A stretch of 64,000 nucleotides of DNA from Chrysophaeum taylorii (Eukaryota > Sar > Pelagophyceae > Pelagomonadales > Pelagomonadaceae). The stretch is taken from the NCBI GenBank assembly GCA_029834535.1, contig JAQMWT010000191.1, forward strand, positions 28,171 through 92,170, given 5' to 3'. The position numbers were made by a program, and so were the translations under genes. The notes below the pieces were generated by a model. The model was not told the DNA's origin and searched no databases. It saw nothing but the letters and a program-made list of their open reading frames with translations. Within the stretch, counting starts at the first letter, position 1, and each line of letters begins with the position of its first letter. Positions 1-64,000 of this stretch are shown here, in pieces.

Positions 1-117
1 TGGCACCCACGGCACCGTCACCCGCGTTCCCCCGCAAATGTGGATGCGGTTGGTGACGTTGCTCGTGTTAGCGAACCCGTGTGCTCTGAAGATGATCAGG
101 AGCAGCACCAGCAGCAT
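1..117 (-). CDS. N-terminus of a secreted protein (partial, runs off the left edge)
   Basis: Reading the minus strand from an ATG at 117 gives 39 codons with no stop before the window edge. The first 16 or so residues are a textbook signal peptide (MLLVLLLIIFRAHGFA). They are followed by two N-glycosylation sequons (Asn-Thr-Ser and Asn-Val-Thr) and a single Cys-Gly-Gly. This suggests a protein entering the ER, secreted or membrane-anchored. The product family cannot be identified from so few residues. The frame is exactly in phase with base 1, so the gene must continue to the left. The lipase gene on the same strand ends 458 bp upstream of this ATG, so that gap must hold the promoter. Confidence 0.55.
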   Translation of the reverse strand, partial: MLLVLLLIIFRAHGFANTSNVTNRIHICGGTRVTVPWVP

Positions 118-574
118 TTTTGCACACCAACCAGCAGTACCCTGAGTGAACGAACTTACGAACGAACGAATGGGGGGGACAATGACAACGGCAATCATCA
201 TGGCTGCCGAATAAGTGACTCCCTACGTCCTTCCTTCCGTCCGTTCGTCCGTCCATATTGGCTGGTGGGCGCTGGCGCCAGGCGCACGGAGCCGCGGCCA
301 GTGCGGAGTGCCCCGTGTTGAGTGAAGTAGGATCACCACTTTAAGAAGCATAAACCGGAGGGAGGAGAGAAGAGAAGAGAAGAGAATAGAAGGGAGTGGG
401 GATGAAAACTACTACTACGACGGCAAGAAGCACCTCCCAAAAACGAGAGCCCGAATAAAGAGAAAGGCCTTTCCGCCGCCGAAAGGACAGGAGGTGCAGA
501 GGGCAGGAAATGAGCAGCGCACAGGACAGAGGCAGGGAAGGAAGATGATGTCAAAGGAAGAAGGTTCCTGGGTC
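118..574. other. Intergenic: lipase 3' flank plus promoter of the secreted-protein gene
   Basis: No supported gene. The stretch contains a GAA/GAGA-rich purine run around 355-395 and mixed low-complexity sequence. It should hold the lipase 3'UTR and the 5' region of the leftward secreted-protein gene. No TATA box or terminator is recognisable. Confidence 0.4.
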
Positions 575-2005
575 CTAAATAAGGTTGCTTTCTGCCTTGT
601 AATGGTCGGAGTAGAAGGAAACACCATTGCGGTTGTCCGTGAGCTTATTTTCTCGGAAGAACAAGTCGAAGGCGTCCGTTATCGTGAGCTTGGGACTTTG
701 CGCGTCATCGCTAGCATCTCCCAAAGCGACTCGGAGCCGGTCGACGTAAGACCACGTGTAGTGCGTCGCGATGCCGGTGGAAAAGAGGGTGGAGACGACC
801 TCGCCTTTTCGGCCGTCGACGTCGGGGTAATCGATACCAAACGAGGGGATAGGGTTTGTTTCTGAAGGTCCGAGGACGACCCTGGAGCCGACGTGCGTGT
901 ACCGTCGCATCCCCGCGACTATCGACAACAAGGGCAGCGTGGGGACGATGTCGTCGTTGCTCACGAACCGGACGTGGCGCAGTTTGCCCCCGGCCTCGGC
1001 TTCCTGATGGAGGCGACGAAAATCGACGTCGCCGACGCGGGACGAGGCGAACGACATCACGGTCACGGGGCTAGACGGAAACCATTCGCGCACCTCGTCG
1101 TCGTAGGCAAGCAAAACTCCACAGATTGTCGCGAGGGCGGCCCCGCGCGAATGCCCTATCACCGACAACGAATACTCGCCCTTGTTTTTGAGGCGTTGCT
1201 CGTCTGCCGTTTCTGGGTTAAATCCGACGAATTCGTCGAAAAGTATCTTCTTGATCTCATCAATCAACGCCATTTCGTCTTTTTTTTCGACCAGAGTGTC
1301 GAGGTAACCTCGGTGGAGTCGCATCTTACGGCCATCGGGCAGTTCGTGCACTTTCATGCGCGTGTCCATGTTGTTGATCCAATCGCCCCGTATCTGACTC
1401 CCGCGGAACAGGATCGTCACACTCTTGCGATCGTTGTCGACAACGACGGCGAAGACGCCGTTGGGGTTGCGGTCCTCGACCTGAATGTACGCGATCTCCG
1501 CGTTTTGATAATTTTCTTCTTCGAAATGGTACAACCACCGCCGTTGCATCCGGGTTTCGGCAGATCCAAGCTCCTGCGCGCCGTTGGCAAGCGCGAACCG
1601 CAGCAGCCGCCCCTGCAAGAACGAATTGAGGTCCTTCAGCGGGAACCCCCGCCCCGGGTTGAAGTTGCTCCTGCTGAAGAACTTTGCCTGCGTCTCGTTT
1701 CGCAGCTCCGCGATATCTTCGGCCGTGAATTCCCCAAAGGGCTTAGAGTTGCGGCCCGGCAAGTAGGTGATGAGGTTCATCAGCACACACCCGCCGAGTG
1801 CGTCAATCGCGGTCGATAGCAGCGTCGCGTCGGAAACCGTAGTTTGGTGTCGTTGGTGTTGTTCAAGGGCCTCGTGTTGAATGTCCATTATCGCGCGTCG
1901 CGCGAGGCGGCGGCCTTTCTGCTTCGGCGCCGCCAGAGACGGTGGGGGCCGGAACCCCGCCGTCGCCGCGACGTATGCGCACGCAACCAACCACACTCGA
2001 CACAT
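575..2005 (-). CDS. Class 3 lipase (alpha/beta hydrolase), signal-peptide bearing, possibly plastid-targeted
   Basis: A 476-residue protein of the lipase class 3 (triacylglycerol/galactolipid acyl hydrolase) family. The nucleophile elbow is GHSRGAA (Ser about 286). An FRG-S..-DW block near 200-209 fits the conserved strand before the lid. A D-D-x-V-P motif (about 351-354) and a Y-T-H (about 371) supply the likely Asp and His of the triad. I start at the ATG at 2005 because it opens a hydrophobic leader (MCRVWLVACAYVAATAG). This is followed by F-R-P-P, resembling the heterokont plastid-entry site after the signal peptide. The frame stays open upstream through a CAA-triplet run, which I read as 5' leader. 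It probably hydrolyses membrane or storage lipid in the plastid or endomembrane system. The family call is strong; the location is an inference. Confidence 0.85.
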   Translation of the reverse strand: MCRVWLVACAYVAATAGFRPPPSLAAPKQKGRRLARRAIMDIQHEALEQHQRHQTTVSDATLLSTAIDALGGCVLMNLITYLPGRNSKPFGEFTAEDIAELRNETQAKFFSRSNFNPGRGFPLKDLNSFLQGRLLRFALANGAQELGSAETRMQRRWLYHFEEENYQNAEIAYIQVEDRNPNGVFAVVVDNDRKSVTILFRGSQIRGDWINNMDTRMKVHELPDGRKMRLHRGYLDTLVEKKDEMALIDEIKKILFDEFVGFNPETADEQRLKNKGEYSLSVIGHSRGAALATICGVLLAYDDEVREWFPSSPVTVMSFASSRVGDVDFRRLHQEAEAGGKLRHVRFVSNDDIVPTLPLLSIVAGMRRYTHVGSRVVLGPSETNPIPSFGIDYPDVDGRKGEVVSTLFSTGIATHYTWSYVDRLRVALGDASDDAQSPKLTITDAFDLFFRENKLTDNRNGVSFYSDHYKAESNLI

Positions 2006-2112
2006 CTGTTGTTGTTGTTGTTGTTGATTTTTGGTTGTTTTGTTGCTTCTTGTTTTTCGACTGCTTTCGAACTGCTGCCTCAGAAAGAGGGTATATCCTA
2101 TTAAAAGCCACC

Positions 2113-2189
2113 AACGGATCCTAAATGCAACTCTTGGTATGTTTGATATACGTAATGGCTCTGTCAAAAAGTTGCATTTAGGATCCGTT
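2113..2189. repeat. Perfect 20-bp inverted repeat with 37-nt loop
   Basis: The arm 2113-2132 (AACGGATCCTAAATGCAACT) is the exact reverse complement of 2170-2189. It lies about 110 bp upstream of the chosen lipase start, inside the shared 5' region of two divergent genes. It could be a small foldback/MITE-type remnant, a cruciform, or a hairpin in the lipase leader. No transposase or target duplication is seen. Confidence 0.8.
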
Positions 2190-2818
2190 CGAGTCTGTAG
2201 CACTTCTGCACATAATTATTAAGACGTGCACTTTGGTTGAAGTGGTGGGGAAGCGACATTTGTCGTCGTCGTCGCTTGCGTGGTGGCCAACCACTACAGC
2301 ATGTGCGGAGGCCGTCATGCTCGCAGTGGTCCTCACCCCCCGCTGGTCGGCGACCGGGCGACTTCGTGACGAGGGTGGTAAGGGTTTTTTTTCGAAGGTC
2401 GATTCCTAATGGGAGGGGTCTGTGCGAGCGAAGGGGGGCGCGTTGCGTTGAGGGGTTCTGGTGGATTGCGTGAAGAAGGGGTTTTAGTTACAAATCGACT
2501 GCTTCAAGGGGGGGGGCACGGATGCTGAGGGGCCCTGGTGGATTGCGTGAAGACGTGAAGGACGCCGGAAAGGCGAAGGTATACCGTTCAGGGGCTCTGG
2601 GAAGACTTGAGGGACGCCTTAAAGATGGGGCCTAGTCGGGGCCATCGCCGGGGTGACGAGGGTTTTTCAAGAGTCGACTCGAGTTTCTAGCGAGGAGTGT
2701 AATAATAAGCCGCCGCCGCCGCCGCAGGAGGATCGAAACAGCTGTGTCGGAAAAAACCAAAAGAGGCGTTATTTCGACGTGCGGCGGGTAAGGGATAAAG
2801 TTGGCAGACGTCACGAAG
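2190..2818. other. Intergenic region between divergent lipase and plastid-protein genes
   Basis: No convincing gene. It contains short direct repeats of the type ggccctggtggattgcgtgaag (about 2455-2475 and 2530-2552) with related ggggctctgg blocks near 2590. A CGC/GCC triplet run sits at 2711-2726. The start at 2819 follows GGGATAAAG. This is presumably a bidirectional promoter. Confidence 0.4.
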
Positions 2819-3781
2819 ATGGCGAAGGCTTTTGTTCTGGGGGCGGCGGTGGTGATTAGCCGGAGCGCGTGGGGCTTTGTCGGGCCGGGCAGCGAGCGAG
2901 GGCCGTGGCGGCCGCGGAGCCAGATGCTCGACACGGACGCTCTGATCGAAGAGCTCGCCGCCACGGCTCCGTTTAATCTACCAGCAAAAGTGAGCCAAGA
3001 AGCCGTGATGAGGACTGTCGGGCGGCCGCAGTTCTTCCTGCGCATCGCCGAGCTGTGCGACGAGGCTGACGGTGCGACGCGGGAGAGGTACAAAGCCCTC
3101 GCTGACAACCTCAGCAACACGCTGAGCGCCGTGGTCGAGCGGACGGAATCGAAGCTCGAGGACGCGTCGCAGCGCCTCGCCGGTATGGTCGCTGCCGCGA
3201 GCGAGGAAGACGGCGAGTTTCTGATGCCTTTGAGCCCCGACAAGCGCCAAGCCCTCAAAGAGGCGGTAGAGGCGGCGGAGGTCGACGAGCCGGTTCTCTC
3301 GACGCTGAGCGCCGTCGCGAAGAAAGCCGAAACAGATGGCATGGACGGCGTTGTGGCTATTTTGCGCAAGGTCTTGCAGTTGTACGCGGCCAAAGCCCTC
3401 GCCTTTGACCCCACGGCCGTCCAGGACTCGTTTTTCTTCAGCACCCAACGGGACCAACCTCCCCGGGACGCGCCCGAGATCCACCCCGACTACGTCGGCG
3501 CGATCGACACTTACAATCAACTCCTAGAGGCCGACGCCGACGACTGGGACGCGATTCTCCAGCGTCAAGACGATTCTCTCAAGAAGTCGTCGCTCCTCGC
3601 TATCGTCCAGGCCCAGATCGAAAGGGTCGTCCTGCTCGAGGAAAACGGGAGCTTTGCCCAGCGCGTACAGGCTGAATTTCTGCGGGAGCTCGTGACGCGC
3701 GTCGAGGCTAACATGCCCTCCGATGACGATGAGGAGGGGGCCCCGGCGGATATTGTCTCGGCGATACTCAATGATCCCTAG
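2819..3781 (+). CDS. Putative plastid-targeted alpha-helical protein of unknown function
   Basis: A 320-residue protein starting at the ATG at 2819. The N-terminus is a signal peptide (MAKAFVLGAAVVISRSAWG) followed by F-V-G-P. This matches the heterokont pattern in which Phe follows signal-peptide cleavage and opens the plastid transit region. The mature part is almost all helix, acidic, with amphipathic stretches (AELCDEADGATRERYKALAD and beyond) and an Asp/Glu-rich tail. No membrane segment and no catalytic motif are visible. It may be one of the conserved plastid housekeeping proteins, but I do not recognise the family. It is transcribed away from the lipase. Confidence 0.75.
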   Translation: MAKAFVLGAAVVISRSAWGFVGPGSERGPWRPRSQMLDTDALIEELAATAPFNLPAKVSQEAVMRTVGRPQFFLRIAELCDEADGATRERYKALADNLSNTLSAVVERTESKLEDASQRLAGMVAAASEEDGEFLMPLSPDKRQALKEAVEAAEVDEPVLSTLSAVAKKAETDGMDGVVAILRKVLQLYAAKALAFDPTAVQDSFFFSTQRDQPPRDAPEIHPDYVGAIDTYNQLLEADADDWDAILQRQDDSLKKSSLLAIVQAQIERVVLLEENGSFAQRVQAEFLRELVTRVEANMPSDDDEEGAPADIVSAILNDP

Positions 3782-3925
3782 TCCGATCACCACCAATATT
3801 GTGTATCTTCTTCGTAGAATTTATTCTCTCTTGGACGCGGGAGCAGAGAAAAAAGGTATGTGTTATAACGAGAAATCCCCCTTCTCACCTTCTGCTGCGT
3901 CGCTCCCATGCTCTGGCTCCGATGC

Positions 3926-5971
3926 CTCGGGAGAGGTCTGAAGTTCGTTAGTTCACCTTCTGCTGCTCTCTGGATCGACTGACCGCCGCCGCGTGACTTT
4001 GTTCGGTATCAAGAAGATCCTGGGAAATTTGGCGCGCGCCCTCGGCTCTGGTTCAATGCCGCGTTCGAAGCAGGGAGGGCGATCGGTGCTACTACGCTCT
4101 AAATCCCGTTTGCTGTAGCAACACCGCGAAAAGCGGCCGAGTGGCGGTGCTGCAAGGTTGGCACTAAAGCTTCATTTCGGCACGATCTTTGGGAGTGTTC
4201 TGTGGCTCTCTGTCCGTGTGGACCGAATAGGCCTCCCCGACCTATTGAGCGGCATATAAGTTTAAACGACCGGTGATGGATTCGCAGTTGGCAAAATCAT
4301 CTCGTTGGTCGCGGAGTTTCCATTTGCACGTCGAAGAAGTATATTATCAAGTGTGAGCTCGCGGAGGATGTGGACGCGACGATAGGAGCAAAATCTCGGC
4401 GTCGAAAAGCACTTGCTACCCACTCTCTTTTCATGACGAAAGCAATTATTGCCTTGCGCACACTACACCGCCAACATATATAATAATCCAGACGGCTCAC
4501 GCACGAACCTAAAAACCCTGCTCGGGCCGCGGTTGGCTCTGCTCGCGCACTCAAAGTCGCCGACACTTTCGTGCATCTGCATTTGGCACTTCAACTTCTG
4601 CGTGTCGTCTGCGGCTCTGTCTCAACCAAGTTTGCCGCTGCGAGTCGTGTGTGTGCGAAACCGTCGTCTGCGCGCGAGTGTTATCTCTAAGCGTTCCGTC
4701 GCACAAAACTACCCGCCATACGGAGACAGCGGTCGCTACGAGTTTTCAAGAATGTGGTGGACAGTACTAACAAGTACTGTCGGGCATCTTGGATAATTTT
4801 CAACGCATCTTTCAGTCCTTCGGGAATCTGCCGACCATCGACTCAACAGGCATTACGCCCGCGTCTGCTGGTCGCCGGGTCGTCTGCTTTACGGCGCGAC
4901 AGACAAGAGCAGGCGCAGGCGGAATCTGAGGGTCGTGCACATACGTCGTCTGTAGGTTCCTTTGGTCCGCTCGCGCGTCGTAAAGGTCGCCGACGCGGCC
5001 TTTAGGTGTGTTGAGCTCTTCAGGAGGTTAATAAGCTTTTCTGGACGGTCTTGCTCGCGGAATCTGCCCACTGACGCGAGGTGATTTCGATTTTGAAAGC
5101 CCGCTGCTACATCATGGTACGCTTCGCGACTCGCTTCTCGCCAAGAAGTGTCATCGCGTCCCGCCCTAGTCATCAACGGGGCTTAATAGGGCCGCCGCCT
5201 ACACGCAGAGGCTGTAGATCCTTCGAGAGCGACGTCTGTCTCTGCTCGCGGCACCACTCAATGCCGCCGCCGGTGTCGATGTTGCGCGCAGCGCTTAGCG
5301 CCAAGGTTACGACAATTTTTGGTGCAGCGCGAGGCGATTCGTGCGGCCCAGCTCGAGACCAACGTCATGGTCTTGTACGCATTATTCCACTCACACATTT
5401 TCCCGCGTCCTCTCGCGTCGAGCAGTCGGCTATGAAATTGCCTTCCAAATTTAGCAGTCGCTCATGACAAACACCTGTGATAACTCAAACTCGAGGCCGA
5501 TTATCTGGGGCTCCGTTCCCCAAAATGCATGGGCCCGCGCGAGGATTCAGCACAATACGATGTTCTTCCTCCCCGACGCGAAAACGGGGTGCTCGACCGA
5601 GCCGGGATCGGACGCGAGCTCGAAGACTTATTTCTTCAGTGGTGTGTCCCTAGGCATCCTCGATGGCAGCGACCAGATTTTGTTCGTCCGACTGGATATC
5701 AAGCAGGATGCCCGCACGCCGACAGCGAAAGACATAATAACACGGTGCTCCGTCGAGACTTCATCACAGAGCGATGATTTGAGTGCCGTCGTGACACCGG
5801 TAACCCACACGACGAGTGCGTGTGCCACCAAATACGCCGACGAGAACCTGACATTGCTGCAACCGGCTGCACCGTCCTGTTTTGTCAGCGGCTCGATCGA
5901 TCGAACCCAAGTTTTTGGCGCCGCCAAGCATCCTCCATTCACTAACTAACTAACTTCAGACCTCTCCCGAG
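3926..5971. repeat. 2-kb segment bounded by 20-bp inverted repeats
   Basis: 3926-3945 and 5952-5971 are perfect 20-bp inverted copies (ctcgggagaggtctgaagtt on the left, its complement on the right). Similarity continues on both sides: GTTAGTT inward, and GCTCCCATGCTC outward after a 12-bp interruption. This could be a non-autonomous DNA transposon or a recombination product. The interior has no transposase and is rich in CGTC/GCCG runs. No target-site duplication can be assigned. Confidence 0.5.
5464..5949 (+). CDS. Hypothetical protein within the inverted-repeat segment
   Basis: An uninterrupted ATG-initiated frame of 161 codons. The composition is fairly protein-like (segments such as IIWGSVPQNAWARARIQHN and SSKTYFFSGVSLGILDGSDQ), with no low complexity. 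No domain, signal peptide or membrane segment is recognised, and codon use is less GC-biased than in neighbouring genes. It ends two bases before the right inverted repeat. It could be cargo of a mobile segment or a chance frame. Confidence 0.25.
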   Translation: MTNTCDNSNSRPIIWGSVPQNAWARARIQHNTMFFLPDAKTGCSTEPGSDASSKTYFFSGVSLGILDGSDQILFVRLDIKQDARTPTAKDIITRCSVETSSQSDDLSAVVTPVTHTTSACATKYADENLTLLQPAAPSCFVSGSIDRTQVFGAAKHPPFTN

Positions 5972-6016
5972 CATGGGAGCCAGGCCGGACCGACAGGAGC
6001 CAGTCCGGAATCACGG
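5968..6016 (+). repeat. 49-bp repeat also present next to the gypsy LTR
   Basis: The segment beginning CGAGCATGGGAGCCAGGC and ending GGAATCAC recurs at 24564-24612 with only a few substitutions. The second copy directly abuts the right LTR of the Ty3/gypsy element. The two copies diverge completely after GGAATCAC. Nothing in it resembles a tRNA or a coding motif. It looks like the edge of a dispersed repeat family. Confidence 0.6.
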
Positions 6017-6342
6017 GCCTGTAGACGAGGGGCGCCGAAAGGTGGGTCGGCGGAGAGTGATCATCAAGCTTGTCGCCATGCGACGAGGAGACCGCGATGT
6101 GACTGACAACCAACTCGTCGATAACCTTCCGTCTGCGCCCCGCGACCATCCCCCGTCCCACTGCGAACGTTCCGGCTGCCAACCGGCCCGCCCGGATCCT
6201 CCATTGTCGGCCAACAACCGTAACCCCTGTTTTCGGACAAAACTTCCCGTTGCGCGACAACGACAAACCGTTGTTTTTTTTGTGAACAACAACGTCATAC
6301 GATTTGTGTGGTGAGAATCCACCAATCATCATCGACCAATCA

Positions 6343-8871
6343 ATGGGGACGACGACGACGACGACGACGACGACGAAGAAGACCTTGGGGACGCTGTTGG
6401 TACGCGGCGCGACGTGCGGGGTGCTGGTGTATCTCGGGGCGGTGGGTCACCGGTGGTTCTCCGAGTCGTCGTACGTGAGCGAACCGAATTTTGGAAAATG
6501 GAAAACATGTTCTGGATACACGAAGAAGGAGTTTGTCGGGGTAGCGATGATGAGCTTCGGGTGGCCGTTCGCGTGGGCGATGGGGGTGAGCTTTTCGATC
6601 GGTGTGAGCAAGGTGGATGTGTCCGAAGCGGGAAAAGCGGTGGTCTTCGCGGGGCTCGTGGCGCTGTGCGTCGCGGCAGCGGTCAGGAGCTTCGCGGACG
6701 GGCGGGACGTGCTGCGGTGCGGCGTCGTCGCGTGCTACAAGGTGAACGGAACTCACGCGAAACCTGCGTACAAGGTGGTCGTGGGCATGATCGCCTTCTT
6801 CGCGTCCGTCGCGGCGACCGTCTTGGAGCTCCGGCTCCTGGCGGGGTGCGCGGGGAGGGTCCTTTTTTACCGCGACGAACGATCGTCGCGGGACGCGCCA
6901 CTCGCGCGACCGTTGCTGCGTTGCCGCGACGACGAAGAAGAAGGAAGCTCGAACTCGTCTTCCGTGGTTGCTGCTGCTGAAGTCGTCGACAAAAGAAAGA
7001 ATACGCCGCGGCGCGTCTTGGCGGGCAGCTTTGGGCTTATCGCGACGCTCGTCTGCCTCTTGTTCTTATCCGCGACGCTCCCGAACAGCTTCACCGAATT
7101 CAATAGTGCCGGCATCAAGTCGTGGGCCGCCACCCACCGCCAAACTGGGGACATGCCGGAGGGCGAGGGGAAGGACCGCGCGCTTCTCCGGACGTTGTAT
7201 TTGCGCGTCAACAACGAGTTAGTCTTGAAGTTTTTTCCCGACGTTTGCATATTCTACGGCTTTCTCGCGGCTCTCGCGCTCCTGGGAACGGCCGCGCGTC
7301 TGTTTCCCGAGTTTGGACGCGCCCTGAACTACCGCTTCCCGATCCCGGGCCCCTTCGAAATCAAGCTGACCTTCCCTCCAGCGACGGCAGCGTCGTCGCG
7401 AGCGTTCTGCCTCGCCGTGGGCAGGCCGCGGCGGGGCGACGTCAAGGCACTCCCCTCCAGGGAAATGACGATATTTTCCGTTGGTGGGGGGGTCTCGAGT
7501 CTCGGCGCTACCGTCGTGCTGGAGCTGTGGGCGGTCATGATGGCCCTCGAAGCCCGGTACTGGTTCATCGACCATCGATACGACCATTCGAATGGTCAGA
7601 CGAACGCCGAGATCCGCGCTCGAGGCTTCGGCCAGCTCGCCAACGCGTGTCTCGGGCTCTTGCTGTTGCCAGTCTCGAAGCACTCGGCGCTCACCCAAGT
7701 GTTTGGAATCGCCTGGGAGCAAGCGCTCTGGGCGCACGTGTGGCTCGGATACGCAACGCTCGTTCTCTTCGTCGCTCACGCGGTCTCGTGGTGGACCGTC
7801 TACCATCAACAGCATATCTTTCCCAACGACGTCCTCGAGGTCCCGGGGTACTTCCCGTTGAACGGCTTCCCAAAGAGCCGCGGGCGGTGCTCGGACAACT
7901 GGACGATCCCCCTCGCGACGATCGCGGTGTTTGTCGCGCTCTTCGCGATGGGCGTTCTCGCTCATTTTCAAGTCCGTCGCGCCCGCTTCGAGGTCTTCTA
8001 CTACGCCCATCACTGGTTTCTCGCGATCTACGCTGCCGCTCTCTGGCACGCCGCGAGCTGCTGGTACTTTGTTCTCGGTGGCCTCACCCACTACGTCTTC
8101 GACCACGCCTTCCGCACGCGCAACGCCGCCGCTCGCTGGCGAGTGGCGTCGTGCGAACCCGGTCCGGCAAACACGACGCACCTCGAACTCTCTTCCGGCG
8201 AAGGCGCCGTCTTTCCGTACGAGGCTGGCCAGTACGCGTTCCTCTGCATCCACGAGATTTCCCCGCTTCAGTGGCACCCGTTCACCCTCAGCGCCGCGCC
8301 TTCAGACGCCCGCAGACTCGACCGCCTCGCGTTCGACGTCAAGGCCGTCGGAAACTTCACCAAAACGCTCCGGGAACTTGCGTCCACCGACCTCACCGTA
8401 GCCGTCGACGGCCCGCACGGCGCGCCCCCCGACCTCTCGCGCCACGACGCCATCCTCCTCGTCGCCGGCGGCATTGGGATCACGCCAGTCCACAGCATCT
8501 TCCGCGAGCTCCGGATCCGGGGCTGCTCGAGCGCCGTCACCCTGGTCTGGATCCTCCGCACCGTCGAGCCCCTCGCCCTCTTCCAGACCTCCTTCGTGCG
8601 CCTCCCGCCGAACTTCACCGTCCGCCTCTTCGTCACCGCGGACGACCCGCCCGCCCTCTCCAACGCCGCCGCCACCACCACCATCACCCTTGAGACGGGC
8701 CGTCGCCCCGACGTCGGCGACCTCGTCGACGCATTCGCCCAAGACTCCAAGACCCACCTCCGCGCGGCTCCCGCCGTCTTCGTCTGCGGCCCCAAGTCCA
8801 TGGTGTCCGCCGCGAGCGACGCGGCCATCTCGAACAACCTCCACTTCCACGCCGAGATCTTCGAGTTCTAA
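6343..8871 (+). CDS. NADPH oxidase / ferric reductase family transmembrane oxidoreductase
   Basis: An 842-residue membrane flavocytochrome. The core has the bis-haem pattern His-x13-His (about 465/479, HVWLGYATLVLFVAH) and a second His-x12-His pair in YYAHHWFLAIYAAALWHA. The FAD site is H-P-F-T-L-S (about 645-650), the nicotinamide loop is G-G-I-G-I-T-P (about 709), and the C-terminus has C-G-P-K-S-M (about 814). It should move electrons from cytosolic NADPH across a membrane to oxygen or ferric iron. About five hydrophobic segments precede the haem core, making the N-terminus longer than in a minimal FRE or NOX. No EF-hands are seen. I start at the second ATG (6343), opening MGTTTTTTTTTKK; an in-frame ATG at 6304 would add 13 residues. 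Superoxide production versus metal reduction cannot be decided. Confidence 0.85.
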   Translation: MGTTTTTTTTTKKTLGTLLVRGATCGVLVYLGAVGHRWFSESSYVSEPNFGKWKTCSGYTKKEFVGVAMMSFGWPFAWAMGVSFSIGVSKVDVSEAGKAVVFAGLVALCVAAAVRSFADGRDVLRCGVVACYKVNGTHAKPAYKVVVGMIAFFASVAATVLELRLLAGCAGRVLFYRDERSSRDAPLARPLLRCRDDEEEGSSNSSSVVAAAEVVDKRKNTPRRVLAGSFGLIATLVCLLFLSATLPNSFTEFNSAGIKSWAATHRQTGDMPEGEGKDRALLRTLYLRVNNELVLKFFPDVCIFYGFLAALALLGTAARLFPEFGRALNYRFPIPGPFEIKLTFPPATAASSRAFCLAVGRPRRGDVKALPSREMTIFSVGGGVSSLGATVVLELWAVMMALEARYWFIDHRYDHSNGQTNAEIRARGFGQLANACLGLLLLPVSKHSALTQVFGIAWEQALWAHVWLGYATLVLFVAHAVSWWTVYHQQHIFPNDVLEVPGYFPLNGFPKSRGRCSDNWTIPLATIAVFVALFAMGVLAHFQVRRARFEVFYYAHHWFLAIYAAALWHAASCWYFVLGGLTHYVFDHAFRTRNAAARWRVASCEPGPANTTHLELSSGEGAVFPYEAGQYAFLCIHEISPLQWHPFTLSAAPSDARRLDRLAFDVKAVGNFTKTLRELASTDLTVAVDGPHGAPPDLSRHDAILLVAGGIGITPVHSIFRELRIRGCSSAVTLVWILRTVEPLALFQTSFVRLPPNFTVRLFVTADDPPALSNAAATTTITLETGRRPDVGDLVDAFAQDSKTHLRAAPAVFVCGPKSMVSAASDAAISNNLHFHAEIFEF

Positions 8872-8931
8872 TAATAATAAGTCTTAAAAAGAAGGTATGT
8901 ATCCCCTAAATTTTTTTTATGCCACAGCGAG

Positions 8932-10272
8932 ATGGAGGATCAGGAAGTCCTCGCGATGGCACGGTCGTTTGTGGCCAGGAGACGCGGCGGCGGCGGCGGC
9001 CCCAAGGGGCGGCTGCGAGCGGCTCTCGCGCGAGGCCAGCTGCGCGGCACGCCGGGCGCCGTGGACGCGAGGGACGTCGAGGTGACGGAGCTCTCGGCGG
9101 CGGTCGCCGCAGCAGCGTCATCATCATCATCATCAAGCGAAGAAGAAGAAGAAGAACTACTCAGGGCGACGGCCGCCGTGGTCCTGGACCTCCGGCTCCG
9201 CGCCCTCGAGGACGCCTGGCGCACAGTGCGCGTTCCGGCCTCCGTCGCCCCTGAGGCGCGCGAAGAGTGCGAGCTGTTTCGGGCACACGCCGCGATCGTC
9301 GACGGAGCCGCGCGTTTCCGTCACGACCTCGCCTGCGGCCGGCCGGTCGACGCTCTCGCGAATCTCCGCGAGGCCGCGGCCGCCAACCGCTGGGGCCTCG
9401 ACGCCAAGCCCCCCGCGCGAGGACGAGGATTCGCGACGGACGGGATCTCGCGGCACCGGCGCCTCGCCGCCGAACTCGGAGCGAAATCGAGAGCAGCCGT
9501 GTCGTCTTTCGTGCCGCTGCTCGAGGCGGAGAAGGGCACGGTGGCGGCTATCCTCCAGGAGGTATCTCATCTCGAGTCCCCCGAGGTTGAGGCTATTCGC
9601 GACGCGTTGTACGCGAAAATATCCGACCGACGTCTTCGCGAGGCCCTAGAGAACGCGAGCGTCCGAGACGACGGTATCGCGACTCTCGAGGTGGTGGGCG
9701 ACGCGTCTGCGGCGATCGAGGTCGCGGAAACCCTGGGCCCCGCCGACCCCCTCCTCCTCCACGGCGCGTACCTCTTCGAGAACATCAAGCTCGTCGCCCC
9801 CCGCGGCGCCCCGCCTCTTCGCGACCTCGTCGGTTTCGCCGCTGCCGTCGATGCCGCCACCTACGTCGACTGCATCGCCCACTGCGTCGCGCCCTGCGAA
9901 CAATACCTCGCGCGCCGCGCCCTCACCGACGCCCTCATCACGAACCTCGACGCCCGCGACTACGACCGCCTCGCCGACGTCCTTCGACGAGTCTCGGCTA
10001 TGCCGTCCCAGGCTCCACTCCTCGCTGCGCTCCTGCGCACCTCGCGCGCCGCGCTCCTGTGCCGCCACGGTCTGAGCCGCAATCCCCTCGTGCGTCGCCG
10101 CCAGGTCGACGCGATTAACGATCTTCTAGAAAACCGTCGTATCTTCGCGAATAACGAAGACGACCAAGTCGATCCCGCCTCGAAACCTACGCTCGAGACC
10201 GTGCTGGACGTCCTTCAGAGGGCCACGACTGACTTGCGTTGCCTCGTCCACAGCAACCATCCTGTCTCCTGA
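8932..10272 (+). CDS. Hypothetical alpha-helical protein
   Basis: A 446-residue, Ala/Arg/Glu-rich, helical, soluble protein. Residues about 65-80 are a Ser run followed by a Glu run encoded by TCA/GAA triplets. The rest is long amphipathic helices with Leu repeats (for example near 215-260). No known motif, signal peptide or membrane segment is seen. The start lies 60 bp after the oxidoreductase stop. Immediately upstream, 8895-8927 has the shape of a 33-nt intron (GTATGT, a CTAAA branch-like site, a T run, CACAG), so the leader may be spliced. Confidence 0.65.
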   Translation: MEDQEVLAMARSFVARRRGGGGGPKGRLRAALARGQLRGTPGAVDARDVEVTELSAAVAAAASSSSSSSEEEEEELLRATAAVVLDLRLRALEDAWRTVRVPASVAPEAREECELFRAHAAIVDGAARFRHDLACGRPVDALANLREAAAANRWGLDAKPPARGRGFATDGISRHRRLAAELGAKSRAAVSSFVPLLEAEKGTVAAILQEVSHLESPEVEAIRDALYAKISDRRLREALENASVRDDGIATLEVVGDASAAIEVAETLGPADPLLLHGAYLFENIKLVAPRGAPPLRDLVGFAAAVDAATYVDCIAHCVAPCEQYLARRALTDALITNLDARDYDRLADVLRRVSAMPSQAPLLAALLRTSRAALLCRHGLSRNPLVRRRQVDAINDLLENRRIFANNEDDQVDPASKPTLETVLDVLQRATTDLRCLVHSNHPVS

Positions 10273-11090
10273 GTCTCCTCGTACATAGGACGACCTATAT
10301 GCGCTGAACCGCGATGGCCGTGCCTCAACGACGCCGTCTCCTTCGTGCGTGGGCCGGTTCGGCCCGTTGATTTTTCAGTGTCAGAACGAGTGGCGCAAAC
10401 ACCTGTTGGCTTTCCTCCTCAAATGGGCAGCGCGTCGGGAAAAGCGGGCTTATTAACCTAGTCGCCATGGCGTGCGCTCTCATGCGTGTACGCACGCCTC
10501 CGCGGCAGCTTTCCACACCATGATCTTTGTCGGACGCAGCGCGACGACGACGACGACGCGGACAGTGTTGGGATCCGCTTAACAGTCAGAATGAGTGCCG
10601 CTCAACCCGGCTGACGCACCGCTCGTGCATACCGTACACAGCTCGCGTGTTGCGCGCTTTTTTGTGGTTTGACGTTATTTTAACGATAGTAGTAGTACTG
10701 GTGATTGATGAGCTGAACCGCTGTATTTTTGAGCATCTTTCATCGATATAATATCTTCGGCCTTGGGAGTTCTGGTTGTGGCTTGTGTCCGCTAATTCGC
10801 GGCGAACACCCCGAAAGAAGCGCGACTGAAAGAATCGAGGGATTTTGTCTCTCGCCCTCGTGCAAGCTGTTTCAGGCGGATTCCTTACATCCCATTTTTT
10901 TGCTGCCGTCATGCAGAGAGGTAAGGACGATGTACAAAGCTTATCCATTCTGGCTCTTTGAGCCTGGGCGTTGCTTACCGAGCCGGGCTGTCGTCGCCGA
11001 TGAGGTGGTAACTAGTCATATGGTTCGGGTAATGTTGTTAGCTCTGAAAAAGCCACAAGAAGTAAATGACTGCCAAAGACGGGGGGTATT

Positions 11091-11122
<32 letters not shown>

Positions 11123-11589
11123 CACCCGCTTCGCCGGCGTTGCCCGCCTTTCCTCAGTTTAATAATAACTAGTGTGCCCTTTGTTGCCTACGACCGCAAC
11201 GCGCGATCATCGCGAGCAAAGTCCACGCGAGCTCCCTTCAGCGCAGAGGATGACTAAGGAACGCGGGTGTCTCGCGCCGAGGCCCAAGATCCCCAAGGAG
11301 ACTGGACCGATGTTAATTAAAAGATCCTGAAATACACCCAAATTTTTGATGGTCCCGGTCTACTTTGGAACGATGAATACGCCAGATCGATAAAATTTGC
11401 ATTTCAAGGCACTCCCTGTGGGTCTGGTCGTCGCGTGCACGCATGAAAGTGGGTGAAGAAGAGCAATATGCATATCTACGGGTCCATGGAAGTTAAAACG
11501 ACGTCCATTGATTCTATGAACAAATTTGACTGGCGAGGCAGGTCTGCGGAACATCCGCGGCCGGCATCAGCAATCAGCACCGTCATCCA
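10273..11589. other. Gene-poor region with simple repeats
   Basis: No supported gene. It contains a CAG run (about 11093-11120) that lengthens an otherwise unconvincing forward frame. A pyrimidine-flanked AT-richer patch lies at 10660-10760, and the ATCC tetranucleotide run begins at the right edge. GC content is lower than in flanking genes. Confidence 0.4.
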
Positions 11590-13451
11590 TCCATCCATCC
11601 ATTCATAAACCCGCGAGTCCTTCGTCATTGATCCCGTCGTTCTGCTCGCTCTCATCATCCTCGTCGTCCTTATCATCGTATTCATCGTCCGCCAACTCAA
11701 AGCGTCAGGAGCTGGGCTTGGTATCGTTGAAGAACATCGGTCCGCCTCGAGCCATCCAGCGAAGCCGTCATCGTACTTGGCAAACACAAGCCCAGCCTTA
11801 TCTTCCGGCGTCCTTTATTGGAATTCAACGTCGAGATCGTCTCAATGACGCCGGGCATCCCAGCAGACGCCTGGATGGACAGCCATCTCTAGAGCACCTC
11901 GAGCCGCCTGAAAACCAAACTCGCCATCGATCGTCGGAAGTTAAGAGCGACGAGTCGGTCGCCGCTTCCGCTTCTTCGATGCGAATCGCGGCGCGGCACT
12001 CGAGCTACTCGTCGCTCGCGGGCCGCCGAGACCCGAGGTCGAGGCGCTGCGCCGTCGCAAAGGATGGGCAGTTGCCGCGCGCGCGTTCCCGGCACAACCC
12101 CTCCGTCAAGAGCTCGCGACGCTCCGACTTAAGGAAGTCGTAAACGTGCTTCTCGGCGATGCTAGCCTTGCCGACGGCCGCGTCGTATGAGGACGTATAG
12201 GACTTGGGCCTGAGGTCCTCGATGCCAACGCTCCACCGTTCAACGTTCGCCTTGAGCTCCTTCATCCGCACGACGGGCAGCTGCTGCTCGAGGGTGGTGT
12301 CGAGGTGCGCGTTGGCGGTCGAGGTCTTGGACTTGCTACCCGGCGCGAGCGGGGCCTCGTCGTCGAGGAGAAAAGGCGTCGCGAGCCGTGTCGGAGTCGG
12401 CGATCAACCGCTCGAGCACCTTTTCCAAAGCCTTCGCGCATCTGGCCTGGTGGCGGTCCATGATGGCGCGCGCTTGGGGTCCACGCCATGTTTCCTACGG
12501 CTAAGACGAGCTGCCTCGATGACGGCCAGCCCAACGTCGGCGCCGAGATCGTCGAGATGCTCTCGAAGCCTCCGTTCTTCAGCGTCTCGGATCACTAACA
12601 TCGGCGTCAGCACTTTTCCGGCGCATCACAGCACAAATATCGGCGCTGAACGACCGAAGACGTTGTCGATCTGGCACGAGACGACGCCGCCGGACACGCT
12701 TTCGACATGCATATTGGAGCACATCCTGGCGTAGTAATCGAAGGAGCCGAACTCGCCCTCGACGCGATTCGTGTTGTTACGGCGCGAGCCCCTCGCAGGC
12801 CTGCTGCAACTCCGAGGTCTTTGTGGCAGCGGCGAGGTCGCCGTCGTCGACGTAGCGCGTGGCCTGGCCATTCTTGAAGGTGTGGATGCAGCCAAGGCTT
12901 CGATTACCTGGAATTACGTGGTCTTGATTTCCGGATTGTCGTCTACGTCGAGTCGAACGTCGTAAAGCCGCACGCGTGGCCGCGAAGTCGGTGATCTTCG
13001 TCCGACCGTCGACCGACAGTCTGATCGACGCAGCCCCCCGCGCGAGAAAATTGGCATAGGCCTCCACGTCGGAAGCCTCGCACTCTGCTGTCGCCACGAT
13101 CTGTGGGTAATCCTGGCACCTCTCGAGGAATGTGAGCTGACGCTTGTTGATTCGCTTCTTTTCGAGGACGGACCAGTCGCCGAGGTCGTGGGAGGCGGCG
13201 AAGAAGCGGACGGGTACGGCGAGCGTGTCGTGGATGACCCCCCGGCCCTCCCGAACATCGTTCAGGCTTCTTGGCAACGCAACAGACGCGTGGGGGGGGA
13301 GTTTGAATGACGTCACCCTTGCCCTCAACCCCTTAGCTGTCTGTCGCATTTAAAAAAAAAACCAGAGCAACCTGCCCTCTTATTACCCCCGCCCTCTTAT
13401 TACTCTTACTAATCAGGGGGCAATCGTACCCAACATCTTTGACGTCAGCGG

Positions 13452-13466
13452 ATATATATATATAGC
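13452..13466 (+). promoter_or_regulatory. TATA-like element
   Basis: GGATATATATATATAG at about 13450-13466 is preceded by a cAMP-response-like TGACGTCA at 13440. A few bases downstream is an ATG at 13487, opening a 28-codon frame, and then the acidic frame at 13653. The spacing fits a core promoter for a rightward transcript, but no product is certain. Confidence 0.3.
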
Positions 13467-13652
13467 GAATCCAATACAAAAGAGGCGATGGCGGCGCCGG
13501 CTGCCACAGGAGGCCCCATCCTCCTTCGTAGCTTGCCCAAACCAGTCACCGGGCTTGGGATCGACCTCGACTAGTCAACTTTGGGCAAGCTAGGACGGAG
13601 GGAGCGCTCATCGCCTGGCCGTCAGGCCGTTCGCCGTGCAGCTGCCCCGAAA

Positions 13653-13862
13653 ATGGCTGCGATGGAGACGGATGACGACTTGGCGAGAATGTGGGAGTGC
13701 GAAAACGACCCGGGCGAGCCTGGCTCAGCTCCAAAGGTCGACATCGACGACGCCTTGGGCGTCAACGACGTCGTGGATCGCGTCTGGCGCCTCGCCCCAA
13801 GGGGTCGTTGCCTCACCCCAACCGAAGACAATGCTGACACTACCAATAATATGACTGACTAA
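13653..13862 (+). CDS. Short acidic hypothetical protein
   Basis: A 69-codon frame starting MAAMETDDDLARMWECENDP, acidic and Asp-rich, without recognisable motif. It lies on the strand opposite the broken SAP-motif ORF and downstream of the TATA-like element. An in-frame upstream extension to 13581 lacks an ATG. Splicing from the mini-frame at 13487 is possible. It may be spurious. Confidence 0.2.
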   Translation: MAAMETDDDLARMWECENDPGEPGSAPKVDIDDALGVNDVVDRVWRLAPRGRCLTPTEDNADTTNNMTD

Positions 13863-15626
13863 GGAGGAGCTGCGGCGCGGAGGCGACGAGAAGCTAACCA
13901 CCCCTTGAGAGCCTCGAGGGCGTAAGGGAGCTCGTCTTTCGCGCGCTGAAGTCTGTCCTCGCGAGGATCGTTGCTGTAGTCACCCTCGATGGCGTCCAGT
14001 TTTATCAGCCACTCGTCGATGAATTTGTTCGTATCTTCCTACGATTTCGCGGCGTAGCTGGCTGCCAGCCGCTCATTTTCTGTCTCTTGGCCGCGACAAC
14101 CGGCCTCGCGACCAGCGCCGCGGCCAACACCGGAAGTGGCGACCTCGTCTCTCCGACGACAGTCTGTGGAGTGCTGTGATACAGCAAGAGATTGTCTCGT
14201 ACGTTTCGACGTTGGCGACTTGGCGTGCACGAGCGAACCGGCCGTGAAGGGCGTTGTTGATCTCGATATCCTCTTCGTCAGCAGCGGCGCAGCTCGAAGC
14301 AAGGGAGCGAAGGAAGGCGGGGAAGTGCGCGCGGTAATGCAGCATACGTTCCTGCTGCAGCAACATAAGCTTGCGCACCTGCGGCTTGCTCGCGGCGAGT
14401 ACTTGCAGGACCATGAGTGGGAAGGTTTGCATAAACGGAAGGAGGTCGCCTTTCACCCACTCTTCGAATGGAACAGTAGCGGTACGCAGCTCTATGTCGA
14501 GCAGGATCCACAGCATCTCGAACCTTGGCGACCGCTGGCAGGCTGCCGCCACAGCGGGATCGTCCGGCTGCTCGTCGCCAATCCCAGACACACGGCGCGC
14601 GCACCTGATCCACTCGTCGCGCACGCTCCCCCGGCAGGCCAGCCGAGGGCCTTACCGTCAAATCGTAGGAACGCGTTGTAGAGTGTCTGCTTTATGCGAA
14701 AGAGCGACATCTTTGCTTCCGTCTCGTTAGCCAAAGCCGCCGGCTGCGCCCGCCCTTCATTTTCTTCCTCCGCCAGGGCCCAGAGTCGGTCCGCCATGTC
14801 CTTTTTCAATCCGTGGTGGCGTCCGCGCCAAGTAGCAGCAGCTCCTCGCGTAGCTCAGCGCAGTTCAGCCTGGTGACCTGGCTCTTCAAGTCAAATCGCC
14901 AGCCGCTCCTCGAAGCATCGCCTCCAGTCATATCTGCAACAGCTTCGCACAGGATGTCCTTGATCGAGTCCCTGGCCAGTCGCGAGACGGGCACGTCGTC
15001 AGGGCTGGCAATGGTGTCGGCCTCCTCCAACGGCAAATCCAACGGCATGAGGCCGTTCGCGATCGTGTCATTCAGCGCTCGCAAGTTCTCCAAATGGTCC
15101 TACTCTGCCTCGATCGCCGCGGTCCACACGGGCGGCAGCATCTGGGTCGTCCCCGCCGTCGCGCTCGGCTCGGCAGCTCTCTCGATCTCCACTCGCCGCT
15201 ACTTCATCAAATCGTCGAACTTCTCCCCGAGCTTTGCGGCGAGTTTCGCCCACTTTTCTTTGGCGTACGGAAGCGTGTCCTGGAAGAGCGGGATGAAGAA
15301 GAATTGAAGATACGGTCGGTGCTGGAGGATGCTCTCGAGGACGTGCTTGCGGTTCCGCAGCTTCGGCCAAACATGGAAGATGTTCCGAGGATTGAGGTCC
15401 CGGACTCGCTCGACAAGCGACGGCTCCGCAGGCTCCACGCCCTCCCCATCTGCGTCGACCTCGTCGTGGCCCTCCACGAGCACCACCTCCTCGTCGTCAG
15501 GCATTTTACGTTCAGAGTGCCAGAGTGGCAAGTTGAGGTGTGACGCGACAGTCACATACTAAAGATTAACTCTATGCGGGTTTTAGCGTTAGGTAGGCGT
15601 TCTCCCCGCTGATTGGTAAGAGTAAC

Positions 15627-15951
15627 TATGGCGGCACAGAAAAACCACTCCCGACCCCCTGGTGACAAAAGGGGTACTCACCGACTCGTCCTAGACCTCA
15701 CTGAACGAGGAAAACACGGACTCGGGGTCGGATATGCTCGCCACACACCTTGCTCACGCTCACCAAGCCTCTCAACAAGATGGAGAGATGGTATATGAAA
15801 GCAAGAATGCTACAAGAATACTGCAAGAATGCTTCTCACAAGAGAGAGAGGTATGATGTCACTAGGAAGCGAGGGGAAGGCGTCCCGTTGAACGGGTATT
15901 AAGCCTCGAGAAAGGAGGGTAAAGCCTTAACGGTCAGGAGTTGCCGCCACA
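15627..15951 (-). repeat. 3' LTR of the gypsy element
   Basis: On the element strand it runs from TGTGGCGGCAACTCC to GTGCCGCCATA. The ends form an imperfect terminal inverted repeat (TGTGGCGGCA/TGCCGCCATA). It aligns with 24235-24563 over its whole length; differences cluster in the 100 bp at the element-strand 5' end. The first 220 bp on the plus strand differ at only about five positions. Confidence 0.92.
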
Positions 15952-16038
15952 GGACTCCCCTGGTGAGAATACGAGCTGCCCTCAGCGAGTCCGGCGAGAA
16001 GCACGAGCCTTGGCTGAATGAGCGTCTCGGGAACGTAT

Positions 16039-18348
16039 CTACTTGTAGACACGTTCAACGACAGGTTCGGGAGCGCGTCCACTACGCAAAGTGAACGTAG
16101 GAATCAACACATCGATCTCATGCGGGGCGAAGTCGGTGACACAAGGAGTGGTACTGTTGTTGACCTTGGTCTTGTCGGTGAAGCTGCGACCGTCCACGTC
16201 CTTGTATTTTGGCTTAAGCTTGCGAGTAGAGAGATGTGAGGTAGGCTTGTAATAAGAAACCTTGTCATGGGGACCAAGATCAGCATAGAAATGCAGAGCG
16301 ACTCGATCATTCACAAAATCATAGGGTTCATAAACTTCAGCGACGTAAATCTTCTTTCGCCAATCGGACCGTTTGTTATTCGGAATCCGAAAGATAACGA
16401 ACTTACCATGCTTGTAATCATCCCGAAAGGTCTCCTTGGGCTTGGGCACAGCTCGATCGACCACTGGAGAAACCATCACAGGGGTGATCTGGCTAACATG
16501 AACACAACGGCGTTCAGGAGGAGAATCAAGAGACTCAATCCTGTAAGTGACCGGGGACAAGCCTTCCAAAATACGAATGGACCGCGCCATTTCGGTCGAA
16601 GCTTGTTCTGAAGAAAAGGGGTGTAGAGCAGAACATGTGAACCTTCTTCATACTCCACATCGACATGGTCCGCATTGTAGGCGAGACGTTGTTTACGAAA
16701 AGCCTTCTCACGAGCTTCGTTCACCGTAGCGGTATAGAACTTCAGCCTCTCGCGAGCCTCTGCCACAACATCGGAGCGAGTTTTCGGCAGGCGGCGGACA
16801 TCAAGATCCATAATCGTGTAATCGGCTGGCAATAAAGGCTGCCGGTTAAGACGAAGCATGAAAGGTGAGATCTGAGTTCCCGGAATAAACTTACGATTGT
16901 AGCAAAAAGCAATGTACTCCGCGAATTCGGGCCATTCCGTGATCTTGCGGTTTTGAAGGCACGCACGGAGGAAAGCCTTGACAAAGCGGTTGACCCTTTC
17001 CGCAGGATTAGCCTGAGCATGATGCGGAATCGTGGTACTATACCGAACATTGAAGAGATGACAAAACTCTTCCATCAACTTGTTGACGACCTCTTTCCCA
17101 TTGTCGGTACGAATCCTCTGAGGTATATAACCTTTGAGTAATATATTCGCGACAAAAGACTCGAGGATTGACTCAGCAGTCTTATGGTGTAGTACGTCAA
17201 GAATCAAGAAATGAGAAAATGGATCAAAAAAGATGATCAGATATGTCTCGGGACCAGCACTGGGCAAAGGTCCGAACAAATCCATACAAAGGACGGCGCA
17301 ATCACCATCATACACCGGTTGCTGAAGCAGACCTGCTCTCTTTGGTTCAGGCGTACGAGCTTTCTTGCACACTATGCAACCAGCAATGTAAGCACCCACC
17401 TCATTAGACATGTGGGGCCACCAAAAATCGTTCAAGTATCGACTGCACTGTACTTTGACGACCCATGTGACCACCATTGAGAGGTGTGCCGTGGTACAAT
17501 CGGATGATGCGCGTCCGTAAAGTTCGGGGTGCGACTATCATCGGGTGCAAGTCGGGTGCGGCACGGTAGAGAACTCCTTTCACCACTTGATAGCGATAAT
17601 TGGCTCCGTACCGACGAAGAGAATGGCCCTGAGCCATGCGATAACGAATGTCCTCGCAAGTAGCATCAGTGATCTGCTCTTTGGCTATCTCTTCCAAAGT
17701 CAAATTATCCGGAATCTTGTCGATGTACTCTTGGTAATCATCGGCATCACGGAAAATACTAGGCTGGGTCTGCAGACGTTGCTTCTGACGTTGTTTCGTA
17801 GCATGAGACGTGACCAATTGCATCGGATCATCGAGGTCTTCTTCTTCTTCCTCCACAGGCAACTCAGTCGTAACAAACGACAGAATGATATGGCACCCAG
17901 GTGAAGGTACTCCTTCATCATCGACAGGGCGAGGAAGTTCTTTGCACACTAGGTACGCTTGGTTCAAGGGTTCACCAAACTCGCCCGTCTCGATGACATG
18001 ATCTGTAGGATTGCGAGAGAGACAGTCAGGGATACTCATTCCCGGCGACTTCCCTGGTTTGTAACCCAATTCAGGATCAAAGTTGGCGAGCCGCATCGCC
18101 CATCGAGCCAACTGCCCAGACGAGTGCTTCGCCTTTCGTAAAAACGTCAAGTTGCGATGATCCGTTTCAAGGATCGTCTTGTGACCTTCGATATAAGAGC
18201 GCAAATGCTCAAGAGACAGAATAATAACTGCCAGCAGCTCTAGCCGGCGAGGCTCATAGTTCCGCATTTCTTTCGGCACAGCTAGGCTCCAATACTCAAT
18301 TACTCGTTCCTCTCGTGTCACCTTGTCGGTTTCGTCCTTGACTTCCAC
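16039..18348 (-). pseudogene. RNase H and integrase part of gypsy pol
   Basis: Three overlapping minus-strand frames (18348-17404, 17477-16476, 16590-16039) read as one protein with frameshifts near 17440 and 16560. RNase H shows TDHRNLTFL and LARWAMRLANF. An H-H-C-C zinc-binding unit spans the first junction (YHGTPLNGGH, then CIVCKK). The integrase core has D (CMDLFGPLP), D (RTDNGKE) and E (NPAERVNR). The tail reads KWRGPF followed by a GPY/F-like block, then a basic C-terminal domain of about 150 residues with no chromodomain that I can see. It would insert the cDNA into the genome. The frameshifts make this copy inactive. Confidence 0.88.
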
Positions 18349-19862
18349 GAGCTGAAAAGATACGCGCCCAGACCATCCTTGGAAGCATCCGAGCGGATCT
18401 GAAAAGGAAGATCGTAGTCAGGATGATAAACTCCGCGAGAGTCCACCAAAGCTTCGATGATCGTGTCCCATGCCTTTTGGCACTCAGGCGTCCACTCAAA
18501 CTTAACGCCTTCAAGACACAATCGCCTAAGCGGCTCCACAATCTTCGAATAATTCTTCACATATCGGCGGCAATAGTTGCTCATGCCAATGAAAGATCGA
18601 ATCTGGGTCTTCGGGGACGTATTAGGCAACGTACCGGGGCATCTGCTGCAACGCTTCTAACGTCTTGGGATTCGGCTTCAAGCCTTCCGGAGTCGAAATG
18701 TGTCCCAGAAACTCGATTTCATCCTTGAGGAGGTGGAACTTCGAAGTTCGTCCACTATATCCTCGCTGCGCTAAATGGCACAACACTTCAATCAAAACTT
18801 GTAAATGTCGATGGAGTTCATCCGATCCCATCATAATATCGTCGACAAACGCGACCAAGTCCTTATACATCCATGTGGACAAATCGCTAGCCATCTGCTT
18901 ACAAAAGAGAGCTCCTGCTGTTTTTACTCCTAGAGGCAAGCGCAAGAAACTATGGGCTCCAAGTGGACTAACCATCGTAACGGCGTCCTGAGCGGCGGCG
19001 TCCAAACGTAGGTTATGATAACCCCATCGAATATCAATGCACGTCCGCCAACGGCGCATGGCAAGAAAAGCCAAAGCATCATCTTGACGAATATTCGGCC
19101 AACTGTCATTGACCAGCTGATCATTGAGCTGACGCAAGTCAACTGCAGCACGAAAAGCATTCGACGTCCCGGCCTCTGCTCCCTTCTTAGGCAGCATCAG
19201 TACAGGGAATCCCCACGGAGAGTTCGCCGGTCGGATGACTCCATCGCGACACCACTCGGTGATCTGCTTTCTGAGACACTCGAGCTTTGCTGGCGTAACC
19301 TATAAGGCGTCATCTTGATCGGTCGTGGGTTTGCGTCTTTAAACCGTAGAGAAACCGGTGGCGAGTCCACGGGTCTCATAATCGGATCAAAAAAAGCCCA
19401 CGCGTATTGCACGCAGTGGCTCAACATCGTCTTCGCATCATCATCCAGATGCGTGTTGTCGGGAATTCCCAGATCTCGAACAACCTTTTCGACTTCTTCC
19501 TTCGTCGGAATTACGATTTTCATCGCATCATTGTCCTTGACGTGCTCGGGAGTCTGCGGTAACGGTACACCGTCCGCATCGCGCGGTGCATCCTTCCATG
19601 GCACATCGAACTTTTCTTCGTATTTGAACCTCACCTCAGGGTGGCTCTTATTGATCTTTTCACCTTTGACGCGCACATTCGGCTTGCTCCTTACTTTCGG
19701 CTCCTGTTCAGGTTCAGGATGGGGCGGAACGTCCTTTTTTGATTGTCGGGGGGACCCAGCAGAAAAAGCATAAGCCGTCCCCGGCGCATCTGTTGGAAGC
19801 GGAAGCATAGGGACTTCTGGCGATTCCCATTTAGTGGGATCCTGGAGATCATCTTTTGACAC
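18318..19862 (-). pseudogene. Reverse transcriptase of the gypsy element
   Basis: Frames 19862-19197, then 19305-18622, then 18629-18318 join through two single-base shifts (near 19305 and 18635). Motifs in order: KMTPYRL entry, WGFPVLMLPKK, R-A-A-V-D-L-R-Q-L-N (catalytic Asp), FLRLPLGVKTAG, and the active site FVDDIMMG. Then FLGHISTPEGL and a connection block with RSFIGMSNYCRRYV. This is the standard order for Ty3/gypsy RT. An N-terminal linker of about 150 residues rich in Pro/Lys/Glu precedes it and follows the methyltransferase frame. Confidence 0.9.
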
Positions 19863-19943
19863 CCACTTAACGACACGAGTACGCGTATTTACAGCGGAAT
19901 CTGTACGTGACGAAAGGTGGTGTCGGAGATTCGCAAATACTGC

Positions 19944-21038
19944 TCAAAGGATCGATCTTTCGGGCTCAACGCGGTCGGCAGGACTTCGCCACTTTGGCGG
20001 AAACCTCTGGTCACGGAGTTGTGCAGATCGACTGCTAAAATCGCAAGAGTGTCCGGAGGGAACGACAGACGCTAAATGTTTGAACGAATCTGTCTTAGAC
20101 AAGCTAGCCCAATCATGGTCCACCGGCATCGTGAGCAACTCGGCCGTCATCTCGAGAGTCAAAGGCTGAGTGTCCGAGCGATGCGGTCCCAATCGAAGAG
20201 GAACTCGCGTAACGGTGTAAGCCGTATCTGTTGCTTCTCGGGACGAGCCGAGATTATTCAGCTGGAGCAGGTGGCGTTCATGAGCATAACCTAAAGCTGC
20301 AGCAAATTCTTGTTGCATGTTCACTCATGTCTTCGGAGCCTCTTGCAAGTGCAGTGGGTGACTGGAAACCAACAATCGCACGCGAGAGCTCATCAGAGTG
20401 GGCGTGATATCATGTAAATTGACGACGTACACGTAAGGGTGTAAACGCGCTATATAACAAATGATGGACGCCTCCTGTTCAATCAGCCACATCATGAAGC
20501 CAGCCATTATGCACAGCTTCATCGTCCAGTTAGTGGCCGTAACACCCCTGCCAACATCTCTGGATGTCAAGTTGCAGAGTGCTGAATGAACGCAGGGTGG
20601 AGACGCTATACACATCGACGATGACCATTCCGCTTCAGGCAAATAAGCCTTGATCAATCGGAGGGTCGAGTCATATCGTCCGCAGAGCGTGTGCTGAACC
20701 ACAGGTATCTTCGGAAAATTCTTCTGATGAACCTTGTTGGCAGCTGTTGAAGAGTCAAGAGCAAGGACGACTCGAAACGACGTCCCGCACAACTCGTTCG
20801 CTCGTTGCAGTCCTAAAGTACTTCCTCCGGCGCCGCTAAAGAGCATCACAACCTTGCGATACGTGATCGGCACCCAGTGGACCTTTTCAAACCTTCGGCG
20901 AATCTCGCCTTCTGTAACTTCTCGGCATTTCTTTTCCTCCTCGTCAGTTCGTCGGTCGAAATCGTCGTTACCGAGCGATTCTTGACGAGAATTCTTCTTC
21001 TTATCGGCAGAAGGAGACGCCTTCTGCACTGAGCTCAA
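19944..21038 (-). pseudogene. Cytosine-C5 DNA methyltransferase domain within the retrotransposon
   Basis: One reading frame of about 364 codons interrupted by a single TGA (at 20325-20327). Motif I is VVMLFSGAGGSTLGLQRA (residues about 63-80), the S-adenosylmethionine site. Motif II is ALDSSTAANKVHQKNF. Motif IV is SPPCVHS with the catalytic Cys at about 149. A motif VIII-like TPTLMSSRVRLLVSS follows. After the TGA, LTLEMTAELL and FKHLASVVPSGHS resemble motifs IX-X (normally ...QLGNAVP). The ENV of motif VI is not visible and the spacing there is short, suggesting a deletion or strong divergence. Known from the family: cytosine methylases have been found in LTR elements of dinoflagellates and a charophyte alga. 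Inference: the element once methylated its own or host DNA. Confidence 0.85.
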
Positions 21039-22564
21039 AGCATCGGTTCGGGAGCCGCATCGCCTTGAGTCAGATGGCTTGCGACCGAAACAGTGAATGA
21101 TAGGTTAGCCTTGTTAGATTCGGCTTCACCATCCTTCGTTAAATCGTCGACCGTCTCAGCATTCAGCTCGTCATCAAAACGAACAATATCGCCCAAAGCG
21201 AGAACTTCACCTTGAGTAATCACGGTCGGCACATCCTGGGTAGAGGATATCGCCACTCGAGCTGCGAACTTATCATGATCCTCAGGAGAAGAACACATTC
21301 CATCGACTACCCCGAGTTGCTCGTACCCAGAGGACGTAGCAACGAAAACATGCCCGGATTCCATGGGCTCTGAAAGAGCGACTGGCACGCAGTAGGTGCG
21401 CCCAGGCTCGACCTTCATCGTGCGCGCAGCATAGGCTATCACTTCATAGGCATCGCTGTTCGAACTTTGAGAAGGCGTAACTGGAGGGACTCCCCAAGTC
21501 GTCGAAGCTCCCGCTCGTTTCGGCGGTGGACGCTGGAGGTCTTCAGTCTTGCACAAGCGAGCGTAGACTCGGTTCTCAGCTGTGCTCAGGCTCTTTTGCA
21601 TCGCATGGTGCTGTTGCCCATAAACCTGAACTACCACGGGGTTGCGCTCGTCATAAGTTGTTCTGAACGTCAAAATCGGAGAATCGACTCGTCGATCCTG
21701 CACCTTTAACTTCTTGCGCCGATAAGCGACTTGTGTGCGGAGAAACGCAATGCGATTTCGCGGGTAGTCCACTATGGCTCCCAACACCCGAATATCGCGC
21801 GCTGCCAGCAAAAATATATGATTAGTATCGGCAACAATAGCAACAACTGGAACGGCCACGTCGTCCGCAAGCGCAATCCGCAATGCGACCCATTTGTGGA
21901 TAGTCGTCTTATTCAATCCTGACCCGTACAGGGTGCGCTCGACTGGAAGATCGCCCCGGTCAAGGATGATACTATCCTTTGCCAGTTTTTCGACCATCCC
22001 ACGACAAATATAGGAGACATCAGCTATTCCATCCACGCCTAAAGTCGTTGCGAACTCCGGCCCGTCTCGTCGTCTATAAATATGACCAACTATAAACGTA
22101 AGTGTACCAGGGTCTAGACAACCGATGGTGATAAGGCTTTGCTCCATTTCCCCCCCATCGCTCGGCGAAAGTGCAGTGTGATGACATCGTATCTCCGGTT
22201 TCGCATCGCCCTGCATCTGCATCGTCACCGCTGCCATATCTGGCGTTCCACATCTCGCCTCTGAATCTATATTGACGCTCGCCGCTTCGGGTGCTTCCTC
22301 ATTCCCCAGTTTCGCTGACAACAAACTCTGACACTTCTCAATCGGAGGCACATATATTTCCTCCTTTATCTCTTCTGGCAATCGTCGTTTCTCGTCCATC
22401 AAATCGGACATTCCCGTCAACTTCTCCTCCATCGGCGCCGCTGTGGTCTGCTCTGCTGCGACCAAAACTGTATCGGCTAAAACATCGGCTAAAACGGTCT
22501 CAACATCGGCTAAAACGGTCTCGGGGGGCCCCGTAGGAAAAGAAGACGTCGGCCCCGACGTCAA
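21035..22564 (-). pseudogene. Aspartic protease (retropepsin-like) region of the gypsy element
   Basis: A single open frame of about 509 codons. The protease core shows TLGVDGIADVSYI (about 175-187) where D-S/T-G-A-D-V-S is expected. About 70 residues later comes FLLAARDIRVLGAIVDYPRN (compare LLG.DfL...ga.idy). The N-terminal half is low-complexity Thr/Val/Ala/Asp, with a TVLAD repeat. The C-terminal half has unrecognised beta-rich sequence. The frame starts without a clear ATG of its own, as expected for a polyprotein. Its stop overlaps the methyltransferase frame by 4 nt in the -1 register. Confidence 0.7.
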
Positions 22565-22798
22565 CTCAGAAGGTCAAACATCATCATCGTGAACTGCCCT
22601 GCAAGACATGCACATTGACGAATGGGGGGGACACTGGAACCTGCGGCATGGGTTCGTCGGTCTCCGAATCTGAGTCTTCCCAGTAGTACGGAGAATCCAA
22701 AGTAGCATCTGATATTGCTTCCACATACGATGTAGAAGGCCACCGAACGATCCGAGCGTTGGTGGTATTTTGCTCCTGTTGCAAACGATGGCTGCTCG

Positions 22799-23798
22799 TC
22801 ACAGCGACATCGGCAACATCATCGGAGACTCGGGCGGGGCGCGCCGTCGGGTAAAAGACAACTCCCGACGATGGCGGCGCGTCGCATAAAAAGATTGGAA
22901 CGCAAAATTTCCGCTCGAATGTCCCGAACTATCCTGATATCGGCCTCCGTCATATTCGTCATCGTGATGTCGATGACGTCGGCGCCGGCGCGAATTGCGA
23001 CTATAGCTCCGGCTATGGCGGCGACGGCGGGGACTCGGGCTTGTTTGAGGAGTATTGGCCTTTCGATCAGGGCTCTTGCTTCGATGTCGGCGCGACGATC
23101 GTCTAGAAGGTGATCGTCCGTCTCGCTGTCGTGTAGAAGACGACTTGCTATCCTTGATGCCTCTGACCTCGCTCACCATGGTCGCCATTGTGGTTCCAAG
23201 ATCGGTGAGGGCCGGTTGAATTTCATTAGAAGGCTCCGATCCGCGCGTGGCGTTCGCATGAGATGCATCATCAGGCTTCTCCCAATCGGAGCGCGATATG
23301 GGTTGCTTCTTCTGCTTACCAATACGCTTCCACATCGCACAGTAATAACGATCCGGATCGCGGTTGCAAACCACGCGATTTCCGTGTTCATCTTCATCAT
23401 GGGTGGTCCAGAAGAACCCACAGTGCGGGCACGTTCTCTTGCCCCACAAAAAATGATCTCGTAAGATCAGCGGATCCGTATTCCCAAACGGTTTATCCGC
23501 ATCTTGCTGGCAAAACGCTCAGCTAATCGTTCATTTTCGCGACGTCTCTGCTCGAGGTCTTCACGAAAAGTCGACATCGGGCTGCAGATCTGCGCCCAAT
23601 AGTAACACGCTCGCCACGGTCCGGAGTCGTTGGACTCAACGGCGAAGAAATGGCAGTATCCGGAGGCACGTCAGGGGGCACGTCAGCAACGTCGACTGCC
23701 TCGGCCTCTCTTGATTCACCTTCCTCGCGGCCTATCTCAGGGGCGGCGGGAAGAACTGGAGGAGATTCTTCCTCACGCACGTCTGCGCTTATATCCAT
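22799..23798 (-). pseudogene. Gag-like region of the gypsy element
   Basis: Two minus-strand frames (23798-23523 and 23449-22799), linked through a third. Between them is a charged coiled-coil-like stretch (EDLEQRRRENERLAERF). Then comes a putative zinc site with Cys/His spacing C-P-H-C ... C ... Y-Y-C, and finally a long Arg/Ser and Arg/His-rich basic tail that could bind RNA. No canonical CCHC knuckle is visible. Gag is shorter and more basic than usual, and may be partly deleted. Confidence 0.55.
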
Positions 23799-24234
23799 AC
23801 TGCATCAAAATATCGATCAGGAACCTCGAAATACGTGCGGATCCGATCACTCGAAGTCATGCACGTTGATTCCAACAACGCTATCTGTCGCTGTAAAAAC
23901 AGCACTCGCGGAATTCCAATCCGCTGGCAATTCAAAAATGCCCGTGGGTAGCGATCCCACTCGCCAACAGCTTCCGCCGTTCAGCTATACCAAAATCAAG
24001 TCCCGGGAGAATGCGCTGCGATTTCCAACTCGCACGCGTGTTCGTCGTCACTCGGATTACACGAACACAAACAACGTTCGCGTATATTTATTCTCAACGC
24101 AAACCTGTCCACTGGAACTCCGCGTGCTTGATCAGGGCACACGTACAAACCCGGACCACGTAATAACAATACGTACGGCAGCACCCGCTCGTCGGCGACC
24201 GATGTGGTCGCACGATCTCATATCCTCCACCACG

Positions 24235-24563
24235 TATGGCGGCACAGAAAAACCACTCCCGACCCCCGGGTGACAAAGGGGGTACTCACCGACTCGTCCT
24301 AGACCTCACTGAACGAGGAAAACACGGACTCGGGGTCGGACATGCTCGCCACACACCTTGCTCACGCTCACCAAGCCTCTCAACAAGATGGAGAGATGGT
24401 ATATGATAGCAAGAATGCTACAAGAATGCTGCAAGAATGCTTCTCACAAGAGAGAGAGGTATGATGATGTCACTAGGAAAAGGTAGGGAAAAGCGTCCCG
24501 TTGAACGGGTATTGAGCTTTAAGAAAGGAGGGTAAATTTTAACGGTCAGGAGTTGCCACCACA
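24235..24563 (-). repeat. 5' LTR of the gypsy element
   Basis: The partner of 15627-15951. On the element strand it begins TGTGGTGGCAACTCC and ends CCGCCATA. It should hold the element promoter. The polyadenylation signal is not obvious. Confidence 0.92.
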
Positions 24564-24612
24564 CCGAGCTTGGGAGCCAGGCCGGACCGGCAGGAGCCGG
24601 TACGGAATCACA
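24564..24612 (+). repeat. Second copy of the 49-bp dispersed repeat, abutting the LTR
   Basis: CGAGCTTGGGAGCCAGGCCG... to GGAATCAC matches 5968-6016. The homology starts at the first base or so outside the LTR, so the retroelement either inserted into this repeat or recombined with a copy in it. Confidence 0.6.
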
Positions 24613-25313
24613 GAGGAAAATCACGCAGTTGGGGCAGAGGCGAGGGACGAGGACGGACTTGTTGATGGTGGACCGCCACTGCGGACCGCGGTCTTGTGCG
24701 AGGTCGTCGTGCAAAAGCGTCGCAGGCCGCGGACGTGTTGGTCCACGAACAATCGACCTGTCCGTCGCGTTCTGCCCAACCGAGCGAACCCCATTGGGAC
24801 CCAGCGCGGACTTTTTTCCCGGGTGCTAAGAGTATTAGCAGTTAGCTTCACTTTCTATAGAGTCGGTGATTCAACTGCCGCACAATGATTCTGATTCCGC
24901 GTCGCTCGAGGTGCCGATGGCCTTGTGGCTTTCTCGTCGATACCCAAATGGTTCTGAACATGCAGCCCCGTTGATACAATACAAAATATGCCCTCGGTCG
25001 ACCCCCCCGAAATCGCTTCCCCCCCCCCCATCATCTCAAGAGGAGGGTGGGTGGCTTCGTCGGCCGTGTCGCTCGTGCGAGATCACACTTCCTTCTGGGA
25101 TCGTTCGTGTCGAGTGTGTGAACGAACTCGCGGCGGCGGCGGCGGTCTCTGGTGCGAAAGAATAGAATCCTCGGTGATGGATGATTTAATTTCGTTGTTC
25201 CGGCCCCGTGTGAATTTTCTGGCTCGGGTTGAACTTTCTGGGACACCCCAGTTTTGAATGCTCTCCCAACGCCGAGGCTTTGTTGTTTCAACAGCGTTCG
25301 TCGCGATTCTAAG
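24613..25313. other. Intergenic, promoter side of the acidic-protein gene
   Basis: No gene recognised. An AT-richer patch with ATACAATACAAAATATG near 24977 could act as a core promoter. A C run lies at 25018-25029 and a GGC triplet run at about 25132-25145. Confidence 0.35.
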
Positions 25314-25687
25314 ATGTTGGCCTCGGCACACAACAAGGACAAGGAGGAGAGCGCGCTGAAAAAGCAGAAGCTTGAGAACGACGCCTCGCAGGCGACCAAG
25401 GAGGTGCGCGATGTCTCGAGTGATTGAGCCTCGACGTACTGCTTGGTCCTCCTACGCAGGCCGAGACTACGATGGACGACGCTGCGGAGGATCTCAAGAC
25501 CCCCGCCGAGGAGGAGCCCAGCAAGGAGGCTGGTGGTGCGGCCTCGACCGAGGAGGAGGCAGGCAAGGAGCCGACGACGTCGAAAGGAGAAGATTCGGCT
25601 GGGGCTTCCGAGGAGGAGGAGGTACTCGAGGGTACCGAAGAGGGGGCGCCGGCGAGCGAGGACGCCCAAAAGACGCCGAAAGAGTGA
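25314..25687 (+). CDS. Small acidic Lys/Glu-rich protein (two exons)
   Basis: Exon 1 is 25314-25403 and exon 2 is 25460-25687. The intron is 25404-25459 (56 nt, GTGCGC...TACGCAG), which removes an in-frame TGA and joins in phase 0. The product of 105 residues begins MLASAHNKDKEESALKKQKL and continues as Glu/Ala/Thr/Ser-rich disordered sequence. A KKQK cluster could be a nuclear signal. It resembles small chromatin or prothymosin-like proteins in composition only; no domain is seen. It is convergent with the DUF1275 gene, 118 bp away. Confidence 0.6.
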
Positions 25688-25805
25688 TGCTGCATTTATT
25701 TTCGTACCAACGCCTCGGCCTTTTAATTTCATTTTATCGCGTGGCGAGGGTCCGCGCACGCACCGGGGAAAAAAAAAAAAATGCCGCGATCTTTTAATTT
25801 TTATA

Positions 25806-26753
25806 CTACGACGACGACGAGGCCGGGAATACGTCGGGGCTCGAGTCTCGCACCGGGGGATCGGAGGACGGGGCCGTCGACCCCTGGTGTGTTGGTATAT
25901 GTCGTCGTCGGGAGTCGATTCCATTGCGGGAGGGGTGGAAAGAGGAGGTGAGGGCGTGGCGGATATTGTCGGCGGCCTTCAAGGCGAAGGAGAGCGCGCG
26001 GGCGGTGACGTCGAGGGGGGCCGTCGCTGCGCAGGTATGGGCGAGGCGGGCGCGGACGTGGCGGTCGTGCAGACAGAGAAGGCTGGCAAAGGCGAGGCCG
26101 AGCGGGGTAAACGCGGGGGCGAAAGTATCGTGGCGGCGGTACAAGCCGCGTTCCACCGCCAAGGTCCCGCAACAGACGCCGAGAAAAAAAGATAAAAAGA
26201 CGGCGGAGGAGTCCTTGAGACTCTCGAGGGTCTCGGCATCCCGGCGACCGAGTCCGAAGAGGTCGAAAAGCGCCGCGGCCGTCCGCTGGATGTGACCGGT
26301 GACCATATTCACGACCGTGCCGTCGACGTCGTTGGCGAGCGCGCACACGATCCCGAGAATGGTGCTCAAGAGCAAGACGTGCCACCGGTCAGATGCCGGA
26401 AACGCAAAGTCTAAAGCGTCTTGCGCGAGCGCGAGCGCGAAAACGACGGGCGAGACGGCCGTCGCAGCACCGGGGCCGCGGCGCGCGTCGACGAACCGGA
26501 ACGTCGTCTGGCCGACGCAAAAGGCCCCGATCACCGACGCGTAAAACCCCGCGTCTGAAAAGCGTCGCTCGGCCAGAGCCTGTGCCCAATAGATCGAGTT
26601 TCCCGTCAGCATCGTTCCAAAGGTCGTATACTGCAGCAGACACAGCACGTTCGACCACCCGATCGTGAAGGCGAGGCCATTCACGAGCACCCGCTTCTTC
26701 GACGGCGCGGATATCGATGAGGTGCGAATCGACCAAGTTCGGTTCGAGTCCAT
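25806..26753 (-). CDS. DUF1275 (YoaK-type) multi-span membrane protein
   Basis: A 315-residue protein with about six hydrophobic segments. The first (VNGLAFTIGWSNVLCLLQY) ends in TTFGTMLTGNSIYWA, the characteristic DUF1275 signature (small residues, then M-T-G-N). A second half-repeat has VNMVTGHIQRTAAALFD, echoing the same motif. The last 70 residues are disordered, rich in His/Ser/Pro. The family is widespread in bacteria and present in eukaryotic algae and fungi; its transport role is unproven. The ATG at 26753 is 105 bp from the start of the divergent zinc-motif gene. Confidence 0.75.
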   Translation of the reverse strand: MDSNRTWSIRTSSISAPSKKRVLVNGLAFTIGWSNVLCLLQYTTFGTMLTGNSIYWAQALAERRFSDAGFYASVIGAFCVGQTTFRFVDARRGPGAATAVSPVVFALALAQDALDFAFPASDRWHVLLLSTILGIVCALANDVDGTVVNMVTGHIQRTAAALFDLFGLGRRDAETLESLKDSSAVFLSFFLGVCCGTLAVERGLYRRHDTFAPAFTPLGLAFASLLCLHDRHVRARLAHTCAATAPLDVTARALSFALKAADNIRHALTSSFHPSRNGIDSRRRHIPTHQGSTAPSSDPPVRDSSPDVFPASSSS

Positions 26754-26858
26754 CGCTTCGCAAGGGTTCTGGAACCCCCAGACTTTTTGTCGTCACCGCT
26801 TACCCTGCGTCAAAATTTTTGAGGTGGACATCACGCGCAACCCGACGACCTCTGCTCG

Positions 26859-27254
26859 ATGAGCGAGCCCATGATCCCTGGCACTTTCGCCCCCGCCGAC
26901 CTCGGCGGCGGTGTGGTTCAAACCGCGACCGCGGCGCGCCGCCGGAACCGAACCAACTACCGCTGTTCCAAGTGCGGCCAGCCAAAACGCGGCCACGTCT
27001 GCCCCTATCAACCGCGCGTCATTCGCGCTGACGGTACGTTCATACATCGCCTGCCTCACGAGCTACCTTCAGGCGAGTCGCCGCCCGAGACTCGGACGAT
27101 CGGGGTCCAGGTCGAGATCGATGCGCGCCTTGTTGTGAGACATCTCCAGCTTGAGGCCCAAGGTCTCCCAGAATCTTACGGCGAAGCCCCGCCTGGCGCC
27201 CCCGAGATGATGCAGCCCGCGGTGCCCAGCGAGGCCCCCATGCTCTTCTCCTAA
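26859..27254 (+). CDS. Small protein with Cys2-His-Cys motif, stramenopile-type
   Basis: A frame of 131 codons from the ATG at 26859. Residues 36-48 are C-x2-C-x6-H-x-C (RCSKCGQPKRGHVCPY). Downstream, TIGVQVEIDARLVVRHLQLE then QGLPESYGE reads as a conserved block. I associate this arrangement with stramenopile DNA-binding-type proteins, but that is memory, not proof. A 39-nt intron (27034-27072, GTACGT...CTTCAG, in phase) probably lies inside. Removing it joins RADG to ESPPETRT and shortens the protein to 118 residues. Confidence 0.6.
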   Translation: MSEPMIPGTFAPADLGGGVVQTATAARRRNRTNYRCSKCGQPKRGHVCPYQPRVIRADGTFIHRLPHELPSGESPPETRTIGVQVEIDARLVVRHLQLEAQGLPESYGEAPPGAPEMMQPAVPSEAPMLFS

Positions 27255-27658
27255 CTTGTGTCGATACTTCTCTTGTTTGTGGCACTACTGCCAGTCACAC
27301 CTTCACCAAAGAAGCTCTCATCCTCAGCCCGTCTCTTCAGCAGGATGGACAGACACCCTCCTGCCTGTTGCACCATTGCTTCCCCTTTATATTTACGATT
27401 CTTATCACCAGCGGCACCATCTTTCTTTCTTTCTTCCTTTCTTTCTTTCTTGCGCGTCCATTTCCATCACGAGCGAGAGACATTGTCGGATGATGACATC
27501 GGCTGGTGGCTTCCCCGCCGCTAAGCCGCCTAGGGACGGAAATCAAGTCAAGTACTGTTGCCTCCGGTGCCAAAGGTCGACTGCCAAGAGGAGGAGGGGC
27601 TTGAGGATTCGCCTCTGGTTAGTTGTTCAAAACCCAACGGTTCGAAAAGCCGGAGGGC
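27255..27658. other. Leader / upstream exon region of the repeat-rich gene
   Basis: This holds a TTTC-rich run (27422-27452). A possible first coding exon begins ATGATGACATCGGCTGG at 27490. A splice acceptor-like TTCGCCTCTGGTTAG ends at 27622, after which the frame to 27659 is open. Whether translation starts at 27490 or 27659 cannot be settled. Confidence 0.35.
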
Positions 27659-30584
27659 ATGACGCGCGTGTACGACTGGGCGCTGAGGCGCGGTTTTTCC
27701 GCGTACGCGACAGACGTCGCCGAGGCCGCCGACTCGATGTCGGATCTTTTTTCCGCCACCTCGGACGATCTCGACGCGCTCACGTGCGTCGTACTCGTGG
27801 TTCCCTTGATGTCTGTCTGTCTTTCCCCGCAGGCAAGACTGGAAGAATCTGACGCGGAAGCGATTCCTCAGAGAGCTCAAGGAAATTTCCGCGTCGTCCT
27901 TCGAGATGGCCGACGCTGTCACGCAGACCCCCGGCGTTACGGCCCACGTCGAGCAGGTCCGGGCGCCCTCCGCGCCGGACGCCGCGACGCGAGTTGCCGC
28001 GCCGACCGCTAACGCCAAAGCCCAAGCCCAGGTGCGCGCGGAACTGACGCGGAAGCGATTCCTCAGAGAGCTCAAGGAAATTTCCGCGTCGTCCTTCGAG
28101 ATGGCCGACGCTGTCACGCAGACCCCGGCGTTACGGCCCACGTCGAGCAGGTCCGGGCGCCCTCCGCGCCGGACGCCGCGACGCGAGTTGCCGCGCCGAC
28201 CGCTAACGCCAAAGCCCAAGCCCAGGTGCGCGCGGAACTGACGCGGAAGCGATTCCTCAGAGAGCTCAAGGAAATTTCCGCGTCGTCCTTCGAGATGGCC
28301 GACGCTGTCACGCAGACCCCCGGCGTTACGGCCCACGTCGAGCAGGTCCGGGCGCCCTCCGCGCCGGACGCCGCGACGCGAGTTGCCGCGCCGACCGCTA
28401 ACGCCAAAGCCCAAGCCCAGGTGCGCGCGGAACTCGCGCACGCCGAGACTCCATTCGAGCGCGTTGCGGTTGTGGCCGCGGAGACGCGGTTTGCTGCTAC
28501 TGAGACAGCTCACGCCGAGACACAAATGATGGGTGTCGAGGTGGCGGTGGCCGGGACGCAAGCGGCGGCGTTAATGATTGACGCCGAGTCGCAGTTTGAA
28601 GAAGAACAGCCTACGGCGGTTGAGGAGGTCGCGGTGGATGCGACGCAAGCTAGTGTTCCCACAGCTCACGCGGCGACTCAAGCGGCGGTGAGTGTCGTCG
28701 AGGTGGCGGTGGCCGGGACGCGAGCGGCCGCGTTGATGCTTGACGCCGAGTCGCAGTTTGAAGAAGAACAGCCTACGGCGGTTGAGGAGGTCGCGGTGGA
28801 TGCGACGCAAGCTAGTGTTCCCACAGCTCACGCGGCGACTCAAGCGGCGGTGAGTGTCGTCGAGGTGGCGGTGGCCGGGACGCGAGCGGCCGCGTTGATG
28901 CTTGACGCCGAGTCGCAGTTTGAAGAAGAACAGCCTGCGGCGGTTGAGGAGGTCGCGGTGGATGCGACGCAAGCTAGTGTTCCCACAGCTCACGCCGAGA
29001 CACAAATGATGGGTGTCGAGGTGGCGGTGGCCGGGACGCAAGCGGCCGCGTTGATGATTGACGCCGAGGCGCAGTTTGAAGAAGAACAGCCTGCGGCGGT
29101 CGAGGAGGTCGCGGCGGATACGACTCAAGCTGGGACCGACACTGCTCAAGCCGAAACTCGCGCCGGGATGGTCGTGGAGACCACAGATGCCGAGATACAA
29201 GTGGACGGAGCTCCGACGACTAGCGCCGAGGCGCTCCCGTCCGCGCACCCCGAGACCCAAGTCGAGCCTATTGTCGTCGAGCCCTCGGCGACGTCGGAGC
29301 AAGTTGGTGCCGACGCGGTTCACCCAGAAACACAGATCGGAATGGTTGCAGCACTTGGCAAGCAGCAAGGTGCCATACCAACCGCCGAGGCGCGCGCGGA
29401 AACTGTGTTTGAGAGATTAGCTAAAGTCGTTGGAACGCGCGCGAGCTCGCCAATAACCACTCGCGAGAAGCAGCCTATCGCGGCCGGAGCAGCGACGAGC
29501 GTCGAGCCCGGTATGGCGGAGACTGCAGCGACGGCCGGCGAAATAAAAAGCGGCACGATCCGTGCCGACGCGCGAAATGTTGTCGGGGCGGACGAGACCC
29601 GAGATGCCGAGAGGCCCCGAGCAGCGCGAGCCGAGACCTTGTTAGAGGTGCGCGAATCTGTCGTTCGTCGTAACTAGGGTCCAGGTGGCGCCGAAACTGG
29701 GTGGAACGCAGGCCGACGCGGTTACGGCGGTGACCGCGCCGAGCAGCGCGGCCGCGGCAGCCCTCGACGACGCTCGGGCCGCCGGCGACGCGCCGCTCGA
29801 CCGCGTCGAGTCAGCTTCGGAGTCTCGAGGATCTCACGAACGGATCCGCGGTAACAAGCGAGCCGATTTTCTCGCGCGCATGGAACGCGACGGGTGGGAG
29901 TTCAGAAAGGTCCCGCGCGCGCACAATCGAAAAATCGCCGACTTGTACTACGTCAAGGGCGACGTCGCGCTCAAGTCGCTGGCGAGCGTCGCGAAGCAGC
30001 ACTACCCAGAAATGTCCGAGGAGCTCCTAGTTTCGCGCACGCAGAAGAAGCGCGAGTTCTCTTATTCTGACGCGTTTGCTCAGATCATCGCCGAGGGCGA
30101 TGGCCGGAAGAGGAGCAAGCCGCGCCGTTTCAATCCCGGAACCGCGACCAACACGAAAAGTTGGACCGACGACGAGGTCGCGGCGGTGACGCCGGGAGAG
30201 AAGAAAGAGCCGAAGAGACAGCGCTCCGAGCCCCCGAAGGCGTCTCGCGAGCGCGCGGCGGAGATGGCCAAGAAGCAGCGCGTCAAGAAGGAGCCCGGCG
30301 TTGTTGTTGTCGCCGCGGCCAAGGAGGACCCCGACCTCGTCCGGCTCAAAAAGCTGTATTTGCACAAGAAGTTCACGGACGCCGAGTGGGGGTCAGACTA
30401 CCTCGTTTGCGAAGTGGTCTTCTCGCAGCAGTTCGAGGCCTGGTGTGCCGCCGCTCGCCGCTACGACCGCGAGCGCAACGCCCCTCCCGACGACGGCCGA
30501 TACCGGTACTACTCTCTCGGCAACGACGCGGACTTGATGGAAATGGATCGGATGATCCAGCTCTACGCCGACGCCTTGAGATGA
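27659..30584 (+). CDS. Long repeat-rich Ala/Glu/Thr protein (at least three exons, one frame interruption)
   Basis: Exons: 27659-27783, 27833-29647 and 29685-30584. Introns are 27784-27832 (49 nt, GTGCGT...CCGCAG) and 29648-29684 (37 nt, GTGCGC...GTCCAG); both keep phase. The N-terminus is MTRVYDWALRRGFSAYATD. Then come three 65-residue repeats (TRKRFLRELKEISASSFEMA...), followed by four 52-54-residue acidic repeats (DAESQFEEEQ...VAVDATQAS). The C-terminus is basic with DGWEFRKVPRAHNRKIADLY, a GW...Y-Y-V-K module that may bind peptides or DNA, then Lys/Arg-rich nuclear-type sequence. A one-base loss in a C run near 28123 of the second 65-residue unit breaks the frame. Function unknown; a chromatin or scaffold role is a guess. 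Confidence 0.6.
27851..28434 (+). repeat. Three 195-bp tandem coding repeats
   Basis: Units start at 27851, 28046 and 28240, nearly identical. The middle unit is 194 bp because one C is missing (acccc against accccc). Such identity implies recent duplication or assembly stacking. Confidence 0.85.
28580..29130 (+). repeat. Four acidic coding repeats of 156-162 bp
   Basis: The marker GACGCCGAG followed by GCAGTTTGAAGAAGAACAGCC starts at 28580, 28742, 28904 and 29060 (spacings 162, 162, 156). Copies two and three are almost identical; one and four share an HAETQMMG variant upstream. All stay in frame. Confidence 0.85.
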
Positions 30585-31559
30585 GCATACTCATCGGTTT
30601 GTTAAAAAACCTGCGACTCTGATCGTGGTTGGCGAGCAGGGACTTCCGTTTGTCGCCGCCGAGAGGCAGCAGCAGCAGCAGCAGCAGCAGGTGAATGTCA
30701 CACCATGTGATCTACTACTAAACACCGACCGACCGACCGCCGTGGACCCCTCCCGTCGCTGGAGTGGAGTTCGTGCTTGGTGAGCACCGGCGGCGGTGTA
30801 CGATGGCCGTCAGCCAGGGATGCTGGCTAGTTCATATTATGGATGATGGTTGTTTCGCTTGATGGTAAGGTCGATGCTTTCTTTTTTTCAGAGAAGGGAT
30901 ATATATAAGAAGGCTCGCGTTTTATTTGTTTGTTTCGAGGGTGTGATGTACAAAGCCCCGCGTCGCTGACGTCGCCGCCCGCCGATCAACAACGACCTTG
31001 ACTGCGACGAGGGGAGGCGATGTGTTGAGATGTGCCGGGGTTTAGATAGAGCGGCGACGACCGTCGGATTTTTTTCATTATAAATTCTCGTGTCGTCGTC
31101 GCTGGTGTGTGGGTTTTTTTTTGCTGTCGTCGTGGTTTCTTATTAAGAGAGCTGTCGTTGTCTCTTTTCTTTGTGATTCTTCCTTCTAATGCGTTTTTTT
31201 GGGATCAGCCTGCGGGTCCCATAGAACTAATAGTTAAAGTTAAAGCACAAAACAAAACGGGGTAAGTAATTAATTAATTAATTAATTAATTAATGACTCC
31301 ACATATTATTACGTGGTTGATCCGTTAGTCGGTCCGTTGTGAAGTGCAATATCAGGTTAGAGTACAGCAAAGTTGCCTGTATTTCCAAAAGGGAGTTAAA
31401 GAATGCATAAAAAATACTGGAGTAGAACGAAAACCGTCGTGTTGAGAGAAATTCCGGAGTTATGCAACAACAAGACCAAGAGTGTATTTTTTTGTGTACA
31501 GAAATATAATGTGAGCGCCGCGCGTTTGCCACCACCACCAGCACCACCACCACAAGTGG
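30585..31559. other. Intergenic, 975 bp
   Basis: No gene seen. Contents: CAG run 30668-30689; GATATATATAAG (30898-30909), a good TATA box; and a TTAA tetranucleotide run at 31267-31294. CAC triplets (31530-31553) sit directly before the phosphatase ATG. A non-coding transcript from the TATA box is possible but unproven. Confidence 0.4.
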
Positions 31560-32702
31560 ATGTGGGTGGTTGTTCTGGCGGCGGCCGCGGGCCAGTCTTG
31601 CGCGGAGCGAGTTCGCATCGGGTTTTCGAGCTGCGTTAACCAGAACCGAGCGTCGGCTGCGCTCGAGGCCGTCGGGCGCGAAGCGTCGCTGGAAGCCTTC
31701 GTGTTTCTTGGTGACAACGGATACCACGACACGCCGTCGTGCGGTATTCCCTGGGCCATCGAGGCCTGCAGTGCGTGGGAATGGTTGGGGGAAGTGGGTC
31801 GGCTCTGGGTGCGGTTGTGGCGTCGGGCGTGGCGGGGCGCGGCCGCCGAGGACTCGTTACGACGGGCCGACGACTATCGGGACTTGACGTCGCGCCACGT
31901 CGGACCCCTCCGACGCATGCTGCCGTCGACCGCCTTTCTGGCGACCTGGGACGACCACGACTTGGGCGCGAACGACGCCGATTCGACGTATCCCTTCCTG
32001 AGCGACGCCCTCTCGGCCTTCGTGCGTTTTTGGCGACGCCCGGATATGGAACTCGAATATTCCGGAGGAGGAGCGAGCGCCGCAAGCACAGTCTACAAGG
32101 CGTATCGGCTCAAAGGCGATATTCAGGTCTTGCTGCTCGATGTGCGATCGTATCGCACGCCCTTGACGCGCGCGTTCGGCTCGGCGTGGAAACTCGTCGA
32201 GTTGGCCAAGCTCGCGAGGCTACGCGCCGCCGACGCGATCTGCGAGCCGCGCGAGTACGAGCCGAGCGAGGGCACCATGCTCGGGGTGGGGCAGTGGCAA
32301 TGGCTCGAGGAGAGGCTTGCCGAACCAGCGCGCGTCCGCGTCGTGGTCAGTTCTATTCAAGTCTTGAGGCCAGACGACGGCGCGGAGAGCTGGGCTAACA
32401 TGCCGCGCGAGAAAGAACGGTTATTAGCCGCTCTCGAGGGAGCTTCGGGACAAGTGATCATTCTCTCGGGCGACGTCCACTACGGCGAGGTCTCTGTACT
32501 TGGGTCTCTCACCGAGGTCACCGCCTCGGGACTGACCGAGACCTGGCCGTGCGTCCACTACAATCCCCTCGCCGTCGACGGCTCCCTCGTTCGAACGCAC
32601 AACTACGGCATCGCCGACATCGATTTCGCAAACAACGCCACCACCCTCTCGCTCCACAACGCCCGCGGCAACATGACGTTCCGCCTCCAACTCGAGCTCT
32701 AG
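31560..32702 (+). CDS. PhoD-family metallophosphatase, secreted
   Basis: A 380-residue protein with a signal peptide (MWVVVLAAAAGQSCA). Metal-binding motifs are in PhoD order: GFSSCVNQN near 21, FLGDNGY (50-55), ATWDDHDLGAND (128-139) and SGDVHYGE (303-310). PhoD enzymes are Ca/Fe-dependent alkaline phosphatases or phosphodiesterases acting outside the cytoplasm. In algae they help recover phosphate from organic esters. The length is near that of short eukaryotic PhoD-like members. Convergent with the channel gene, 17 bp between stops. Confidence 0.85.
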   Translation: MWVVVLAAAAGQSCAERVRIGFSSCVNQNRASAALEAVGREASLEAFVFLGDNGYHDTPSCGIPWAIEACSAWEWLGEVGRLWVRLWRRAWRGAAAEDSLRRADDYRDLTSRHVGPLRRMLPSTAFLATWDDHDLGANDADSTYPFLSDALSAFVRFWRRPDMELEYSGGGASAASTVYKAYRLKGDIQVLLLDVRSYRTPLTRAFGSAWKLVELAKLARLRAADAICEPREYEPSEGTMLGVGQWQWLEERLAEPARVRVVVSSIQVLRPDDGAESWANMPREKERLLAALEGASGQVIILSGDVHYGEVSVLGSLTEVTASGLTETWPCVHYNPLAVDGSLVRTHNYGIADIDFANNATTLSLHNARGNMTFRLQLEL

Positions 32703-32719
32703 AGGAGGAGGAGGAAGTT

Positions 32720-33511
32720 TTAAAGAACGATTTTCGGGAGGCGATCGGTCCCGGCGGCGCGCGCCGAGTCTACTTCGGGGGAAGAGCAGCCCATCGAGGC
32801 GATAATCGCGTCGACGCGCGGTTTCATGATGGCCTTGGAGGAGGAAGATGATGACCGCGCGGCGGCGGCGGCCTTGGTGCGCTCGGCGATGCGCTGCTTG
32901 GCTTTGTAGGCAAGGATCTGCTCGTAGTCGGTCGCGGAGACGCGGCCGCGTTTGATCATCGTGGCCTCGATCTCGCGCTCGAGGAGACGACAGTCGGTCT
33001 TAAACCTTGCCTTGAGAGCGACGTAGGCGGCGCGGTTAAGGACGTGGAGCCTGACGCAGACGACGGCCTCGACGGCGGTCGCTCGTCGAACGTGGAACAA
33101 CATCCCTAGCTCGCCGACGAGGTCGCCCTCGTACAAAATGTAGAGCAAGGTCGTGTTTCCTCCTCCTCCTCCTCCTCCTCCTTCGGAAGAGCCTTCGTCC
33201 TTGCTCTTTTTTCGTTGGAGCACGGCGAGGCGGCCGTTGGTGCCGAGAAACCCCATCCACGCGTTGACCTCGCCCGCCTTGAGGACGCGATCCCCGGGGA
33301 GGTAGACGGTGGTGAAGAGGCAAAGCACGAGTTCCTCGATGAGATCGGGCTGGCACAGCACGAAGATTGGATTTTGCTTGAGCATTTCGGAGAAGAGGTG
33401 CATCTTGACTTCGGTCCGCAGGTTAGGGCTCAGCTCGTCGAGGAAGCTCGTTCTTTCGGTTCGCGCGGAAAACGCGGCTTTTTTTTCTTCTTCGAGGACC
33501 AGCTTTGTGGT

Positions 33512-33543
<32 letters not shown>

Positions 33544-35227
33544 CGTCGTCGTCGTCGTGTAAGGGCGTCTCCTGGAGGGCGTTGGTCGCGCCCGCGAGCG
33601 AGATGCCCGTCATTTGCTCGAGCTTCCACATCATGTGGAAGTAATGGCAGACGCGATCTCGGAGCGACTTTGGCAGGTGCATGCGTCGCATTCGCGAGGC
33701 AACATTCATAACTTTCTGGCGGTGCTCTGTCACTTCCGCATCGAGACTCGAAAGCAGGACGGCGACGGCACCGAAGACCGTCGCTTGGAGGCACGCGCCG
33801 TAGATCGACATGCAGACGGCGAGGACCGTCTCGACGTTACTCAACGGATTGACCGCGCCCAACCCCAAGATGAAGGAGGCCGCGATGTAGACGACTTTCA
33901 AATAACGCGTCGCGAGGCCCACGTGACGCCATTCGACGACGACGTTGTTGCTGTAGATTTCGACGCATCGCACGCAGTCGGACGTCGACGCGCGACCCCC
34001 GCATACGGTCTCGCACGCCGTCGGGACGCTCGCCGGGACGTCGAGGCGGTACTCCCGCGCGAAGCTCGGCGACACGGCTGCGTAGAAGCAGCACGCGCTC
34101 CAGTGGAGGTTGAGGGCGATGAAGGCCAGCAGCTGCGAGAGCCGGAGTACGACCGACCCGTACGCGTGTTGTTCGGCGCTCCTCCGAAACAGCTTGCCGC
34201 CGCCGCGGACGACGCGGAGCAACCGCACGACCTTCAACAGCGTCGCCGCGCGCCCTCCTTCCCGATACGTTGTGAAATCCTCCGAGGCGAGGGCCTTCGC
34301 GATCTGTTCTCCCGGAAGGGTCGTGATGAGATCGAGAGGAAACCACCGCGACGTTACGTAATGCCTCGCTATCAGTTTCGAGTCGCGAATTTCCCGTTCG
34401 CCCAAATAATACGTCGTGCGAAAGTTCACGAAAATGTCCGCGACAAACACGACGTAAACCGCGCGCTCGCACGCGCGGAACCCGTGGTCGTTCCACCCCT
34501 GGTCCTGGAAACTCAGCGCAAACGGCGTCGCGACGGCTTCCCACAAAATCGCGCACGCCAAGACGACGTCCCACGAGTTGCGCTCGTTCGAATTCGCGCG
34601 CAGCTGCATGGAACAGGATCGTTTCCGTTTCGAGTTATCGCCATGCTCCTTGAGCAATCGCCGGCACGACTCTCCCAGCAAATGCTCGCCCTGGAGCTTT
34701 ATCATCGCCGTCTCGTCGATCGGGGTCGCCGTCGGGTGAACTTGCAATTGCTTGCTGCGGCGAACCCAAAACGCGCCGCGTCGCTTCTGCACCTTCAACG
34801 GCTCATCGTCTACCACCATCTCTGGCACGGGTTCGTCCTCGCCGTCGCCGCCCTCCGACGGGTTCTTATCGGAGAAGAACCCGTCGTCCTCCGATAAGCT
34901 CCGCGAAATCTCGTACTTGTCTTTGCTGCTTCGGATCGACGACCGCTGCGCGTGCTCGCTCGTGTCAGCGATGGACGAAAAAGACGCCCTACGGCTCCCC
35001 ACCACCGACGCCTCGTCGTTGTTGTTGAGCGCTATGAGGCGCTCGAGACGGTCCATCGACGCGCTCATGCCGAGAAGCAACCCCTCGACATGTGACATGC
35101 GAGCACTGATTTCCATCATCAACCTGTCCCCCTGCTGCTGCTCCAGCGGCCACAGTCGGGGAATGCTCAGGCTCGACCTCCGTCGCCTCGGCTCCGCGCT
35201 CGATATCGGCCGCCTCCGCGCCATCAT
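32720..35227 (-). CDS. Cyclic-nucleotide-gated / EAG-like cation channel with atypical pore
   Basis: An 835-residue channel. The disordered N-terminus (1-200) includes a short coiled coil. S1 is about 218-236, S4 about 326-346 (ATLLKVVRLLRVVRGG), S5 about 357-384, pore 440-463, S6 about 466-492 with the C-linker start (LSSLDAEVTEHRQKV). A cyclic-nucleotide-binding fold runs about 610-745, with the phosphate cassette GELGML...RRATAV (705-719). Gly-rich inserts at 563-572 and 683-690 break the C-linker and the binding domain. The filter reads ILGLGAVNP instead of TVGYGD, and the turret has four cysteines (405-421). The family is certain; ion selectivity cannot be predicted. The start ATG at 35227 follows a CAA run. 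Confidence 0.85.
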
Positions 35228-35971
35228 CTCGTTGTTGTTGTTGGAATTCTACTACTAGTAGTACGTACGACCTGTGTTTCGGGCCTTTGGCCTTTTAGTG
35301 ACGACAAGTTGCACTTGCATCTTTTTACTCCTTTTCCAGAGAGGAGCTCACTCAAATGCCGCCACCACTTCTTCTCCTTCTTCCTTCTTCTGAGAGAGAG
35401 AGATGATGATGATGGCTTGCCGGACGGAACCCACCCACCCTCTCGTGGCGGCCTGGTCCGCCTCGCCTCGTGCGCAGCTCCCCGACGCTCGGAGCCCAGT
35501 AGTTCGGCGGCGTGGAACGACGACGGCGAGGACGACAAATCAATCAAATTCGGGGGGAAACGAGAAGCGCAACGACGTTGAGCTCAGCGGCGGCGGCGGC
35601 ACTAAAGAGTTATTATTATTATTATTGTTTTTTTTTTGTAAGACGGATGGCACTGCCGCGAAGGCTTGGGAAAGGCGGTGGTGGACTGGGCGCTAGGGCG
35701 GCTCGTGGGGAGGATGAATGTCTTTTTTTTTTTTTCTTGAGGGATTCTTCTTCTTCTTCTTATTATTATTGTCCGAACGCATATTATATTCTATACGAGG
35801 GAGGGAGGGAGGGCGGGCAGAAGAAGAATGACATTATCATTAAGCAAAAAGCGGCGCAGTATAATTAGTCCGCATTTCGGGCGGGGCGCCGCCCGAGAAG
35901 CAAGGACAATCCTGTTGGATCGTCGTCGTCGTCGTTGCGATACCTGTAATATCCGGCGCGTGGCGAAGTGC
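35228..35971. other. Intergenic, low complexity
   Basis: Between the channel start and the FYVE gene stop. Runs: GAGAGA/TGATGA near 35395-35415, TTATTA with a T run (35608-35638), a T run at 35726-35737 and CTTCTT at 35748-35762. No gene supported. Confidence 0.4.
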
Positions 35972-36970
35972 CTAGGTCATCGCGGCTCGGTCGGCCATGG
36001 CGAGCGCCGTGTACTTGAGCCCGCCACCGACACCCTTCATGTACTCGGCCTTTTTCTTCTCGGCGTCGCGCTTTTTAGACTGGAGTTCGATCTCTCGCTT
36101 GGCTCGACGCGCGGCCGTCGCAACCCTCGACTGAGGACGATCGGTTTTTGGGGGAGGAGGTTTAGCTCGGGCCTCCTTGATCGCGTGGTCGAGGGCCGCG
36201 ACCCAGGCGTCGCGGTTGTTCGCGTCGGCGAGGTCGCCCTCGAACAACACCGAGCCCGCCCCGTCCACGAGCGCGAGACCGAAATTCCCCCTAGTCACGA
36301 CCTCGCGAGCGTCGTGCAGGTAGACGTGGTCCTCTTCAGCGTCGTTCGTCGCCGAGGATACGCGCAGCGCGAGGCCGTCGGCCCGCAACCGCACGCGGAC
36401 CCGCGAGGCCGCCGCCTCCTCGCCCGACAACATCGCGCTGAGCTTGGAGCCGATACCGCCCGATTTCTTGCTCGCGAAGACGGCCCCGGTCGCCAGCAAT
36501 TGGTCCTTTTTCTGCTTTTTTATTTGCCGCTTGACGATCTTGAGGCATGGACAGAGCGCGAAGCAGATCTTGACGATGTCCGTCTGCGCGGCGAGCTTCT
36601 CGTGGCATTCGTCGCACGTCCTCTGCGGACTCGCGTAGCCTTTCACCTTGTCCTTGTGTTCCGAGCACGCGCCGCACACGACGCGTCCGCACGCGCGGCA
36701 ATGGTGATGCCGGTTCGAGATCATGTTGAAGCTCGATCCGCACCCGAAGCACGTCTTCGCCTCGTGCTTGGACTGCCACGCGACGCGCTCGCGGAAATCG
36801 TCGGAAGTTTCCTCCTCCAACTCCTCGTCGTCCTCGTCCTCCATCATGGTGCTCGGCGACGACAAAAACCCTTCGAGCTGTTCTCTCGGCCTTTGTTGTT
36901 GTTTTTCGGTTGACCTCTTCGTGCTCACCAGCCCCGCGATTTCAGCCAAGACCTGCCGAGCTTCTCGCAT
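35972..36970 (-). CDS. FYVE zinc-finger protein, possible PH-like C-terminal domain
   Basis: A 332-residue protein. FYVE domain about 68-125 with eight zinc ligands (Cys 74, 77, 91, 94, 99, 102, 119, 122) and the phosphoinositide signature RHHHCR (87-92). A basic/hydrophobic stretch (IVKICFALCPCLKIVKRQIKK) follows. Residues about 185-290 read like a PH fold ending in W-x-A-A-L-D-H. The tail is a Lys/Arg/Glu-rich helix. FYVE binds phosphatidylinositol 3-phosphate on endosomes, so a membrane-trafficking adaptor is likely. The WxxD element is replaced by WQSKHE. Confidence 0.85.
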   Translation of the reverse strand: MREARQVLAEIAGLVSTKRSTEKQQQRPREQLEGFLSSPSTMMEDEDDEELEEETSDDFRERVAWQSKHEAKTCFGCGSSFNMISNRHHHCRACGRVVCGACSEHKDKVKGYASPQRTCDECHEKLAAQTDIVKICFALCPCLKIVKRQIKKQKKDQLLATGAVFASKKSGGIGSKLSAMLSGEEAAASRVRVRLRADGLALRVSSATNDAEEDHVYLHDAREVVTRGNFGLALVDGAGSVLFEGDLADANNRDAWVAALDHAIKEARAKPPPPKTDRPQSRVATAARRAKREIELQSKKRDAEKKKAEYMKGVGGGLKYTALAMADRAAMT

Positions 36971-37418
36971 GATTCCGTACCACCATAACCGAGGGTTTTC
37001 TTTTCTGGTCGAAGCTTATAATATGATGGGGGGGGTGTGCGAAAGCTTCTGTTTCTTTTTTAAGATCAACAACGGCACTGGCAGGATATTATTTATTTAT
37101 TTATTCAAGGGGGAAGAAACTAACACGACAAGGTAGGTGAACGAATTAACAACCACGCCGAGGGGTGTGTCCAGGATCAATACCATCGGGATTTGCCGCC
37201 ACCCCGCTACTCAACCTACCAGTCGTCTCTCCGTACCAACCTCCGCCTCCCACCCACATCCCTCGCGCACCAAAGTGCCCACGCTCCCACACCCCGCCTT
37301 TAAAAAAAAACCCACGACGAACGAAAGAAAGCACGAGATTCATTCGCTCATAACTAACGTTCATAAGTGTCTCCGCACAAACAAGTCATTCTGCTGTATT
37401 CCAAGCAGGACAGCAGCA
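36971..37418. other. Intergenic between FYVE and RING genes
   Basis: No gene. G run at 37027-37034, TTTA run at 37090-37104, A run at 37302-37310. It holds the FYVE promoter and the RING 3' flank. Confidence 0.35.
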
Positions 37419-38297
37419 TCACACGACGAGCGAGAGCGCGTCGCCGTCGTCATCTTTGCGCTCTTGGGTGCCTCCGTCCTCGGCAATGATGCAGGTCGTC
37501 GGATTTGGGACATCCCCAATCGGCATGTCCCCGGTAAGCCGCGCGGAAGGGAGTTCGGCGGCGGCGTCATCGGGACTCGGTCCGCCGATGGTGTCGGCGT
37601 CGAGGAACATGAAGTCGACGGCATCGTCGAGAATGGGCTTCGAGCATACGGGACAGCGCAGCATACGGGTCGTGTTCTCGGGATGCTGGAGCTGCTCGTC
37701 GGTGATACCCCGCTCGCGGTCGGGGGGTTGGACGTAGTCGATCCAGCGCTCAATACAGACGCGATGGAAGGTATGATCGCAGAACGGCGGACGCGCGAGA
37801 ATACCCTCGAGGGCATCAAGGCAAATCGCGCAACGGTCGTCGGCGTGCCTCTCGGCGCTCTCCTCAACAAGCGCCGCCTTACTCTCGGCAACCTTGGTCT
37901 TGTAGACGAGCTCGATGAGGTTCTGGAAGCTCGACGCGCGTTCCGGCGATTGCGGCGTCGGCCGGAGCGACCGCGTGAAGATAACGAGCATCACGGCAAC
38001 GAGGGCTACCATGGCAAGGATGCTCACCACAACCATCGATTGCCGGAAAGTCCGGATTTCCGGGTCATCGTCGTCCTCGCAATTGCATAGCACCGAGCTG
38101 TTGCTGAGCGCACGATGACCACCGCAAGGCAGGCGGCTCGACAACAGAGGAAATTCCGCCGCGACACGCTTCCCGTCCGCCGTACAGCACGTCTGGCTGT
38201 CGCAAGTTCCGCGTGCACACTGCCCACTGTTCGGCGTCGTCTGCGCCACGGCGACACCCACTACCACCACCAGAACCTTCATGTCGATGTTGAACAT
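37419..38297 (-). CDS. Membrane RING-H2 E3 ubiquitin ligase candidate
   Basis: ATG choices are 38297 (MFNIDMKVLVVVVGVAVAQ) or 38282 (MKVLV...); both begin a signal peptide. Numbered from 38282: a Cys-rich luminal segment (22-68), one transmembrane helix (82-102), then RING-H2 with ligands C151, C154, C168, H170, H173, C176 and C210, C213. The gap between the sixth and seventh ligands is 33 residues, much longer than the usual 10 or so. The acidic tail ends DALSLVV. This fits a PA-TM-RING-like or small transmembrane ligase that ubiquitinates membrane proteins. The luminal part has no PA domain that I can recognise. Confidence 0.75.
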   Translation of the reverse strand: MFNIDMKVLVVVVGVAVAQTTPNSGQCARGTCDSQTCCTADGKRVAAEFPLLSSRLPCGGHRALSNSSVLCNCEDDDDPEIRTFRQSMVVVSILAMVALVAVMLVIFTRSLRPTPQSPERASSFQNLIELVYKTKVAESKAALVEESAERHADDRCAICLDALEGILARPPFCDHTFHRVCIERWIDYVQPPDRERGITDEQLQHPENTTRMLRCPVCSKPILDDAVDFMFLDADTIGGPSPDDAAAELPSARLTGDMPIGDVPNPTTCIIAEDGGTQERKDDDGDALSLVV

Positions 38298-41065
38298 GAC
38301 TTGTGTGCAACGGAAACATGACGCCACCGCCACCGCTCTGGAGACCTTGTTCCGGAGCAAAACTGATGGCAGACACGACGTTTTGGGCGTTCGTGCCGCC
38401 TGGGACCTCGTCGGTTAGCCCGCTCAGCTGCGCCTGCCGTTCGTTGGCCTCTCGCGCTCTACGCGCGGGTGCCGTGAGCGTTCGCTCGAGAGCCTCGAAA
38501 TCTCTGAAGACCCTTGTTCAATCAACTTCGCGCAGCTTCGCGCCGGTCGATTGTGGTACACGGCCACCGCAGAATGAGCGAGTCATCATTCGCGATCGTG
38601 AACTGCTCAGACAACCTAGACGATGAATAGTGCATTCGTACGAGCCCGCGCATCGTCAGACTTGGAGATGCGCGCGCTGGCATATGCTTGCTGCGGTGCG
38701 ATGATGGAGAGTTCACCTTTCGAGCTTGTTGTCTCTTGATGCGCAGGACAAGGAGCCACCCGCACACGGACTCGCGTGGAACGATTCGAGCGCGATTTTT
38801 TCACTCACCACCGTCATAGGCGCGGCGTCTGTAAGGACGTCGGTGGCGCCGAGGGAAAAGCCAGACCACGCGACAGAAGTGAAGTAATCGTGATTGGGGT
38901 ACCAAAGAACAAGTACATAGAGGCCTACGCCGGTGGATGTCGCATCATCAAGATCCTGCTTAAACGAAAGCAAGGATTAACACGAGACCGAGGTCACGCA
39001 GTTGTCGTGCAACCTTAATCGCAACGCTCAATTCATACGTGAAGCGCGAGACGGTCCTAATACGCTTACGAGATCACGCACAGCTGTATGCGAGAGTAGG
39101 TGCACGCGAACGTGTTCTAAGGTATCATGCCGTGGACGGAAGGGCCGCCGATGGGTACATAATTATACAGTGGTCTCCGCAGTATCGTTCCGCGTCAGAG
39201 TTCCGCTGTTTTGAAAGGAAATGCACACCGCCGCCGTGTCTCACCGCAACGCGTGCCACGTCAAACCCACACGAATATATCTCGGCGATGTCTGTGGGGC
39301 AAGTCCACCTGCCCGTACCGGGCCTCTTCGAATACCATACGAACGCAAACCTGCTGCAGCCTTAGTAGTGCGTAGACCTTTTCAGGCGCGCGTGGTAGCT
39401 CTTCGTTTTTTTCTTGCCAGAAGGAATCGACGCCATTGTGACTGGTGGACACAAGCTGTGAAGTTGGCTACAGACTTGGTGACAGCGCTGAAGCAGTCCC
39501 GCCGAGGATACCTATCCGATGATGACATATTGGAGTCCGCACCCACGAAGAGATGGGCAAATCTTCCTCGATGGATGTATGTGGCACGATGTTCTGCGTT
39601 AGAACGAATTACATAGAGCATGGCGGCGACCCGGAGGTCGCAGCGACAGTTGATGTGTGCTCCTCGATCACTAGGTTCAGGTCTCTTACGTGACGTGTCC
39701 TCGAGATTTTATAAGTCTGCAGACCAAGGTAGCGCGCATAGTGCTTGACCCAAGCAGCAGCAGGCGTATATAGTGCGTGCGCGATGTCGTTGAAGACGAC
39801 AACGTCGTAAGGACGGCGGGCGCGTAGACCACAACGTGGTAGCCGCAAGTTTTGTCCGATCATATCTTCTTTTCGAAAAAGGATGCCTTGGATGTGGAAG
39901 ACTGGAGCGCCGAAAAAAAAAACGTGCAAATATTTGGTGCTGGACACTCTCGAGGGCTCGATCAAGCCAGCTCTAATAAAGAACGTGCCGACCACGCATG
40001 CAGCTACATGCTGTATGGGAACCTATGCGCATGCCGGAGCGAAATCGATGTTCTTCGCTTAATCGCGAAGAATTCAAGAGTAGTAGTAGTATGACCGCGA
40101 GAAGCCCGGTTGGATATTCCAGTCCCCTTAATATCGTTGTAAGACGACATCGGGTTTACACGGTTCCGACCGCACGACAATTCTGATGGCACCAAGCCCA
40201 CCTCGTGAGACAGAGCACGACGGAAACTACGAGGGAAAATGTCACAGAAAGGGCCGGTGCTTGCATTCATCTTGTTTCGGCGTTTGGTTGATCATATGCT
40301 GCCAGCCCATCGTATATGGCTTTCGACCGTTTTTTCTGCGCAACCACAATATCTCTGCATGCTAGTCGACTGACTGAACCGCGGGCGTTAGCGTGCTGGG
40401 ACTATCTATCGGGGCTGAAACCAACACCCGAACGTCAAATTTTCCGCCTCACAATGCGACTCTCGAAAACTCCGGCTCGCGCAGCCCTCAGGAGAGTGCC
40501 TCAAAACCCACCCAGCTCCTGAGGATAGGGAAAGGTCGGTCCTAATCTCCTCGGTCCAAAATACACGTCGAGTTCCAAGCAGTGCCTAGGGTGAAGCGTG
40601 GCGGGCGGTGGAGAAATCGAGGGTGCTTGCAATCTAGGTCGCTTCGCGTTCGTGCCGGTGATCCGCCGCCGTTGCCCGCCCCATCTCTAGCGCAACGACG
40701 GATCCCTGCGGGAAACGCAGCAGCTGCAGATCGGCGAGACCCGCGAAAAGGACGTCGGGGCCTGAAAGCGCGTCTCGGTTGAGTTGCGGCATAGGGACGA
40801 AGCCTAGGAGTGCGCGCGCCTTGATGGCCTTATCTCCCTTGCGCTGCACGCAACCACTGTGCGAGCGGTGGCTCAAAACGAGCCTCGATCGTGATGGTTG
40901 AAAGTGCCGTCGCACGTCCTCGTCGTCTGTCGGGCGAGGCATTTCTTCGAAGGAAGCGACTCACGCCCCCACGTCGCGAAAGGACCAATCTTAAGAAGAC
41001 ATCAGATGAGGAGTGCGCGCCCAAGCGCCGCGGTGGTGACCTCCGTGTTCTTTCTCAACGTGTCG
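38298..41065. other. Gene-poor region with decayed sequence
   Basis: No complete gene. On the minus strand 38510-38340 reads as a plausible exon (FEALERTLTAPARRAREANE...), starting after an acceptor-like GTCTTCAG, but no partner exons were found. A 128-codon minus frame at 39995-39609 and a 102-codon one at 40942-40634 look weakly protein-like, possibly from old elements. Base composition is less GC-rich than in the genes. Confidence 0.35.
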
Positions 41066-42081
41066 TCAAGCGTGTTCGATCCGGACGTCGGTACGTCCGT
41101 AGGGTTGGACGCCCATGCGCAAAGCGAGCTGGGCGAGGCCTTCGGATTCGATGGCGTGGTTGACAGCTCGGTAGGGGAATTTCTGCGGGCGGGCGTGCAT
41201 AATCACCAAGACGCTGTACGCACGAGGCCACGGTGGTAGAGACGAGATCTGACGAGGATGCAGGTCGCGCCGACGCCGTGAAGCGGCACGAGGGAAGAGT
41301 TCGATCGTCGCGCGAGATCGTCGAGAAAAAGGGGCCTAGATTTTGTGGAGGCGATGCCGACCGATTTGAACAAGGCCGAGTGGAACGGCTCCTTGTAGCC
41401 CATGAGAAGAATGGTTTTGTCGTCGATGGCACCGATCGCTCGCAATCGGCTTACCTCGTCGAGTAACGCGCGAGTCGCTTGCCACGAGTTGAGGTCGTAG
41501 ATGCGGTCGCCGTAGTAACACGAGGGTACGACGAGATCGACGTTTGATTGTCGCAAATCGACCAGCAACGTCGGCGGCACCTCGAGGAGATCGCTGTCGA
41601 GCCAGAGAGTCCAGTCGCTGCGGTGGTAGCTCTCCGACGTTGCCCACAAATAGTTGCGGGTTCTGGCCAACCGCTCTCGACGCCGTCGCTGCAGGATCGC
41701 TGCGTGCCGCCTGGTTTGAGTCACGAGCGTCCCCATCCGGAGCGATTCTGGTTCGACCAGGACGCGAACCGACGCGTACGACGGTCTCGCCTCTCGGAGA
41801 TATCGGTTTCCGCGTTGCGCGATCGGGAATGAATCTTTCGAGGCAAGCATCACCACGTGCTGGTCTTCGCGCGGCCAGCCTTCCAACGACAGGATCAGGT
41901 GCGTCAGCCGACGGTGCCTCCGGGTGTTCGTCGACCGAATTGGAATCAAAATCGAGACCGTCTCCTTCTTGCACTTGACAGCGGGGGTGTGCTGCTCCCT
42001 TGTCGTGACGAACAGCTCTCGGTGCATCTGTCCCAAGGCCATCGTCGCGATGATGATGAGCGCGCCGGTCCATCTAGTCAT
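41066..42081 (-). CDS. GT62 (Anp1-like) glycosyltransferase, two exons
   Basis: Exon 1 is 42081-41224 and exon 2 is 41182-41066. The intron is 41223-41183 (41 nt, GTGCGT...CCGCAG), joining HRGL to KFPY in phase. The protein of 324 residues is type II: short cytosolic Met-Thr-Arg, anchor WTGALIIIATMALG, then a luminal catalytic domain. W-T-L-W-L-D-S-D followed by LLEVPPTLL is the Anp1-type nucleotide-sugar/metal site. Later come VVPSCYYGDRIYDLNSW, an L-H-G-V-G-A-T block and I-E-S-E-G-L in exon 2. Fungal relatives are Golgi alpha-mannosyltransferases. The donor and acceptor here are unknown. An upstream extension carries a CAG-coded Gln run that I treat as 5' leader. Confidence 0.8.
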
Positions 42082-42791
42082 CTCGCTGGAGGAGCCGCGA
42101 GGATCTTCTTGTTGCTGCTGCTGCTGCTGCTGATACGGAACATTCGGCGAATCCTTAATTGTTAGGACAGACGCATGCCAGGTGGTGGCTCTACTTGCTA
42201 CTTCAACATACTCATTAGAATGTTTACGCACGACGACGCTCAAAAAAAAAAAAAAGTAAAGAATTACCTACCTGCACTACTGGAGAGGAGGAGGCGAAAA
42301 AGATGCTGGCAGATATAGATCTTTTGCCGCCTTCTTGTCTCTCTCTCTCCCCCAAGTGGTGGTTTTTTTTAATTGTTGCGAGGGGACGGAGTGACTGCGA
42401 GCTCGATTGGGCGCCCGCGCGCTTGCGGGGGAAGAAAGGGAGGAAGAAAGAAAGGCCGGGAGAAAGATAGGGAGCATCGGTGTGAGGCCGCCCCAATCAA
42501 TAGACGTGGTGGTCTCTCGATCGACCGATCTACAATTTGAGTCCGTCCACCGCGCACCAGAAGCCCCAATAATAAAGTCGAAGTCGAAGATTGCATCAAG
42601 GCGTTACCAATATTGATATCTCCTTGATTGCATATTCTCCTGAGGCAGCAAGAAAAGAAAGAACCTCATCGGAAAGCGAACGAGCCCAGCCGCCATTCGG
42701 TCGGTCGGTCGGTCGAGTGGAAACGGCACCCGAAGAGACCGTCCGCCCGCCCTTCCGCCTATTCGTAGTATAACAAAGACGAAAGAGGGAG
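42082..42791. other. Intergenic, 710 bp
   Basis: CAG/TGCTGC triplets at 42110-42132, an A run at 42241-42255, a CTCT run at 42338-42350, and repeated CGGT tetramers at 42699-42715. No gene is supported. This is the promoter of the GT62 gene and the 3' flank of the EDRF1-like gene. Confidence 0.35.
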
Positions 42792-45257
42792 CTATCTGTT
42801 GCTAGTGGGTTTGTCGCCTCTCGGGAGGTCTCTCTCGAGCTGGGCGCAGATGGCGACGAGGTTATGGGCGAGGGACTGCCAGGTGGCAGCGTCGGCGGCG
42901 ACGAGAGGTGATTTCGTCGTCGTCGTCGTCGCGGGGGTATGGGGGTCCGCGAAGGAAGATTGCTTTTTTTGGGCGACGACGACGACGCAGCGGAGGGTCG
43001 ATGCGTAGGCTTGGCGGAGGGCGTGATGTTTATGGTTGTGGAGGGAGTGCTTGAGGACGTCGTTGAAGCGAGCAACGAAGGAGGCGAGAACTACGGGGGC
43101 GAGATCGGCGTTTTGATCGGACACGACGGCGAGGGCGCGGAGGTGGGGCTCGGCGGCGAGGAGGACCCTGAGAGGTTTTAGGGGTTGGTGGTGGTTAGGC
43201 AGCAATAGGAGGACGGCGACGAGGTCGATGCGCACGGAGAGGGAGTCGATGATGGCTTTGGGCGTGTCGGTTTTGTTGTTGGCGTCGAGGGCCTCTTCGA
43301 GGTGCGGTATCGCGTCCGACGGCGAGCCCCTGCGTACGAGGCTGAGGGCGCAGCGGTAGTGGGCGTCCGCGATGGAAGCGTTATTCTTAGAGGCCGCGGC
43401 GTAGCGGATGGCTTGGGCGTCACCATTCGGGGTGCCGATCGCCAGGAAGGCCGAGGCCAAAACGACCCGGGTCGCCGCCAGGGCTTGATCCAAGGCGAGC
43501 AGCTCCGAGGAGGCCGCCGCCGCCGCCGCCGAGGAGGACGAGGCCGCCAAAGCCAAATCCCGTTCGGCGCCGGTCATTGCTTTTAGGGCATCGTCGACGG
43601 CCTTGGCAGAATTAGGGGCCCTGGTGGCAACCCTGAGCTGCGCGGAGGCGAGGCGCGCTCTCAACCAAGCCGCGGTCGGAGCGTCCCCTAACCCCCGAAA
43701 CAGCTCGACGCCCTCGGTGAGGTGGCGAGCTGCCTTGGTGAGACGCTCGACGCGCAAATAGTGCTCCGCGAGGCGCGTGTAGAGGACTCGCAGCAAATCA
43801 ACACCCGAAGGGAGAGAAGCGACGAGCGCCTTTACCGCGCGACAGAGGTTGGCCTCGGGGTCCGAGGACACGGTAAACAAAACGTCGCCTCGGCGGCGGT
43901 CCTCCCCGAAATCGGCGCGGTGCGTGTCGAGGGTCGACTCGGTGACGACCTCGGCCATTTGCGCGTAGACGAGTGCGACGCGAAGGCGCGACGGCGACGA
44001 CGATAGCGACAGCTCGCGGAGAGCCGCGCCCGGACGGCCGCGCGCGTAGGCAGCCGCCGCGAGGCCGAGGCGCGCCCGGTCCAAAACTTCGCGGATCTGA
44101 GGCTCGAGCTTGGTGGTCTTGCGGCGCCGCACGCACGCAAGAGATTTTGTCGCATTCATCGCGTCGTCTCTCGCGCGCGCGTACGCGCTATCGTCGACTC
44201 GGTCGTTTCTCTCCTTCTCGTCGGAACAAAAAAAAATCGGGACCTCGGGCGACGCGACGAACCAGCCGTGCCGCAGCCAGTCTTTGAGGTCAAATTTAGG
44301 GGCGGCGTCGAGGCGCGTGCGCGCCAGCAATACCAGGGCCTCGGCCCGGACGCGGTCGTCGTCCCCGAGGGCCACGCACCGCTCGAGGAGTCGCACCCTC
44401 GTCGTCGTCGCGTCCTCGTCGCCAAAGCGCCGCGCGATCCGCAAACACAGGAGAGCGATCGCGCGCTCGAGGGTCGCCTCGCGACCCGTCACTTTCCAGA
44501 GCTCGAGGTCGCCCTCGGCCCCGCGGGTCAGGCAATAGGTCGCGGCCTCGTCGACGCAGTGATGTTGAAGAAACTGGAGAATCGACTTGGCTCGAGCGCG
44601 CGCGACCATCTCGCGACCACCCGTGCTCCCCGACACCAGCTGCTGGTACCCCTGGACGTGCCCGTCCTTGTGGTACAATATCGTGCTCTCCTCCTGCGTC
44701 GTCTTGTCGAGCCACATGTCCAGCGCCGCAGCCTTGGAGGACGCGAATCCTAAATCTTCCGCCGTTTGCCTCGTCGACACGACCAGAGTGTCAGATCCCA
44801 GCAGCATCTCGATGTCGTCGAACCGCCAACGCACCACCTCGCGGTAGTCGGCATCGGCGTAGTACGACAGCAGCTCGATGGCGTCGACGGGGGGCGGCAT
44901 GCGCGGCGCGAACATCACTATCACCTCGCCAGTCTCGGGATCCACCCATCTCCCGTCCCGGGCTCCGTCCATGACCAACGACTCACCCACCCGCTGTACG
45001 GTCACGCTCGCGCGCGCTCCCTCGGCGAGGGCGAAAATCTGCTCCATCGACGCCACGTCCGACACCACTTCGCGCGGCAAGGGCCGCGACGCCGGCTCCG
45101 TACCCATCACGGCCACGCGTTCCAACGCCTTCGTCTCCTCCTCGAGGAGCACCCGCCGCAGTCCCTCCACGGCCACCAGTGCCGAACGCAAGTCTTTCGA
45201 CTCGAGCGCGCTCGTCAGTTCGCGGTGCCGTACTTCCACCACACCAGACCGACCCAT
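42792..45257 (-). CDS. EDRF1-like protein
   Basis: An 821-residue protein starting at the ATG at 45257. The N-terminal third matches the arrangement of erythroid differentiation-related factor 1. W-R-F-D-D-I-E-M-L-L-G-S-D is followed by MWLDKTTQEESTILYHKDGH, then ILQFLQHHCVDEAATYCLTR and the E-L-W-K block. The remainder is tandem amphipathic helices of TPR type (for example LGLAAAAYARGRPGAALREL and YTRLAEHYLRVERLTKAARH). EDRF1 is a conserved eukaryotic nuclear protein known from vertebrate globin regulation; its general biochemical role is unclear. The tail contains Ala/Ser and Thr runs. No introns are needed. Confidence 0.7.
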   Translation of the reverse strand: MGRSGVVEVRHRELTSALESKDLRSALVAVEGLRRVLLEEETKALERVAVMGTEPASRPLPREVVSDVASMEQIFALAEGARASVTVQRVGESLVMDGARDGRWVDPETGEVIVMFAPRMPPPVDAIELLSYYADADYREVVRWRFDDIEMLLGSDTLVVSTRQTAEDLGFASSKAAALDMWLDKTTQEESTILYHKDGHVQGYQQLVSGSTGGREMVARARAKSILQFLQHHCVDEAATYCLTRGAEGDLELWKVTGREATLERAIALLCLRIARRFGDEDATTTRVRLLERCVALGDDDRVRAEALVLLARTRLDAAPKFDLKDWLRHGWFVASPEVPIFFCSDEKERNDRVDDSAYARARDDAMNATKSLACVRRRKTTKLEPQIREVLDRARLGLAAAAYARGRPGAALRELSLSSSPSRLRVALVYAQMAEVVTESTLDTHRADFGEDRRRGDVLFTVSSDPEANLCRAVKALVASLPSGVDLLRVLYTRLAEHYLRVERLTKAARHLTEGVELFRGLGDAPTAAWLRARLASAQLRVATRAPNSAKAVDDALKAMTGAERDLALAASSSSAAAAAASSELLALDQALAATRVVLASAFLAIGTPNGDAQAIRYAAASKNNASIADAHYRCALSLVRRGSPSDAIPHLEEALDANNKTDTPKAIIDSLSVRIDLVAVLLLLPNHHQPLKPLRVLLAAEPHLRALAVVSDQNADLAPVVLASFVARFNDVLKHSLHNHKHHALRQAYASTLRCVVVVAQKKQSSFADPHTPATTTTTKSPLVAADAATWQSLAHNLVAICAQLERDLPRGDKPTSNR

Positions 45258-45695
45258 CGTCACAACAATTTTCGCTTCAATACCACCACTGAATCCTTTG
45301 TTATTATTACCGGCCGCCTTTTTTTTCCTTCCTCCTAGAAAGGAGCAGGGTTTTTTTTTTCAGGAGGATGGATTCCAACGCGCTAAAAAACCGGACGGAC
45401 GCGCTAAACCCCTTTCCTCCCGCCATCCATAAGCTCTCCCTCTCTCTCTCTCTCTCTCTCGGCGCGCTTGGTTTGGTTACTACCCTTGACAACAACAAAA
45501 ACGAAGTTGGATAAAAAAAGATCAAGACCCCTGCTTGTCTTTGGCTCTCTCTCGTCAACCCCAGGCAGTCGCATCGGGCGGGTGGTATTTAAAAGAAGCC
45601 CGTCATATCGGAAGATAAGAGGGGGCGGATCAGCTCGGACGGCGTCTCGGCGCGGGCATTAAGAAGGGGGAGGGAGGGGAGAAACGAACGAAAAG
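45258..45695. other. Intergenic, 438 bp
   Basis: Contains a CT run (45436-45460), a T run (45350-45360) and purine-rich GGGAGG near 45665. No gene. It holds the EDRF1-like promoter and the 3' end of the next gene. Confidence 0.35.
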
Positions 45696-46376
45696 TCAGG
45701 ATCGGGCTGCTTTCGCCGCGAGTTCGGCCTTGATGTGTTCGACTGCGCGGTGTTTGAGGTCGTGAGCGATAAGGAGGCGCTCGAGGTTGGCGTCCTGAAG
45801 CGCGATGTCGAGCCAGGCCGCGTAGAGCGGATCGGGCGGCGGCGGCGGAGGAGAGGGCTTGATGTCGTGCTGGCGTCGGGTGTTCTTTGTTCGCGGGTCG
45901 CTAGGCTTGTCGGTTGGTCGGTCGGGAGGCGGTACCTCGGGTGGCACTACCTCGGGAGGCGGTACCTCGGGTGGCACTACCTCGGGAGGCGGTACCTCGC
46001 GTGGCACTACCTCGGGAGGCGGCCGATCGTTATTCTCTTCGGAACGCGTCTTCTCTGATGGCAAATCCGCGAATCGAGGCGGCGGTTCGAAGCGGCGGCG
46101 GCGGCGGTCGTCGTCCCATCGTCGCAGATCTTCGCGATGATGTCGCTTCGGGCGGTCATCCTGCCAACGGCGGCGGCGTTCCTCGGGCCTCGGTGGGTGG
46201 CGCGGCGGCCACCAGGGTGGCGACCGTTCGAGCTGTCGCACCGGGCCTCGATACGGTCCGTAGGGCGCGTCGCGATGTCGCGGTGGTTCGGGATCCCGTC
46301 GTTGGTATCGCCGCTCCTCGTACCGACGCCGGTACGGACCGAACCCGCTTGGGTACATTGCAGAACGACCCTCCAT
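45696..46376 (-). CDS. Arg/Pro-rich low-complexity protein
   Basis: 226 residues from the ATG at 46376 (MEGRSAMYPSGFGPYRRRYE). The N-terminal two-thirds is Arg/Pro/Tyr/Asp-rich, of a composition seen in RNA-binding or splicing proteins. Residues about 120-155 are a Pro-Pro-Glu-Val-Val-Pro repeat (three 12-residue units). A Pro run follows. The last 45 residues form an amphipathic helix (YAAWLDIALQDANLERLLIA). No RRM or other fold is seen. The upstream in-frame hydrophobic extension has no good start and is excluded. Confidence 0.5.
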   Translation of the reverse strand: MEGRSAMYPSGFGPYRRRYEERRYQRRDPEPPRHRDAPYGPYRGPVRQLERSPPWWPPRHPPRPEERRRRWQDDRPKRHHREDLRRWDDDRRRRRFEPPPRFADLPSEKTRSEENNDRPPPEVVPREVPPPEVVPPEVPPPEVVPPEVPPPDRPTDKPSDPRTKNTRRQHDIKPSPPPPPPDPLYAAWLDIALQDANLERLLIAHDLKHRAVEHIKAELAAKAARS

Positions 46377-47212
46377 AACAACACCAAGGAGGAGGGTAAC
46401 GCTTCGAGAGATGATAATAGATACCACAATTAAGGTGAGCGAGCGAGTAGTGAGCACCTCTTAATCCGTCGCCGCGCATTCATTCCGGGGCTCGGTCCCG
46501 CGTCCTGCGGGGCCGCTGCCTCCCCCCCGTTGCTGCGGTGGCGTTCATAAGGCTGCGATAGATATTTTCCAACGCCGATGCGCCACGCGTCGCGTCTGTC
46601 ATTGTGTCGCGCGCTTTCCGTGTGTCGTGCGCACAATCCCTTCGCAGGTCGTCGTCGTTTTTTATATATTTTCCCGAGCCTCTTAATACAGAAGACAAAA
46701 GTATTAATTGCCACCCGACACGCGAGGAGAGAGAGAGAGAGAGAGAGTACGGGCGAGACGACATCGGCGCCGTCGAGTGACGACGACGAGTAGACACGCA
46801 CTTTAATAAAAAATCTTATCTTATTAATAATACGTGGTACCCAAGAGGAACGAGCGAGCTGATTATGCCGCGTGTCTCGGTCGACACAAGGACCCCATCC
46901 ATCCATCCATCCATCCACCAGTTGAAAGGAGGCGACGAAGCGTCCCCCTCCTCCACGATGCATCATCATCTCTGGTTGAGTTTTTTTTTTTTCTTTCACG
47001 GTGCGGCAAACGGTGGTGTCGCGTGACTACCTACTAGCGTCGCAATAGACAGAAGAAGATTCCTACAAGTGGTCTACTTTCCCACGGATCTTCCTTCCTT
47101 CCTTCTTGAGTTGCTACATATTGTTTGTTTGTTCGTCGTCGGAGGGCGGCAGATTTATTATAATAATTAATTGTATCTCATCGGCAACGACACGCGCCTG
47201 GAATGTGAGGTG
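46377..47212. other. Intergenic between divergent genes, 836 bp
   Basis: Holds a GA run (46727-46748), an ATCC run (46894-46915), a T run (46981-46992) and CTTC repeats near 47090. An AATAAAAAATCTTATCTTATTAATAATAC patch at 46803 is AT-rich. A 189-codon minus frame here is biased by simple repeats and was not accepted. Confidence 0.4.
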
Positions 47213-48748
47213 ATGCCTCGGGGTGGGTCGATGAGCACGAGGTTGTTGATGATGAGTTTCCGGGAGCTGTGCGGCGAGCTGGAGGCGCAGCTCGAGTCGA
47301 CGACGAGCTCGCAGATCACGGTGCTCCGGTCGTTGGAGGCGGCGTGTTCTGCGCGGCGCAGGGAGCTCGAGGCAAGGGTGCCGGTGCCGCGGGTGAGCGC
47401 GAAGCGGGTGTCGTGTAAAAAGAAGAAGCAAGCGGCGGCGGAACCACTGGGAAACGGGGACATCGTGCGGCGGATGTTCGGGTGGCTCGGGCTCGAGTGT
47501 CTGGTGAGGTCGCGGAGGGTTTGCGGTCTGTGGCGTCGGGAAGTTTCGAGCGTTCGGGTTCGGCTTCCTGCGGGCGGCGGGATCGACGGGCTCCTGGTGG
47601 ACGCGTCCCGTTCGTCCTTGCTTGGGTTGGTTGTGTTGCTGCGGCACGGCGACGAGGCCGTGGCGGAGGCGGCCGTCGAGAGGCTAGATCGCGAGACCGA
47701 CGGCTTCTGGCGGTACCGTAGCGCGCTTTCGTCGCTCCTGGTCGATCTGCCGCGCGTGAATTCGGCGGAAATATACCGCGGGATCGTCGGGGCGGGGGTC
47801 GTCCCGCTGCTGTGGGCGGCCGTGAGCGGCGCGCGGTGCGGCGATTCGGCCGCGCGATGCCTTCAACATCTCGCGTCGAGCGACGCGCGGTGCGCGCGCC
47901 GCGTTGCCGAGGGCCTCGACGTCGCGACCGTCGTCGGCCGGCTCCGGGACCCATCGACCTTTGGGCCGGCGGCCCACCTCCTCGCGACCTGCGGGCCCTT
48001 TCTGGACGCGAACGCGGTCGTCGACGCCGGGGCCGTCCCGCCGACGATCGCCCGCCTCTCGGAGGGCGAGGACGCGCCCGCGGGCCGCGCGATGCGCGCG
48101 GCCGCCCTCAAGCTCGCGGCCCACTGGATCGTCGGAGGTTCGGCGCGAAGCGCGTGCGTCCGCGCGGGAGCCTGCCGGCATCTCGTTCCTGCCGTGTCCG
48201 CGTTCGCCGACGCGTTCGCGTGCGTCGCGACTTTGAGCGAGACGCTCGACGGCGCGGCTGGCTTGGTTGAGGCGGGTCTCGTCGCGCGCCTCTGCGATAT
48301 TCTCGCGGGATACGACCACCTCCGACTCACGGCGCGCGAGAAGCAGCGGATCACGGCCGTCTTGGACGCCGTCGTGCGACGAGCGCCCGGAGGGCCCGCC
48401 GCCCTCGCCGCCCCCGGTCTCCCGCCGCGACCCCGGCCCCTGGATCCCCTCCTCCGCCTGCTCCAGAAGACCAACGCCAAGACCAAGGAGATTGTCACCC
48501 GCACCCTCTCCCGCGTCTCCGAGTCCCACGCCGCAGCGCTCTACGAAGCGAACGCTCACGTCGTCCTCGAAACCGTCGCGGCGACCGCCCCGAGCCGCGC
48601 CGTCGCCGCCCTCGCCGTCGCGACCCTCGCCAACATCAGACGACACTTTGTTGTTGTTCTTCTTTCTTCGCGGAGGACCGCGGAGGAGGGGTCCTTCGCC
48701 ACCAGGCTCCTGACACACCACGTTCCTCCGACTGCCCCCACCAAGTTC

Positions 48749-48783
<35 letters not shown>

Positions 48784-48970
48784 AACGGCGACCAGCAAGG
48801 CAATCAGCCTGCGGCAGGAAAACCCGAAGCGCGTCGGCTCGGCTTCCCACGCGAGGTACGAGGTCTACAAGGCCGCGACCAGCAAGACCGAGTTCCTCGC
48901 CCTCGGCGGGACCCTGGCCGACTACAGGAACGACCGAAAGGCGGGCTTCCTCCTCGAGGGGGGGGTGTAG
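47213..48970 (+). CDS. F-box-like plus armadillo-repeat protein
   Basis: 585 residues from the ATG at 47213. Residues 1-75 are a helical coiled region ending in a basic cluster (CKKKKQ). Residues about 80-115 resemble an F-box (NGDIVRRMFGWLGLECLVRS then CGLWRREV). Residues 130-470 are ARM-like helices similar to importin-alpha repeats (IVGAGVVPLLWAAVSG, VVDAGAVPPTIARLS). A CAA-coded Asn run (about 513-523) precedes a C-terminal tail. It may be a substrate receptor of an SCF-type ubiquitin ligase. The F-box match is weak, so a plain ARM scaffold is possible. The copia element begins 45 bp after the stop. Confidence 0.6.
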
Positions 48971-49015
48971 TAGTAGTAGTTTAGTTATGAACAAAAAAAC
49001 ACCACACACACACAC

Positions 49016-49093
49016 TGTGAGAACTGAAATGGGGGGGATGTGAGAACTATAATGGGGACGTGGTGCAGGGGTAAGTGTCATAGCTTCCTCACA
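49016..49093 (-). repeat. 3' terminal repeat of the copia element
   Basis: 78 bp, longer than its partner because TGTGAGAAC is duplicated with a G run between the copies (49016 and 49039). Otherwise it differs from 53803-53863 by about one substitution. It is followed by two 50-bp tandem units (49089-49185) of CTCACACAGGTGCTGGAAAAG type. Confidence 0.8.
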
Positions 49094-49270
49094 CAGGTGC
49101 TGGAAAAGAAAGAAAAGGAAAAAGGGGTAAGTGAGGTCCTCACACAGGTGCTGGAAAAGAAAGAAAAGGAAAAAGGGGTCAGTGAGACGCTCACAGAGGA
49201 GAAGCTTGAAGGAAGACGTCAGGAAAGGCATTGTGGCAGAAAGAGACAGGAGATATCAGGGCGAAGGAAG

Positions 49271-50999
49271 TCACGAGGTGAGGTAACGAGCACGAAGCCG
49301 GAGGAAGGAAGGAGCTTCCGTACTGCGGGTGAAGATATCGCTATGTTGGAGGTCAATGATGTGGTTGCGATGATATTCGGCGGTGCTGTAAAAACGAATA
49401 TCAATATGGCGGGTGCGCCGCGTGAGACATTGGAGACGGACTTGGGTGACGGTGGTTCTGTTATCGACATACATTGGTAGTACCGTGGGACGAGGGAGAG
49501 CAAAGTCATCAAAAAGTTTGAGAAGCCAAGAGAGCTTAGCAGTAGCGGCGTAAAGAGCGAGCAATTCAGCTTCAAAAGAAGAGCGAGCAAGTAAGTACTG
49601 CGAGCGGGAGCAGTAGGCGATCATAGAGCCAGTAATGAGAAAACAAAGAAACAGTTGTGGAGTGGCGGTCATCAGGGTCGTCGGCCCAGCTGGAGTCGGA
49701 ATAACCACAGAGACGAAGGGTAGAATCGCGACCAAGAACAAGGGCAAGATCGTGAGAACCATTGAGATAACGTAGAGTGTGAGATATAGCGTGCCAAGCG
49801 CGCCAGTGGGGTTTACCAGGATTGTGGGCAAAACGCGCACACTGATTGACGGACCAAGTGATATCAGGGCGAGTCATAACAGAAAGAAACAAGACACAAC
49901 GGAGAATACGACGAAAAGGGATGCGTGCCATGAAGACGTGAGCAGGGGAGCCAGGTGCAGGAGGCGCAGAAAGAGGAAGAACTTTGGGAGCGGGAGTCAA
50001 GTCTGGTTTACTGTGGATGAAGCGATGGTCGGGGAGGATTTCACGGATAGCATGGGATTGGTCGATAGCGAGCGTGCGACGTGCGCGATCACGCGTAATG
50101 CTGAGACCAACGTAAGTGGTCAGATCAAGCTCGTTGACATCAGTGAAAGTTCGGAAACGGAGGAAGAAGGCTTGGTAATGACCAATGCAAGAATGGGGGT
50201 GCGCCACAAGAAGATCATCAACGACGAGAACAAGGCGCGGAACGACAGTAGACTTAAGCATGAGTGTGTAGCTGCAAGTGTCACCAGATCCGCGGACGAA
50301 GCCACAGTCATTGACGAGAAAGCGTGCCAAAAAAAGCCACCAATTACGACAAGCTTGTTTGCAACCATACCAAGAGCGACGGAGCGTGTAAATGATTTTG
50401 AAACCATCGGTGGGTTGGCGAGGAGCATAACCTTCGTGTGGCCAGACATAGATGTCTTCGTCAATGAGAGCTTGGATAAAAGCGGAGTTGACATCCAACT
50501 TATGCAAATCCCAGTCATGAACAGCAACGCCAGACAGGGGCTTGTATGAAAGCAGATATGACATCTACAGGACGGCACGTGACGTGGTAAGCATTGCCGT
50601 GAACCTGCGTGTAACCGCGGACAACGAGGCGAGCCTTGTACGATTTGAAGCGGCCAGAGTCATACTTCTTGCGGAGGATCCACTTGAGGGTACAAATGTT
50701 GCCAGAAACATCATCATCATCGAAGGAAGGCGAATAACATCCCAGCAACCAAGCTGACCAAGAGAGCTGTATTCTTTAGCGATGGCTTGCAAGCAGCCAG
50801 GACGCTCAGGATTGGTCGGAGCTAAAGCTTCACGTAAATGGGTGGAAGTAATAGTAGTTTCGTCAAGGTAATACTGAGAGATTTCTTCGGAAGCAGAGTA
50901 ATAAGCGTGTGCATGGGGATCAACAAGGGTGTTAGCTAAACAAAGGGGGAGGAAGACATAATGAACTAACAAACGAAAGCTAACAGAAGAGACATACAA
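49271..50999 (-). pseudogene. Copia reverse transcriptase and RNase H
   Basis: Frames 50999-50565, 50748-50515, 50564-49572 and 49840-49271 overlap with shifts. Motifs: EALAPTNPERPGCLQAIAKE, KARLVVRGYTQVHG, LDVNSAFIQALIDEDIYVWP, SWYGCKQA, active site LVVDDLLVA, then YLNGSHDLALVLG. RNase H reads SSFEAELLALYAATAKLSWL and YVDNRTTV, ending in HIDIRFY. This is the usual copia pol order, 3' to integrase. Frameshifts near 50700, 50560 and 49700 inactivate it. Confidence 0.88.
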
Positions 51000-52909
51000 A
51001 GAGTTACAGGAGGAAACAGAAGCGACAGAGGAAACAGAATCAACATCGTGACAGGATGAAACAGAATCGACATTGCGTTGTTGACAAACGCCAGTATGAA
51101 AGTTTGTTGGTTGTTGTAATGCGCTTTGGTCGACTTTGCGCTGTCGGCTCCGTTTGGCGCGACTTTGTTTTGCACTTCCTGTTGTTTTCTCTCTTTGGTG
51201 CTCTTTTGCACTTTCTGTCGTTTTCTCTCTTTGGTGCGTCGGAGTTTATGAGCTCGTAGAATGGTCGGTTCACGTGATGGGGTGATCAGTCCCAGTGAAA
51301 CCGGCGCATTCTCATCAAACAAGGGGCAAGGGGGCAACAGCGGACAAGGGGGCAACAGCGGAAGAACAGCGGAAGAACAGGTGACAATCGGGCAACAGCA
51401 GGAACAGGTGACAATGGGGCAACAATAGACGAGAGCTTGGAAGCGTGATTCGAGAAAGTCAGAACAACGTTGAAGTTCCTTCGGTGGTTGACATTGCAGG
51501 AAATCGGGTAAGTGAAACTGTCAGCAAAATCGAGGTCTGAAGAACAATAGCGACAAAAGTGCATGGGATGACGTGCGTTAGACGATTGTTGCCACTGAGG
51601 ATCGCAGCGGGGCAAAGATAGCGGAAACACAGGCTGGTACATATGATGGCGGTGTACCAGACGTCTGATGAGAACGTGGCCTTTGGGCAGATAGGTTGCA
51701 TGGTGCATGGTGACCAGGTTATGACGATGGTCGGAGTCGACAGAAGCAAAAACAGGCGTAAACAGGTTTGATGCGAACGTGGGTGTTTGGTTGTTGTGGC
51801 GCGAGCAAGTTGCCATGGGCACGACCGCGTCCTGTACGCGAAGATGGAAGACTTCGGACGCGCCAGCGGTGTAAGGAACGAACACGGGTAGACCAGGCTG
51901 CTGTATGCCAGCCTGTTGTGACAGATAAGAAAGTGGCCCGTTTTCGCATTCGCAAGAACGAAATTGCCATATGGGCCAACGTTGGAGGAGCAAGCGGCGA
52001 GCTTCGCTCGTCATACTCGAATAGGCTGCGGTAGAAGTTGGCGACAGTGGCAAAACAGTTGTGGCACGTAAGAACGTTGCAGATAGCTTGCAGATAGCGT
52101 CGAAGTGGCACGTAAGAACATTGCAGATAGCGTCGCGGGTGCTGAGCACGGAATTCACGTCGATAGCAAAACCCAATTTTAAAGGTCAGAAAGCGGCGAA
52201 AAAGTGCGTGAAGGAGAACCACAAATCACACAGCAAAGAAGCGTCTGTCCAGGATCCCGAAGATGAGCGATCCAACCACATAGGAAGCACGAAAACTGCG
52301 CACGCGAAAAATTGACAGGCACAGCTTAGTTGTGGCAGGTGAAATGCACGATGGAACGTGATTCGCTGGTTTTACCAAAACCGACAAGCGCAACGAGGAG
52401 TGGATCAACGAATAGCTGAAAATGCACAACGGGGAGTGGAGCAACGAATAGGCGAAATACAGAACAAGGAGGGGAGCAACGACGAGGTGAAAAGACAGAA
52501 CGAGGAGAGGAGCAACGACGAGGGGAAAATACAGAACGAGGGGTGTCATGGGGTGGGGTTGTTGATGTGCTTGCGGCAGAAAATCGGCGGTACACACGCT
52601 GACTTGGAATTATCTTGATTGGCAGAAAGGTGCAAAGATGATAAGATAGAGTATCGGTAGGTGGATGTGAGACGTTGGGTTCGGCCGCTTAAGGCGGTGA
52701 AGGGGGTGTAATAGGTGGTGGTATTAAGAAAAGCGGCGGAGTGGAACTAGAATCAGTCAAGGTTGGAGTAGGCAGCATAGGAGCAGAAAAGGTAGTGTTG
52801 CTGGTGTTGGTTTTGGTGGGTTGGTGTTGTTGGGTGTTGGTGGAGTCATTTGGAGTGTTGCGCTGTTGAGAAGAACGGCGATGGTGGGTAGCGCGTTGTC
52901 GTGGAATAG
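51000..52909 (-). other. Rearranged middle of the copia element
   Basis: Integrase is expected here but no D-D-E core was found. The DNA contains several minisatellites. One is a TTTCTCTCTTTGGTGC unit at 51180-51240; another is GGGGGCAACAGCGG at 51328-51360. CACGTAAGAACNTTGCAGATAG is doubled at 52064-52135. About five 33-bp units of AACGAATAG/CAACGACGAGG type lie at 52385-52545. Open frames exist on the minus strand (52176-51286) but carry no motif. Confidence 0.5.
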
Positions 52910-53725
52910 CTAGGAACTTTGAAACTTGCGGCAGTCCCCCTTAAAGTGATCCTTGCAGCCGCCAAAAGGACATCGGGTAGTGCGTCGGAATCGAGTAGAG
53001 CCAGGTTGTTGGGAAGGGGAGCGTCTACGGTAGGTCAGTTGGAAAAAGAGTCTAAAGTCGTGGCTGACGACGCGGCGGATAGCGCGGCGGAAGTGGTTGT
53101 GCATGCCATTGAAATTGATTGTTGAACTTCTCAAGGGTACAACCACATTCATCGGTACGAAACGCGAGACGATAAAACAAAGCCGGTAAGGCTTGAAGCA
53201 CGATGCACGTAGTCAAATGCGAGAACCCACTCGAGGGTGCGTCAGATCAGGTAGAATGTCGAGCAACTTGAACTCCGGTGATTGGTACAGTGCCGAGCAA
53301 CTTGAACGCCGGTGATAGGTACAATGCCAAGCAACTTGTATACTCCGATGATGATGAACTTGTTGAGGAAGTTCGCTACGCGATCCCCACGGCCCATGTA
53401 GACATCGGTAATGCGCTTGTAAAGTCGCGTGAAGTTCATGTCGCGGTTTTCATGGATATCAACGTCGTCGTTGCTCGACGCGAAATTTGCCTTCAGAGCA
53501 GCGAGATGCTTCTGCAGAGCATCGAGATGTTGAGATGCTTGTCCAAGGATGGTTGGTCGAGATAATGTGATCGCCGGTGGAGATGATCATGTTCTCAAGA
53601 CGACGTGCCATTGGTGGTGGGAAAAAAAAAAAATGTCGCTCACCGCCGAAGGCATCAAGTTTGTGCGAAAGCTTGCTAGCTTGAATTTCGATCGAAGACA
53701 TGATAGACGACAACGAACCGAACAC
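52910..53725 (-). pseudogene. Copia gag remnant
   Basis: 53725-53459 gives a Ser/Arg-rich frame. 53152-52910 ends in a Cys/His cluster (RCPFGGCKDHFKGDCRKF) that resembles the zinc knuckle of copia Gag, with spacing C-x4-C-x2-H-x4-C. Upstream, 53262-53335 holds two and a half units of a 37-bp repeat (GAGCAACTTGAAC). No continuous gag frame remains. Confidence 0.45.
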
Positions 53726-53802
53726 GTAGCAATGAACTGAAGCCGAGGAGGTGTCGCCACGAAGTCAAGCGGAGGCTCGACCGTGGAGAACACCTGGTGC
53801 CA

Positions 53803-53863
53803 TGTGAGAACTGAAACTATAATGGGGACGTGGTGCAGGGGGAAGTGTCATAGCTTCCTCACA
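53803..53863 (-). repeat. 5' terminal repeat of the copia element
   Basis: 61 bp from TGTGAG to CTCACA. On the element strand the next bases are TGGCACCAGG, suitable as primer-binding site. It lies 39 bp before the ATG of the GT8 gene, so the element sits in that gene's promoter region. Confidence 0.8.
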
Positions 53864-53902
53864 CACACAACACACCCCCCTCTTAGCAGTCGACATTTCA
53901 AG

Positions 53903-55228
53903 ATGAACAAAAAAAAGGCCGTCGCGACGCTCGTGTACGACAAGAGTTTTATGATCGGGGCGCGGACGCTCGGGCGGTCGGTGCGGTCGGTGATGCCGGA
54001 GATCGAGACGGTCGTGATCGAGCGCGGGCTGGGGTCGCGGGCGCGACGAGAACTAAGAAAGGACGGCTGGTCGAGGTTCGTGCGGGCGTCTGCCGAATGG
54101 CAGGCCCCATCGCAGGCCGTGGCCACCCGGCTGGTCGGGGTGTACGCGAAACTCCAGATCTTTGCCCTCGAAGAATACGCGCGGATCGTGTACCTCGACG
54201 CCGACGTCGCGGCGACGCGACCGTTTCCGGAACTTTTTGAATGCTCGGGCTTCTGCGCGTCGCTCCGCCACGGCGAACTCTTCAACACGGGGGTGTTGGT
54301 GGTGAGCCCTTCGCGAAGAATCGCCCGGGACATGAAGCGCCGCCTCGCGACAACCTTTTCCTACACGGGCGGGGACCAGGGGTTTCTGAACGCGTACATC
54401 GCGCTCGAAAGATGTCCCGAATTTTTTGTTGTCGTCGACCGAGCGAAGAAGAAGAAGAACAACTCGTTTTTTGTTGTCGTCGACCGAGCGAAGAAGAAGA
54501 AGAACAATTCGTGCCACCGGCTCCCCGCGCGCTACAACAGTGACTGGCCTCTGGTTTTTGCGCGCGGCGGCGGTACGCCGCCGACCTTCGCGCATTTCAC
54601 GTTTGGCGTCGTCAAGCCGTGGACGCGCGCCACCGCTCCTTTCCTCCCGACGCGCGACTGGACGCGCCACGCCCCCCCCGACGTATTATCATTTCCTTTT
54701 GGCCCGCGCTTTTTCCTGGCGATCCCCGCGCTTTTCGGATTGATGGCCATCGCCACGGCCTGCGGCAGGCTGCGTCTGCGGCTCGGCCCGATAGCAGCTT
54801 GGGTTCTCGTTTTCGCCGCCGTCGCTTCTTCCGCCGCCAGCGTCCCGGACCGAGCGCCGCCAAAGACGGCCTGGCTCTTTGCGGGCTTCGCATTTCCGAC
54901 CCTCGTCCTCGTTCCGTCGGCCCTCTACCTCCTTGCTGCCTCTCGCCCCCCCCGCCTCTTCTTGGAGGACGATAAGAAGAGGAGGTTTAGGAACGACTTT
55001 CTGGCCCTCGCGCGCCTCTTCGCCTCCCTCTTCCTAATTTTGGTCCTCGCCATCCTCGCCCTCCCCACCCTCCTCGCCGCCGACACCTTGCGTTCCCTCC
55101 TCCTGCTGGAGGCTCCGTTGCTCTACTCGTTCGTCGTCCTCGTCACCGCCGCCTCGGTCATCCTTCCGCGAAACGCCATCCCCCCAAACGACGACCACCA
55201 CCACCACCACCACCTTTTTCTATCTTGA
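53903..55228 (+). CDS. Glycogenin-like GT8 glycosyltransferase fused to membrane segments
   Basis: 441 residues from the ATG at 53903; the upstream in-frame extension lies in the copia terminal repeat and is excluded. GT8 motifs: nucleotide/Mn site YLDADV (97-102), PFPELF (108-112), FNTGVLVVSPS (127-137), GGDQGFLNAY (156-165). Residues 174-203 are two copies of a 15-residue unit (FFVVVDRAKKKKNNS) set in the catalytic domain before CHRLPARYNSDW. After about 280 come four or five hydrophobic helices, as in plant and fungal GT8-membrane fusions of the inositol-phosphoceramide glucuronosyltransferase type. It likely glycosylates a lipid or glycan in the Golgi. A His run ends the protein. Confidence 0.8.
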   Translation: MNKKKAVATLVYDKSFMIGARTLGRSVRSVMPEIETVVIERGLGSRARRELRKDGWSRFVRASAEWQAPSQAVATRLVGVYAKLQIFALEEYARIVYLDADVAATRPFPELFECSGFCASLRHGELFNTGVLVVSPSRRIARDMKRRLATTFSYTGGDQGFLNAYIALERCPEFFVVVDRAKKKKNNSFFVVVDRAKKKKNNSCHRLPARYNSDWPLVFARGGGTPPTFAHFTFGVVKPWTRATAPFLPTRDWTRHAPPDVLSFPFGPRFFLAIPALFGLMAIATACGRLRLRLGPIAAWVLVFAAVASSAASVPDRAPPKTAWLFAGFAFPTLVLVPSALYLLAASRPPRLFLEDDKKRRFRNDFLALARLFASLFLILVLAILALPTLLAADTLRSLLLLEAPLLYSFVVLVTAASVILPRNAIPPNDDHHHHHHLFLS

Positions 55229-55376
55229 TGATAATCTGCGCAAAGGTGTCCCGACCATATGATATCAACGCGGCCGTCGAAGAAGAAGAAGAAGAAGAAG
55301 AAGAAGAAGAAGAAGAAGCTCCTCCTCCTCCTCCTCCTCCTACTACTACTACCACTACTACTGCGGGGTCGAGAAA

Positions 55377-56116
55377 ATGGGCGTTCGCGACAGGCCCTCG
55401 TTGTCGCGAGGGCTCGCGTCCCTCGATCTCGCGTGGACGCCCAGCGCTGGTGAACTCACAAAAAAATCTCGGGAGCCTCGCACGAACTGCCGCCGGAGCA
55501 CGCACCCGTGCGCGACGTCTCGGCGCTGTAAAGAGGTCGTTATATCTTCAGCGCACTCCACAGGCCGGTCAAGTTCCTGCGCCAGTGCCACGCGCACGCT
55601 CGCCGGACTCCCCTCGTACACATGGACGCGGGATTGCGGGGAAAAAATTTCGGGCATGAAATCCAATATCCTTTATACGTCTCTAACAAGGACGGCGGCG
55701 GCGAGGCCTCGTCGTATGGCGCGAAGCTCACGTTCGGGAGCACGGGCTCGACGTACAGCCGCCAAAGCACCAAGGCCGACAAGAACCAGGTAGGTAGAGT
55801 ACTTTTGTGAGGACCACTGGTGGATTATTAGTACAGCAAGGGTAAGGAGGATAAGGGATACTACTTCTTCATGTCGTCGTCGTCGCACCCAGCGTTCCGA
55901 GGACCGCACGCCCTCCCGCCTGTGTCGCCGCACTTCGCGGCGAACCATCCGGCCTTGGCCCAACAACAACAACAGGAGGAGGAGGACTACTACGAGGAGG
56001 TCCTCGTCTTGTCGCCCGAGTGGGCCGACAAGCTCCGGTCCACCTACGACCGCCTCAACAACAGCAGCAGCAGCACAAAGGAGGAGAAGAAGAAGAAGAA
56101 GAAGAAGAAGAAATAA
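55377..56116 (+). CDS. Unrecognised basic protein, three exons
   Basis: Exons 55377-55507, 55552-55789 and 55841-56116. Introns are 55508-55551 (44 nt, GTGCGC...CTTCAG) and 55790-55840 (51 nt, GTAGGT...GCAAG), both phase-consistent. The product of 214 residues begins MGVRDRPSLSRGLASLDLAW. It has a conserved-looking block around exon 2 (KFLRQCHAHARRTPLVHMDA then GLRGKNFGHEIQYPLYVSNK). It ends with Gln/Glu and Ser/Lys runs. No domain is recognised. The second acceptor (GCAAG) is weak, and TACAG a few bases earlier would bring a stop. Directly upstream are GAA, CTC and TAC triplet runs (55275-55360). Confidence 0.5.
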
Positions 56117-56138
56117 ATCCTAAAAAACTCCTCCTCAC

Positions 56139-56842
56139 TCAGACGTTATGGAGGATGGGGCGAATAACCTTTGCGTCCGCGTACCGTTGCTCGGTCGCGA
56201 GGTTCTGGGCCTCGCTCAGCTGGAAACGGGGTGCCGTGACCTGGGTGATGTAGTAGGCGAGGGCGAGGATGAAGGACACGAGGACGAGGGTAATCGAGAT
56301 TGCGATATCCCTGTCAAACTTGACCCACCCCAGGGCGATCGAGGCGAGGAGAATGAACAAGTTCCCGAGCCAAAACAACCGGAGCGCGACTCGTCGCTCC
56401 TCGAACAGTCCGCCGATGGCGCGGCTCATCGAGCCCGTGGGACCGCGAATCGCGAGCGCAGGCCCGAAAATCATGCACCACGTAGCCAGAGTGATAGTCG
56501 AGAGGTTGAAGGCGATCGACAGACTGTCTAAAGTGTAGAACGACGCCTGGCGGGGAAGTAGTTTCGACTTTCCGACCACAATACTCACGAGGGCGAGCCT
56601 CGTCGGGGCGCTCGAGCGCTGCCAGCTCGGCACCATCGTCAATCCCGAGAAACCGAGCCCGCACAGGAAGGTAGCCTTCGTGCCCAACACGCCCAGGTTC
56701 CTCGTGAACACGCTCAGCTCCTTCTCCCCTGAAAGAAGAAAGAAACACCGCCCTCGACGCCTCCCCGACACCACCACTCACGGATCTGGAGCGTCAGCTG
56801 ATGGAGGCTCGATTCGAGCTGCGCGACGTCGGCCGTGATCAT
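56139..56842 (-). CDS. ORAI-like four-span membrane protein (two exons)
   Basis: Exon 1 is 56842-56782 and exon 2 is 56728-56139. The intron is 56781-56729 (53 nt, GTGAGT...TTTCAG), joining QI to REKELS through a split Arg codon. The protein of 216 residues opens with a short helix (MITADVAQLESSLHQLTLQI). TM1 is LGTKATFLCGLGFSGLTMVP, TM2 LDSLSIAFNLSTITLATWCM with GPALAIRGPTGSM after it, TM3 FWLGNLFILLASIALGWV and TM4 ISITLVLVSFILALAYYI. Four spans with a basic region before TM1 fit the ORAI calcium-channel fold, but the pore Glu of animal ORAI is not evident. I rate the family call as tentative. Stops of this gene and the one before it are 22 bp apart. Confidence 0.55.
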
Positions 56843-56906
56843 ATGTGTGACAACAAATTAGGGTAAGGCTATGATCATCATCATCATCAAAATTGCCTCT
56901 CTTTTC

Positions 56907-57701
56907 TCAAGAGGTGAAGGAAAAGGACGAGAGGTGCGGGAGGCAGCGGCGAAGGACGTCGGGCGCGCAGCCGGCGATTGAGGAGAACGCGGTGGCGTTG
57001 GGTCGACGGTTCGCGCGGCGGGAACCGGGGATCGCGGGGTTGGCCTCGAGGCTCTGGTAGCCCGGCGGAAAGCGACCCGCTTTCGAGAGGTCGGTGACCG
57101 ATAGTAAAAACAATTGGGCGATCCGGTCCAACAAGGCGAGCGTGACCTTGTGGGGGGTTGTCGCGAGATCGTCGTAGTCGACCGCGAACGCGCGCGGCGC
57201 TCGGCGCCAGCATCTCGCGTCGGCATCCCACTGCCCGAGGATTGGCCAGATGGATTCGCAGTTTTTTGGGGAAAACCAGTTGGCGTGGACCGCACTCTCG
57301 AGGATGTGGACGGGGTCGCGCGTGGAAACGAGGACGAGAGCCCGGTCGCACAAGCCGAGGAGTTGGGCGTCGTATTCGTGGGACTTGACGGTCACGATAT
57401 CGACCCGCCCCCTCCAGACTGGTAAAGACCACTTGGTGCGGTTGTGGGTGTGCCGGTCGTAGCGCCAGTAGCCCATGTCGACGTGGCGTACCTTGAGGAC
57501 GTGTTTGTGAAATCGAAGCACAGCGTCTTCGACGATGCGACTCAAGAGAGTGCTGCCGCTGCGCGGTGGCCCACCGTTGATGATCGCGACGCGACACGAC
57601 TGGAGTGCGTACGGCGCGCTCGAAGAGCCGAGGTCGCGGCACGGCTCGGCCGGCGGGCATTCTCCGCTTACCGAGATGAGAAGCACCAGCAGCAGCAGCA
57701 T
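56907..57701 (-). CDS. Sulfotransferase family protein, secretory pathway
   Basis: 264 residues from the ATG at 57701, which opens a signal peptide (MLLLLVLLISVSGECPP). The 5'-phosphosulfate loop is GGPPRSGSTLLSRIVEDA (43-60). The 3'-phosphate site is RALVLVSTRDPVHILESAVH, with the expected Arg and Ser. Both bind PAPS. Tyr/Asp-rich and Trp motifs lie between them. It probably sulfates glycans in the Golgi lumen; the substrate is unknown. The frame is open far upstream without a sensible start, and that part overlaps the divergent gene at 57817. Confidence 0.75.
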   Translation of the reverse strand: MLLLLVLLISVSGECPPAEPCRDLGSSSAPYALQSCRVAIINGGPPRSGSTLLSRIVEDAVLRFHKHVLKVRHVDMGYWRYDRHTHNRTKWSLPVWRGRVDIVTVKSHEYDAQLLGLCDRALVLVSTRDPVHILESAVHANWFSPKNCESIWPILGQWDADARCWRRAPRAFAVDYDDLATTPHKVTLALLDRIAQLFLLSVTDLSKAGRFPPGYQSLEANPAIPGSRRANRRPNATAFSSIAGCAPDVLRRCLPHLSSFSFTS

Positions 57702-57816
57702 TAGAAAACAAAAATTGCCACAGCCTTCTCTTGTAGTCAGTCTGCTGAAAGTAGAAATCTTTCTGTATTGGAGCGGCAGCGCGGGGGGACTGCGCGGCGT
57801 GGGAGGGGCTAATAAA

Positions 57817-58748
57817 ATGCCGCCGACCCTCGACGCACCCGACCAGAAGTGGGTAGTCCACCGTGCCGAAACCGTGTACGGCCTCGGCGCGATTACCTGG
57901 CAGGGTTTCTGTCGGCCTTCGTGCTCGCCGCGCAGACCGGATCCGTCGACAAAAACTTGGTGAGTTTCGCGCCGTAGGACGGGCCGCCGCCGATGTATGC
58001 GATCATACGACCCCGAGTACGGCATTTACACTGTCCGCCCCAGTATTTCAAACGCCTCTACGACGCTCCGCGTGTCGAGTTGCGAGTTGGAGCGTCGCGA
58101 CCGCGTTGCGCGCCGGCTCGACGTCCACGTCCTGTGCCACAAGCCGCCACCCCAAGGCTGGGACAAGCTTCATGCATCCCGACCTCGTCGCCAAGGCGTG
58201 TCGAGTTGGAACGTCGCGACCGCGTTGCGCGCCGGTTCGCGCCGGTTCGCCCGACATCCACGTCCTGTGCCACAAGCCGCCACCCCAAGGCTGGGACAAG
58301 CTTCATGCATCCCGACCTCGTCGCCAAGGCGTGTCGAGTTGGAACGTCGCGACCGCGTTGCGCGCCGGTTCGCGCCGGTTCGCCCGACATCCACGTCCTG
58401 TGCCACAAGCCGCCACCCCAAGGCTGGGACAAGCTTCATGCATCCCGACCTCGTCGCCAAGGCGTGTCGAGTTGGAGCGTCGCGACCGCGTTGCGCGCCG
58501 GCTCGACGTCCACGTCCTGTGCCACAAGCCGCCACCCCAAGGCTGGGACAAGCTTCATTCATCCCGACCTCGTCGCCAAGGCGTGTCGAGTTGGAGCGTC
58601 GCGACCGCGTTGCGCGCCGGCTCGCCCGACGTCCACGTCCTGTGCCACAAGCCGCCACCCCAAGCCTGGGACTAGCTTCATGCATCCCGACCTCGTCGCC
58701 AAGGCCCTACCTGCGACGCAAATGCCGCCTCGAAACTCTTGCTCTTGA
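57817..58748 (+). CDS. Unrecognised gene whose last exon is a five-copy minisatellite
   Basis: Proposed exons are 57817-57862, 57904-57959 and 58044-58748. Introns are 57863-57903 (41 nt, GTGCCG...GGCAG) and 57960-58043 (84 nt, GTGAGT...CCCCAG). Joined frame 268 residues, beginning MPPTLDAPDQKWVVHRFLSA then FVLAAQTGSVDKNL, then YFKRLYDAPR and the repeat array. It ends LVAKALPATQMPPRNSCS. No domain recognised; the hydrophobic exon 2 could be a membrane segment. Since the array is open in every forward frame, the protein ending is uncertain. The start is 115 bp from the divergent sulfotransferase ATG. Confidence 0.4.
58072..58703 (+). repeat. Five-unit GC-rich minisatellite (119-133 bp units)
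   Basis: Units begin GTGTCGAGTTG at 58072, 58198, 58331, 58464 and 58583 (spacings 126, 133, 133, 119). Unit 1 has a 7-bp duplication (CGAGTTG). Units 2 and 3 have an extra CGCCGGTTCG block. All else is nearly identical. Confidence 0.9.
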
Positions 58749-61700
58749 CAGACGTTTTCCTCGCCCGCGGCAAAGACGCCAGAATCCACCAGGGGCACCT
58801 CCTCCGGGGTGTTGGCAACGTTGTCTAGATCTGACCGACCCTCCTCGTCGTTTGTGGCGTATACATCTACCGATTTTTTAATTTCTTACATCCGGATCCT
58901 GCCTACCTACCCACAAGAAGGCCCCAACGAAAGAGGGTCTTGGAAGTTCCTACCCCTTGGTTGCGAAAAATCGACGAATTCTGGATCGTCTGGCTCTTTG
59001 GTTTTATGATCCCCGGCGGGATAAAAAAGACGACGACGATGATTTCCAGAGATTTCTTCTTTCGAAGAAACAAAACGGCACGTTGGAGTAGCCTTGTTGT
59101 TGATGATCAAATCATAGCTTCTCGTACAAAAAAATACGTGCTTAAGATTAAGTCTCATCGAAGGAGGGGAGGCATGTGGGTCTTCTGCCGAAACCATCAT
59201 CGGTTCACCCCCCTGGAGCCGGCCGACCGTCCGGCCAGGCGGTCCTTTCATCGTCTTGTGAGACACATCTTCTGCCGCTCGTCTCTTAACGTGGCGTTTG
59301 TTGTCCGCGTCGAGCTCCTCGTCTTTCAATGGCTTGAAGTCGCAGTGCGACACGTGGTATCATCATCAACCTTGCGGTGGAATCTGATCGCTCGGCACGT
59401 AACCGGCAGTATGGTCGTCGTGCTCGAGTATCAGTGAAAAGTAACGTGGTCACATCAACGTGGCGAAGTGCTCCGCAACAATCCCCGCGAAAAGGACATG
59501 CGCTGCAGGTCAAAACAATTCTCAAAAATTCCACCGAATTGCTCTGGCTTGAATACTGCTCTCAAACATGACAATCAAGTACGTGCTGCACCGCGCGCCG
59601 ATATATTGCCTTCTGCCCGAGTCTAAGTCGCGGGGGCTGCACGCCATGAGGTTGCTGGAACCTCTACAATGCAATGCGCAACATCGTCATCAAGTCCACC
59701 TCTTAAACGCCTGAACACTCTTGGGAACATGCGCGACTGCCCAGTCGAAGTTGAGTCGCGCGTGAGCGACAACGCGGCCAATATACCATGATCAGCCTTT
59801 TGGGAAATTACTTTTATGCTGCCGCGGTTGAGCGCCTATTCATTCATTCATTCATTCATTCACTCGAGCACGGAAATGACGAGCGGAACAGGGAAGCGGG
59901 AGGTGACATGCTTGTATCTGAGATCTATGCGCAGCGCGACCGAGGAGTTGGAGTAGGCGTGGTCGTAGATTTTGCTGTAAAAAAATGTCGACATTTTTGT
60001 GGAGGCTGCGTTGTTTTCAAATCTGCACCGATGGCCCATACGCAACCCTACCAGTGGCAACCAACGACGGAAGTTTTGTGGTGGTCAAAGAGATGTGTCG
60101 AGAGAAGATAATGTTTCAGCTGACTTTCCGCCGGGAAGCGTAAGTCGGTAGATCTAGGGCATCTTGTCACGGTCGTTGTTTGGTGACCGTCTGCGCGAGC
60201 CCCTTGAAATCGTGGAAACGTCAACCATATTGCGGTCTCAGGTGCTTTGCGCCGCCGCCGCCGCTGCAAGTGGGAACAACTACCCAGACGAAAAATTCAC
60301 AGGCAGCAGCACGGCACTGACGGTTAGTGAGTTAGGTTGACGACGAACGATGGGACTTTACCACCAGCAACAGCATAGCTAGCTTTGCACGTCGATGCGG
60401 CGTTGTCAGTGGCATACCAAGAATAAAGATTGCGTGATTCGTCGACTCTGCTGCATCCAACAGCTGACGCAATAATTGTGCGCATACATCATAATCATCA
60501 TCATCGAAGGATCTTCAGGTAGGAATATGGAACGTGGTCTGTGATCCACCGTGTGCATCACTCGAAAATTTGACGTGCCGTGCGTAGTGGTGATGGCCAA
60601 ATTATTCTCCTCAAAGTGCGAGACTCGATTTGGAGCGCCAACCGCATTAAGGTGAGGGCTAGAGCTGTTGACATCAGATCGCAGATTTTGCGAGGCACTG
60701 ACTTTCTTGCTGCTGAGAATGCGGTTGTTGTTGATGTTAGCCCGTTTTGCTTCAAATCTCGGGGTCGACATGGTTATCGCAAGGAAAAACAGTACACACA
60801 CACACTGCCAAGGTAGCACAACCCATTTGCCGTCGCGGATGAGTACAACTTTACCGGCCGCTCGTGAGTAATGTCGCTGTCTGGCGAGCATGCTTCACAA
60901 CTCTCAAGATTCATAATGCAAGGCTCTAGATGCTTTTCTTGGGGGATTACTGTTAGCATGCCGAATTGGTGACTTGATTGCGCAATTACAAACTTACTTG
61001 AAGCCGGCATTGATGGTGTCGCTGCTTCTGCTCCTTCACTCATTTCTTAGCCAGCGAGCAGTCTGATACGGACACATCGCGTGCTTCGCGTGTTTCGCGT
61101 TAGCGCTTCCAGACACGCCGCACAATGGAAAAATTTGGCGCTGGAGTGACCAGTCAAAGGCGGCAGATGACCGACCATTGGTTTTCCACACGCTAGCAAA
61201 TTGCGGCAGTTTTCGGTGGGTTTGACAGTCACCAAGGGTCGGACATTAGCCGTGCCTGGTAGATATGCGCCAAAGTCAACGTCAATAGCGCCTCACTAGA
61301 TTGAATCAATTTTGATGCACCGCAAGCACAAGCCACGAAAACAGTTCGCTCTTATGTACGGGGTGATGGGAGCGCATTCGATGAATGGCGAATCTGCATT
61401 CTAAAATTGCCCGAGAAGCCAAAAACGGTGCCATGCAGGTTCGAAGTTTTCGGAGGTCACGTACACTGGCAGGTAACTTGTGGCGGACGGACGACGACAA
61501 GGTGTGGTGGTCCTTTTCGGCTTGGGCGACCTCTTCTGCCGATGCTCAGAATTCGAAGTCGGTTGTTGTGCGTCTATGGTTCGAGTTGATTGGGACTGTC
61601 GACGCGAGTGTGGAAGATTTAGAGGGCAAAACCATGGAGTCTAGTGTTGCATCGCATGGTGGAGAAGAGAATGTCTTTCGCGGGGTTCTTGGCGAGTTGG

Positions 61701-62929
61701 CGGCAAAATTGACAGTGCTCATAGTTGCATTCAGACAAGAACGAGTTGCGTAATTGACGCCAACTTGAAAGCCAGAGGCAGAGAACGCGACTGGAAGGAC
61801 CTAAGTTTCATCGTCACAGCCGAACGTTACCTTAAGCAGAGCCATCGATGTGACGAAGCGTTCCTTGATCCCGACGAAGAATAGTTGTTACAACATGGCA
61901 ACAGCGTCGTCGTCGTCGCATACCATACACCGAATGGTGCAGTTTCTACGGAAGATCCACTCCAAGACTAGTTCTGCCGGTGAGCGTACAAAGTGAAGTA
62001 TTGCACCCCAAACTTGTCGTCCCCGAAGTTGTCAAGGCCGCAGCCCTTGAAGTTGGCAAACGAGATGAGCGGTAACAACGGCCTGCGCCGCAGAATCGTC
62101 ATCCCGCTGCACAGTTGAATGAGGTTGAGCTCGGCATGCACAAGAAAGGCATTGCGTCTTCTCCGCAGCCATCGTCTAAAATTCCGAAATCAACAACGAA
62201 GTCAGGAACAGGGCCTCGTAAGTTGACGAATCACGGAAAAAAGATGTCTCTTGACAGCACGGACTCCTCGGCCGCGACGCGCGCGATCGAAGACTGCCCA
62301 TGTCGGGACCATTTGAACTTGTGAACTTAACCTCGTCGCAGTAAAGCCACCAGCCGTCAGTCTGATTGCTCTCGCAGCAAAGTCAAAGCCGCTTGCCCAG
62401 CCGTGGCCGAGCCGGTGCATGTTGGTAACCCTGTTGCCGGCCCGACGGCTGAGCTCGTTCCAAAATGACTCCTTGAGCATCATCATCGTCCACCCTTTCT
62501 GCCACAACATCGGCACGATCGTCAACCCCTGCTGGGTAAGGGATGCGTTGTTGCGTTCGGGGCACTTTCATCAACGCTAACCCTTAGTTTTTAAATCGAG
62601 CTTACTCCCTAACCCTCTTCTGGTGATGAGCTCCTTTGATCACAGCGCACGTTCGCTGCCCAAACCCTTTGTTATTGTCAGTCGTTCTTGAGATGAGGTC
62701 GGGGGGCGATGACGAGCCAGCTTCCGATTCGCAGTATCGTGAGCTCGTCGAGGTCGAACGCGCGAACCTGACGCTGCGGGTGCGTGGGCTGATGATTAAG
62801 CATGTTTGAGTTCCGTCAGGCACTTCGGGCTCGACTCCTCGAGGAGCTGGCGGTGCTGGAGGCCGAGGAGCGCGTTCTGGAGGAGCGCTTGCGGGAGGCG
62901 CGAGGCGAGGTTTAGGAATGCGTTTTCCC
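58749..62929. other. Gene-poor region, 4.2 kb
   Basis: Less GC-rich than the genes. Contains an ATTC tetranucleotide run (59837-59858), ATCATC runs near 60490 and many short frames with no motif. The best frames are plus 61385-61753 (122 codons), minus 61043-60774 (89 codons) and minus 59353-58907 (148 codons, first 55 residues charged and protein-like). None shows a domain or splice-consistent neighbours. Remains of old transposons are the likeliest content. Confidence 0.35.
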
Positions 62930-63969
62930 CTATGGACGGCGGCGCGGGCAAGAAGAGACGCCCGGGTTGTCGGTCGAGGAGGGGTGCGCGAACGGCGACG
63001 AAGGGCTCTTGGGCGAGGCGGTCGAGGTAGGGGATGTCGGCACATGGCCGCGACGCGAGAAGACGCGAGGCCGAAGCCATCGAGCGGAGGACGCGCGAGG
63101 GCACGGTCGGCGTCGGCGAGCGCGACCGTTGCCAGGCCGTTGAGCGCATCCCGGATCGGTAGGGCGGCGGTCAGGAATAAAGGTGACGAGGACCCTCATA
63201 CGATTCCCAGAGCCGCCTATCTTCGGCGACGCGGCGCAGAATGGGAACCAGGAGCTCAGGCGTGTCGAAGTCGAGGGCGTCGATGAACCAGGGCGCCACA
63301 GGGGTGGTGCCGTCGATGGAGGGAAGGCGCGTCCAGAGGTACGCCGGGACCGCGCCAGCCAGGAGGGGGGTAAGGAGAAGGTACTCCGTGATCCCCGATA
63401 GTGTTTTCGAAACTGACTACTTATACCGGGACGCGACGCGCGACTTGGTGTTTGGTGTTTGTCTGGATGATCCCAGGAGGAAGGCCGCGGCGGCGTCGGT
63501 GTTTGGGCACCGGTCGTCGAAGGACCCGGCGTCTGAACGCGGGCGCCGAACTCGTCGATGAGGTCGTCGCGGAGGGTCGCGAGGTACTCGGCCCGTGGGT
63601 GGGCCCCGCAGTGGCTCGCGATGTAAAATGCAAAGCCGTCTCTTTGATATCGAAGCTTCGCGTTCGAATCTCGTTGGAGGCTCGCCCGAGGTCGAAAGAA
63701 GGACGGGCTGAGGATTGATGAGGTGAAATGTACGCCCATATTCAGATAGAAGAGCGCTGACTGCATGTTCACCGGGATGCCGTCGTCGCGGTGGGCTTCG
63801 CGCCAGTACAAGACGCGGCGCTGTCTTGGGCGGCAATAGTCGACGGACGAGCGCGCGTTTGCCAATTTGGAGAAGAATGCGGACCATTTGCGCCGGAACA
63901 ACGAGAACGGCGTAGCTCGCGTTCATCCCAACGGGATCGACGTCTGTTCTTCGTTATCGGGATGGGCAC
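62930..63969 (-). pseudogene. Frame-broken GT10-like (alpha-1,3-fucosyltransferase type) gene
   Basis: Minus-strand blocks in three frames follow the order of a GT10 enzyme. An N-terminal beta block comes first (NASYAVLVVPAQMVRILLQ). Then RRVLYWREAHRDDGIPV and MGVHFTSSILSPSF. Then FAFYIASHCGAHPRAEYLAT with a D-E-F-G start, a C-P-N-T-D piece, FENT, and ITEYLLLTPLLAGAVPAYLW. That last block matches the conserved YITEK..-AG.VPVY donor-binding segment, with Tyr in place of the usual Lys. At least four frame changes separate the blocks. It may be a pseudogene or suffer from sequence errors. The 5' end may lie beyond the window. Confidence 0.6.
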
Positions 63970-64000
63970 GCGTACGAAGTCGCACGCTTGTTGCGAACGG

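Follow-up and report, generated by a model that had tools for sequence, protein, structure and literature searches.

A Ty3/gypsy retrotransposon family carrying a predicted, very diverged C5-cytosine-methyltransferase domain in an algal genome

The window, that is, the whole stretch of 64,000 nucleotides analyzed here, contains a Ty3/gypsy element of ~8.9 kb (15627-24563, minus strand) in which a C5-cytosine-methyltransferase (DNMT) domain lies between the protease and the reverse transcriptase. All features of the element described below are on the minus strand. Its 5′ LTR (24235..24563, ~329 bp) and 3′ LTR (15627..15951, ~325 bp) were recognized as direct repeats and extended by alignment and by reading of the borders; within slightly narrower bounds, 301 of 317 aligned positions are identical. 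The original prediction described the LTR borders as intact. Both LTRs are present, but no target-site duplication was found when the borders of this copy were read, nor was one seen by eye at a second copy on contig C5 (locus L044). A putative tRNA primer-binding site (TGGTGGAGG..., 24215..24232), read from the sequence, is located 2 nt inside the 5′ LTR, and a similar site adjoins the 5′ LTR of the contig C5 copy. The gag position is occupied by an open frame without a Pfam match (22802..23518). It is followed by an open frame for the protease and a linker (21038..22573), in which a retropepsin-like stretch, VDGIADVSYI (22007-22039), was judged by eye; Pfam returned nothing for this frame at E up to 0.05. 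Downstream of the DNMT domain (19961..20912) are the reverse transcriptase (18625..19299; Pfam RVT_1, E = 2e-14), the RNase H together with the start of the integrase (17407..18656, in two overlapping frames, 18321-18656 and 17407-18417, identified with Pfam), and the integrase itself (16042..17534, in frames 16479-17534 and 16042-16647), in which Pfam finds H2C2, rve and an Integrase_p58_C-like C terminus. The claim that the DNMT is embedded in a gypsy element is supported.

The motifs of the DNMT domain lie where they had been predicted, on the minus strand. We take the motif numbers from our own comparison with the canonical C5 motifs: motif I is FSGAGGSTLGL (20808-20840), motif IV is SPPC (20592-20603), a motif VI-like stretch is WLIEQEA (20469-20489) and motif VIII is SSRVRLLV (20367-20390). 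They are followed by a IX-like block, PLTLEMTAELLTMP (20124-20165), and an X-like block that runs from 20075 downward, with LASVVP at 20058-20075. The domain does not occupy a single frame as first thought, since it is split by a TGA (20325-20327) and by a frameshift near 20058, the latter falling within motif X. The window copy is thus dead, and the Ty3/gypsy family to which it belongs is large and young.

The genome (70.8 Mb in 697 contigs) was searched with the window DNMT piece as the query, and 147 among 978 first-look candidates were scored. There are at least 147 gypsy DNMT matches, 116 of which are free of stops in the matched stretch and 31 of which contain stops; the window copy is counted among the 116, since its match runs only as far as the stop. 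The number of places may be lower than that of matches, since some contigs (C10 and C297) look duplicated. Identity to the window DNMT lies between 74% and 98%; the copies cluster at ~94-98% and at 74-78%, and others fall between these clusters. The search for intact copies, called for at the outset, found one on contig C5, in which gag, protease, DNMT, reverse transcriptase, RNase H and integrase are in one frame of at least 2972 codons (3063 by the genome search). In this copy the DNMT (approximately residues 1343-1640) is located between a protease-like motif and the reverse transcriptase, and RVT_1, RNase H, H2C2 and rve follow in that order. This Pol order within a single frame, together with the LTRs (341 bp, 98.2% identical), places the element in Ty3/gypsy. 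Six copies, on contigs C16, C224, C24, C331, C53 and C565, are ~74% identical to the window copy and each have a single TAG within the DNMT match, which looks like the spread of an already broken lineage. A second open frame of ~200-270 codons, on the strand of the DNMT and overlapping it, is present in four subfamily B copies (L036, L037, L038 and L056).

A one-off insertion of the DNMT would leave family copies lacking it, and such copies were looked for. At least 150 reverse transcriptase matches are present in the genome, and at least 69 are accompanied, at the distance expected, by one of the DNMTs listed. Seven of the other 81 were inspected, and DNMT sequence is present in all seven, although several are broken or rearranged; one has a DNMT at 54% identity and another retains only the last 51 residues. 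The pairing of reverse transcriptase and DNMT, and its presence in all seven inspected copies, therefore indicate that the DNMT belongs to the gypsy family.

We then asked how well the domain matches known C5 enzymes. A profile search was expected to return a cytosine methylase, and PF00145 did match the window copy (E = 1.6e-4), but its 21.7 bits are just below the 22-bit cut-off; the contig C5 copy reaches 18.4 bits against the same cut-off. Sister copies match PHROG DNA methyltransferase families (best E = 2e-8 and 4.6e-7) and TIGR00675 (E = 0.0016 and 0.0015; 18 bits, cut-off 100.65). With one gypsy copy as the query, tblastn against phages (E up to 10) gave four records, three of them annotated, and all three are DNA methyltransferases. 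The plasmid search gave 20 records; among the 10 listed, seven have a cytosine methyltransferase beneath the match, one is unannotated and two have no feature at the match. In a profile-profile comparison, the 11 open gypsy copies match a mixed set of 26 C5 enzymes over motifs I-IV (98.1%, E = 1.2e-13) and again, collinearly but weakly, over IX-X (7.3%); against the phage relatives alone the values are 96.3% (I-IV) and 3.2% (IX-X). The phage-relative profile consists of L047 and 13 of 19 loci, to which the 26-enzyme set adds six phage and four plasmid enzymes, the host DNMT2 and the host DNMT5. Compared singly, the gypsy profile matches the host DNMT2 at 16% and the host DNMT5 at 0.1%. The C-terminal part was examined in a shuffle test of two copies against nine references. 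Subfamily B against the Aphanizomenon phage C5-methyltransferase gave z = 7.9 (0 of 500 shuffles), while 17 of the 18 comparisons fell below z = 3, namely subfamily A against the same phage enzyme (z = 2.7, 7 of 500) and the other 16 at z ≤ 2.03. None of the 11 aligned open copies varies in SPPC, in the Glu at the motif VI position or in the R-x-R of motif VIII; motif I, the catalytic PC, the motif VI Glu and the motif VIII Arg, taken together, are invariant or nearly so. There are also departures: motif VI reads IEQEA rather than ENV, motif X is without Gly-Asn and little sequence separates VI from VIII. The best matches in a PDB sequence search are DNMT2 enzymes and are not significant (E = 0.21 and 0.22), and the AlphaFold models (pLDDT 35 and 30) are unusable. 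In our reading of these sequences, the gypsy domain would be a C5 domain that is complete though very diverged, with a motif VI that retains the Glu and has lost ENV.

The gypsy DNMT is under purifying selection. Alignment and dN/dS were based on 11 of 15 DNMT stretches, L034, L035, L042 and L043 being excluded for breaks. Between groups dN/dS is 0.062 (30 pairs), at a dS of ~2 that is near saturation; within groups it is 0.28 and 0.22 (10 and 15 pairs, respectively). Measured by region against one B copy, dN/dS is 0.054 for the DNMT, 0.029 for the reverse transcriptase, 0.034 for the integrase, 0.113 for the stretch from RNase H to integrase and 0.197 for the protease region. The value of ~0.06 for the DNMT between diverged groups is near those of the reverse transcriptase and integrase.

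A second retrotransposon family, of Ty1/copia type, has its own very diverged DNMT between the protease and the integrase. A direct genome search gave 121 matches, corresponding to ~113 places, because eight pairs are pieces of one copy. A genome search with the Pfam DNMT profile (123 of 474 candidates scored) gave at least 57 matches, the top two being the host genes for DNMT2 and a DNMT5 homolog; 20 of the 55 others were inspected (L009-L028) and all 20 are DNMTs of the copia type. One of them, L023 (3797-9652), has a frame of 1952 codons with the DNMT at 349-475, rve at 1016-1110 (weak, E = 0.006, below its cut-off) and RVT_2 at 1686-1933 (E = 1.6e-38), and the integrase preceding an RVT_2-type reverse transcriptase assigns it to Ty1/copia. 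The copia DNMT follows a DGGAS stretch that looks protease-like by eye, which puts it in the slot that the gypsy DNMT also occupies. The copia DNMT scores 32-34 bits against PF00145 (cut-off 22) in the three frames scanned. Ten stretches from the 20 loci were checked and two with a stop were left out; in the eight aligned copies PCQ, ENV and the motif VIII Arg are kept and motif I is degenerate. Its profile reaches 97.1% over motifs II-VIII against the 26 C5 enzymes and just 59% against the phage relatives alone. The mean dN/dS of the copia DNMT is 0.14 (15 pairs, six copies), and both retrotransposon DNMTs show signs of being kept by selection. A direct comparison of the gypsy and copia DNMT profiles gave no match. 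In a tree of 19 chosen rows, whose alignment misplaces gypsy motifs VI and VIII and copia motif I and is without DNMT1, DNMT3 and DNMT6 references, both DNMTs are on very long branches and a single gypsy plus copia clade, and with it a common origin, is not rejected (p-AU = 0.417). That a second family has a diverged DNMT at this position suggests that elements in this host are generally under pressure to possess such an enzyme. The window also has a copia-type reverse transcriptase (RVT_2, 49575-50564), which shows no tblastn similarity to the DNMT-bearing copia polyprotein at E = 1e-3.

The host has a DNMT2 gene, found by the genome search, and a DNMT5 homolog, whose frame is 2086 codons long. 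The stretch L002:1006-3537 covers 844 of these codons and matches PDB 7r76 (E = 3e-143), an entry labeled Rad8 that we take to be the Cryptococcus Dnmt5. No DNMT1- or DNMT3-like host gene was seen among the 123 scored candidates of the Pfam DNMT search. The host had been called an apparent ochrophyte. Matches to the light-harvesting complex (LHC) family number 84 in the genome, some being pieces of one gene; the best PDB match of one LHC gene is an FCP chain and that of a second is LHCI chains. We read these matches as fitting a red-lineage alga, but they do not separate an ochrophyte from a haptophyte. Around the gypsy element, the window contains host genes for a lipase 3 (578-2215), a ferric reductase-like protein (6286-8868), a DUF1275 protein (25809-26792), a PhoD-like phosphatase (31515-32699), an ion channel (32723-35248) and a GT8 protein (53741-55225). 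It also has tandem repeats at 27849-29170 (spacing 156-195 bp) and 58083-58748 (119-133 bp).

CpG observed/expected is 1.17 in the gypsy element versus 1.29 and 1.30 in its flanks, and in the copia cores it is 0.96-1.08 in 18 of 20 and 1.20 and 1.31 in the other two. Between gypsy copies, CpG transitions are 1.5-fold more frequent than other C/G transitions in group A and less frequent in group B (0.62). The original prediction had also raised the possibility that methylation shielded the element or altered host silencing; in these comparisons there is no clear sign of methylation-driven CpG decay. The elements are below their flanks and hardly below expectation.

Several explanations of the domain were weighed. 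That it is no methyltransferase, and that a linker region happens to contain chance motifs, would agree with the low Pfam score of the window copy and the failed AlphaFold models; against this, the PHROG, phage and plasmid tblastn and profile-profile matches point to methyltransferases, and we regard the explanation as extremely improbable. A captured methyltransferase fragment could instead ride along as a passenger without function, in keeping with the broken window copy, the stops in 31 of 147 matches and the six TAG-bearing copies. The between-group dN/dS of 0.05-0.06 is, however, far below that of the protease region, a DNMT is present in two families and none of the seven sampled reverse transcriptase copies is wholly without one. 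Copy number and dN/dS reject a passenger or a one-off insertion, and as the selection result largely refutes the former, we consider it very unlikely.

Host cells commonly employ enzymes of the DNMT type to silence jumping elements, and DNMT5 is a maintenance enzyme. As to activity, target and benefit, we think it on balance probable that the C5-methyltransferase of the gypsy polyprotein would methylate cDNA or insertion-site chromatin and thereby aid the element, with marks that the host DNMT5 could maintain. The DNMT may be released by the protease, or left joined to the reverse transcriptase, inside the virus-like particle; its substrate would be the cytosines of freshly made cDNA or of the chromatin into which the element inserts. 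New copies modified in this way might pass for host DNA or adopt a chromatin state favorable to the survival of both element and host, and DNMT5 could preserve these marks. Alternatively, rather than methylating DNA, the domain may be retained for a role that is non-catalytic or directed at RNA, such as binding or methylating genomic RNA or the primer tRNA within the particle. The departures in motifs VI and X, the lack of clear CpG decay and the faint, non-significant similarity to DNMT2, a tRNA methylase (PDB E = 0.21, profile 16%), would suit such a role, as would the precedent of the SymbioLINE DNMT, which is reported not to have methylated DNA when tested in yeast and for which RNA has been suggested as the target (de Mendoza et al. 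2018, PMC5890265). This role is possible but not likely, given that the catalytic residues are invariant in the 11 aligned open copies, that selection is near that on the reverse transcriptase and integrase and that the eight aligned copia DNMTs retain PCQ and ENV. Self-restraint, in which self-methylation lowers expression or insertion harm so that carrier lineages persist, is among the options discussed by de Mendoza et al. (PMC5890265) and would fit a host with a DNMT5 homolog. We find it quite unlikely, since the many matches, the small divergence within groups and the 98.2% identical LTRs of the contig C5 copy are unlike strong self-restraint. A broader form of the DNA-methylation reading, which we hold to be doubtful, is that DNMT5 is the sole gene-borne DNA methylase of the host and that two LTR superfamilies, each having captured a methylase into the slot behind the protease, are the main source of de novo 5mC and seed the methylome.

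DNMT-bearing retrotransposons are known from dinoflagellates and one charophyte (PMC5890265). In a later survey these cases are cited, with LTR Copia and DIRS named, and orphan DNMTs are noted in many lineages (PMC12344493); an opinion paper mentions, in general terms, DAM- and DCM-encoding Ty3/gypsy and DIRS elements in stramenopiles among others (PMC6338049). Neither DNMT family was found described in our literature search, outside of which lie preprints and most subscription papers. Protein searches, partly among scored candidates only, revealed no relatives of the gypsy or copia DNMT elsewhere, nor did an IMG/VR scan with two peptide patterns for the gypsy DNMT, which fits the original suggestion of a separate lineage or a new acquisition. 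The C5-methyltransferase of Aphanizomenon phage vB_AphaS-CL131 (Cl131_gp003) and its IMG/VR relatives share with the gypsy DNMT a strong match over I-IV and, collinear with it, a weaker match over IX-X, but the phage enzyme is very distant (a path of ~4.9 changes per column, with VI-VIII unmatched by the profile), and this likeness is no evidence for a phage origin. The SymbioDIRS-Dnmt3 element has a tyrosine recombinase in place of a DDE integrase. Like the families studied here, SymbioDIRS-Dnmt3 and SymbioLINE-Dnmt place many DNMT copies in retrotransposons, and Symbiodinium is said to be without Dnmt1 and Dnmt3 and to have Dnmt5 and Dnmt6; these are DIRS and LINE elements, whereas ours are LTR elements with a DDE integrase (rve in the contig C5 copy) (PMC5890265). 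An orchid Ty3/Gypsy with an m6A RNA demethylase domain likewise has an enzymatic accessory domain in this lineage, but that domain strips a mark from RNA and the enzyme is unrelated to DNMT (PMC9289625). The nearest published case is KnitGypsy-Dnmt3 of Klebsormidium nitens, which also has the DNMT inside the Pol frame (here in the contig C5 copy), several intronless copies and a DNMT under purifying selection (PMC5890265). It differs in its charophyte host, its Dnmt3-class DNMT and its repeats, said to be DIRS-like, as against the ordinary LTRs, red-lineage alga, very diverged DNMT and additional copia-type DNMT family of the present case. The present case adds a further algal lineage, in one genome of which gypsy- and copia-type families each have a DNMT, and this suggests that LTR elements have repeatedly been selected for having a methylase of their own. 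With young copies, long open frames and a DNMT5-bearing host, it becomes testable whether retrotransposon DNMTs start methylation that the host then maintains.
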